40,840 nucleotides of DNA from a virus, in IMG/VR virus record IMGVR_UViG_3300043446_003385, positions 1 to 40,840 of that record, one strand, 5' to 3'. Positions within the stretch are counted from its first letter, which is position 1. Every line of letters starts with the position of its first letter. Of this stretch, positions 1 through 40,840 are shown in pieces. The notes below the pieces were generated by a model that saw only the letters and a program-made list of their open reading frames with translations, made no database searches and was not told the origin of the DNA. A program made the translations under genes and the position numbers.

Positions 1-393
1 TGATGATTGTAATATATCTGATCCATACGAAATAAATTTAGTATTTATTTTTGGCAAATCTCCTATTGAAAATACTGCAGAATAATTATTTAAATATAAA
101 TTTGTAAGTTCAAAATATTGATTACCATTATATACAAATACTTTTTCAATTGGATTAATTCCAGTAAAATTAACTAAAGGATCAGCGCCTATAAAACTTC
201 TATCAAATGATAATTCTATTTGTTGTGGAGAATTTATTTGATAAGCCGATTCTACACCACCTAATACATATCTATTATCAAATGATAATTTTTTATCCAT
301 TGATAAATTTTCAATCCCATCTAATTCAATAAATTTTGAAAGATTACCATTTCCACTCAAATAATATAATTTATATAAATTTGGATCTTTCAT
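1..393 (-). CDS. Tail-tube-fold protein, distal-tail position (partial, 3' end beyond window)
   Basis: An open frame of 131 codons starts at ATG 393-391 and runs off the left edge. Its start overlaps the tape-measure stop as TAATG, so translation is probably coupled. The residues NYSAVFSIGDLPKINTKFIS line up with NYSIKINPYQPVSIQANFIS in the gene at 37023-37919, and more weakly with NYTFNASVGNLPTVSVNIEG in the tail tube protein at 9262-10419. All three therefore look like paralogues with a tail-tube-type beta fold. In siphophages the gene directly after the tape measure usually encodes the distal tail protein (Dit), which shares the tube fold, so that is the favoured role by position. The C-terminus is missing, so the function is inferred. 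Confidence 0.6.
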   Translation of the reverse strand, partial: MKDPNLYKLYYLSGNGNLSKFIELDGIENLSMDKKLSFDNRYVLGGVESAYQINSPQQIELSFDRSFIGADPLVNFTGINPIEKVFVYNGNQYFELTNLYLNNYSAVFSIGDLPKINTKFISYGSDILQSS

Positions 394-3300
394 TATCTTA
401 AAAGTCCTCCAATTCTTTTTTCATCCCTTAATACTGATAAGACAGTATCTTTAATTGTTCTGGCTAATTCTTTTTGTTTTTGAGAATCTTGTCCAGTTGA
501 AGATTCTTGAGAAGACATGCTGCTATTTGAACCTCCACTTGTTGTTACATTTATAGAAATTGAACCTATTCCACTAACTTTAGTTATTAAATCTTCTAAT
601 TTTTTTTCTAATCTAGAAATCAAATCTTCCATATCGGAATTTTTACTATTTCCAGAATTAATTTTTTGCAAATTTCCATATCCAGTTTTTTCTGCAGCTT
701 GTTTAGATATAACAAATTCTCCACCATTTAACATAGTTGGAACATTGTCTCCCATACCATTGCCAGAAATATATCCACCAGAAGCTTTTTTCTGGATTTT
801 ACTTGGTGGCATTTGATATTTAGATGTTGTAAATGGAACTAATCCATTAATATTTTGTGAATATTGAATATTGCTCCAATTTATTTTGCTTGCATTCATT
901 GGTTCATATCCACGATTTGACCAAGAATATGGTTGATTATTATACATTACTGTATTATTTGCATTTCCAATTGATTCAGAAAATGGATTTAATTTATTAC
1001 CTATTCCACCAAAGCCAGCTTTAATTGAATCCCATCCGCCTAATTTTGTATTTGCTATTGTGGCAGTATTTGTTGTGGAATATGCTTTTCCAAATTGATC
1101 ATATCCCATTGTTGCGCCTTGTATATCTGGATTAGATGGTAAAAATTCACTAGAATTAATTTGTTTCATCTGTGAATTTAAAGCTGATTGCTGGCCCGAA
1201 TTAAACGCATTACCCAAATAACTTCCTAAAAAATTCATGCCAACACCAATTGCAAATTGCAATCCAATACTTTTCCACATATTTTTTCTTTGTTCAGCTT
1301 CTGCCTTTTTCCTTTCTTCTTCCGCTTTTCTTTCTTGTTCTGCAATATAAGCTTTTTGTTTATTAGAATCTATTCCACCTAGATACAATTCAAATGCTTT
1401 ACTTTTTGCATCTGCAAATTCTTTATTTCTTAAATCATCTTGATTCCTTAAAGCATATAAAGACAAATTTGTACTACCACCCATTAAATCAATAGATGCT
1501 GAATTTGATGACGAAGATAATCTATCATATTTAGGAGTCGTAACCTCTTGAGTCGCAAATGCTAATAAATTTCGTTGACCTATAATTGCTCCAGAACCTT
1601 CTTGTCCAGGTATTAAAAATCCTTCACCTGTTCTTGTTTGTGCATTTTTCGCATAAAAATCTGTTTGAGCTTTTTTTAAAGCATACTCCTTATTTTCTTC
1701 TTTTCCAGTGTAAGAAAGATCTCCTATTAAATTACCTTGCTCATCAAAAGAATATTTTCCACTCCTTGATTGTCCATATGGACTATATTTTTGAGGATTT
1801 CTTGCATAATCAGTAACATTTAACTCTTTAGTTGGAACGAATCCACCACTAGCAAATTTTTTTAATTGTCCAGAATTTAATTTATTAAAAAAATCTTTAC
1901 CGTATGCTTGTACGGCTTTTTTATTGATTACGAATTCACCGCCCATTAACATTGATGGAACGTCATCTTTAGTTCCAGAACCACCGCTAATTAATCCACC
2001 AGAAGCGAATGCAGGCGCACCAATATTTCCAAACATATTAGTAATAGGTTGCACAATTTTATTAGCCATATTTGTCATCAATGCGTCATTTATTTTCTGT
2101 AAAAACGCCGCAGCAGCACTTAGCAAGCCATCTTTTACGGATTTGGTTCCGCTAGATATATCTTTCATGGCTTGCACCATACTATCTCTAAAATTCATTG
2201 GAATTTCTTTTCCAAGTTTATTTCCAAATGTATCAATTTCTTCACGCATCTGGTCTGCAGATTGCAACATGCCACCACCAAATGTATTTTGTTTATATTG
2301 CTCTAGTTGAGCTTTGTAAATATCTAATCTTTTTTGATCCTCTGCATTCTGAAGAGCTTGTTTTTCATTGGTCTGTCCAGGTAGTATTCCAGCAATATTT
2401 TTAATACTTTCATCGGACACTTTTTCTATATCAAATTTTTTCTTAGCTTCTGCTGCTTTATCGAACGCTTCGGTTAATTGATTTATTTTTTTATTTAATT
2501 TGACATAATAATCATCTGTTGGATCAAGATCTGGTTTATCCAAAAGAAGCGCTCTTTCTTCTTTTAATTTATTTAAATCATTTTGAATATTATTTTGTGT
2601 AACGGGAATTGGAGCATTTAAATCAGTAATTCTATTTCTTAAAATTTCTTCATTACTTTTTCCTCCTAATGATACAGATACTTTATCTGCAGCATCGGAG
2701 ACTACTTTGTAAAAATTATTACCAGCGTTTGTTACTCTATCATCAAATCCTTTAGCTTCAGTCTCCAAAGCGCTTTTTGCAATTTTGAGTAAATCTTCAT
2801 TTGATTTGGCATTAGCTACTTCTTCATATTTTCCAATATCTTTAATACCTCTTTTTTCAAGAAATGCCATTGTGTTATTTTTGCTTTGTAAAAATGAACT
2901 AGCATTTTTTTGTTGAATTTCAAAAAGTGAATTTTCATAATTTCTTTGCGCATCATAAAATTGTTTTTGCTGAGATACGATTCTATCTGGCTCTCTAACC
3001 ATAGATCTTTCAAAAGAAATATCTTTCTTTTTATTTTCTATATCTCTTAATTCTCTTCTTATATCTAATTCTTTTTGAGCTGCATTTATTTTTCCTTGCA
3101 AAAATTCTTTTTGAATTGAATATTGATAATTTTGTTGTTCAAGTATTGATTTATTTTGAGCTTCAATTGCATTTTGAAATTTTCTAGCATCAGATTGAGC
3201 TTTAATTGTATTTAAATTTTGTTGTAATATCTCTCCTTGAACTTTTAAATTTTCAACAAAAGCTTCATTTTTGAAACCTGCAGTTTCCAAAGATATAACA

Positions 3301-6300
3301 AAATCATTAAAAGAATCTTTAATTTTTTCAGTATCTTGCCCAGCATTTTTTAAATTTTCATAAAAAATATTTTTAATATTAGTGGCTTGTTCTTCCGTAA
3401 CTTGATTTCCACGATTACTTATAAATGTACTTACTTGTTCTCTGGCAGCGGAAAGAGTAGCGTCTTTAATTTCAGATCTATAGTTTTTTTCCTCTTGCAA
3501 TGATTGTAATTTAAATTCTATGTTTTGTTTTTCAGTTTCTGAAGTTGACAATAATTCTTTTCTAATAGAAAGTATAGCTTCTTCAGAAGTCATTCTTGAA
3601 GAATTAATTTTTTCAATTTGTTGATAACTTTCTAATTGTTTTTTTAATAATTCAGTTGAAAACAAAAATGACTCTCTAAAAGTTTTATCTGATGCCGCAG
3701 TTTCTTTTGCTATCTTGGAATCGGACTGTATCATGTCCGTTAGATTTTTAAAAAGTAAAGTTGGATCAGTTACTGATCTACCACCGTTAAAAACAGCTTC
3801 TATATTTTTTTTCGTTAATTCTTTAAACTTCGCAAGAGTGTCTCCAGTTTTCCCTGTTTTGTCTTCTTCCTTTTGTTGCTTTCTTATTTCTGCAAGATTT
3901 TCTTGTCTAAATAGTTGCAATTCTTTTTGTGCAACAGTAACTTGTTCTCTTATAGTTTTTTCAGTTGCTTGGCGTAATATATCTGCTTGTTTTTGATTTA
4001 ATGCATTTTGTACAGAATCTGGATTTAATTTAATATCTTCAAATTTAGTATTTATTCCAATAGCCTTATTTGATTTAAATTGCTCTTCTTTCATCTTCAT
4101 TTCAATTTGCGGCAAATATGAAGATCCAATTAAAGATGCAATACTTTTATTTCCTTCTGTTTGTAAACCTGTTGATCCGCCAGCTTTAATTAGATTTTTT
4201 TCTGCATCACTCATTGAAATAGAAAAAAGACCTCCAAAATATCTATTATATGCACCTCCTATAGATGTACCTTTTCCTAAATTTGAAACACTATTTTCAA
4301 TAGTTCTTTTTTGACTTTCAGTTAATGAAATTTGATATTTTGCTTGAGCTTGCTCAACCATTTCTAATGCAGCAGCCGTTTTTTGAGAACTACCATTTAA
4401 TGCTTCAATTGCAGAATCTAATCCTTTTATTGCTAAAGCACCCGCAGTTGCAGCAATTAAAACTGGACCTAGTGTAGCTCCAGCTAAAGCTGCCACTCCA
4501 CCTTCCGTAGCAAGAGCCGCTGCAGTTCCACCAATAACACCTTTAATATTACCACCAGCAGCATCTTTTGCTTTTTTAAAAGCAATTCCAGCATCAGTTT
4601 CTTTAAATGAAGCTTTGCCTTTAAAAGCTAAATTACTTACTAAATCACTACTTTCTTTTAAAGTATAAATTGCACTTCCAAAATCATTTATTGCTTGACC
4701 AGCTTTCTCAGCAGCAGGTCCAAATGCAGATAATGCGCCTTGAGTAAATGAAAGCATTGCTTGCCATTTTAAAATACTAAATGTAGATTCTTGAACTGAT
4801 TTTATTTCTTTCTTTTTTTGCTCGCTTAGTTCTTTTGAAGATTCAATTTCTTGCTTTTGTTTTTGTTTTTTATCGGATTCTGCAGAATTTTCAGTTAATG
4901 CTTGTGCTGGATTTTTGTTTTCTAAAGCTAAATTTATTCCTTTATTTAAATTTTCAATTGTAAATCCAAAGTTTTCTCCATTTTTTGCTGTTTGTTCTAT
5001 TGCTTTATCTAAATCACCAGTATTTTTAATTAAAGATTTAATCGCATCTTCAAATGCAGCAATTATTGCTGGATCTGTAGGTGTATTAGCTGCAAAGTTT
5101 GGAATTCTACCATTTGGTTCATCTCTTTTATTAATGACGCCTAAACCAGCTGGATTTTGAGAACCAATAAGTTTATTATCTTTAACAACTGAAATTGCAG
5201 AAAGCGGCAATCCAGATTCTAATTTTTCTCTTTGAATAGCGTCCATTAATGGACCTTGTGCAAAATTTGGAATATATCCACTAGCTGCATTTAATAAATA
5301 AATTACTTTTCTTTGACTATCGTAATTTCCCCATCTACCCAATTTTCTTAATTCAACTTCTTTATTTTTAAAATCTCTATAGAGAATTCCAGATTTTTTA
5401 TACTCTTCTATTTTTTGTAATTTTCTTTCTTCATCTAAAGACGCTTTTCTTTTTGCTTTCTCTACTCCAAGATTTTTAAAATCACTAATTCCAGATCCAG
5501 TAAATGGAGTTAAATAACTTACATCTTTACTAATTTTTCTATCCAAAAGTTGTTTATCGGCACTTCCAGTTAAATCAATATTAAATCCAGAAACATTATT
5601 ATATTTTGTAACGGCTTGAATTGCAGCATCTCTTAAAATTTTTGTCGGTTCTTTTAAACTAGATCTTCTTAAATAATTAAAACCTTTTCTTTCAAGCATT
5701 TCTTTTTTGACTTCATCCCAAACATTACCAACGCCTTTAGCTCTCCATAATCTTGGAAATATATCTTTTAATTTTTCGTATTTTATATTTTTAAAATTGC
5801 CAGAAATTAAACCAGAAATTACTTCGTCATCTTTAGTAACGGCTTGAGTGAAGCCCATGAAACCAACATCTTTACTTCTTCCTTGCGCCGAAAGTACATT
5901 AGCAAAGTTTTCTAAACTGCGTCTATCTTCTTGATTTGGAGAAAAGAATGTATTATTGCCCAAAATAGAAGCAATGAGATTATTTTCTAATAAATCATAT
6001 TTTCCAATAAATGGATTGTGTTCGCCAGCAGTTGTTCCACTAAAATCTGTACCCTTCTGTCCAGCAAAAGATGATTTCACATCTTCTTCTGACATTCCTG
6101 CATAATTAGTATTCCATCTAGAGAATGGACCAGATAATGATTGTATTTTTGCAAAGTTTGGAATATAACCTTTCGCAGCTTTAATTAATGGTATATGTTT
6201 ATAATCAATATTATTTTTTCTTAAATTAGCTTTTAATATTTTTCTAGCTATTTCAAATAAACGCGCTCTTGGTATATTACTATAATTTATAGTTGAATTT

Positions 6301-9179
6301 TTTGTTATTTTTAATTTTTTTTCTAAATCTTTATTTGCATCTTGCGGTACAGTAACTATATTTCCCTTTGCCTTACCTGGTCCAAAATTGTTATCTTTAA
6401 TTGCTGCATCTAAAGATAATTTAGCTTCACTTATTTTATATTTTCCTTTTTTAATATCGGGAGCTACTTCATTTTCAGTTAAATCAATATAATCATCATT
6501 TCTTAATAAAGCTTCAAATACTCTTCCAGCCATTACCTCTGGATATGAAGCTAAACCTTGTATTGCAAAATTAGGTATATATCCAGAAGCACTAGATTTA
6601 GCTCCACCATATTTAGAAACAAAATTATCTCTCAATGGACCTTTTCGTTTTATTTCTTCTTTGAATTTATCTACTAAACCTATACTAAGTTCTTTTGTAG
6701 AACTTTTAACTTCTACATATGGCCAATCTTTTTCTGGCAATCCATATTGTTTTGCTAGATTAGATTTTAAACCATAAATGTCGAAACTCTTTGCTTCAGA
6801 AGCTCCAGTAAAATTACCCCAGCTTTGATCTGCAAATCCCATATTTGCAGCTTTCACCATCATTTCAAAAAAGTGACCAGCGACAGTTTGATCTATAAAT
6901 TTAAACTTCTCAGAGTTCTTTAAAGCAAGCCCCATTGCGGCAGTTGGCTTTACTTTTAAAAGATCTAATTCGCTTTTTATAAAAGTTGATATTTGCGGAG
7001 AAATTGCATCATTGGCTCTTTGTATAAAGAATTCTTTTATTTGTTTTTCATTTGCTTTTACCGTATCCAAATTTTCATTTTCTCTACGATAAACATTTCC
7101 AACGTTTACTGAATCTAATTCTATTTTTCCATACTTTTGGAAAATAGATTGTAACTGAGGATCTTCCGAAAAAGTACTTAAATATTGATCGCTCAACATT
7201 TTAGAGCGAACTTTTTTAATTGATTGTTGTCCACCAATAGTTAATCCAGCTACGCCAAATTCTTCTGCGTTAAGTGCTAATGATGGTTTTTGTATTTGAG
7301 TTACGTCTGCAAAATTTGGAACATATCCCTTTGCTGCATTTTTGGGAACGTAATTTGGTATAATTGCAGTACCACCAGTTCCAGCAAAGTTTGGAATTAA
7401 TGTTTCTCTATCGTTATAAACCATCGTCCCACTTTTACCGCCACCAAGAGGAAAATTATTATCAATTTTAATTTTAGCTCCAGCTGGAGCCATTTTTCTT
7501 TCATTCTGAACTGCATCTGCAATTGGCATATACCCACTAGCAGCACCAGAAACTTTTTTGACACCTTCGCCAGAAGTTCTAATTCCACCAGAATATAAAG
7601 TTGGAGCAATCTCTTTTGAAATTGCAGACATCTTTTGCAAAAAGTTTGCTTGTTCAGAATATATACTCAATAAATATTCTGCTTGCTTAACTTTATTTCC
7701 TTCTAAATTTAAAATGTTTTGTTGAACTTGTGCGTTGCTAGTTAAAGCAGTAAATATAGCTCTCTCTAAAGATTCTTGTTCTTTTTTCTTTGAATTCAAT
7801 CCTAATTGGGATTGTAAACTTTTATTCAAGAAATCAACAAGTCCAAATAATAATTTACCGCCAAGACCAATAGCTAGAAGAAAGCCTGGTCCAGAAATAA
7901 TACCTCCAATACCTTTAACAATCGCTTTTCCTAAATTTGATCCAATAGTTTCTCCACCAGAAATTTTATCCGTAGCTCCTTCTAAAAATGAAGCTCCCTT
8001 TTCAAATAAATTTCTTAAATCATCTGATATTGCTATACTTCCTATAGTACTTGCAAACTCCATTCCAGAAGTTTTTAATCTTTGAAATGCGGCATCAGTA
8101 GTTTTTGATAATTGATCTAATTTTGCAAAAGCTTGACTACCAGCATTTTGAGATGCATTCAATGATCTTTCAAAAGTCCCATTGGCATCTGCTAAATCAT
8201 TTAAAACAGCAGCTAATTTATCAATTTGAAATCCACCACCTATTTTAATTAAAACGCTTTTTCTTGTTGCGGAATCTAAATTATTTAATTCATTTGCAAG
8301 TTTTTTTATAATTACTGTTGCTGGAAGAATATCGCCAGAAACATCATTAACGGCAATTCCCAAACTTCTTAATAAATCCAAATTTTCAGTAGATTGTACT
8401 CTTGTAAAAATTGTTTTTAAAGCGTTACCAATTACAGCTCCGCCACGCGCAGTTTTTTCTTGAAGTGTTGTAATTAAAGCTGTTAATTCATCAAAAGATA
8501 CCCCAGCCTCTTGAGCTACCGAAGCTGAACGAGAAATGCCTTCAATCAAATCTTTTGAACTAACAGCAAATTTTGTATCAACACTAGCTAATTTATTTAC
8601 GACTGCTTCGTAATCTAATCCAACTTGATTAAAAGATTGAACTGCAGCAGTTAAACCTCTAACTGACTCAGCAGCATCTAATCCAGTTGTTCTAGTTAGT
8701 ACAAGGGCGGCTTGTGCGCGTTTAAGCGATTCTTCCATGCCAGCACCTTGACGAGAAAATTCTAATGCTGCATCAGCAGCTTCTTTGAAAGATGTTCCAG
8801 TATTTCTTGCGACAGAAAAAATACCTTTTCCTAATTTATCTAAATTGGAAGCACTCTCTCCACTTGCTACAGAAATTTCTTTTAAAGTTTTTTCTACTTC
8901 GATTGAAGAAGTAACTATATTTTCAAAAGCTTTTGCAACTGCATTCAAAACGCCAACAGATGCCCCGAATGCGAGTACGCGAGCATTTGCAGCTTCCATT
9001 GATTTTGAGAACTCATCAGCTTGACCAGTAATTTTTCCTAAAGGTCTACTGATTCCCTCAATGCCTCTACCATCAATAGTTGGTCTAATTACAATTTGCG
9101 CTCGACGACCTGCATTAGCAATGTCAGATTCTAATCTAGTTGTATCTGCTGATACTGGTATTCTAATATCGTCTGCCAT
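393..9179 (-). CDS. Tail tape measure protein, 2928 aa, with embedded nuclease-like modules
   Basis: This sets tail length and is threaded inside the tail tube. Residues about 60-350 form the helical TP901/PhageMin-type core. Hydrophobic stretches lie at about 432-450 and 1546-1585. The C-terminus has two copies of the usual tape-measure motif ending GGEFVI (about residues 2411 and 2819), each preceded by ASGG. Residues 548-1363 are unusual: short GY(I/V/M)P or PNFA motifs recur about eight times, and the segments between them include two PD-(D/E)XK nuclease-like blocks (about 767-830 with D800 and E823-V-K825; about 885-922 with P907-D908 and E918-A-K920). Long charged, probably coiled-coil helices fill about 1600-2350. 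It follows the tail tube gene and a strong terminator, so it needs its own promoter. At 0.15 nm per residue the full length would correspond to a tail of about 440 nm, less if the modules do not span the tube. Confidence 0.95.
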   Translation of the reverse strand: MADDIRIPVSADTTRLESDIANAGRRAQIVIRPTIDGRGIEGISRPLGKITGQADEFSKSMEAANARVLAFGASVGVLNAVAKAFENIVTSSIEVEKTLKEISVASGESASNLDKLGKGIFSVARNTGTSFKEAADAALEFSRQGAGMEESLKRAQAALVLTRTTGLDAAESVRGLTAAVQSFNQVGLDYEAVVNKLASVDTKFAVSSKDLIEGISRSASVAQEAGVSFDELTALITTLQEKTARGGAVIGNALKTIFTRVQSTENLDLLRSLGIAVNDVSGDILPATVIIKKLANELNNLDSATRKSVLIKIGGGFQIDKLAAVLNDLADANGTFERSLNASQNAGSQAFAKLDQLSKTTDAAFQRLKTSGMEFASTIGSIAISDDLRNLFEKGASFLEGATDKISGGETIGSNLGKAIVKGIGGIISGPGFLLAIGLGGKLLFGLVDFLNKSLQSQLGLNSKKKEQESLERAIFTALTSNAQVQQNILNLEGNKVKQAEYLLSIYSEQANFLQKMSAISKEIAPTLYSGGIRTSGEGVKKVSGAASGYMPIADAVQNERKMAPAGAKIKIDNNFPLGGGKSGTMVYNDRETLIPNFAGTGGTAIIPNYVPKNAAKGYVPNFADVTQIQKPSLALNAEEFGVAGLTIGGQQSIKKVRSKMLSDQYLSTFSEDPQLQSIFQKYGKIELDSVNVGNVYRRENENLDTVKANEKQIKEFFIQRANDAISPQISTFIKSELDLLKVKPTAAMGLALKNSEKFKFIDQTVAGHFFEMMVKAANMGFADQSWGNFTGASEAKSFDIYGLKSNLAKQYGLPEKDWPYVEVKSSTKELSIGLVDKFKEEIKRKGPLRDNFVSKYGGAKSSASGYIPNFAIQGLASYPEVMAGRVFEALLRNDDYIDLTENEVAPDIKKGKYKISEAKLSLDAAIKDNNFGPGKAKGNIVTVPQDANKDLEKKLKITKNSTINYSNIPRARLFEIARKILKANLRKNNIDYKHIPLIKAAKGYIPNFAKIQSLSGPFSRWNTNYAGMSEEDVKSSFAGQKGTDFSGTTAGEHNPFIGKYDLLENNLIASILGNNTFFSPNQEDRRSLENFANVLSAQGRSKDVGFMGFTQAVTKDDEVISGLISGNFKNIKYEKLKDIFPRLWRAKGVGNVWDEVKKEMLERKGFNYLRRSSLKEPTKILRDAAIQAVTKYNNVSGFNIDLTGSADKQLLDRKISKDVSYLTPFTGSGISDFKNLGVEKAKRKASLDEERKLQKIEEYKKSGILYRDFKNKEVELRKLGRWGNYDSQRKVIYLLNAASGYIPNFAQGPLMDAIQREKLESGLPLSAISVVKDNKLIGSQNPAGLGVINKRDEPNGRIPNFAANTPTDPAIIAAFEDAIKSLIKNTGDLDKAIEQTAKNGENFGFTIENLNKGINLALENKNPAQALTENSAESDKKQKQKQEIESSKELSEQKKKEIKSVQESTFSILKWQAMLSFTQGALSAFGPAAEKAGQAINDFGSAIYTLKESSDLVSNLAFKGKASFKETDAGIAFKKAKDAAGGNIKGVIGGTAAALATEGGVAALAGATLGPVLIAATAGALAIKGLDSAIEALNGSSQKTAAALEMVEQAQAKYQISLTESQKRTIENSVSNLGKGTSIGGAYNRYFGGLFSISMSDAEKNLIKAGGSTGLQTEGNKSIASLIGSSYLPQIEMKMKEEQFKSNKAIGINTKFEDIKLNPDSVQNALNQKQADILRQATEKTIREQVTVAQKELQLFRQENLAEIRKQQKEEDKTGKTGDTLAKFKELTKKNIEAVFNGGRSVTDPTLLFKNLTDMIQSDSKIAKETAASDKTFRESFLFSTELLKKQLESYQQIEKINSSRMTSEEAILSIRKELLSTSETEKQNIEFKLQSLQEEKNYRSEIKDATLSAAREQVSTFISNRGNQVTEEQATNIKNIFYENLKNAGQDTEKIKDSFNDFVISLETAGFKNEAFVENLKVQGEILQQNLNTIKAQSDARKFQNAIEAQNKSILEQQNYQYSIQKEFLQGKINAAQKELDIRRELRDIENKKKDISFERSMVREPDRIVSQQKQFYDAQRNYENSLFEIQQKNASSFLQSKNNTMAFLEKRGIKDIGKYEEVANAKSNEDLLKIAKSALETEAKGFDDRVTNAGNNFYKVVSDAADKVSVSLGGKSNEEILRNRITDLNAPIPVTQNNIQNDLNKLKEERALLLDKPDLDPTDDYYVKLNKKINQLTEAFDKAAEAKKKFDIEKVSDESIKNIAGILPGQTNEKQALQNAEDQKRLDIYKAQLEQYKQNTFGGGMLQSADQMREEIDTFGNKLGKEIPMNFRDSMVQAMKDISSGTKSVKDGLLSAAAAFLQKINDALMTNMANKIVQPITNMFGNIGAPAFASGGLISGGSGTKDDVPSMLMGGEFVINKKAVQAYGKDFFNKLNSGQLKKFASGGFVPTKELNVTDYARNPQKYSPYGQSRSGKYSFDEQGNLIGDLSYTGKEENKEYALKKAQTDFYAKNAQTRTGEGFLIPGQEGSGAIIGQRNLLAFATQEVTTPKYDRLSSSSNSASIDLMGGSTNLSLYALRNQDDLRNKEFADAKSKAFELYLGGIDSNKQKAYIAEQERKAEEERKKAEAEQRKNMWKSIGLQFAIGVGMNFLGSYLGNAFNSGQQSALNSQMKQINSSEFLPSNPDIQGATMGYDQFGKAYSTTNTATIANTKLGGWDSIKAGFGGIGNKLNPFSESIGNANNTVMYNNQPYSWSNRGYEPMNASKINWSNIQYSQNINGLVPFTTSKYQMPPSKIQKKASGGYISGNGMGDNVPTMLNGGEFVISKQAAEKTGYGNLQKINSGNSKNSDMEDLISRLEKKLEDLITKVSGIGSISINVTTSGGSNSSMSSQESSTGQDSQKQKELARTIKDTVLSVLRDEKRIGGLLR

Positions 9180-9199
9180 GCCTTAATCCTTTTATATAG

Positions 9200-9205
9200 T
9201 TACAC
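9200..9205 (-). promoter_or_regulatory. GTGTAA box before tape measure
   Basis: GTGTAA on the minus strand follows an A/T tract and lies 20 nt before the tape-measure ATG. The AAGG in AAAAGGATTAAGGC can serve as ribosome binding site. The gap between the upstream terminator and this gene is only about 30 bp, so a promoter for the gene must lie in or overlap this stretch. The same hexamer precedes five other genes. The promoter role is inferred. Confidence 0.4.
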
Positions 9206-9211
9206 GAAAAT

Positions 9212-9242
9212 AAAAAACCCGCTCCTTGTGAGAGCGGGTTTT
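9212..9242 (-). terminator. Rho-independent terminator after tail tube gene
   Basis: A perfect 11-bp stem (AAAACCCGCTC, 9214-9224, with GAGCGGGTTTT, 9232-9242) encloses a 7-nt loop. On the minus strand it is followed by TTTTTTATTTT. It lies about 20 bp past the tail tube stop. The A/T flanks could also allow termination in the other direction. Confidence 0.92.
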
Positions 9243-9261
9243 CTAAAATATTTAATTAAAA

Positions 9262-10419
9262 TTAGTAACCCCAATTACCATCAACAGAATCAGTGTAAGA
9301 CCCCGATAAATAAACGCCATTTGAAGTATCTGTTGGACCGCCAACTTGCGTTGTAAATACTAAATCAACAGTCTTGTTAGCTCCAATACTCGAAGAGAAA
9401 GATTCACTCTTTAATTGAGAACCTTTGAATTTAAACACTAATGCATTATCAGAACCGCCTGGTTTTTTGATAGTTAAGCTGATATCTCTCTTAGAGTTAT
9501 CATTTAACATTCCAGCCAAGCTCTTTGCTTGAACTTCGTTAACAATTGCGCTTACATTTAAAGTGGCTATAATTGGGAAATCAACAACGCGAGCAAATGC
9601 AAATCTACTACCCAATCTTTCAATTGGAGTACGGGATAATGGAATTGATAAAGAAGCATTTTGAACATTCAATCCGCCATCTCCGTTTAAAACTGAGATA
9701 GGTGCGCCAGTTGCATTAGCCAAAGTATAATCTCCAAATCCTAAAGTGATATCCCCTGGACGTAAAGCTGATGTAACTGTAGTTCCAGTCGCTTCGGATG
9801 GATTTGGTAAATAACCAGTTAAAGTTAATTCAGTACCTTCAACTGGATTAATTGTTGGTGCGAGAACTAAATTTCCAGTGAAGTTTCCAATTGCTTTTCC
9901 ACTAATTGCTGAAGATTTAATATTCAAACCTTCAATATTAACTGAAACTGTTGGAAGATTTCCAACACTAGCATTAAAAGTATAATTACTTAAAAATCCA
10001 TTACCAATAGCAATTGCATTTTTACCAGAAAGTGCAGTAACTCCACCTAATGTATTTAAATCGGTTCCTTCTTCAGAAGTAACAATATAAAAATTTTGTC
10101 CACTTGATCCAGCCATTTGACCAGAAGCAAAATTACCTTCTGCTTGAGATCCAGTTTGAACATAAAATCCAAGAACTTTTTCATTATAACCATCAGTTGG
10201 ATAATAAGAAAAATCCAAAGCTACAGTTGGAGATTTAAGTACAAGAGCATCAATACGAGCGAGTTGCCCGAATTGATTTACGTCTTGACGATCAATACTA
10301 AAGTTATAGTTAGCACTTTGAACCCTTCTAAGTTGAGCGTGTTCTGTAACACCTGTAGAATTGATATTCTTACTTACATAGAGAGCTTCTGATTGGTAAA
10401 TTACGCGATTACGGGCCAT
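9262..10419 (-). CDS. Major tail tube protein, 385 aa
   Basis: This is the probable tube subunit. It lies directly upstream of the tape measure, is rich in beta-strand-type sequence, and is followed by a very strong terminator, as expected for an abundant virion protein. Visible blocks are YNFSIDRQDVNQFGQLARID (about residues 38-57), NYTFNASVGNLPTVSVNIEG, and a second-half block with SRTPIERLGSRFAFARVVDF. The last resembles NRTPIYPIGSK in the protein at 37023-37919, which supports paralogy. The start ATG is followed by ARNRVIYQSEALYVS. No clear Shine-Dalgarno sequence precedes it; the leader has TTTTCTCATTATG. A sheath is unlikely as an alternative because the protein is short and no second tube gene lies next to it. 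Confidence 0.8.
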   Translation of the reverse strand: MARNRVIYQSEALYVSKNINSTGVTEHAQLRRVQSANYNFSIDRQDVNQFGQLARIDALVLKSPTVALDFSYYPTDGYNEKVLGFYVQTGSQAEGNFASGQMAGSSGQNFYIVTSEEGTDLNTLGGVTALSGKNAIAIGNGFLSNYTFNASVGNLPTVSVNIEGLNIKSSAISGKAIGNFTGNLVLAPTINPVEGTELTLTGYLPNPSEATGTTVTSALRPGDITLGFGDYTLANATGAPISVLNGDGGLNVQNASLSIPLSRTPIERLGSRFAFARVVDFPIIATLNVSAIVNEVQAKSLAGMLNDNSKRDISLTIKKPGGSDNALVFKFKGSQLKSESFSSSIGANKTVDLVFTTQVGGPTDTSNGVYLSGSYTDSVDGNWGY

Positions 10420-10474
10420 AATGAGAAAAGTTTAATTGTATGTTTTTACAGTGTTGATAAATGTTTGTGAAATA

Positions 10475-11314
10475 TTAAGATCTATATCTGAAAGTGGATA
10501 ATGTAAAATCAATAAAACCAATATATAAATCTTTTAATAAATTTTGTTTTAATTTATCGGAAAGTTTTGATACAATTACGTCTTTAACGAAAAGATGATC
10601 TTTATAATTCTTTTTTATATCTTCGTATGAATAATATCCAGTTTTTAAAGCTCCAAATTCATTTAAAGGATGAGAATCAAAATCGCAAATTGGAATTAAT
10701 TCATTATAAGAGTCCGCAAATATAGATAAAATAGTATCCAATTCATAACTATTATTTGCAATTGCAATTGCCTTTGATTTCATCTGAGTTTCATTAAAAC
10801 CGCCAAACGCAAAAGGTTTATTTAGAGCTGTATCATTTGATAGATAAATTGCTGGAAGTTTTTGCTGATATGGGGCGTAAAATTCATGTTTATTAACCAC
10901 GCTTTGATTTATTTTCTCTTGTACGTTTAAAACGATATTTTCTTCAGTATCATTTGTAAAATAAACATTTATTGTTTTAGGTGAAAAAGCACCAGAAACA
11001 ACAGATCCAGTAGGTACAGATTTACCTATAAATCTTCCATTTTCGTAATCTAAAATATAATTTGAAGAATCAAATTGAGTAAAAGTTCCACTTATATAAA
11101 CACCACTTGGAATATATGCATTTGGAATTGAGGCATCGTATACTAGTTGTTTATATTGACTTCCAAAAGCATGATAATCATCTGGCAAACGATCATCTGC
11201 ATAATATGTAAATGTTCCAGTTTCGTTAAAAAAAGCTTCCGACTTTTTTAAAAAGAAATTCTCAAACCACAATAAATAAGATGTGGATACTTTGTGTTGA
11301 AATTGCGGTTTCAT
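10475..11314 (-). CDS. Probable tail terminator/completion protein, 279 aa
   Basis: This is a virion assembly protein placed between two connector-type genes and the tail tube, the usual slot for a tail terminator. It begins MKPQFQHKVSTSYLLWFENF and is rich in Tyr, Asn and beta-type segments such as PNAYIPSGVYISGTFTQF. The C-terminal part (about 195-279) looks helical. Its start overlaps the stop of the gene before it as TAATG. Proteins with the same opening (a tail-tip-like LWF...FFLKK helix, then an IPNA.I.SGVY..GTF strand) are recalled from other marine phages as uncharacterised tail-region proteins. The role rests mainly on position. Confidence 0.5.
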   Translation of the reverse strand: MKPQFQHKVSTSYLLWFENFFLKKSEAFFNETGTFTYYADDRLPDDYHAFGSQYKQLVYDASIPNAYIPSGVYISGTFTQFDSSNYILDYENGRFIGKSVPTGSVVSGAFSPKTINVYFTNDTEENIVLNVQEKINQSVVNKHEFYAPYQQKLPAIYLSNDTALNKPFAFGGFNETQMKSKAIAIANNSYELDTILSIFADSYNELIPICDFDSHPLNEFGALKTGYYSYEDIKKNYKDHLFVKDVIVSKLSDKLKQNLLKDLYIGFIDFTLSTFRYRS

Positions 11315-11940
11315 TATAAAATTTCTATAAATGCATCTACATCTTTTGATGCTAAAGATGAAAATTTTGTTTTATATTTTTTTAAAAGTGTGGATATATA
11401 AGATGTAGGAGTATATCTAAAATAAGATCTCGCTCTTTTTTCCGATTGGATACCAAAACCAGATCTAGAAAATTCACTACTCTTTTTTAAGAAAAGGAAA
11501 AAATTTAAACCAGATATTCCGCTTTCAATTCCCTTAGCCCAACTTCTACCTTCTTGCCAAGGCATAGGAGTTATTTGCCATATTTCTTCTGGAGTTGGCA
11601 TTGTAATATTAATAAATAAATTTCCATAACTAGTTCTGGAATCTATTTTTATTTCTTCTAGTTTTCTAAAAATTGGTTCAAGCGGCATATCGTTAGCTTC
11701 AAAACCTATAAATGTAAATAAATTACCATAACCACCTAAAGTTTGACTATAATTTCCAGATCTAACGCCTTCTGCAATTTCCTTACTTACTGGATGAGAA
11801 GCAAATTCTTGAATTAAATTAGCTTTTAGTTTTTCCGCTTTCTTAATGTAAGAAGACAACGATTTACTTTTAATTTGTTTTACCGCAAGTCTATTAGCTT
11901 GATCTTTTAAAGATTTACTTAATCGAAATTCTTTTGCCAT
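11314..11940 (-). CDS. Neck/tail-completion-type protein, 208 aa
   Basis: Basic N-terminal helices (about 1-60) are followed by a block with NLFTFIGFEAND, MPTPEEIWQITPMPWQEGRSW and a GISGLNFFLFLKK strand. The C-terminus is SYFRYTPTSYISTLLKKY. The order connector, this gene, terminator, tube, tape measure matches the head-tail joining cluster of siphophages, where an HK97 gp10-like tail completion protein is expected. Start and stop both overlap neighbours as TAATG, so the three genes 12386-10475 form a tightly coupled set. I cannot name the family from sequence alone. Confidence 0.5.
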   Translation of the reverse strand: MAKEFRLSKSLKDQANRLAVKQIKSKSLSSYIKKAEKLKANLIQEFASHPVSKEIAEGVRSGNYSQTLGGYGNLFTFIGFEANDMPLEPIFRKLEEIKIDSRTSYGNLFINITMPTPEEIWQITPMPWQEGRSWAKGIESGISGLNFFLFLKKSSEFSRSGFGIQSEKRARSYFRYTPTSYISTLLKKYKTKFSSLASKDVDAFIEIL

Positions 11941-12386
11941 TAGCTTTCAAGAGGTATTAATAAAAATTTATAATAGTGCGGGCCAAAAATTCCTTCTGGT
12001 TTTCCAGGGCTTTTTATAGCATACGTAATTCCATCAAGTTCAACTGTTTTTGCATCTTTAATATAATCATAACCATCTTTATTTACTTTTATATAAACAA
12101 CTCCTTCTGGAATTACTATTTTTTCTTGAGATGATTCTTGGTAAAAATTTGTCTGATCAAATGATTGATATTTTATTCTTGCTTTTATAGTTCTTGAGTT
12201 TTGTTCTAATTCAACTTGAGAAACCGTAGGATTTTTCTTATATAAAGCGTTATATCCTCCAGAAGTAACGAAGGAAACTTTTTTTCCTTGTTTATAAACT
12301 ACAATATCCCTAGCAAAAGTATCATGGATCATATCAACAATATCTCTTATCGCTTGTTTTTGAGAATCGCTGATTAAACTAGACAT
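11940..12386 (-). CDS. Head-closure/connector-like protein, 148 aa
   Basis: The chosen start is ATG 12386, giving MSSLISDSQKQAIRDIVDMI. An upstream in-frame TTG at 12428 would add 14 residues but overlaps the AT-rich promoter region. The N-terminal amphipathic helix is followed by FARDIVVYKQGKKVSF and mixed beta sequence ending YYKFLLIPLES. This pattern (an N-terminal helix, then a strand with xDIxVYKxGK) resembles small head-completion or stopper proteins of large phages as I recall them. The gene diverges from the plus-strand gene at 12432 with only 45 bp between starts. Its stop overlaps the next start as TAATG. Confidence 0.5.
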   Translation of the reverse strand: MSSLISDSQKQAIRDIVDMIHDTFARDIVVYKQGKKVSFVTSGGYNALYKKNPTVSQVELEQNSRTIKARIKYQSFDQTNFYQESSQEKIVIPEGVVYIKVNKDGYDYIKDAKTVELDGITYAIKSPGKPEGIFGPHYYKFLLIPLES

Positions 12387-12394
12387 ATTTAGTT

Positions 12395-12400
12395 TTACAC
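12395..12400 (-). promoter_or_regulatory. GTGTAA box before the connector gene
   Basis: GTGTAA on the minus strand is preceded by a pure A/T run with TATTATAAAAATAAAA and lies 8 nt before ATG 12386. The 45-bp divergent gap also has TATAAT on the plus strand (12410-12415) serving the opposite gene, but no -35 at normal spacing. It is the same box as at five other genes. Confidence 0.35.
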
Positions 12401-12431
12401 TTTTATTTTTATAATATAGTAGGAACAAGGT

Positions 12432-12722
12432 ATGGACGCAAAAGAATTTTTAGCCAAAAAATCAACTAAATCAATAGCATCACTATTTAAGCAATACTTA
12501 ATGCTAATTGAAGATCTAAAATTTGAACACGATCAATATAAACAAAAACTAATTAAAAATCTTCCAGAAGATTATCATCCAATCGTAAATTCAGCAGAAT
12601 ATTTCGATGATAAAAAAATGTCTTGGATTAGGAAAAGAGTTTTAGATATTGGTAATGAAGCTATGAGAAACTCAGAAAATGATTTACAAGATTTTTCTGT
12701 AAGTTTCGTATTCAAAAATTAA
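12432..12722 (+). CDS. Unknown small plus-strand protein, 96 aa
   Basis: I do not recognise a family. It has a clear ribosome binding site (AGGAACAAGG just before ATG 12432). The protein is mostly helical and charged: SLFKQYLMLIEDLKFEHDQY, then PEDYHPIVNSAEYFDDKKMSW and a helix ending in SVSFVFKN. It is the first of three plus-strand genes inside the minus-strand tail cluster, 15 bp before the chaperone-like gene. A tail assembly helper role is the best guess from context. Confidence 0.65.
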   Translation: MDAKEFLAKKSTKSIASLFKQYLMLIEDLKFEHDQYKQKLIKNLPEDYHPIVNSAEYFDDKKMSWIRKRVLDIGNEAMRNSENDLQDFSVSFVFKN

Positions 12723-12737
12723 TATAAAATAAGGAAT

Positions 12738-13490
12738 ATGGAATCAAAATATTTATATAGTTTTACAATCTTTGACGAAAAGGAATCTTTCATTGAGGAA
12801 AAAACAATCAATGAAGAAACAAAAGAAGAAACAATTGTAAAAAAGAAAACTACCGAAAAAATACCAATTGAAATCTTTTTAAAGAAGCCTTCTCGTCGTG
12901 AAATTGAAGAAGCGGATTTGGAATATAGCGTAGAGATGAGTAAATGTATTAAGAAGGGAATTCTCACTAAAGCCATGTTGGCTAAAAAGTATTCAGACAC
13001 TGGCGGAATGATGTCTGAATCCGAATCTAAAAGATTAGTAGATCTTTATAAGAAAATTTATGATTTGCAAAATGAAACAATAAGGTTGGAATCTTCCACT
13101 AAAAAGAAAGAAAACAAAGAAAAGAATGAAAAATTAATTGAAGAACTTTCTTTAGTTAGAAAAGAGATTGTAGAAATTGAATCTAATTATAGATCACTTT
13201 TTGATCATACTGCAGACTCAAAAGCTCAAAATAAAATTCTTTTGTGGTATATTTTAAATTTAACATATATTAAACAATCTGAAGATTCAGCTCCAAAAGC
13301 ATATTTTGCTGGAGAAGATTTTGAATCTAAATTAGAAAGCTTTTATAAAAAAGAAGAAGAAAAGGATGATCACTATTCCTTAATTTCTAAAAAACTTTCA
13401 ACACTAATGGCATTCTGGTTCTTTAATCAAGCTTCATCAAAAGAAGATTTTGAAGAGTTAGATAAAAAAATAGAATCTGGTGAATTATAA
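12738..13490 (+). CDS. Tail assembly chaperone-like protein, 250 aa
   Basis: A Shine-Dalgarno-like AAGGA lies just before ATG 12738. Residues 1-50 are beta-type and very charged. Then PSRREIEEADLEYSVEMSKC (51-70) and GILTKAMLAKKYSDTGG (74-90) follow, a combination I recall from proteins next to tape-measure genes in large phages. A long coiled coil covers about 100-165, and the C-terminus is helical with LSTLMAFWFFNQASS. The stop (13488-13490) overlaps the next gene's start by 11 nt, as in two-part G/GT-like chaperones, although here the strand is opposite to that of the tape measure. No database search was possible. Confidence 0.55.
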   Translation: MESKYLYSFTIFDEKESFIEEKTINEETKEETIVKKKTTEKIPIEIFLKKPSRREIEEADLEYSVEMSKCIKKGILTKAMLAKKYSDTGGMMSESESKRLVDLYKKIYDLQNETIRLESSTKKKENKEKNEKLIEELSLVRKEIVEIESNYRSLFDHTADSKAQNKILLWYILNLTYIKQSEDSAPKAYFAGEDFESKLESFYKKEEEKDDHYSLISKKLSTLMAFWFFNQASSKEDFEELDKKIESGEL

Positions 13491-14454
13491 TTCTTTAGTT
13501 TCCGATTTAGTCGAAATATTTGATGGATACAGTAAGTTTGAATTTAAAGGTGTCAAACTTTACTTGCGACATTTTTCAATTAGAGATCAATCTTTAATTG
13601 GAGATTCTTACGAAAAGTATAAAGCTATTGCTTTGAAAAGAGGTTTAGAATTAGAAGAACAAATCTTCGAAAGATTAAAAGTTGATGGCACTTGGACCGA
13701 TTCTGATGATTTAAAAATTGCTGAATTACAAACTTATGTTGATAATTTAAAAAAATCAAAAGAAAAAATCTTTCTTCCCTCGCAGAAAGATGAGCATCAA
13801 AAATTAATTGACTCTGAAGAATATAAATTAAATACACTTCTTCTTAAAAAGAAAGAATTGATTGGAGTTTCAGTAGAAGACTTTGCTAATAAAAGAGCGA
13901 ATGAAGAATTTCTAAGATATTTGATTTATGATACCAAAAATCTTAATGACCACATGTTCACAGAACATAGGTTTGGGGAATTGGATAATGAGGAATTAAA
14001 TACTTTAAATTTGGAATATTTTAAAATATCAGATAAATTCTCAGATAAGCAAATTCAAAAAATTGTCTTGCAAGATTTTTTTAACATGTATCTTTCTTCT
14101 TGCGAGAATCCACAAGTATTTTTTGGTAAGCATATTACCCAATTATCTGCTTATCAAATGAAGTTATTATTATATGGAAGAATATTTAATAATATTTTCC
14201 AATATCATGATGATATTCCTGCAGACATAAAACAAGATCCAGACGAAATCTTTAAATTTGTAGATCTCAAGAAAACTAGAGATCAATATCAAAGCAAAGT
14301 TAAAGACGATTCGACTAGTGTAATTTTTGGTGCAACAAAAGAAGATCTAGATATTTTAGATCCAGAAGCTAAACGAATTTCTCTCTCAGAAGAGATTGCA
14401 AAAAATGGTGGTTCACTAAATATGGAACAAATGATTCAATTAATGAATCAGTAA
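13480..14454 (+). CDS. Second tail assembly chaperone-like protein, 324 aa, GTG start
   Basis: The frame opens at GTG 13480 inside the end of the previous gene. An in-frame TAG at 13471-13473 limits the start, and no ATG lies nearby, so GTG with termination-reinitiation is favoured. The N-terminus (DLVEIFDGYSKFEFKGVKLY then LRHFSIRDQSLIG) is beta-type, the middle is a charged helix (about 60-120), and the C-terminus runs to KNGGSLNMEQMIQLMNQ. The size, overlap and position suggest it acts with the 250-aa protein on the tape measure. Its stop directly abuts the stop of the convergent adhesin gene with no spacer, so no terminator fits between them. Confidence 0.55.
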   Translation: MNYNSLVSDLVEIFDGYSKFEFKGVKLYLRHFSIRDQSLIGDSYEKYKAIALKRGLELEEQIFERLKVDGTWTDSDDLKIAELQTYVDNLKKSKEKIFLPSQKDEHQKLIDSEEYKLNTLLLKKKELIGVSVEDFANKRANEEFLRYLIYDTKNLNDHMFTEHRFGELDNEELNTLNLEYFKISDKFSDKQIQKIVLQDFFNMYLSSCENPQVFFGKHITQLSAYQMKLLLYGRIFNNIFQYHDDIPADIKQDPDEIFKFVDLKKTRDQYQSKVKDDSTSVIFGATKEDLDILDPEAKRISLSEEIAKNGGSLNMEQMIQLMNQ

Positions 14455-17400
14455 TTAAACTGCAACACCATTACCATCAGCCGCAGCAAATTTATATTTT
14501 TTTAATACAGTTGGATTATTTATATCGTCTATGCAATCAATTCCAACGTTATTAATTGCTGGAAATACTGATTGATTACTACTATTAACTAGTCTATATT
14601 TACCATCTACACATTTTACTGGAGTAGAATTTGTAGTTCTAGTATTTAAAGCTCCGTTAGTATAATATTTTGTAAATGTAGTTGGAGTAATTGTAGTAGC
14701 GGAGGTATTAAATAATACTGGAAAATTAGCCAAAGTTCCATATCCATTAGTAAATGTATAATATTTATTATCTGCTGCTTTTGTTGGAAATTTATAAGAT
14801 GATGATGTTACTGTAACACTATCAGCTACCAACGTACCCACTCCAGCAATTGCAAAAGTTCTAAATGTTCCATCAGAGCATGAGGTTGGCACCGCCGTAA
14901 TGGCTACCAACGTACCCACTCCAGCAGTAGCAAAAGTTCTAAATTTTGTATCAGAGCATAAGGTTGGCACCGTCGTAATGGCTACCAACGTACCCACTCC
15001 AGCAGTAGCAAAAGTTCTAAATTTTGTATCCGAACATAAAGTAGCTATTACTGTATCAGCTACCAACGTACCCGTTCCACCATTTGCAAAAGTTCTAAAT
15101 TTTGTATCCGAACATAAAGTAGCTATTACTGTATCAGCTACCAACGTACCCGTTCCAGCAGTAGCAAAAGTTCTAAATTTTCCATCAGAACATGAAGTAG
15201 GAACTGATGTAATGGCTACCAACGTACCCACTCCAGCAATTGCAAAAGTTCTAAATTTTGTATCAGAGCATAAAGTAGGAACTGTCGTAACCACTGCTAA
15301 CGTAGGCGTTCCATCAGTTGCAAAAGTTCTAAATTTTCCATCCGAACATAAAGTAGGTATTGTTATATCAGAAGCTTTTGTGCCACCTCCATTACTAAAT
15401 GTATACCAGTTTGTATCTATCGCTTGAGTAGGTGTAGTTGTATTAGCTACCATAGTTGCAACACCCGCCGCAAATGTATAAAATAGTTTATTATCAGCTT
15501 GCATTGGTGCTGTAGAACTAACGCTAGTTCCAATTCCATTAGCAATAGTAACCCATTTATAATCAAATGATCCAGATTTTGTTAAAATTGGGCGACTTAC
15601 TGTAGCTGCAGCTAAGTTATCTCCAATATAATAACTAGCACCATCCATTGGAGAAAGTTGCGGCATTTTAGTACATACGCTAAATGAACTAGCGGAATAT
15701 GCATATGCTGTCATATTTGCACTTGTATAAGACGATGCTATACCATTTGCTGCACCTAAATAATATGAATTTCCACCTCCATAAATTTTTACTGGATGAC
15801 CTAATGTATCAACATAAGAAATTGCTGATGTTGAATTTGCAGTATATAAAACTTTTAATAATGGATCGCAAACAATTGTATTTGTAAAAATTACAGCTCC
15901 AGATACTGCAGTAGAAACATAATTTACTCCAATTCCATTAGTAATTAATCGTGAGCTTACAGTAGCGCCACTAATTGAAATAGTTGGAACTGTACTATTA
16001 TAAAGTGTTCCAATACTACAAATAGAATTTGCTATTGGAGTAAATGTATAAAAATTTCCATCTTCCGCTCTTATTGGTATATTTGCAGAATTACTTCCAA
16101 CAGTATATGGATTAGATAAAATTGCAGAACCAACTCCATTACTAGTTTTTAAATAGCAAGTTGTATTTTTTAAATTTATAGCGCAAGAAGTACTTAATAA
16201 AAAATTTCCACTTCCACCAGTTCCATTTATAAATAAAGTTGATATTGTTTGAGTATTTACAGTTGCACACTTAGCTTCAATAACTAGATTAGTTGCAACT
16301 GTTGCTGGATAACTATAATTTCCACCAGAGTCAAAAATTGCATATTTTGCTTGATCGGGAATATATACTGGTAAAGTAGTAAAAATTGCATTTGGATTTT
16401 GTTTTACTCCCGAAGCATCAAAAATATAATATTTAGAATCTCCCAATGGTTTTAAAGGAGAATTAACATTTATTAATTTTGTTGCTGCAGTATTACTAGC
16501 AATATAATAATAAAATCCATCGGCAGCTAACACAGGATTAGGTGAAGCGTTTGGAGTTACTGCTCCACCCACTCCATTAGTTATAATTTTCCAATTTGCA
16601 TCAAATGTAAAAGTTGGTTTAGTTGAATTATACAATGTTCCAACGCTGCTTGCATCAAATGTATAATATAAATTATTATATCCAGTTCTTGGGGTATATG
16701 AATTTGTAGCTGGAATATTTCCAGTTGGATCTCCAACTGTATTAAAAAATTTAAAATTACCTACAGAATCTGTTGTTTCAAAAGGTATATTTGCAACAGA
16801 TACTAATTTACCCACTGAAGTTGCAGAAAAAGTTCTATATTTGTCATCATAAGATTTTACTGCTTTAGTTATTGCGTTTGTTGTATATAAATTTTTTACT
16901 CCATTAGAAAAAGTATAATAAATATTAGCCGCAGTATTATCTGCTTGAGTTGATGAATAATATGTAGGTGTTGGAATTGTAGAATTTGCTAAAGTTCCAT
17001 TGATATAAGATCCATTTTCATTTAAAAAATAATAATTTCCATCAAAAGCTTTTGTTGCGTATTTTCCCGTTAATTTAATTGAATTAGAAATTGTAGTGCA
17101 TGTTACATTTGTATAAAAATTTTTAATGGGATAATTAGCAATATCATATAAGTTTACAACTTGACTACTACTTTCATTTGCGCTTGCTTTGGTAAAAGAG
17201 CTTGCCGAACCACTAACTTTAAATTCAGTTAAAGAATTTATTATTTTAATATATCTATTTACTGGAGGATTATAATTTACATAATCATTTATTGTCCAAT
17301 AATCTGTTATTGAATTGATACTATTTCTAATTCCAGAATTATATGTATAAAAATTACCATTCTTACTATCTGCATCATCTGGATAATTATTATTTACATA

Positions 17401-20346
17401 ATATCCAGTTCTACCATAACAAAAATCAACATTATTGTAATTTGGACTACTTCTTGAAAAATAAAAATATTTATTAGTTGTATCCGAAGTAGGAGTGAGA
17501 ATTGGAAGTGTAGAATATACATCTACTGGAACTGTAATTCCACTATTTTGAGAAAAATATCTAAATAATCCATCACTACTCATTCTTAATCTAGGATCGG
17601 CGCCTGGAGCAGTTTCAATTCCACTTAAAAATGTATACCATCCAGAAGTATATGGAGTAAAAGAACATTGATACGAAAACTCTGGATATGGTTGATATAC
17701 TTTATAAGCGAAAGTAGTACTCCTATTTTGATAATAAAAACCATCTTGCATCATCATAATAGCACTTGTATTTGCATCTTTATAAGAAGATGGTTTTGCA
17801 AAATTATTAATAATATATTGAGTTATACGACCACTGCTATCACTTAAAAAAATATCTTTAAGTGGAGTTAACTTATCTGGATCAATATAAGCAATCGCTA
17901 AATAATTTTTATTTGGACTTCCAATAAATTGCGTAGTAATTGGATGTACAGTATTATTTCCAGAAACTGTTATAAATGACCAATTATTTTGCGCGTCAAC
18001 AGCCGCTGTTGGTAATAAAATTTCAGAATTTGTAAATCTATTTAATGTACTAAATGTACCAAGTATTCTTTTAATTCCATTGTTAAATAAAGCAAAATTA
18101 GCTTCATTATATGCAATATATAAAGATCCATTAGTAAAATTTTTTGTGGTAGAATTATTATTTACTTGATAATATAATGAATCAAAAGCTAAAAGCGGCC
18201 TTTGCCCAGAATAAGTATATGAATTTGCTGAAGGTTGACCACTTGATAAAAAATCATAAATTTTTATATTTTGTGTGGTTTGAAAAAATCCATTAGTTAA
18301 ATTTAAATTTGGAGCATTAGTAGAAACATAAGTTGGATAATAATAACCCTGTAAAGGAAAATTACCACTTCCAGCAGTGGAGGAGATTACAATATAGTGT
18401 TGTCCAAGTACTGCTCCAGAGGCAAACATTGGCATTGAACTATTATCAACTTCTGGAGCATAAGTATTTTTTACTCTAATTTGTTTAACACCAAGTGAAT
18501 CAGAATCAAATTTATAATAATATCCATCATAAGCTTTTACTGGAAAAGTTCTTGATCCAAATAATGTAGCATTACCAGCAACGTCAAATAAATAAAATTT
18601 ATCATTACCATCTTTTATAGGACTTGTTATCGAAGTGGCGCGAACACCCAAAACTCCATTAGCAAAAAAATACCAAATATTATCCTTTTTTCTATTGTAA
18701 ACAACGGTAGAAGAATCAGCAAGTACTGGAGTGCTAGTAGTAGTAAAGTAATAATATTTTGAAGAATCCGCTTGATATAATCTATATGCCTTACCAATTT
18801 CGACTAATGTTTTAGAGCCTCCAGCAACAAATGTATAATAATTACCGTCGCTCATTTTAAAAGCAAGTTCATTGCTTATAGAATCAGCTAATGTTTTTGC
18901 AGTTCCAAGTACGCTATAATGTAATCCATCGTGAAATAAATAAACGTTATAATCTGTTGTTGCTACTGCTGTAGAAGCGCCAGAAAATGTATAAAATTTA
19001 TTATCAAAATTAAAATTTGCATTAGGAGTTGTGTGGCTTAAAGTTGGAGGTCTAAATAATTTATAAGCTACATTTCCAAGCGTAACTGGAGTTGGAACTC
19101 CATATCTATTTACTGAATTTAATGCATTTGGAAGAATGAAAATTTGGTAAGTTCCATCATTAATTTTTACAGCCCATTCAGATCCAGCGCCACCCATATA
19201 AGTAGATGCACCAGAAGTGCCTGGCCATATATTTCCAAATCCATCAGTCGTAGTAAAAAATTTATAAAAACCATCTTGACATAATACTGGAACGTATGCA
19301 CTTTGCGGAGCTAAAGAAGTAACATTATTGACGCTAACTAAATGTTGTTGAAGTCCTAATGGATTACTGTATTTTACAACTGGCTTTGGATAATTTCCAG
19401 AAAAAGCAGTTTTAGTTCCATTTGTTATTGTATAAAATTCGCTTGTTCCAAATTTTTGAACAACATATCCATTTGCCAAAGTTAAGGCGGCGGGAGTGCT
19501 TGTACTAGAAAAAATTTTTTCAACCCCACCAACAACATAAATATCATTCAAATTTACAATATTTGTAATACCATTTGCTTGAAAGGTATAGTAATTTACA
19601 GCATCTCCATATACTATATTATTTACAGGAGTATTAGAAGCCGCTATGAAAGAACCAGTTCCATCTGAAGCAATTATTCTCCATAATCCATCTGCGCAAT
19701 ATCTTACTTTAGTAAGAGAATCAGCAGAAGACCTAGTTCCATCAGCATTGTAAATGTGATATTTTCCCTCTGGACCTAATTGTGGTAATCCACCCGAATT
19801 CCAAATTCCATTATTATATCCATCAGATCTTATTGAATAATATTTTCCATTAGCCGCCAACGTAGGAATTGCTCCATTGTTTCCAGAATAAGGGGCTGGA
19901 TTTATATAAGTTCCATTAAATATATAAAAAACATTATTTATTGCTAATGTTGGATTACTATTATTTGGAGCTGGATTAATTGTAGATGCTGCAGAACTAA
20001 TTATTGCCCATCCATTATTTTTTGGAGAAAAATATATTTGACCGTCAACTGCATTAGATGCTGGAGAAGTTGTATTTGTAAATACTTTTTGTTTACCATC
20101 TGCATGTAAATAAACATGAGTATTTACTACAACTTTTGTTCCAACTCCACCACCACTATAAAATGTATAATATTCTGATCCGCCAGTCCAAGTATCAGCT
20201 AATATTGGATAGTTTGAAGCTGCAACTTCTGTACCTTCGCCATTAATAAAATTATAAAATTTACTAACACTATAAACTTTTGAATTTGGTTTTGAAGTAG
20301 TTATTCTTTTATGATATAAGCAAGGTCTAGTAGAATTTATATTCAT
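14455..20346 (-). CDS. Giant repetitive fibre/adhesin, 1963 aa
   Basis: Probably an extended virion surface fibre that contacts the host. Almost the whole chain is built of degenerate repeats of about 25-40 residues with the theme DGKYYTFSNGVGTLV...P, i.e. a short aromatic strand, a Gly turn and another strand. Towards the C-terminus they become nearly identical 26-residue units (FRTFATAGVGTLVA type, seven copies). No enzymatic motif or chaperone domain is evident. The start ATG 20346 is 6 bp after the stop of the other fibre gene, and no Shine-Dalgarno is present. The N-terminus (MNINSTRPCLYHKRI) may be the attachment point. A beta-solenoid or propeller-like stack is possible but not demonstrated. 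Confidence 0.75.
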   Translation of the reverse strand: MNINSTRPCLYHKRITTSKPNSKVYSVSKFYNFINGEGTEVAASNYPILADTWTGGSEYYTFYSGGGVGTKVVVNTHVYLHADGKQKVFTNTTSPASNAVDGQIYFSPKNNGWAIISSAASTINPAPNNSNPTLAINNVFYIFNGTYINPAPYSGNNGAIPTLAANGKYYSIRSDGYNNGIWNSGGLPQLGPEGKYHIYNADGTRSSADSLTKVRYCADGLWRIIASDGTGSFIAASNTPVNNIVYGDAVNYYTFQANGITNIVNLNDIYVVGGVEKIFSSTSTPAALTLANGYVVQKFGTSEFYTITNGTKTAFSGNYPKPVVKYSNPLGLQQHLVSVNNVTSLAPQSAYVPVLCQDGFYKFFTTTDGFGNIWPGTSGASTYMGGAGSEWAVKINDGTYQIFILPNALNSVNRYGVPTPVTLGNVAYKLFRPPTLSHTTPNANFNFDNKFYTFSGASTAVATTDYNVYLFHDGLHYSVLGTAKTLADSISNELAFKMSDGNYYTFVAGGSKTLVEIGKAYRLYQADSSKYYYFTTTSTPVLADSSTVVYNRKKDNIWYFFANGVLGVRATSITSPIKDGNDKFYLFDVAGNATLFGSRTFPVKAYDGYYYKFDSDSLGVKQIRVKNTYAPEVDNSSMPMFASGAVLGQHYIVISSTAGSGNFPLQGYYYPTYVSTNAPNLNLTNGFFQTTQNIKIYDFLSSGQPSANSYTYSGQRPLLAFDSLYYQVNNNSTTKNFTNGSLYIAYNEANFALFNNGIKRILGTFSTLNRFTNSEILLPTAAVDAQNNWSFITVSGNNTVHPITTQFIGSPNKNYLAIAYIDPDKLTPLKDIFLSDSSGRITQYIINNFAKPSSYKDANTSAIMMMQDGFYYQNRSTTFAYKVYQPYPEFSYQCSFTPYTSGWYTFLSGIETAPGADPRLRMSSDGLFRYFSQNSGITVPVDVYSTLPILTPTSDTTNKYFYFSRSSPNYNNVDFCYGRTGYYVNNNYPDDADSKNGNFYTYNSGIRNSINSITDYWTINDYVNYNPPVNRYIKIINSLTEFKVSGSASSFTKASANESSSQVVNLYDIANYPIKNFYTNVTCTTISNSIKLTGKYATKAFDGNYYFLNENGSYINGTLANSTIPTPTYYSSTQADNTAANIYYTFSNGVKNLYTTNAITKAVKSYDDKYRTFSATSVGKLVSVANIPFETTDSVGNFKFFNTVGDPTGNIPATNSYTPRTGYNNLYYTFDASSVGTLYNSTKPTFTFDANWKIITNGVGGAVTPNASPNPVLAADGFYYYIASNTAATKLINVNSPLKPLGDSKYYIFDASGVKQNPNAIFTTLPVYIPDQAKYAIFDSGGNYSYPATVATNLVIEAKCATVNTQTISTLFINGTGGSGNFLLSTSCAINLKNTTCYLKTSNGVGSAILSNPYTVGSNSANIPIRAEDGNFYTFTPIANSICSIGTLYNSTVPTISISGATVSSRLITNGIGVNYVSTAVSGAVIFTNTIVCDPLLKVLYTANSTSAISYVDTLGHPVKIYGGGNSYYLGAANGIASSYTSANMTAYAYSASSFSVCTKMPQLSPMDGASYYIGDNLAAATVSRPILTKSGSFDYKWVTIANGIGTSVSSTAPMQADNKLFYTFAAGVATMVANTTTPTQAIDTNWYTFSNGGGTKASDITIPTLCSDGKFRTFATDGTPTLAVVTTVPTLCSDTKFRTFAIAGVGTLVAITSVPTSCSDGKFRTFATAGTGTLVADTVIATLCSDTKFRTFANGGTGTLVADTVIATLCSDTKFRTFATAGVGTLVAITTVPTLCSDTKFRTFATAGVGTLVAITAVPTSCSDGTFRTFAIAGVGTLVADSVTVTSSSYKFPTKAADNKYYTFTNGYGTLANFPVLFNTSATTITPTTFTKYYTNGALNTRTTNSTPVKCVDGKYRLVNSSNQSVFPAINNVGIDCIDDINNPTVLKKYKFAAADGNGVAV
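14823..15370 (-). repeat. Seven tandem 78-bp repeats in adhesin gene
   Basis: The period is 78 bp (26 codons). On the plus strand the units start with GCTACCAACGTACC, for example at 14825 and 14903. Adjacent units are nearly identical, while third-base and a few amino-acid differences (ATAGVG, AIAGVG, ANGGTG) mark the copies. Near-identity here against strong divergence elsewhere in the gene suggests recent unit expansion or gene conversion. Confidence 0.9.
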
Positions 20347-20352
20347 ATTTTA

Positions 20353-23300
20353 TTAAATATTAGCTACAATATCTCCACCTAATACCCATTCATTAGCCGC
20401 AGTATTTATTAATGTAGCAATAGCACCTTTTGAACTACTTTTACACTTGTTTCCATTTGATATTAATGTAACTCCAGCAGCTGCAGTTATTGTAAATTGT
20501 CCATCGGTAATTTGTCCAAACATTGTTGATGCGCCAATTGGATAATTGCTTATATTTGCAGGTATGGTAATTAATACTGTTGTGCCAGCAGTTGGATTTG
20601 TCATTCTTACGAATGAATTTACATTGGTGGAAGATAAAGAAAATGCTGTTGCACAAGTTTGGATTGGAGTATTAGTGCAATTATATAATTGACCTGTTGT
20701 TGCATAGCCAGTGGCAGCATCAGTTTTTGTTAAATAACTTGTTGATGCGTTTGCTTGCGTTAAGTATGTACTAGAAGCATTTGCAGTAGTTAAATAAGAA
20801 CTTAACTGAGTAGTAACAGAAGATGTTGTTGCAAAATTACCAGTTTGCGATGTTGTAACAAAATTTCCAGTACTTCCTGTAACTACAAAACATCCAGTTT
20901 GCAAATTAGTTAATCCAGATCCATTTCCATAATAACCTTCTAATGAACAAAAATTTCTAGAATATAAAGTGTGGTCGGTTGTAGGAGTTATTCCAGATCC
21001 AAATACAAAAATATAATTTTTATTAGTATAATTGGAGAAATTACTTGGATTAGCAATTATTGAATTTTTAATTGTACTAAATGAACTAACTTTTCCACCT
21101 AGTACAAAAGTATTTTCTAGACCACTTAATATTGCGCCAGAAGCATTATATGCTGAAGAATTTGCAGAGTCTCTTAATGTATTATTTGCACCACCAATTA
21201 TTGAAGAGTTGGAAGTAGTTCCTGTAATTTTACTTCCAGCGCTTCCTAAAATTAAGTTTCCACTATTTGTATATAAACTTTCTGGAGAAGACTTCAAATA
21301 GTCTACAGTTTGACTTTGAGTTACAAAATTACCAGTTTGTCCAGTTGTAACAAAACATGTTCTTGAATATCCTGTTGATTCAAATTGACCGCTTTGTCCA
21401 GTGGAAACAAATCCACTAATGAATGCCATATTACCAGTATCACTCAATTTAATAAAATTATTAACAATAAATGTTCCTGTCACTCCAGATAGAGCATATA
21501 ATCCAGTATCGGCCAATTTAACAAACTGACTAGCAACTCCAGTGGTAATAAAGTTGCCAGTTTGGCTATTGCATAAAAATACATTCCCAGTATTTGTCGT
21601 ATTTACATAATTTGCATTGGCGTAAGTTTGTGTTACATAATTTTGACTTGCAATATTACAAGAAACAAAATCACTCATGCACGTATAACTTACGTAACTA
21701 ATTAAATCTCCAGTTTTGAGATATAAATTTAAATTATCGCCAGTTCTTACATACTTGTATAAATCAGTTGTAAGTACTAACTTACCAGTTTCTAAATAAC
21801 CTGTCATCACGCCAGTTAAAGCGTAATTTTGTAGATCTCCAGTTGTTACATAATTGCCAGTTAAAATAGATAAACGTACAAAACTTCCAGTTTGACTTTG
21901 TGTAGCATATTTGGGCAAACATCCAGTAACTGCATAATTTTCAAGATATCCAGTTAAAACTAAACCAGATCCAGATGCACAAGACATATATTTAGTTATA
22001 TCTTCTGCTGGAACATAATTTCCAGATTCTGATTTAGCAATTATCCAATCTTTATTTAAGAATCCAGTTCTTTGTCCAGATAGATAATAAGAACCAGATT
22101 CAGAACACTGAATATAATTTTGATAAAATCCGCTTCTTTCTAAGAATCCAGTTTTTTGAGAATCTAAGATAAATAATCTGCATTCGCCAGTTGAAACAAA
22201 GTTTCCTGTATAACTTCTTGGAATAAAATTACCTGTAAAACTAATAGCGACAAAAGATCCTGTCTGACCAGTAGTTATATAATCTCCAGTAATTTGATTA
22301 GTTACAAACTCCCCAGAGTTAACATAATTTTGAGCAAGATCACGAGTTAAAAAATTTCCAGTAGCTGAAATTGGTACAAATCTACCAGTATCATCATGAG
22401 TAACCAATTGAGTTCCAGAAATAAATTGTTCCGCTCCAACTAAAATGCTAATCGGCACAAAATTTCCAGTTGCAGATTTGCTTAAAAAGTCTCCAGTGCT
22501 TCCTGTTGTTACATAACAATTTAGACAATTAGATAAACACCCAGTAGTTACATAATTATTTATTAAAAATCCAGTTGTTGCATAATTAGATGCCACATAT
22601 CCAGTTGTTGCAAAACAGCCAGTATTTGAATTTAAAACATAATTTAATAATTCACCAGTAACTACAAAACATCCAGTGCCATCTTTATTTACAAAATTTA
22701 AAATATCATTTGCGACTAAATAATTTGCATTTGCAAAGTCTTTAGTTACATATAAACTATCTACTCCACTATAATATGCAACTCCATTTAATTGAGACGT
22801 TAATGCAAAAACTCCCGTTTCTTGCTTATCAACAAAACCAGTTAATTGACCAGTCGTTGCAAAAGAACCAGTATTTGAAGCCAAAACATAATTTGATAAA
22901 CAATCATTTACATATCCAGTACTCGCAAATTGCCCCGTATTAGAAGATAGCGCAAAATTAATTAAACAATTTGTTAAATTACCAGTAGTAACAAAACATC
23001 CAGTATTTTCACGAGAAACTAAATTTTGACAACCACCAATTCCAGTAAATGCATTGTATAAATCTCCAGTTGTGACAAAAATGCCAGTTTCAGTTTTAGC
23101 TACTAAAGATTCAATAACTGCAGCTCCAAAATTTTGTTCAATTAATGCTGTGGTAAATGCATCAAATGTAGCTCTTGTTGTATAAGAATCTAAATTCGTA
23201 AGAGTAGCAAAATTTCCAGTTTTTGAAGTGGTTACAAAATCACCAGTTTGATTTTTAGTTACAAAATCACCAGTTTGACTCGAACTTATAAAACTTCCAG

Positions 23301-24819
23301 TATTTAAATTTGAAATTAATACGTATCCCGTTAATTCACCAGTAGTTGCATAGCCAGAAAGCTTTTCGTCAACAGATTGATTAGTATAATAATTATTTGC
23401 TAAATTTGTTGCGCTAGCAAAATTTTGAATTTCTGATTTTGTAGCGTAAGTGCTTGCTGCATCACCTGTATTAAGATAAGATGCCGCTACTCCAGTTGTT
23501 ACATAATTAGAAAGTTGAGAAATAAGAGCGAATCCAGTTATTTCTCCAGAAGTTACAAAAGATCCAGTATTCGCTTTTGAAACAAATCCAGTTATTTCAC
23601 CGCTAGTTACAAAAGAACCAGTTTCACTTTTTAAAGCATACGAATTTAAGGAAGAAGATGTTGCATAACTATTTAACGCATCATTTGTAGCATAAGAAGA
23701 TAAACTAGAAATTTGAGCGTAATCATTTAAAGTAGATGATACGACAAAATTACCAGTTAAATTACTAGTTACAAAATCACCAGTTTGATCCGTAGTTATA
23801 AAATTTCCAGTTTCACTTTTTAAAGCATAATTGGGTAATATCTGACCAGTTTGAACTGCAGTCACATATCCAGCAGCATCAAATATTCCAGTTAATGAAC
23901 CAGTTAAAATTGTATTAGCTAAACTTGTTAAATCAGACTGTGTGGCAAAATCTCCAGTTTGTCCAGTGGTTACATAACTTTCTGCATCTCCAGTTGTTAC
24001 ATATTCACTTAATTGACTTGTTAAAACAAAATTCGAAAACTGATTTGATATATCAGCTAGTGTTATAAAATCTTTTATTTGTCCAGTTTTTACAAAATCA
24101 CCAGTAGATCCAGTTAAAACATAATTAACTAAATCTCCAGTTAGAGCATAATTAACTAAATCTCCAGTTAAAGCAAAAATGCCAGTTTGGTCCGTAGTTA
24201 TAAAATTTCCAGTAGATCCTGTTGATACAAAAGATGTGCAAGATCCAGTTTGTAAATATTGAGAAAGTTCTCCAGTTGTTGCAAAACAACCAGTTTGAGT
24301 ATTACTAACAAAATTAGTTGTTGATGCAGTAGTAGCGTAAAAACTTAAAGAAGTATTTAAGTCGGACGAAGTAACATAATTTGCAAGTTGTCCAGTTGTT
24401 GCAAAAGAGCCAGTTTGCTCTGCAGTTAAAGTTACGCCACTTCCAGTAGGTAAATATCCCGAAAGAATAGATATTAAATTGCCCGAAGTAATGTAATTAG
24501 TTAAATCAACATTACCTCCACCACCTCCAGCACTAAATCCAGAAAGTAAAATACCAGTTGCCAAAGGAACGATTTGAGATCCGTCCCAAAATGCTAAATC
24601 GCCACTTGTTGCTCCACTAAATTTTATTTTATTTAAACCGTATGCAATAGAATCTGTAAGTACAGAAAAATAACCACTTGGAGCGTAATCACTTTTTAAT
24701 AAAATCGTCCCATCGGCTAATTGAAGAAAGAGTTCGCCACTACAGACGGTTGCTAAGTCGGGAATACGTCCAGTAGTAGACGTTCTCCTCTGAATAAATC
24801 TAAATGGAACACTTGGCAT
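20353..24819 (-). CDS. Long Thr-Gly-repeat tail fibre, 1488 aa
   Basis: A tail fibre. The N-terminal module (about 1-60, GRIPDLATVCSGELFLQLAD then GTILLKSD) resembles the attachment module of many phage fibres. Residues about 125-1200 are dozens of short repeats such as TGNFVTTGQL and SNYVTTG, compatible with a trimeric beta-fibrous shaft. About 1200-1270 has SSIIGGANNTL and LENTFVLGG, like head repeats of trimeric adhesins. The last ~96 residues (TIPANISNYPIGASTMFGQI, AAGVTLIS, then NEWVLGGDI) match a common fibre C-terminal beta domain. It lies 47 bp after a small virion gene, with a GTGTAA box before its start. Cysteines are common (GCFVTTG), which is unusual for such shafts. Confidence 0.88.
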   Translation of the reverse strand: MPSVPFRFIQRRTSTTGRIPDLATVCSGELFLQLADGTILLKSDYAPSGYFSVLTDSIAYGLNKIKFSGATSGDLAFWDGSQIVPLATGILLSGFSAGGGGGNVDLTNYITSGNLISILSGYLPTGSGVTLTAEQTGSFATTGQLANYVTSSDLNTSLSFYATTASTTNFVSNTQTGCFATTGELSQYLQTGSCTSFVSTGSTGNFITTDQTGIFALTGDLVNYALTGDLVNYVLTGSTGDFVKTGQIKDFITLADISNQFSNFVLTSQLSEYVTTGDAESYVTTGQTGDFATQSDLTSLANTILTGSLTGIFDAAGYVTAVQTGQILPNYALKSETGNFITTDQTGDFVTSNLTGNFVVSSTLNDYAQISSLSSYATNDALNSYATSSSLNSYALKSETGSFVTSGEITGFVSKANTGSFVTSGEITGFALISQLSNYVTTGVAASYLNTGDAASTYATKSEIQNFASATNLANNYYTNQSVDEKLSGYATTGELTGYVLISNLNTGSFISSSQTGDFVTKNQTGDFVTTSKTGNFATLTNLDSYTTRATFDAFTTALIEQNFGAAVIESLVAKTETGIFVTTGDLYNAFTGIGGCQNLVSRENTGCFVTTGNLTNCLINFALSSNTGQFASTGYVNDCLSNYVLASNTGSFATTGQLTGFVDKQETGVFALTSQLNGVAYYSGVDSLYVTKDFANANYLVANDILNFVNKDGTGCFVVTGELLNYVLNSNTGCFATTGYVASNYATTGFLINNYVTTGCLSNCLNCYVTTGSTGDFLSKSATGNFVPISILVGAEQFISGTQLVTHDDTGRFVPISATGNFLTRDLAQNYVNSGEFVTNQITGDYITTGQTGSFVAISFTGNFIPRSYTGNFVSTGECRLFILDSQKTGFLERSGFYQNYIQCSESGSYYLSGQRTGFLNKDWIIAKSESGNYVPAEDITKYMSCASGSGLVLTGYLENYAVTGCLPKYATQSQTGSFVRLSILTGNYVTTGDLQNYALTGVMTGYLETGKLVLTTDLYKYVRTGDNLNLYLKTGDLISYVSYTCMSDFVSCNIASQNYVTQTYANANYVNTTNTGNVFLCNSQTGNFITTGVASQFVKLADTGLYALSGVTGTFIVNNFIKLSDTGNMAFISGFVSTGQSGQFESTGYSRTCFVTTGQTGNFVTQSQTVDYLKSSPESLYTNSGNLILGSAGSKITGTTSNSSIIGGANNTLRDSANSSAYNASGAILSGLENTFVLGGKVSSFSTIKNSIIANPSNFSNYTNKNYIFVFGSGITPTTDHTLYSRNFCSLEGYYGNGSGLTNLQTGCFVVTGSTGNFVTTSQTGNFATTSSVTTQLSSYLTTANASSTYLTQANASTSYLTKTDAATGYATTGQLYNCTNTPIQTCATAFSLSSTNVNSFVRMTNPTAGTTVLITIPANISNYPIGASTMFGQITDGQFTITAAAGVTLISNGNKCKSSSKGAIATLINTAANEWVLGGDIVANI

Positions 24820-24834
24820 ATTATTATAAAATAA

Positions 24835-24840
24835 TTACAC
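24835..24840 (-). promoter_or_regulatory. GTGTAA box before fibre gene
   Basis: GTGTAA on the minus strand lies 15 nt before ATG 24819, followed by TTATTTTATAATAAT. It sits in the 47-bp gap after the 194-aa gene. Unlike the other copies, the bases just before it (GATCTTCTG) are not A/T only. Confidence 0.3.
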
Positions 24841-24866
24841 CAGAAGATCCAAGTTATATCTTAAAA

Positions 24867-25451
24867 TTACTCTGCTCCAGCATCAATGATGCCGTTATTA
24901 TTACTTAAATCATTCAAAAAGTTTTGTACATTTTGATCTGTAAAAATTGACGAAGTTCCATCATTACCATAAGCAGTAATAGTCTCATCAACTGGAACAG
25001 GAATACCTCTAGATTCATAACCTACAACTTGTAATGGTTTAGAGCCATAAATATTATATTTAGTAATTAAATTATCTAATTTTTCTTTTGAGGCTTTTGC
25101 TAAATCTTTATATGTTTTTGCAACTTCATTTTTATTACCGAACATAATTTTATTATCTCCATCTGCAACCATTGTAATGTTATCGCTTGATGATGAAGAT
25201 GAAGTAATTCCTCTTAAAACATTTCTAGCTTGTTTATTATAATAATTATGTAAATATAATTCTGTATAAATTGATTTTTCTTCTAATCCTAGATTTGGAT
25301 TTTCTCCAGAAAAACTTGTATTTAGCAAAGTATTTAATAATCCTAAATTGCTAGATAACCATCCACTTACATATGCTGGATTTACATTGTTTGAATCTGA
25401 ATCAAATTCTGTAGCAAATATTCCAGAGGCTAAATCGTTAATTTCACTCAT
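24867..25451 (-). CDS. Virion protein, possible head-tail adaptor, 194 aa
   Basis: No family is recognised with certainty. Residues about 24-75 contain YVSGWLSSNLGLLNTLLNTS, then EEKSIYTELYLHNYYNKQAR, a helical pattern I recall from small structural proteins near capsid genes of large phages. A Ser-rich loop (about 84-90) and a VADGDNKIMFGNKNE segment follow. Its start overlaps the stop of the 118-aa gene as TAATG. The position two genes after the capsid protein suits a head-completion or adaptor protein. Confidence 0.5.
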   Translation of the reverse strand: MSEINDLASGIFATEFDSDSNNVNPAYVSGWLSSNLGLLNTLLNTSFSGENPNLGLEEKSIYTELYLHNYYNKQARNVLRGITSSSSSSDNITMVADGDNKIMFGNKNEVAKTYKDLAKASKEKLDNLITKYNIYGSKPLQVVGYESRGIPVPVDETITAYGNDGTSSIFTDQNVQNFLNDLSNNNGIIDAGAE

Positions 25452-25807
25452 TAAAATTCTCCTAAAAATTTTTTAGCTTTTTCATAACTTTTTCTGTGTT
25501 CATTTAATTTTATTTGTTGAGGATTTGGAGGAATTGCATTTCTTCTTGAATTTTTTGTATAAGCAATAAATTCTTTAATTAAAGCCGTCTTCAATCTACT
25601 TCTATCTAAAAATGGATTTAGTCCAACTCTTTGTGCTATTTTTTGCATATCTGCTTGAGTTGCTCCTTTTAAATTATCCTCGAAAACTTCTAATTCATTA
25701 GTGCCAAAAGGACTAATTTTATTAATCCCCAAAAGTTCTTCCAATTGTTTTTGTTTCTGTACAAAATCTTTACCATTTGTTACTTCAATGTTATTTAAAT
25801 TTGCCAT
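25451..25807 (-). CDS. Small virion protein downstream of capsid gene, 118 aa
   Basis: Unknown. It is basic and helical, with QKQKQLEELLGINKISPFG, then DMQKIAQRVGLNPFLDRSRL and KTALIKEFIAYTKNSRR, and a C-terminal helix KSYEKAKKFLGEF. The middle part resembles a small DNA-binding SAP-like or Rho-N-like helix-extended loop-helix, but this is a weak impression. It lies immediately after the capsid-gene terminator, with its own AT box and GTGTAA, and is coupled to the 194-aa gene. Confidence 0.6.
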   Translation of the reverse strand: MANLNNIEVTNGKDFVQKQKQLEELLGINKISPFGTNELEVFEDNLKGATQADMQKIAQRVGLNPFLDRSRLKTALIKEFIAYTKNSRRNAIPPNPQQIKLNEHRKSYEKAKKFLGEF

Positions 25808-25815
25808 AAAAAATA

Positions 25816-25832
25816 TTACACTATATAATAAA
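25816..25832 (-). promoter_or_regulatory. AT box plus GTGTAA between capsid terminator and 118-aa gene
   Basis: On the minus strand TTTATTATATA (25832-25822) is followed directly by GTGTAA (25821-25816), 8 nt before ATG 25807. It partly overlaps the terminator's T-run. Since the terminator should stop readthrough, a promoter is needed in this 28-bp gap. The 11-mer recurs before the genes starting at 36252 and 38895. Confidence 0.5.
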
Positions 25833-25863
25833 AAAAAGGGTCGCTCTTTAAAGAGCGACCCTT
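25833..25863 (-). terminator. Rho-independent terminator after major capsid gene
   Basis: A perfect 13-bp stem (AAGGGTCGCTCTT, 25836-25848; AAGAGCGACCCTT, 25851-25863) with a TA loop is followed on the minus strand by a run of T. It is the strongest hairpin in the AT-rich part and sits about 20 bp past the capsid stop. Confidence 0.93.
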
Positions 25864-25885
25864 CTAAACTAAGCTAATTTAATAA

Positions 25886-27034
25886 TTAGCGACTGATAAT
25901 TTTACCAAACAATGCGCGAGTATCAATTACCATACGACCTTCTTCCAAAGATCCAAAGTAACCAATTTTGTTTTGGCGAATGCTGTATTGGTCATCAGCA
26001 ATCAAGCTGAATTCAGAACCACTTTCTGCATCAGTAGCAACTGCTCTGATGAGTGATTCTCTTCCACGATTAATTCCTAACAATAATTCATCAGTAGCAC
26101 CTGCAAATTCAGCAGTACCACCCGCTCCATTTGCTTTTGAATAAGTAGTTGATCCAGCTACATTATCGAAAATTGTGTTGAATTTACGTCCAACTCCAAA
26201 TTCATTAAAGACCAAAAGATTAACTCCGTAGAATGAAGAAATTCCACCGCCATTGAATAATCCAAGACGAACTGATTCGGGAGCAGCGATTCCAGGGTTG
26301 GAAGCATCTGGAGTTGCTGAAAGAACTCCTTTTGTACTAATTGGATTATAAGCCATTGCGCGAAGTTCTTCTTCAACTTCTGGAGAAATCATCAAATCAG
26401 TGATTCCCATTCCAGAAAGTCCATCAGCAGGAGTACCAGCACTGAAGGAAGTGAAAACCCTACGAGATAGAGTTAGCAATTCATTCATGTCTTGCAACAA
26501 GAATCTTCCTGTTGCGTTAGCACGTTGAACATGTTGTAAACCATTTGTTTTCGCATTAGCCAATGATGTCAAGACAAGATTACCAGAGGTTTTTTCTTGT
26601 TTTGCCAAAATTTCTTGGGCCATACGGGTAAAGGTTTTGCTAACTACATCCATACGACTCTTAGCTGCATAACGCTTATCAAAGCTGAGAGCAGAATCAA
26701 GTGTATAGGTAGTCATTTTCATTTCCGCAGAAGTTGGCAATACTTGGTTTGTAGGAAGACCTCCAGCGACTTGTTGACTATATACTTGAATATAATCTTC
26801 GTCGGTGATGTCGTAGTACAAATCCAAAGGAATTGAAGGATTATCTTCGGAATTGAATGAAAGAGTTGTGAATAAATTTGACAATACAGGAGCATTGTTA
26901 ATTACTTGAGCGAGAACTGGACCAAGAAATTGAGCCAAAGCTACTTGAGCTTCATAAGCTACATCACGATTTCTGGAAGCCATTGCTTTTACCAACTCAA
27001 TTTGTTCTGGTGTTCTTTTTAATGAGATTTTCAT
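25886..27034 (-). CDS. Major capsid protein, 382 aa (HK97 fold expected)
   Basis: The main shell protein. Its length is right for an HK97-fold subunit and the sequence is less AT-biased than its neighbours, as in highly expressed genes. The N-terminal helical part (MKISLKRTPEQIELVKAMAS) is followed by IPLDLYYDITDEDYIQVYSQ, a strand-rich segment like the extended loop. The centre has MGITDLMISPEVEEELRAMA and the C-terminus has NKIGYFGSLEEGRMVIDTRA. The gene sits after a protease-scaffold gene and a decoration-type gene and before a strong terminator. No internal cleavage site can be fixed from sequence. Confidence 0.88.
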   Translation of the reverse strand: MKISLKRTPEQIELVKAMASRNRDVAYEAQVALAQFLGPVLAQVINNAPVLSNLFTTLSFNSEDNPSIPLDLYYDITDEDYIQVYSQQVAGGLPTNQVLPTSAEMKMTTYTLDSALSFDKRYAAKSRMDVVSKTFTRMAQEILAKQEKTSGNLVLTSLANAKTNGLQHVQRANATGRFLLQDMNELLTLSRRVFTSFSAGTPADGLSGMGITDLMISPEVEEELRAMAYNPISTKGVLSATPDASNPGIAAPESVRLGLFNGGGISSFYGVNLLVFNEFGVGRKFNTIFDNVAGSTTYSKANGAGGTAEFAGATDELLLGINRGRESLIRAVATDAESGSEFSLIADDQYSIRQNKIGYFGSLEEGRMVIDTRALFGKIISR

Positions 27035-27066
27035 ATGTCTTTATCTATTAAGTTTTTTATTTAAAA

Positions 27067-27717
27067 TTAGCCTAGTTTTACGATTGCGTATTTGCCAGAA
27101 TAAGTATCTCCTTGAGTAGTTCCATTCTTGAGTGCATAGGTAATTCCATTATCTCCTCTTGTTCCAACTGCTAGAATTGTTCCAATTGCAGCCGAATCTG
27201 TTGGAGCGGAACCTGTAACTTTACCAGCAGCTCCAGGAGACAATTTGAATCCAGAACCTACTGCGAATGCAGCAGAATCATCAATTGCTCTTGCAGAAAG
27301 AGTAAATACTCCTCTTGTTGCTACGGGAACTGATTGACCTGGCAAGAGAACTTGATGGTCAATAGCTTTTTGAGGATAATAAAGTAGTTTTTGACCATTT
27401 TCGTCATACTTAGCAGTTTCCCACAAAGTAATTCCCAATGGTTTTACGTCGCCAGAAACAGTAGGGCTAACTTTTAAGTTTACTTTTGGATAACCGTTTG
27501 CTCCAACGTATGGATAATCAGTTTTTCCAAGATAACTGTCAGAAGTATAGCTAACTGGATCGAGATCCAAGTTTCCAGAAATAACTTTAACGAAAACTCC
27601 AGCATCACCAGAACCAAAATCTGTAATACTTTCATTGATCGCTGCGTCATTTAAAGCAAACATGTTAATAACGTCATGCTCGTTATATTGTCTAAAGGGT
27701 AATAGTCTTTTGCCCAT
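27067..27717 (-). CDS. Probable capsid decoration protein, 216 aa
   Basis: It begins MGKRLLPFRQYNEHDVINMF, an opening I recall from structural proteins between protease and capsid genes. The rest is beta-type and Gly/Ser-rich (YPYVGANGYPKVNLKVSPTV; LLPGQSVPVATRGVFTLSAR; GSGFKLSPGAAGKV), with few charges and no transmembrane segment. Together with its place directly before the capsid gene this suggests a head decoration protein. It is 32 bp from the capsid start, so the two are likely on one transcript. No clear Shine-Dalgarno; the leader is A/T only. Confidence 0.6.
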   Translation of the reverse strand: MGKRLLPFRQYNEHDVINMFALNDAAINESITDFGSGDAGVFVKVISGNLDLDPVSYTSDSYLGKTDYPYVGANGYPKVNLKVSPTVSGDVKPLGITLWETAKYDENGQKLLYYPQKAIDHQVLLPGQSVPVATRGVFTLSARAIDDSAAFAVGSGFKLSPGAAGKVTGSAPTDSAAIGTILAVGTRGDNGITYALKNGTTQGDTYSGKYAIVKLG

Positions 27718-27745
27718 AATTTTTATTTATTTAAGTTTTTGTTTA

Positions 27746-29290
27746 TTAAGAAATAATGATATTTTCCTTCTTGAAAGCATCGGCAAATCTTTGAATTAGG
27801 GACTGCGGAGCTTTAGAAGATTGTTGGTTGTTATTTGGAAGTTCAGAATCAACTGCCTTGGCTTTATCCAAGATTTGTTCGACTGATTCTGTTTTTGAAG
27901 CCGTAGAATTTTTAAGTGCCTCAAGCTTTCTTTTGACTTCTTCGTCAATACGAGCTTGAATTTGTTTTTCGATTTCGGACTTAGCCTCTTTATTTTTACT
28001 TCTCCAAATAACGGAAAGTTTATTTTTGTATGAAGCGAATGCTTCATCGCTATCGCCAATTGATTTGATGTCGTCAGCTAAAACTTGACGATCTTCGTCA
28101 TCTAAATCAAACATTTGGTCGATTTCTTCCATGCGTGAATTAAAACGAGCCAAAGCTTGAGCAGCTCTTTTTTCATTTTCAAATTCAGAAAGTTTTGAAA
28201 GTGCATCAGCTAATTGCTTTTGAACTTCTTCGACGGAAGCTTTTAATTCAGCTCTTTCTTTTGTTAAATTTTCTGCTGCTTCTTTTGCTGATTGCAATTC
28301 ATTACGATATTCTTGATCTTTCTTTTTAATTGCCTCAGTAAATGTGGCAGTCATGTTAGCAGCAGCTTCTTCAGAAATTTTCTTAGTTAAAAGAGCTTCT
28401 CTGACTTCCGAAACGAGATTTTCTAATTCCATAGCACTTTGTTTTTTGTGGTTTACATTAATATTTTTAGATTGTGAATCTTTTTTAGAGAAAAAATGAT
28501 TTTTGAATGAATAAATTTTTGATTTTGGTTGTTCTTCGTATTGTACAAATTCATCGTTATTTACAACAATACCATTTACATCAGCAGCTGGAGATGTTGT
28601 ATATCCAATACCTAATGGAAAAATTTCTCCGACAACTAATCTATAAATTCTTGTGCCGTCATTTAATTTTCCATCTCCACCATAAGCTTTTAATTTACCT
28701 TTTAATTCTTGAATTTGTTTTTCGTCAGAAATGATTTCTGCCTCTTTTAAAGAGTCTGAACCTACAGCAATTTTATATTCATTAAATCCTAATTCCCAAC
28801 TAGTTGAGATTTTTCCATAATATTGACTATTAGGATTTGTTGCAGAATCTTCTAATGCGGAAGCGAAATCTTTATTAACAAATTTATAAACAACTGCGCC
28901 TAAAGAAAGATTAAAAGCATCATTATAATTTTCTAATTGAGTTGGCGTTAAAATTTCGCTATCGCCATATTTACTAAATCCAGCTGTTAAAATATGTCCA
29001 ACAACTTTATCTTTTTTATGTTCAATATTTGTTGGTTTATGACGAAATAAATTTGCAATTCTAACGGCAGTTTGAGTATCAATACCGTCATCATTTTTAT
29101 TGAATTTATTTATAACTGCAGCATTAAAAGCTACGCCCAATAAATCAATATTATCATCAAAATTAATTTCTTGATTAGGAATTAGTGATGTTAAATTTTC
29201 GAGAGATGCCTTTGCTACATCCTTTTCAAACGAAAAGGGCAATACCGTAATACCAGGCATTTGAAACGTTGATTTGTATTTAAAGTCCAT
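27746..29290 (-). CDS. Prohead protease fused to scaffold domain, 514 aa
   Basis: Residues about 1-250 look like a phage prohead serine protease. They include TNIEHKKDKVVGHIL with the candidate His91, LSLGAVVYKF, and STSWELGF with Ser162/Ser164 as nucleophile candidates. Residues about 287-450 are a charged coiled coil typical of scaffolding proteins, and the tail ends SLIQRFADAFKKENIIIS, a capsid-binding helix type. This layout, with the protease releasing itself after shell assembly, is known in several siphophages. An in-frame ATG at 28432 (Met287) exactly precedes the coiled coil. The start overlaps the portal stop as TAATG. The catalytic residues are inferred by pattern only. Confidence 0.8.
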   Translation of the reverse strand: MDFKYKSTFQMPGITVLPFSFEKDVAKASLENLTSLIPNQEINFDDNIDLLGVAFNAAVINKFNKNDDGIDTQTAVRIANLFRHKPTNIEHKKDKVVGHILTAGFSKYGDSEILTPTQLENYNDAFNLSLGAVVYKFVNKDFASALEDSATNPNSQYYGKISTSWELGFNEYKIAVGSDSLKEAEIISDEKQIQELKGKLKAYGGDGKLNDGTRIYRLVVGEIFPLGIGYTTSPAADVNGIVVNNDEFVQYEEQPKSKIYSFKNHFFSKKDSQSKNINVNHKKQSAMELENLVSEVREALLTKKISEEAAANMTATFTEAIKKKDQEYRNELQSAKEAAENLTKERAELKASVEEVQKQLADALSKLSEFENEKRAAQALARFNSRMEEIDQMFDLDDEDRQVLADDIKSIGDSDEAFASYKNKLSVIWRSKNKEAKSEIEKQIQARIDEEVKRKLEALKNSTASKTESVEQILDKAKAVDSELPNNNQQSSKAPQSLIQRFADAFKKENIIIS

Positions 29291-31341
29291 TATATTTTTT
29301 CTGAATGATATAAAATAGCAGAAGGATAAACCTCAAGTTCATTTTCAACAGATATTTCTAATACATTTTCAATTGGATTTAGATTTTCTAGATTATTTAT
29401 CTCTATTACACAGTTATCAGCTTGCTCATTCCAAGATTCCATTTCTGTGGCGCATACTATAGCTTCACATAACTGATCTGTAATTTTAATTTGATCTTCG
29501 TTTAAAGATTCAGTATTAAATTTTTCTTTAAGACGCTCTTGTAGAGTTAATCTGAATTTTTCAATTCTTCCAACAACCTCTTGAATGCTTTTTCTAGAAT
29601 AACCCTTAATTGTTTTACTTGGTGCAGTTTTACCAGTTGGTCTACCAGCAGATTTTGGAGTTGTATTCTTTGAAGGTGCGGGTGCTGGCTTAGGTGCGCC
29701 TACGGGACCGCCAGCTACAGGAGCTGCAGCACCAGCAGGTAACTTAGGTGCTGGAGCAGCAATCATTGGAACACCACCAACTAAAGGATTATAGTAACCT
29801 TTCTTTCTATCTTTTGTAAATTCTTCTTGATTAGCTTGAATATCTTCTGAATTTGGGAATCTTCCTGTATTGAATACATCCAATCCTTGTTGAGGAGTAA
29901 TAACTCCAATTTCCATCAATCGAGTTGTTACTCTTAAAATTTCAGTTTGATCTTTCGAATCCATATCGACAAATTTTGCAGTAGGAATGCTTTTGAAACC
30001 TAAATCCAAACCAACTCTAACAATTTCTCTTTGTAAAAAGTCATTTAAAAAAGCTCTACGAGCTTCATTTAATTTATCCATGAAAATACGAGCTTTAACT
30101 TCTGTCGTATTATATTTTTCAGAACCAATCATGATATTTTGCAAACCTTGACGAATATCTTCATTTAAAACTTCGTATTTTTCTGGTCCAATTATTTTTG
30201 AAATGTCTGGAATAATAAATTCAGCTTTTGTTGTATAGTCGGAAACTAATACTCGACCAACACTTTCATTTAAAAATAACTGTTGCATAGCTTGCAAATT
30301 GTGGGGATTAATTCCCCCCTTTTCTGGTTCTGCACCCATTGTAATAAGCAATATAACATTCTCAACAGTACGTGTTATTGCTTGATCCATCTTTTTTAAT
30401 TCAAGTTTGGCATTAATATCTTCTAAACAAGCAAATCCAAACGGAATGGCAAAAGGTTCATAATCTTGTTTTTTGTAAAAGCTAAAACATAATCTTTCGG
30501 CATCTAATTTTACCATCAATCCACTAGTATAATATTGTCCTTTTTTAATCTTTTCTTTTTCTTCTGGAGAGAAAGAGTTAAACAATTCTTTATCATAAGG
30601 ATCTTTTGGATTACGCAATCTCTCTAAATCATATTCTGACAAAACCTTTTCATAAACTCCATTTGAGAATGCAGAACTTCTTTTGGCAACAATATCAAAT
30701 GGATTCATTAATACATATCTAATTGGAATCTTAGATGGAGTAAGAGATTCTGCAGCATATATTTTAGATAGAGTGCTAAAATCATCTAACGATAATTTAC
30801 CATCAACTCTATAAAGAAATATATTACCACTACGATAATATTCTCTAAAGTATTGATCCTTTAAATCAGACAATCTAATTTTATTGAACCATTTATAAAA
30901 AAAGTCTCTGGAAGTTTTATTACCACCATCTAAATAGATATCTGAATTAGCAAACTCAGCCATCACGTCAATTGAGTTTCTAAAAATAGCAATATTTGCA
31001 TAAGCTTTTTGGCATAACTCAATAGCCTCTCTAACATTAACTCCATCAGAAGCGTATTCATATGGCAACATGCCCATTCGAATGCTGCTAAATCTATTTG
31101 TAGGAATTCTTAATGTAGCTCTATTAATTCTAGTAGAATCTGTACGAGCTGGACTCGCTCCATCTCCAGGTCTTGTATAAGAAGCGTCAGATGTATAAAA
31201 TGGTTCGCCAGCACTAGCAGGAGGTGGCACAAAATTACCATTAATAATTTGATGTTGCAATTGAGGCGTCGGAACTTCTTCAACTTTATTGAATTTATTC
31301 CAATAATCTGATTTCTTATTGTACCTTCTCTTATCTGACAT
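29290..31341 (-). CDS. Portal protein, 683 aa
   Basis: This forms the dodecameric ring through which DNA enters the head. Features are a low-complexity N-terminus (about 1-75), the stem/wing-like region with VREAIELCQKAYANIAIFRN and SRDFFYKWFNKIRLSDLKDQ, YFREYYRSGNIFLYR, and NPFDIVAK. The middle has TRTVENVILLITMGAEPEKG and the clip-type segment VITPQQGLDVFNTGRFP. A Pro/Ala/Gly linker (about 526-577) then leads to a C-terminal helical domain (about 578-683), longer than in typical portals. It follows the terminase with a 31-bp gap holding a GTGTAA box. The identification relies on context and pattern and is strong. Confidence 0.88.
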   Translation of the reverse strand: MSDKRRYNKKSDYWNKFNKVEEVPTPQLQHQIINGNFVPPPASAGEPFYTSDASYTRPGDGASPARTDSTRINRATLRIPTNRFSSIRMGMLPYEYASDGVNVREAIELCQKAYANIAIFRNSIDVMAEFANSDIYLDGGNKTSRDFFYKWFNKIRLSDLKDQYFREYYRSGNIFLYRVDGKLSLDDFSTLSKIYAAESLTPSKIPIRYVLMNPFDIVAKRSSAFSNGVYEKVLSEYDLERLRNPKDPYDKELFNSFSPEEKEKIKKGQYYTSGLMVKLDAERLCFSFYKKQDYEPFAIPFGFACLEDINAKLELKKMDQAITRTVENVILLITMGAEPEKGGINPHNLQAMQQLFLNESVGRVLVSDYTTKAEFIIPDISKIIGPEKYEVLNEDIRQGLQNIMIGSEKYNTTEVKARIFMDKLNEARRAFLNDFLQREIVRVGLDLGFKSIPTAKFVDMDSKDQTEILRVTTRLMEIGVITPQQGLDVFNTGRFPNSEDIQANQEEFTKDRKKGYYNPLVGGVPMIAAPAPKLPAGAAAPVAGGPVGAPKPAPAPSKNTTPKSAGRPTGKTAPSKTIKGYSRKSIQEVVGRIEKFRLTLQERLKEKFNTESLNEDQIKITDQLCEAIVCATEMESWNEQADNCVIEINNLENLNPIENVLEISVENELEVYPSAILYHSEKI

Positions 31342-31349
31342 AATTTAAG

Positions 31350-31355
31350 TTACAC
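31350..31355 (-). promoter_or_regulatory. GTGTAA box before portal gene
   Basis: GTGTAA on the minus strand follows ACTTTTAA and lies 8 nt before ATG 31341. The spacing is identical to the copies before the connector gene and the 118-aa gene. Confidence 0.35.
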
Positions 31356-31372
31356 TTAAAAGTTGTTAAAAG

Positions 31373-33232
31373 TTACTTTATGAACATTGGCGTAAAAGAA
31401 AAAACTTCTTGTTTCGGCGCGTCCATCATATCATAATAAACTTGCATCATCCAATTTGCTAATAATAATGCAGAATAAGAATCTTTTCTTGCTCTATCTG
31501 GTCCCTTTTGAGATTTTAGATTTGAAGGCAAATCAAAACTTTGAACACCCATAGGAGATGTAGTAGGCTGAATTAATGCGCATTGAGCTTTGGTAAGATC
31601 TAACATATCTTTTTGATGTTCTATAAAATCAATCATTTTGGATGCTTTATCGTTATCCTCTTCACCAACTCTCAAAAACTTAATTTCTTGAATTGGAATA
31701 TCTTTATTTCTTTGCTTTTGATAAGCATCATCCATTGCAGCACCAGCAAAAAATATTCTTTTATGATCAAAAGATGATTGCAATTGTTCATTAGCAAAAC
31801 GAATCCAATTTGATGAAGGTTTTCTTAAATGGCATATTCTTTTTTGTGTTTCGTTATATTGATTTCTAGATAATCTAATTGCTTCATTATATTCTTGAAG
31901 ATTGTCGAAATCTGCATCAAATGTTTCTATTTTAATCTTATCCTTTTTAAAAAGTTCACTTTCATTAATTGAATTTAAAAATTGTACGCCTCCATTATAG
32001 TCACCACATATAGCTACAATATTAAAATGATTAAGTACGTAATGAAAATATTGCATATGATGCTTCAAACTAGTACCAGCCATTGCGTAACTATGAACTA
32101 CAACTCCAGTTCTTTTTTCTGGCATCAATTTAATAATTTGCATAGCAAAATCGTCAGAACCTTCCGATTCAGACCAAGAAGGATCGAATGATAAAATGTA
32201 TTTTGCATTTGGATCTCCGCTTACTTCTACACTTGGTCCTTCTCCATCAGCAAATGTACATAACATCATCTTGCTGACTTTGAAATAACCACTACTATCA
32301 TCAGTGAATATTGAACCAAACTCTCTTTGGAACTGAGATTCACTCATCGTAGCTTTTGCTTGATTTAATAAGCTTTGATCATACAATTGTGTTGGAGCGC
32401 AATCATAACTAAAGTGCATAATTACTCTATGCGCGTCATCTTGTTTTCTTTCATTTAAAATTAAGTTTTCGTATTGTTGATAAAGCTTGTATAAATATTC
32501 AAATTTGTAACTTGCAGAAGAAAGACCAATAATTTTATTGTTTGGCCAAATAGTTCTATCTTCTTCTTTCATTTTACCTTGGGCAATCATCTTCGTTTCA
32601 ACATCATAAATTTTTTGCCTCTCAGTTGGATTTTCTACAACCGAAAGGAATGGAACAATAACTTCATTATAAATTTTTTCTGGCATCAATAAGAACTCAT
32701 CAATAATCATTCTTTGAAAACGAAAACCACGAAGCTTTTCTCCATCACCAAGTGGTAATGCAGTGATTCTCGATCTACCAATCTCCATAAACCATTCATC
32801 ATTGCCTCTAGACACCCTATTAATAGCTTCTGCAAACATTGGAGCCTTAACGCTCTTAGAAATGTCTTCAATTTTTCTAAAAATCATTTTAGCTTGACGA
32901 AATGATTTGGATATAATACCTATATGAACGCCTTGATGTAGTATTGCATCTAGAATTGCGAAAATACCAGTAGTAAATGACTTAGAAAGTCCACGACTCC
33001 ATATGCCAAGAAAATAATCTGTATTAAACATAGCCTTAATAGCCATGTGTTGAAAAGGAAATAGTTCAACACCAGTAAGTAATTCGGACGTAAACGATGG
33101 ATTTTCTCTAAGAAATTTATATAATAAAATTTTAGCCTCTCTCTCATCTAAAAAACCTTCTCTCGATAAAATGTGCTGATTTATACCAACATTTTTATTT
33201 CTACTTTTTTGTAATCCAACTTGCCAGCTCAT
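31373..33232 (-). CDS. Terminase large subunit, 619 aa
   Basis: The DNA packaging ATPase and nuclease. The Walker A variant is GIWSRGLSKS (76-85, Lys84), Walker B is MIIDEF (175-180, Asp178/Glu179), and a coupling-motif-like GLSSAS lies at 236-241. The C-terminal RNase H-like nuclease has LSFDPSW (Asp350), AICGDYNGG (Asp411) and KDSYSALLLANW (Asp584) as metal-binding acids. The length is normal. The start overlaps the upstream nuclease gene as ATGA, so the two are translated together. A GLSKS in place of the usual GKT/GKS is seen in several T4-like and jumbo phages. Confidence 0.95.
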   Translation of the reverse strand: MSWQVGLQKSRNKNVGINQHILSREGFLDEREAKILLYKFLRENPSFTSELLTGVELFPFQHMAIKAMFNTDYFLGIWSRGLSKSFTTGIFAILDAILHQGVHIGIISKSFRQAKMIFRKIEDISKSVKAPMFAEAINRVSRGNDEWFMEIGRSRITALPLGDGEKLRGFRFQRMIIDEFLLMPEKIYNEVIVPFLSVVENPTERQKIYDVETKMIAQGKMKEEDRTIWPNNKIIGLSSASYKFEYLYKLYQQYENLILNERKQDDAHRVIMHFSYDCAPTQLYDQSLLNQAKATMSESQFQREFGSIFTDDSSGYFKVSKMMLCTFADGEGPSVEVSGDPNAKYILSFDPSWSESEGSDDFAMQIIKLMPEKRTGVVVHSYAMAGTSLKHHMQYFHYVLNHFNIVAICGDYNGGVQFLNSINESELFKKDKIKIETFDADFDNLQEYNEAIRLSRNQYNETQKRICHLRKPSSNWIRFANEQLQSSFDHKRIFFAGAAMDDAYQKQRNKDIPIQEIKFLRVGEEDNDKASKMIDFIEHQKDMLDLTKAQCALIQPTTSPMGVQSFDLPSNLKSQKGPDRARKDSYSALLLANWMMQVYYDMMDAPKQEVFSFTPMFIK

Positions 33233-34140
33233 AATTTATTAATAAAATATTGGACATCAGTATTCCAGATCTTTTTTCCACACTTGAGTAATTTAGGAAT
33301 GAATAACTCACTTCTTTTTCTTGAACCAGAGAATACAAATTGACAACAATCCCTAAATTCATGCTGCAATAAACGCATATTATGGAATATATAATTCATA
33401 TTGGATACATGTGCAGCTTTTTTATTATTCTTTTCCATGTCTTCTAACTTTCCTTCAATAACAACAAATATATAACAATTCATTTTTCTCGCCCTTTCCA
33501 ATTCTCTAGTAAATCTTTTTATATTATCTCTGCTGACTGTAGTTTTAAAGTCCGCCTCTGATTTTCTATCAACAAATGTATAATCAAAGCCATCTATAAT
33601 ACAATAATCACCAACATCTAACTTTTTTACTTTTTGCTTTTTAAAATATAATGGTTCTTGCTCTCTTGAATCAGTTAATATTAATAAATTAGAGTAGTCA
33701 TTGTTAAATTCGTCTGGCAACTTAGCATTAAACATTGGTTTAACACCTATCTTATCACAAGCATAAGTATAACTTAAATAATGCTTTTTATAAATATCAA
33801 TATTAGGCAATCTAGTTACATAGAGTTCAACTTCATTTGGTGCAAACTTTAAATTGCGACTTTCGATTCTAGTTGCGAGTTTATCTATTATGTAATTTTT
33901 AACAGTTTCTGGATTAGCAATATCGCACCATCTATAAACCTCATGTATACTGTTAAAGTCATGGTCAAAATAGCTTTCTTTATTTTTGAAAGGTAATAGT
34001 TCATTTGTTAATAAATTTTTACGAGCGAAATGTTTAACATAATAATCTTGCAATAGCATTCTATTATGTTTTTTTATATGAGCGTGCAACGATTTCTCTG
34101 AATCAAATTCTTCTTCACATTCTAAACAGCTAAATAACAT
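33229..34140 (-). CDS. C2H2 zinc finger-ERCC4 nuclease fusion, 303 aa
   Basis: Residues 3-25 form a textbook C2H2 finger: C5-X2-C8-X12-H21-X3-H25. Residues about 150-230 match the ERCC4/XPF nuclease core: LTDSREQEP (157-160 DSRE), LDVGDY (Asp178), and VDRKSEADF (Asp191-Arg-Lys193, Asp197) in place of the usual ERKxxxD. Such nucleases cut branched or flap DNA. The middle (about 45-145) is unassigned. The gene overlaps the preceding helix-turn-helix gene by 11 bp and terminase by 4 bp, so a role in preparing or resolving DNA for packaging is suggested. A recombination role is the alternative. Confidence 0.82.
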   Translation of the reverse strand: MLFSCLECEEEFDSEKSLHAHIKKHNRMLLQDYYVKHFARKNLLTNELLPFKNKESYFDHDFNSIHEVYRWCDIANPETVKNYIIDKLATRIESRNLKFAPNEVELYVTRLPNIDIYKKHYLSYTYACDKIGVKPMFNAKLPDEFNNDYSNLLILTDSREQEPLYFKKQKVKKLDVGDYCIIDGFDYTFVDRKSEADFKTTVSRDNIKRFTRELERARKMNCYIFVVIEGKLEDMEKNNKKAAHVSNMNYIFHNMRLLQHEFRDCCQFVFSGSRKRSELFIPKLLKCGKKIWNTDVQYFINKL

Positions 34141-35188
34141 CTTCTTTTGAAATTCCTAATACTCTAGCTTTAAATGCAGCCATACCTTCTAAATTTTCCG
34201 CTTCTTTAGACACTAATTCTTTTTGCATCTCAGCTATACGAATCATATTCTTTCGCTCTTCTTCTTCTTGAAACATTTGAACAAGAGAAAGTATTGAGGC
34301 ATTTTCTCTTTGTCTATTTTTCATTCTTTCAGAACGATCTCCCTGCAATTTTTTAGTTAATGCTTCGATTCTACCTTCGCATTGGTGATACTCACCACTT
34401 TTTGCTTTAATAATTTCTGCAAGTTTAACTGTCATTTCATTCTGATCTTCTGCTTGATCAAATAAGTCATTTAGTTTATTTAAATGTTTACTTATTGTTT
34501 CTAAATTTATAATTTCTTTGCACACGTTCATGTACAAATTGATTTCGTCTGCAGTAAGATCTGGTTTGTCCCAAGTTAGTCTTGTAAATTCCTCTTCAAA
34601 TAACAATCTATCATTTTTGTCAGTATAGTTATTCATGATTTTTACAAATCTTGAATTTGACAAATTGATGCACAATTTGTCTAGACAGTTTTTTTGACTT
34701 CTACCTAATTTATTCTCCTCTAATTGGAAACCTGTAGAGTCAAAAATTTTTTTAATCAATCTGGTGTAGCTTTTGGGCGGACTATAACTAGTGAGAAGGC
34801 CAGATTCTTGACTGGGAACGAAATCCTCGTTCACAGTGCGGATGTGTTCGAGAACGGCGCGTTGTTCAGCGCCAAGCTTTTTTATTTCCTTGTCGGGAAA
34901 TAATAATTCAGCAATAGCGAATGAACTCATTCCTTGTTTTGCTGATTCGATGATGAAATGCTTATTCGATTCCGAAAACTCGACGGAATCGACTTTTATA
35001 TGTTTAGTCGTTTTATATTTTAAATTATTTTGAACAAGAAAGGCTCTGATTAATTTACCTTCCGTAGTGCGACCATCTAAAGAATCGTCGTTGAATACTT
35101 TTTTTGTAAGTTCATTGAGATCTTTAATTAATTTATAATGATTAAAAATAAATTCTTGCTGATCTTTTGTTAAACTAGTTGTCGCCAT
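34130..35188 (-). CDS. HTH/coiled-coil protein, small-terminase candidate, 352 aa
   Basis: Two successive helix-turn-helix-like regions (about 18-52 and 74-117, the latter with KQGMSSFAIAELLFP) precede a helical middle and a long coiled coil (about 240-340). The protein ends KARVLGISKEDVI. It lies in the terminase operon two genes before the large subunit, where a small terminase is expected, and DNA-binding repeats plus an oligomerising coil fit that role. It is longer than most small terminases. Overlaps: 14 bp with the sigma gene and 11 bp with the nuclease gene. It could instead be a general DNA-binding regulator. Stop is TAG. Confidence 0.55.
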   Translation of the reverse strand: MATTSLTKDQQEFIFNHYKLIKDLNELTKKVFNDDSLDGRTTEGKLIRAFLVQNNLKYKTTKHIKVDSVEFSESNKHFIIESAKQGMSSFAIAELLFPDKEIKKLGAEQRAVLEHIRTVNEDFVPSQESGLLTSYSPPKSYTRLIKKIFDSTGFQLEENKLGRSQKNCLDKLCINLSNSRFVKIMNNYTDKNDRLLFEEEFTRLTWDKPDLTADEINLYMNVCKEIINLETISKHLNKLNDLFDQAEDQNEMTVKLAEIIKAKSGEYHQCEGRIEALTKKLQGDRSERMKNRQRENASILSLVQMFQEEEERKNMIRIAEMQKELVSKEAENLEGMAAFKARVLGISKEDVI

Positions 35189-35876
35189 AAAAAATGTCGC
35201 TGTTTTTTATAATTTGAACGGCTTTTTCCTTGAATAGCTTTTTTAAATTTTTTATTTGCTTATAACCAATCATTCTATTTTTTTCATTCGTTTTATAACC
35301 CATAAATTTGGCAACTTCTTCTTCTGTTTTCTCCTCGAAGAATAACATTATATAAGCATTATATTGTTTAATGGTTAAAACCTTTTTCATCTCTCCATTT
35401 AATTGATCTACGCGATCAAATGAAAAAAAAGTGCTGTCTATTGTTTCCTCTACTTCTTGTTTATGATTTTCTAAAGTTAGCGGCATCTTTAAATCATAAC
35501 CACTCTTTTTTTGCTTCTCCCATTTAGCAAATAAATTACAAAAACTACCTTGAGTTCCACTTGGCGAAATTATACATTGATCTTCGCCTCCATTATGTGG
35601 ACAACTTAAACAAGGTCTTATATAATTTGTATAATTATTGCGAATTATATTTTTAATCTGATTGGAAATGATTCTTCCAATCCAAGGTTCAAGTGGTTTT
35701 GACTGATCCCACATGTTCCATTTTTTATAAATATGTAATTTAATTATTTGCGATACGTCATCAAAATCCATCCAAGTTATTGCGGTCAATTGCCATTTAT
35801 TTCTTTTTTTATTAATGGCTTTTGAAATTATTTCAGCTTTTTCGTCAAATGTAATTTTTTTTGGATTTTGAGTCAT
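35175..35876 (-). CDS. Phage sigma factor with Cys-rich insert, 233 aa
   Basis: Region 2 is clear at about 28-80: WMDFDDVSQIIKLHIYKKW, then EPWIGRIISNQIKNIIRN, the pattern of core-binding and -10 recognition helices in sigma70-family proteins. Region 4 is at about 165-215: LTIKQYNAYIMLFFEEKTEE, EVAKFMGYK, with a helix-turn-helix. The linker carries C89-X2-C92-X8-C101-X11-C113, a possible zinc site not usual in ECF sigmas. It ends KNSDIFYGDN. It probably directs host RNA polymerase to phage late promoters. It lies between an acidic zinc-ribbon gene (4-bp gap) and the helix-turn-helix gene (overlap). Confidence 0.82.
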   Translation of the reverse strand: MTQNPKKITFDEKAEIISKAINKKRNKWQLTAITWMDFDDVSQIIKLHIYKKWNMWDQSKPLEPWIGRIISNQIKNIIRNNYTNYIRPCLSCPHNGGEDQCIISPSGTQGSFCNLFAKWEKQKKSGYDLKMPLTLENHKQEVEETIDSTFFSFDRVDQLNGEMKKVLTIKQYNAYIMLFFEEKTEEEVAKFMGYKTNEKNRMIGYKQIKNLKKLFKEKAVQIIKNSDIFYGDN

Positions 35877-35880
35877 TAGC

Positions 35881-36252
35881 TTATTCTAAATTTTGCCTTT
35901 TTCCAAATGGGAAATTTTGGGATGGTTGTTGTGATTCAAATAATTCTCCCAATTTAAAAGATCTTACATTTGATGAAGAATCTATTTCTACACTTATGTT
36001 TTTTATTCGAGGTACTATCCTAGAATCTGAAAAATCTGATTCGCCACTATCATCATAATCATCATAATCTTCGTCATCTGAATCATCAGTCTCAATTCTT
36101 GAGACTTGCTTCGCAAATTTAGATTTTGATAGTAATTGTTTCGATTGATTTGTATTTGTGTGATATCTCTGACCACATTTAGCGCAAAAATTAGGGGGCG
36201 CAAAATTATATTCAGCCTTAGATCCACATGATTGACAGAAAATATATCCCAT
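35881..36252 (-). CDS. Acidic zinc-ribbon protein, 123 aa
   Basis: The N-terminal zinc ribbon has C6-X2-C9 and C23-X2-C26. An extremely acidic low-complexity stretch covers about 55-75 (DDSDDEDYDDYDDSG). The C-terminal SFKLGELFES followed by a polar tail could be a short peptide ligand. The gene is directly upstream of the sigma factor with a 4-bp gap, so a transcription accessory role is plausible, analogous in idea only to the T4 late co-activator. ATG 36252 is preceded by the AT box and no Shine-Dalgarno. Confidence 0.7.
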   Translation of the reverse strand: MGYIFCQSCGSKAEYNFAPPNFCAKCGQRYHTNTNQSKQLLSKSKFAKQVSRIETDDSDDEDYDDYDDSGESDFSDSRIVPRIKNISVEIDSSSNVRSFKLGELFESQQPSQNFPFGKRQNLE

Positions 36253-36254
36253 AT

Positions 36255-36265
36255 TATATAATAAA
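36255..36265 (-). promoter_or_regulatory. TTTATTATATA box before zinc-ribbon gene
   Basis: TTTATTATATA on the minus strand ends 2 nt before ATG 36252. If it acts as a -10-type element, transcription would begin at or near the ATG. Exact copies lie at 25822-25832 and 38900-38910. Confidence 0.4.
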
Positions 36266-36269
36266 TAAT

Positions 36270-37007
36270 TTATTGACCTTTTTCTTTATCCTGTTGAAGT
36301 TGTTGTAATTTTATTACGATAAATTTAAGAATTCCACTTCTATAGATGTCATTATTATCAAATTCATAACAAAAAATACCATTTTCTTTTGATATTTCAT
36401 CATTAAACAAATTAAACATCTGTCTAAAACCACTAGACTTAATATCTGATTGCATAAAATCCCCGCAAACAAACATTTTACTATTTTCACCAATACGAGT
36501 AATCAAAGTAACCAATTCTTTATAAGAAAAGTTCTGCGCTTCATCTGCTACAATTAATTTATCTGCCCAACTCGCGCCACGAAGATAGTTTATTGGTTTT
36601 GCTGATAGTAATTCACTCTTCTTTAGCCAAACTGCATCTGCCTCTTGAACCATTTCGTCAATTTTTTCCCAAAGTGGCGTAACGAATGGCTCGAACTTAT
36701 GGTCAGCTTCACCTGGAAGACTGCCTAGACCTTTTTCCGCACTTTCAGCAATACTTCTTACGTAAATTATTTCCTTGCTATTTAATTCTTTAGCTAATAA
36801 ATTAATTGCAGCATAAACAGACATATAAGTCTTACTTGTTCCTGCTGGACCTGCTAAAAAAATAATTTTTGCTTTATCAGATAGTGCTAATTCTAAAAAT
36901 GTTTTTTGTTTTTCTGAAAATTTAAATGGGCGCTGTTTGAAATTAATCTTTTCAGATAGTTTGGGTGTAATTATTTCTTTTGTCGCTGAATTTGTTTTCT
37001 TTGCCAC
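36270..37007 (-). CDS. phoH: PhoH-like ATPase, 245 aa
   Basis: A P-loop ATPase of the PhoH family, common in phages and of unclear function, possibly RNA-related. Walker A is AGPAGTSKT (52-60), Walker B is LIVADEAQN (151-159), and MFVCGDFMQSD corresponds to the sensor region, all in family order. The N-terminal 30 residues are a basic tail, and the length is typical. It is 17 bp upstream of the zinc-ribbon gene and 15 bp downstream of the tail-tube paralogue, so all are probably one transcript. The leader has TTTATTATTG before the ATG. Confidence 0.92.
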   Translation of the reverse strand: MAKKTNSATKEIITPKLSEKINFKQRPFKFSEKQKTFLELALSDKAKIIFLAGPAGTSKTYMSVYAAINLLAKELNSKEIIYVRSIAESAEKGLGSLPGEADHKFEPFVTPLWEKIDEMVQEADAVWLKKSELLSAKPINYLRGASWADKLIVADEAQNFSYKELVTLITRIGENSKMFVCGDFMQSDIKSSGFRQMFNLFNDEISKENGIFCYEFDNNDIYRSGILKFIVIKLQQLQQDKEKGQ

Positions 37008-37022
37008 ATCAATAATAAATTA

Positions 37023-37919
37023 TTAAAGTATTATTTCTTTAATAACTACTTTTCCATTTAATGTAGAGTTTTGTGATATTGATAATTGTTGAGCAGTTAT
37101 TTTTGCATCTACAGTATTTATTGTATAAACAGAATTAGATGAAATACTTGATCCTAATTTACTTAATGGCGAAAAATATAATGACATATTTCCAGCGCTA
37201 CTACCAGTAATATCAATTACGCTTCCAATATTTTCTCCTTGTATATTTATAGTTCTTTCTACAGTATTTAATACAACGCCATCTGGAATTTTACTTCCAA
37301 TTGGATAAATTGGCGTTCTATTGCAATCTACTTGCACTTCAATTGAAGTTTTTGTTTGCGGGGTGCTGTTGGAAGTTGTTGTCATTAATGTAGTTAATCC
37401 ATGCAATGCTTCGTAATTTGGTTTTGAAGTATCTTTGGAAATTGGTTGTGAAATTACTTGCGATGATAAAGTTTTTCCAATTATTTCTTGTATATCATAA
37501 GAAATAAAATTTGCTTGTATGCTTACTGGTTGATATGGATTAATTTTTATTGAATAATTTTGTAAATAAGATCTTCTTAAATTAAAATTTGATAAAGAAA
37601 TTGTATGACCCAAAGCAAAATCGCCAGTTAAATTAAAAAACGCTAATTGATTTGTTTTTTGTATATTTAAAATAGAATTTGTTTCCGTAGATTCTATCAT
37701 TGGAAAGAAAGTTAATGTAAATTTACCCTCCAAAGGACCACTTGCAGGCATTTCAGCTTTTTTAGTTCCCAAATATCTTGTTATAGCTAAATTCGTATCT
37801 AAATTTAAACTAGCTTCAGTAGCTGCAAACATAAATGATGCATTACTTTTAACTGGATCTATATTTTCTTGAGTGAAATTAGCAAAAACTGGTAAATCTG
37901 AATATTTTAAAAATGCCAT
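37023..37919 (-). CDS. Tail-tube-fold paralogue, 298 aa
   Basis: It shares NYSIKINPYQPVSIQANFIS with the partial gene at the left edge. It also shares a second-half block (NRTPIYPIGSKIPDG) with the major tail tube protein (SRTPIERLGSRF). The composition is beta-type. It begins MAFLKYSDLPVFANFTQENI. A ribosome binding site AAGGA precedes the ATG. It stands far from the tail cluster, first in the PhoH-sigma-terminase operon, which is odd for a tail gene. A minor tube, initiator or tail-tip subunit is possible. Confidence 0.6.
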   Translation of the reverse strand: MAFLKYSDLPVFANFTQENIDPVKSNASFMFAATEASLNLDTNLAITRYLGTKKAEMPASGPLEGKFTLTFFPMIESTETNSILNIQKTNQLAFFNLTGDFALGHTISLSNFNLRRSYLQNYSIKINPYQPVSIQANFISYDIQEIIGKTLSSQVISQPISKDTSKPNYEALHGLTTLMTTTSNSTPQTKTSIEVQVDCNRTPIYPIGSKIPDGVVLNTVERTINIQGENIGSVIDITGSSAGNMSLYFSPLSKLGSSISSNSVYTINTVDAKITAQQLSISQNSTLNGKVVIKEIIL

Positions 37920-37940
37920 TGACTTATTCCTTTGTTTAAT

Positions 37941-37946
37941 TTACAC
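37941..37946 (-). promoter_or_regulatory. GTGTAA box in divergent promoter region
   Basis: GTGTAA on the minus strand is preceded by TATTTATTA and lies 21 nt before ATG 37919. The opposite gene starts at 37955, so the 35-bp gap must serve both directions. Confidence 0.4.
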
Positions 37947-37954
37947 TAATAAAT

Positions 37955-38446
37955 ATGAGTAAGAGTATTGAGCGAAAAATAAATAAATGCATAGACATTG
38001 CCAAATGCATTAAAGCAGATAAAGAAACTGGTCGCTCGTTTCACTGCACATTTGTTTACGAAAAGAGCAAGTTACTATGCATTGGCTATAATAATTATAA
38101 TAAATTACATCGCCGCACTAGATTTGGCATTTATTTGGGATATAAAGATAACCCCGAAAAATATATTGCCTCAATGCATTCTGAAATAGATGCATTAATA
38201 AGACTTGGATACTCAGATTGCTCGAAATTAACTTTTATTAATGTTAGAATTGATAATAACAATCAAGTAAATTTAGCCAAACCTTGTAAAAATTGCTTTA
38301 AAATCTTAAAGACGCATCGCTTTAAAAAAATATATTATACTATTGACGAAATAACTTATGGTACTATTTTTTCCAGTTCTTCTAGTTGCTGCAGTTCCTC
38401 TAAAGAACATGTAGATAAGAAAATTGGCATATTATCGGAAATATAA
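37955..38446 (+). CDS. Zn-dependent deaminase (CMP/dCMP deaminase-like), 163 aa
   Basis: The zinc-deaminase signature is present: H75-S-E77 (IASMHSEIDAL) and P110-C111-X2-C114 (KPCKNCFKIL), spaced normally for the family, followed by KKIYYTIDE. Such enzymes convert cytosine to uracil in nucleotides or nucleic acids. A dCMP-type role in phage nucleotide supply is most likely, but the substrate cannot be read from sequence. Basic N-terminus. The last ~30 codons (Ser/Cys-rich) lie opposite the coding end of the convergent gene. It diverges from the tail-tube paralogue. ATG 37955 has no Shine-Dalgarno. Confidence 0.75.
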   Translation: MSKSIERKINKCIDIAKCIKADKETGRSFHCTFVYEKSKLLCIGYNNYNKLHRRTRFGIYLGYKDNPEKYIASMHSEIDALIRLGYSDCSKLTFINVRIDNNNQVNLAKPCKNCFKILKTHRFKKIYYTIDEITYGTIFSSSSSCCSSSKEHVDKKIGILSEI

Positions 38447-38895
38447 GCTCCCAATATATTATACTCAAAATATTCCCACGCTTCTTCTTCGGTCATTCCA
38501 TCTTTTTTCATCTTTTCGAGCATTTTGTTTTTGTCGTATATTAATCTATCTTGTAAACCAAAAGATTGCCCAACTCCAACAAAACAATCGTCGAAGCCAT
38601 CTGCTTTTAAGTAATTAATTTCGCTGTCATTTAATTCGTAGTCTAGAATTTTGACATATTCTGAATGAAACAAATAATTATACTTGCCAGTATCAACATG
38701 TTCGTGGCAATGGGAATTTTCTTTTGTTTCAAAAAAATAGATTTTGCCCAAACCATCTTTAAATGATTTTAATTGATTTTGCAAAGGAATTATGAAGTGT
38801 TTATGGCCTACTTCGTCTTTTTTTTCATTTGTGTATGGGTAATGTTCGATTAGTTCTTGTGTATTTTTAAAGATTTTAATTTCTCCGATTTGCAT
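38356..38895 (-). CDS. Conserved phage protein of unknown function, 179 aa
   Basis: Function unknown. The C-terminal part DRLIYDKNKMLEKMKKDGMT, EEEAWEYFEYNILGAYISDN, MPIF is a pattern I recall from many small phage proteins. The N-terminal two thirds have EVGHKHFIIPLQNQL and NSHCHEHV, His/Cys clusters that might bind metal. Its 3' end overlaps the deaminase gene tail-to-tail by 91 bp. The start is preceded by TTTATTATATA. Confidence 0.75.
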   Translation of the reverse strand: MQIGEIKIFKNTQELIEHYPYTNEKKDEVGHKHFIIPLQNQLKSFKDGLGKIYFFETKENSHCHEHVDTGKYNYLFHSEYVKILDYELNDSEINYLKADGFDDCFVGVGQSFGLQDRLIYDKNKMLEKMKKDGMTEEEAWEYFEYNILGAYISDNMPIFLSTCSLEELQQLEELEKIVP

Positions 38896-38899
38896 TTGA

Positions 38900-38910
38900 T
38901 ATATAATAAA
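38900..38910 (-). promoter_or_regulatory. TTTATTATATA box before the 179-aa gene
   Basis: An exact copy of the 11-mer on the minus strand, ending 4 nt before ATG 38895. This suggests the gene belongs to the same expression class as the structural genes. Confidence 0.4.
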
Positions 38911-39045
38911 TTGGGTTGGTATTTTTTTGGACTTGAGTTGGGTTTTTTTGAGATTTCAAGCGGCTAAATTTAGGAAATGGGGTGGGGGTGTTGTTTAAAA
39001 TGGTGTGGGGATGAGGGTGGACTGAAAAAAAGTACCCCCCCCAAG

Positions 39046-39066
39046 GCCTGGCGTACGTACACTATG
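39046..39066. repeat. Left arm of inverted repeat around small-gene cassette
   Basis: GTACGTACACTATG (39053-39066) is the exact reverse complement of CATAGTGTACGTAC at 40279-40292. The outer flank CCTGGC (39047-39052) also matches the outer GCCAGG of the right arm with a one-base indel. The arms enclose about 1.2 kb with five small genes. Confidence 0.85.
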
Positions 39067-39207
39067 TTGTTTTCCGAAAATGGGGGTGGGTGCTTTCAGA
39101 TTCCATGCCAAGGGGGGAGGTAGCATGACTTTTTTTGTTCTTTTTTTGCTTGCAATAAATGGGGGAGGGAGAATGCGTTTTTTTTTTCACTAATTGCATC
39201 TTTTTTC

Positions 39208-39236
39208 TTGTTTGTTTCGATCGGTTGCTCTATTGT
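39208..39236 (+). promoter_or_regulatory. Promoter of the 57-aa gene, predicted leaderless
   Basis: TTGTTT (39208-39213), 17-bp spacer, TATTGT (39231-39236), then 6 nt to ATG 39243. Transcription would be expected to start at or beside the ATG. No Shine-Dalgarno is present. Confidence 0.55.
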
Positions 39237-39242
39237 TCTTTC

Positions 39243-39416
39243 ATGGAAAACGAAGTTGTCTTAATCATCCGCCGCAAGAACTCCTGTGAAGCACAGGAAG
39301 AAAGAATTGTTTGCGCTTCTAAGGAAGAAGCGAAAAGCGTTCGCGCTGAGACGTTTGCAACACGTAACGACGTGTTGTTCGCATACATCGAAGAAAAGCA
39401 AGTCGTTAATGCCTAA
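39243..39416 (+). CDS. Small unknown protein, 57 aa
   Basis: Not recognised. The start at 39243 is chosen because a promoter ends 6 nt before it; an in-frame ATG at 39159 would add 28 odd, Phe/Cys-rich residues from promoter DNA. The protein starts MENEVVLIIRRKNS, has two Cys (14 and 24), and then a helix EEAKSVRAETFATR followed by NDVLFAYIEEKQVV: a beta-alpha-beta-like outline. GC content and codon use differ sharply from the structural genes. A strong terminator follows within 10 bp, making it a single-gene unit. Small early phage proteins that bind a host factor look like this, but no specific role can be given. Confidence 0.7.
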   Translation: MENEVVLIIRRKNSCEAQEERIVCASKEEAKSVRAETFATRNDVLFAYIEEKQVVNA

Positions 39417-39423
39417 GCACTTA

Positions 39424-39450
39424 GGGGGTGCGAAAGCACCCCCACTTTTT
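39424..39450 (+). terminator. Terminator of the 57-aa gene
   Basis: A perfect 8-bp stem GGGGGTGC/GCACCCCC (39424-39431, 39436-39443) with a GAAA tetraloop is followed by ACTTTTT. The next promoter's -35 starts 2 nt later. Confidence 0.92.
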
Positions 39451-39452
39451 CC

Positions 39453-39480
39453 TTGCCAATCGCACGAAAAACACTATTCT
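39453..39480 (+). promoter_or_regulatory. Promoter of the 44-aa membrane protein gene
   Basis: TTGCCA (39453-39458), 16-bp spacer, TATTCT (39475-39480), then CTCTCTCAT and ATG 39490. Spacing and the CTCTCTCTCATATG leader are identical to the promoter at 39628-39655. Confidence 0.55.
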
Positions 39481-39489
39481 CTCTCTCAT

Positions 39490-39624
39490 ATGGAACACAC
39501 CCTTTTTGCTCTTACCTTAACCGCTCAAGTTCTCACTAAAGTCTTCTTAACCTTCGCCCCCTTCCTTGTCCTTGGTTTTGTGGGTATGGCACTAGCAGAA
39601 AAGATTGATAATCTCAGAAAATAG
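39490..39624 (+). CDS. Small single-span membrane protein, 44 aa
   Basis: MEHTLFALTLTAQVLTKVFL begins a hydrophobic segment (about residues 4-37, including LTFAPFLVLGFVGMALA) followed by a short charged tail EKIDNLRK. This predicts one membrane span with a cytoplasmic basic end. No signal cleavage site is obvious. The start is fixed by the CTCTCTCTCAT leader shared with the next gene. Possible roles such as an inner membrane effector, superinfection exclusion or a holin-like protein are guesses. Confidence 0.65.
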   Translation: MEHTLFALTLTAQVLTKVFLTFAPFLVLGFVGMALAEKIDNLRK

Positions 39625-39627
39625 TTC

Positions 39628-39655
39628 TTGCTTTTAACTGTTAACCTTCTAGACT
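39628..39655 (+). promoter_or_regulatory. Promoter of the 82-aa gene
   Basis: TTGCTT (39628-39633), 16-bp spacer, TAGACT (39650-39655), then CTCTCTCAT and ATG 39665. The -35 begins 3 nt after the preceding stop. Confidence 0.5.
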
Positions 39656-39664
39656 CTCTCTCAT

Positions 39665-39913
39665 ATGAAAAACGCATTGCAAATCGGTTCCTTCGTCAAG
39701 GTTGTCTATCATGCTTCCTCCAACGATCGGGTGAATGACAATGGCCAATTCAAATCCCTTGAAGGGACGTTGGCGGAAGCCAAGCCTTGCGCTGCTGGCA
39801 CTCAATACATCCTCAACACTGCGAAGGGCATCCGCTCTTTCACTACCGCCGCAAAGATTCGCTCCCTTACAGTGAACGGGGAGCAAGTGGTGAGTGAATA
39901 CGCCTTAGCATAA
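39665..39913 (+). CDS. Small SH3-like beta protein, 82 aa
   Basis: Unknown function. The sequence reads as alternating strands: GSFVKVVYHASSND, GQFKSLEGTLAEAKPC, TQYILNTAKGIRSFT, AAKIRSLTVNGEQVV. The GxxVKVxY opening is typical of small SH3/KOW-like barrels. One Cys. Its GC content is the highest of the small genes. It has its own promoter and terminator, so it is a separate unit. Phage early proteins of this size often bind host RNA polymerase or nucleic acid; this is only a possibility here. Confidence 0.7.
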   Translation: MKNALQIGSFVKVVYHASSNDRVNDNGQFKSLEGTLAEAKPCAAGTQYILNTAKGIRSFTTAAKIRSLTVNGEQVVSEYALA

Positions 39914-39921
39914 GCCATGCC

Positions 39922-39947
39922 AAGGGGGGCGCGAAAGCGCCCCCCTT
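39922..39947 (+). terminator. Terminator-like hairpin after the 82-aa gene
   Basis: A perfect 11-bp stem (AAGGGGGGCGC, 39922-39932; GCGCCCCCCTT, 39937-39947) with a GAAA tetraloop. It is followed by TATCCTCCC, not a pure T run, so termination may be partial. The preceding CCATGCCAAGGGGGG also occurs at 39103-39117. Confidence 0.8.
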
Positions 39948-39960
39948 ATCCTCCCTTCTT

Positions 39961-40014
39961 ATGTCTATTCTCACCGTCTTCCTTATCTGCTTTGCTGCTA
40001 TAGCTAACCGATAA
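39961..40014 (+). CDS. Possible 17-aa hydrophobic peptide
   Basis: ATG 39961 to TAA gives MSILTVFLICFAAIANR, a hydrophobic stretch with a basic end. It is preceded by a pyrimidine leader (TATCCTCCCTTCTT) like those of neighbouring genes and ends 3 bp before the next gene, so it could be a leader or membrane peptide. Such a short frame can arise by chance. Confidence 0.35.
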   Translation: MSILTVFLICFAAIANR

Positions 40015-40017
40015 TTT

Positions 40018-40239
40018 ATGTTCAATAATCCTCCTCAATACAAACGCTTACTAAGGCAAAAATGCCTTACGTTTAAGTATAACAAACAAAAGATAATTAT
40101 CGCTTACTATCCAAGCCAATTCACTAATAACATAGAAAAGATAGTAGGCTATCTTGACGAAGTAAAAGACGAGATAATAAATATCAATAATCAATACATA
40201 AATTATAATAACATTATAGGCATAAGCGACTTGTTATAA
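40018..40239 (+). CDS. Small AT-rich unknown protein, 73 aa
   Basis: MFNNPPQYKRLLRQKCLTFK opens a basic, Asn/Ile/Tyr-rich protein with IIIAYYPSQFTNN and VGYLDEVKDEIININNQY. It is not recognised. Its AT content resembles the structural region, unlike the GC-rich genes around it, so the module is mosaic. It lacks a Shine-Dalgarno and starts 3 bp after the 17-aa frame, suggesting coupling. The two GTGTACGTAC sites and a hairpin follow it. Confidence 0.65.
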   Translation: MFNNPPQYKRLLRQKCLTFKYNKQKIIIAYYPSQFTNNIEKIVGYLDEVKDEIININNQYINYNNIIGISDLL

Positions 40240-40252
40240 GCGTGGACGTAGA

Positions 40253-40292
40253 GTGTACGTACAAACTCTTGGGGAGCGCATAGTGTACGTAC
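40253..40292 (+). promoter_or_regulatory. Pair of GTGTACGTAC sites 30 bp apart
   Basis: GTGTACGTAC at 40253-40262 and 40283-40292, each with the 10-bp palindrome TGTACGTACA. The 30-bp spacing, close to three helical turns, suits two bound dimers on one face of DNA. The second copy is also the right arm of the inverted repeat. Confidence 0.55.
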
Positions 40293-40299
40293 AGCCAGG
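40279..40299. repeat. Right arm of inverted repeat around small-gene cassette
   Basis: CATAGTGTACGTAC (40279-40292) plus AGCCAGG. It pairs with the arm at 39046-39066. It runs straight into the hairpin at 40293-40312. Confidence 0.85.
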
Positions 40300-40312
40300 G
40301 GCACCCCTGGCT
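40293..40312 (+). terminator. Hairpin, terminator-like without T run
   Basis: AGCCAGGGG and CCCCTGGCT form a perfect 9-bp inverted repeat around CA. The following CCGCTGTCAAGTACTATT has no T run. The region 40295-40330 matches 40693-40728 at 29 of 36 positions with the hairpin arms conserved, so this is a repeated element that may regulate rather than terminate. Confidence 0.55.
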
Positions 40313-40364
40313 CCGCTGTCAAGTACTATTACGTCTATTACGAAAAATCTTTGAAAACTTTCCC

Positions 40365-40392
40365 TTGTGCGGTTCTATAAAAGTGCTATTGT
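40365..40392 (+). promoter_or_regulatory. Promoter of the 87-aa gene, predicted leaderless
   Basis: TTGTGC (40365-40370), 16-bp spacer, TATTGT (40387-40392), 6 nt, ATG 40399. The -10 and its distance to ATG equal those of the 57-aa gene. An alternative promoter uses TTGAAA (40351) and TATAAA (40376) with a long 19-bp spacer. Confidence 0.5.
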
Positions 40393-40398
40393 TTCCCT

Positions 40399-40662
40399 AT
40401 GGTTAATTCATCCTCATCCTCCGTTGTTTCCACGCTCGATCTCGTATGCGATATTGTGCGCAATATCAACACGCGCAATTGCACTGCGCGTGACGTGATA
40501 CGTTTGCACCAACTCGCAGACATTGCTTCCCAACTCGCGCAAGCGTGGGAGCATGAGACACGCGAACGCGCACTTGAAGAGCAGGCTTTTGAGCAAGCGG
40601 TTGAGCAGTGGGAACTTGCGGATCGTTTCGGCCACGACACTCACGCCGCATTCGGAAAATAA
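40399..40662 (+). CDS. Small helical protein, 87 aa
   Basis: It starts MVNSSSSSVVSTLDLVCDIV. It continues with ARDVIRLHQLADIASQLAQA, then a long charged helix with ERALEEQAFEQAVEQWELAD, so it is probably an all-helical protein that could oligomerise. It is not recognised. The first 16 bases (ATGGTTAATTCATCCT) are repeated exactly at the next gene start. Two perfect 7-bp hairpins lie in its coding DNA (40450-40467, 40471-40491). GC content is far above that of the structural genes. Stacked hairpins follow the stop. Confidence 0.7.
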   Translation: MVNSSSSSVVSTLDLVCDIVRNINTRNCTARDVIRLHQLADIASQLAQAWEHETRERALEEQAFEQAVEQWELADRFGHDTHAAFGK

Positions 40663-40677
40663 AGTAAAAAAAACCTT

Positions 40678-40708
40678 GACCCCGAAAGGGGTCCAGGGCT
40701 GCCCCTGG
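40678..40708 (+). terminator. Tandem hairpins after the 87-aa gene
   Basis: GACCCC-GAAA-GGGGTC (40678-40693) abuts CCAGGG-CTGC-CCCTGG (40693-40708). No T run follows immediately; TTTTAATTAAAATTTTT lies about 25 bp further. The second hairpin is the repeated element also seen at 40295-40330. Confidence 0.6.
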
Positions 40709-40787
40709 CCCTGCTGTCAAGTGGTATTTATCACTTTTAATTAAAATTTTTGTTTGCGTTTATTCTGAGATTTGTTAATTTTGGCAC

Positions 40788-40840
40788 ATGGTTAATTCAT
40801 CCTATTCCCTCCCCTCCGACGACAATAACGCGCAGGACGC
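40788..40840 (+). CDS. Start of a further small-module gene (partial)
   Basis: ATG 40788 opens MVNSSYSLPSDDNNAQDA and runs off the right edge. The first five codons are identical in DNA to those of the 87-aa gene. A weak TTTGCG, 16 bp, TTAATT lies 7 nt before the ATG, the same layout as its neighbours. Confidence 0.55.
   Translation, partial: MVNSSYSLPSDDNNAQD

Follow-up and report, generated by a model that had tools for sequence, protein, structure and literature searches.

Why should a phage tape measure protein (TMP) hold two separate segments in which the residues of a nuclease active site appear in order? TMPs are usually regarded as proteins that set tail length and form a channel, and any enzymes they contain are expected to act on the cell wall. 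The question is raised by a stretch of 40,840 nucleotides of viral DNA (IMG/VR record IMGVR_UViG_3300043446_003385; the whole stretch is referred to here as the window), in whose TMP an earlier note had proposed, from the letters alone, two PD-(D/E)XK nuclease-like modules. The motifs quoted in support of that proposal are indeed present in a single open reading frame (ORF; positions 393-9179, minus strand): GHFFEMM at residues 768-774, SFDIYG at 798-803 and YVEVKSS at 821-827 in one module, followed by GRVFEALL at 885-892 and APDIKKGKYKISEAK at 906-920 in the other. An acidic helix residue, an Asp and an ExK follow in the same order in both modules (E772, D800 and E823-x-K825 in the first; E889, P907-D908 and E918-x-K920 in the second). 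The analysis described below shows that this coincidence of motifs is more than chance, and that the modules of the window exemplify a slot found throughout a phage clade. PNFA motifs delimit this slot, nearly all copies of it hold a nuclease-like domain, and its contents are exchanged.

A motif-bounded slot in the tape measure protein

The ORF encodes 2928 amino acids, and its assignment as a TMP is based on a match to PF10145 (PhageMin_Tail) at residues 124-315 (positions 8235-8810, minus strand, as for all features below; E 8.5e-28), on matches to many tape-measure PHROGs, and on its situation as a long protein among conserved neighbour genes. The seven genes adjoining it are conserved in loci of the clade (76-193 matching ORFs), and a terminase is also encoded in this phage genome. 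Five G(Y/R)(I/V)PNFA motifs occur in the protein, at residues 618, 866, 1004, 1301 and 1357. The first of these (GYVPNFA, 618-624) forms the end of a conserved left flank (residues 541-624, positions 7308-7559), which shares 40-52% identity with 26 other TMPs. Beyond it lie module A (residues 625-865, positions 6585-7307), a GYIPNFA motif (866-872, positions 6564-6584), module B (873-1003, positions 6171-6563), another GYIPNFA (1004-1010, positions 6150-6170), module C (1011-1300, positions 5280-6149), a further GYIPNFA (1301-1307, positions 5259-5279) and a conserved right flank, D (1308-1363, positions 5091-5258), which ends in GRIPNFA and is kept in about 90 TMPs. The left and right flanks are homologous (hhalign, 98.5%), and the slot is therefore bounded by a repeated linker. 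Scans of Pfam and PHROGs with modules A, B and C, each alone, returned no relevant match; relatives of module C were found in the TMPs of two other loci (L187 and L129, E 5e-11 and 2e-10), where they stand beside other modules.

Alignment of the left flank delineates an uncultured phage clade of at least 253 IMG/VR viral contigs, together with one bacterial MAG contig. IMG/VR was also scanned for DNA encoding GYIPNFA or GFIPNFA, and the matches listed fall mostly in long ORFs that have both conserved flanks of the window TMP. Either the motif or the left flank served to select loci, which biases the observed presence of both; the domain family N1, described below, was never a selection criterion, and its occurrence, the contents of the modules and the absence of the motif elsewhere are unbiased by the choice of loci. 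Throughout the clade the slot is found at the same place in the TMP, bounded by PNFA motifs, and its length ranges from 210 to 1,369 residues. Among 50,697 phage records, tblastn found no match to the modules, to the window's whole slot or to two other slots; the PhoH of the window, run as a control, matched 3,429 of the same records.

A divergent nuclease-like domain in nearly every slot

Iterated profile searches starting from one segment revealed a domain family, N1, in most slots, and the profile was rebuilt on 209 TMPs (profile N2; 183 copies). The domain was present in 134 of 138 distinct complete slots, the window's slot not being counted. Few parts of the TMP are as divergent as N1, and mean column identity is just 16% in its alignment with module A. 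Among the 183 copies, conserved positions comprise a Gly (182/183), an acidic helix residue (183/183, Glu in 178 and Asp in 5), an Asp (182/182), an Asp or Glu before xK (182/182), the Lys of that motif (179/182) and a later Lys or Gln (179/179). As judged from these columns, the signature is that of a PD-(D/E)XK active site. N1 resembles that superfamily in the ordered acidic helix residue, Asp, (D/E)xK and later K/Q, and departs from it in carrying an L...FG segment between the Asp and the (D/E)xK and in matching no known family by profile or structure. Neither a Pfam match nor a relevant PDB sequence match was obtained for N1, its consensus was likewise negative against Pfam, and hhalign gave no alignment of N1 with Mrr_cat, PDDEXK_3 or YraN, known families which barely align with one another. 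The PD-(D/E)XK superfamily is known for families that elude sequence detection (PMC1913061, PMC1189080), so that a missing Pfam match is weak counter-evidence. The fold is supported by its residues and unconfirmed by structure, and we regard a PD-(D/E)XK fold and activity of N1 as quite probable. Of 289 cellular genomes of the phylum searched, one contained N1, this being the phage-like contig itself; the domain was not found in the 288 others.

The two nuclease-like modules of the window

Module A is the N1 of the window, a weak and divergent outlier of the family. This assignment derives from a profile score above those of shuffled sequences, from alignment over the entire domain, from residues placed on conserved columns, and from its location in a slot where 97% of relatives have N1. 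Against N2, which was built from other TMPs without A, the module scored 13.9 bits, ranking first among 124 window ORFs and pieces of the TMP, and none of 5,000 shuffles exceeded 12.6 bits; the score is weak nonetheless (E ~4e-4 among the 124 sequences); against the earlier N1 profile it scored 12.2 bits, with 1 of 5,000 shuffles higher. In a MAFFT alignment, G768, E772, D800 and K825 fall on columns that are invariant or nearly so among 78 family members, and the module retains all of the conserved residues up to the Lys together with the L..(F/Y)G of the family. The putative catalytic core (positions 6666-6878) would comprise G768, E772, D800, E823, K825 and K838, the last placed by inspection only. 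Two scans of viral contigs disclosed no direct relatives of the module. An AlphaFold2 model of the module, limited by its shallow alignment of 78 relatives (pLDDT 80.2), presents a helix bearing E772, a strand starting after D800, a strand just before E823-x-K825 and a further helix. The anticipated order of elements is thus reproduced; only two strands are predicted, where the superfamily core has a mixed sheet of four, and searches of the model with Foldseek (PDB, BFVD) and VIA-align identified neither a nuclease nor any other fold that convinced, the N-terminal helices alone being matched, weakly.

Module B belongs to a separate small family, with phmmer matches (E 1e-28 to 4e-7) in the TMPs of L240, L197, L119/L068/L011, L032/L218 and L223; in L240, L197, L119 and L032 it stands beside N1. 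Eight of its residues (G885, R886, F888, E889, P907, D908, E918 and K920) do not vary across an alignment of six sequences, and six of these (G885, E889, P907, D908, E918 and K920; positions 6420-6527) would form its putative catalytic core. An AlphaFold2 model from the six sequences was too poor for use (pLDDT 43). The N1 HMM search gave no match to B, and comparison of the B family with N2 by hhalign (probability 35%, P 4e-4) hints at a possible relationship between the two. The proposal of two nuclease-like modules in this TMP is therefore upheld in that catalytic-type residues are kept in the large family of A as well as in the small family of B, and is left unconfirmed in respect of the fold, by structure and profile alike.

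Exchange of slot contents

The polymorphism of the slot is most directly seen in pairs of closely related phages. The TMP N-termini of L242 and L263 are 99.2% identical, those of L047 and L262 are 98.4% identical, and in each pair the contents of the slot have no detectable similarity; further pairs with near-identical N-termini also differ in slot contents. Identity stops at the first PNFA motif and returns at the last, so that everything in the slot has been replaced, with breakpoints at the motif. N1 is still present in both members of each pair checked, which, given the lack of detectable similarity, means that one nuclease-like domain has been replaced by another, very different one. Other occupants were identified by Pfam as SNase (1.9e-9), HATPase (GHKL ATPase, 3.7e-5) and GNAT (1.3e-4) domains. 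The TMP of this clade is thus a constant carrier of differing, exchanged enzyme domains. By eye, modules resembling HAD phosphatases, protein kinases, P-loop proteins and ADP-ribosyltransferases (ART) were also noted in slots.

The PNFA motif

The sequence between slot modules is a short protein motif, A-A/S-x-G-(Y/F)-(I/V)-P-N-F-A. Per 1,000 amino acids, its density is 0 in the TMP N-terminus, 9.3 in the left flank, 3.4 in the slot, 3.0 in D and 0.016 in the C-terminus. It flanks 161 of 183 N1 domains on both sides, and only 2 motifs fall inside N1. A repeat or recombination site at the DNA level was considered as the reason for the motif and rejected; synonymous sites are near the codon usage of the ORF (somewhat higher for P and F), and conservation at the protein level is for this reason preferred. 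The motif could act as a linker, anchor the TMP to the tube wall or mark a site of proteolytic processing. Literature retrieved for "PNFA" as a phage motif consisted of unrelated papers only.

Possible function of the slot, and alternatives

TMPs fill the tail tube and exit during DNA ejection (PMC13277306). The reading that we favor, with a probability of about 0.55, is that the TMP of this clade is ejected carrying a polymorphic, nuclease-centred effector slot between its two related conserved linkers. N1, the near-constant occupant of the slot and represented in the window by module A, would be a metal-dependent nuclease domain of PD-(D/E)XK type, and B a second nuclease-like module. As parts of the TMP, the modules would travel inside the tail, inactive through confinement or incomplete folding, and on ejection the TMP would pass into the cell together with or before the genome, whereupon the modules would fold and the nucleases would cut DNA, be it the host chromosome, a plasmid or a rival genome; accessory modules of other clade members would modify other host targets. 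The most economical reading of the slot is a cargo that is centred on a nuclease, may include further enzymes and acts soon after infection begins. Delivery of the slot into the cytoplasm, based on general TMP biology, is reasonably likely, and the odds that the target is something other than the phage's own DNA appear evenly balanced; nuclease cargo directed against host DNA, plasmids or rivals, as the earlier note had suggested, is plausible. A more far-reaching version, to which we attach somewhat less than even odds, portrays the TMP of the clade as a polymorphic toxin carrier, conveying in nearly every virion a rapidly diversifying nuclease and optional enzymes, with PNFA motifs as the points of excision or unfolding and with modules traded to escape countermeasures of hosts or rivals.

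The main rival to this effector reading assigns N1 a housekeeping role in the virion, acting on the phage's own genome (for example in trimming, protecting or circularizing the DNA end that faces the TMP), and leaves only the extra modules as effectors. The occurrence of N1 in 134 of 138 slots, whatever its co-occupants, and the failure to find it in 288 other genomes searched in the phylum are in keeping with such a core function; the marked divergence of the domain, and its replacement between phages whose TMP N-termini are 98-99% identical, are unlike what is expected of a function at a conserved DNA end of the phage itself, and we consider this alternative unlikely. Slightly more unlikely still is the notion that N1 and B are inactive nuclease folds that serve the TMP as beads for DNA binding or for structure. 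It has a precedent in RecC, for which an inactivated nuclease-like domain is described (PMC1185551), and must be set against the near invariance of catalytic-type positions in 183 copies, including an interchangeable Asp or Glu before xK, while the rest of the domain diverges. That the window motifs are coincidental, with A and B being disordered or coiled TMP sequence, could draw on the weak score of A and the lack of a fold match; this we judge very improbable, as A aligns over the whole domain in a slot that nearly always contains N1 in relatives, and as the motif residues of B do not vary among the six TMP sequences aligned.

Relation to known systems

The effector reading places the slot alongside several described systems, each of which it resembles in part. 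Polyvalent proteins (Iyer et al. 2017, PMC5512222) also string unrelated enzyme domains on one polypeptide, with proposed co-delivery with DNA and separation by protease; they are dedicated large carriers, the term "tape measure" is absent from that text, and here the carrier is the TMP, its domains set off by a short repeated motif. The effectors Sle1 and Tme of contractile injection systems (PMC13277306, PMC11126660) share a TMP-related carrier with diverse, exchangeable domains that is ejected from a tail tube, but belong to bacterial, DNA-free machines in which the C-terminal domain varies, whereas here the slot is internal to a phage TMP, in a terminase-encoding genome, with a near-universal nuclease-like occupant. 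An enzyme module within a TMP is also known in mycobacteriophage TM4, whose peptidoglycan hydrolase motif (as cited in PMC13277306) acts on the cell wall, in contrast to the swapped nuclease-, ATPase-, acetyltransferase-, kinase- and ART-like modules described here. Polymorphic toxins (PMC3482391), including those of temperate phages (PMC5576092), likewise combine a constant carrier with toxin-like domains replaced by recombination; in the present case a TMP is the carrier, and it holds its domains, often several of them, at an internal site. A PNFA-bounded TMP slot was not found described in the literature searched, which excluded most subscription journals, and papers joining TMPs with effector, hypervariable or nuclease themes describe none, as far as their titles and abstracts indicate.

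The slot and its swapped contents suggest that these phages may send enzymes of their own into the host alongside their DNA. If the nuclease reading is true, degradation of DNA could begin ahead of all phage gene expression, and the slot between PNFA motifs would constitute a natural cargo-loading system with testable rules. From another perspective, a census of mosaicism in phage proteins detected a mosaic signal in TMPs, among which no genuine recent case could be confirmed (PMC10684548). In the natural pairs described above, the TMP N-termini are 98-99% identical and the slots have been replaced, which provides a direct view of TMP mosaicism.

Modules and flanks of the tape measure slot

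The module-bearing slot of the window's tape measure protein (TMP) is bounded by two conserved flanks, residues 541-624 on the left and 1308-1363 on the right, which hhalign identifies as homologues of one another (98.5%). The corresponding slots of related TMPs, designated here by L numbers, hold cargo whose labels derive in part from Pfam and in part from inspection by eye only: an SNase in L187 (aa 637-812; Pfam), a GNAT-like module in L048 (aa 88-232), a GHKL ATPase-like module in L135 (aa 961-1529), two ART-like modules, the first in L146 (aa 638-850) and the second in L103 (aa 1398-1615), and a kinase-like module in L240 (aa 1088-1260). Module C, the third slot module of the window (5280-6149, minus strand), recurs in two other TMPs, those of L187 and L129, with other modules alongside it, among them the SNase in L187. 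From aa 663 onward, the L153 slot carries one module sequence (KLFKAYDGGGRYVGAQNDYF...) in two consecutive copies, and this immediate repetition suggests that modules may be duplicated in tandem.

Genomic context and possible host

The genes surrounding the TMP are arranged differently in the window and in loci L236, L248 and L240, which points to a rearranged gene order. In these three, genes encoding 95, 251 and 327 aa are followed by the TMP; in the window (393-14454), unlike these loci, the TMP is found on the opposite side of the 385-279-208-162 aa gene group. The sole match in bacterial genomes, contig CALFSW010000038.1 (L215) of a Verrucomicrobiales MAG, encodes a related TMP with N1, the PD-(D/E)XK nuclease-like domain family that nearly always occupies the slot. 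This is probably a phage contig binned with the MAG, and offers at most a weak hint as to the host.

Elsewhere in the window, a giant ORF of 1963 aa (14455-20346) found no match in PHROGs, and another of 1488 aa (20353-24819) matched PHROGs only over short stretches and only in families of unknown function. The terminase large subunit (31373-33232) is adjoined by a gene with an ERCC4-type nuclease match (33229-34140).
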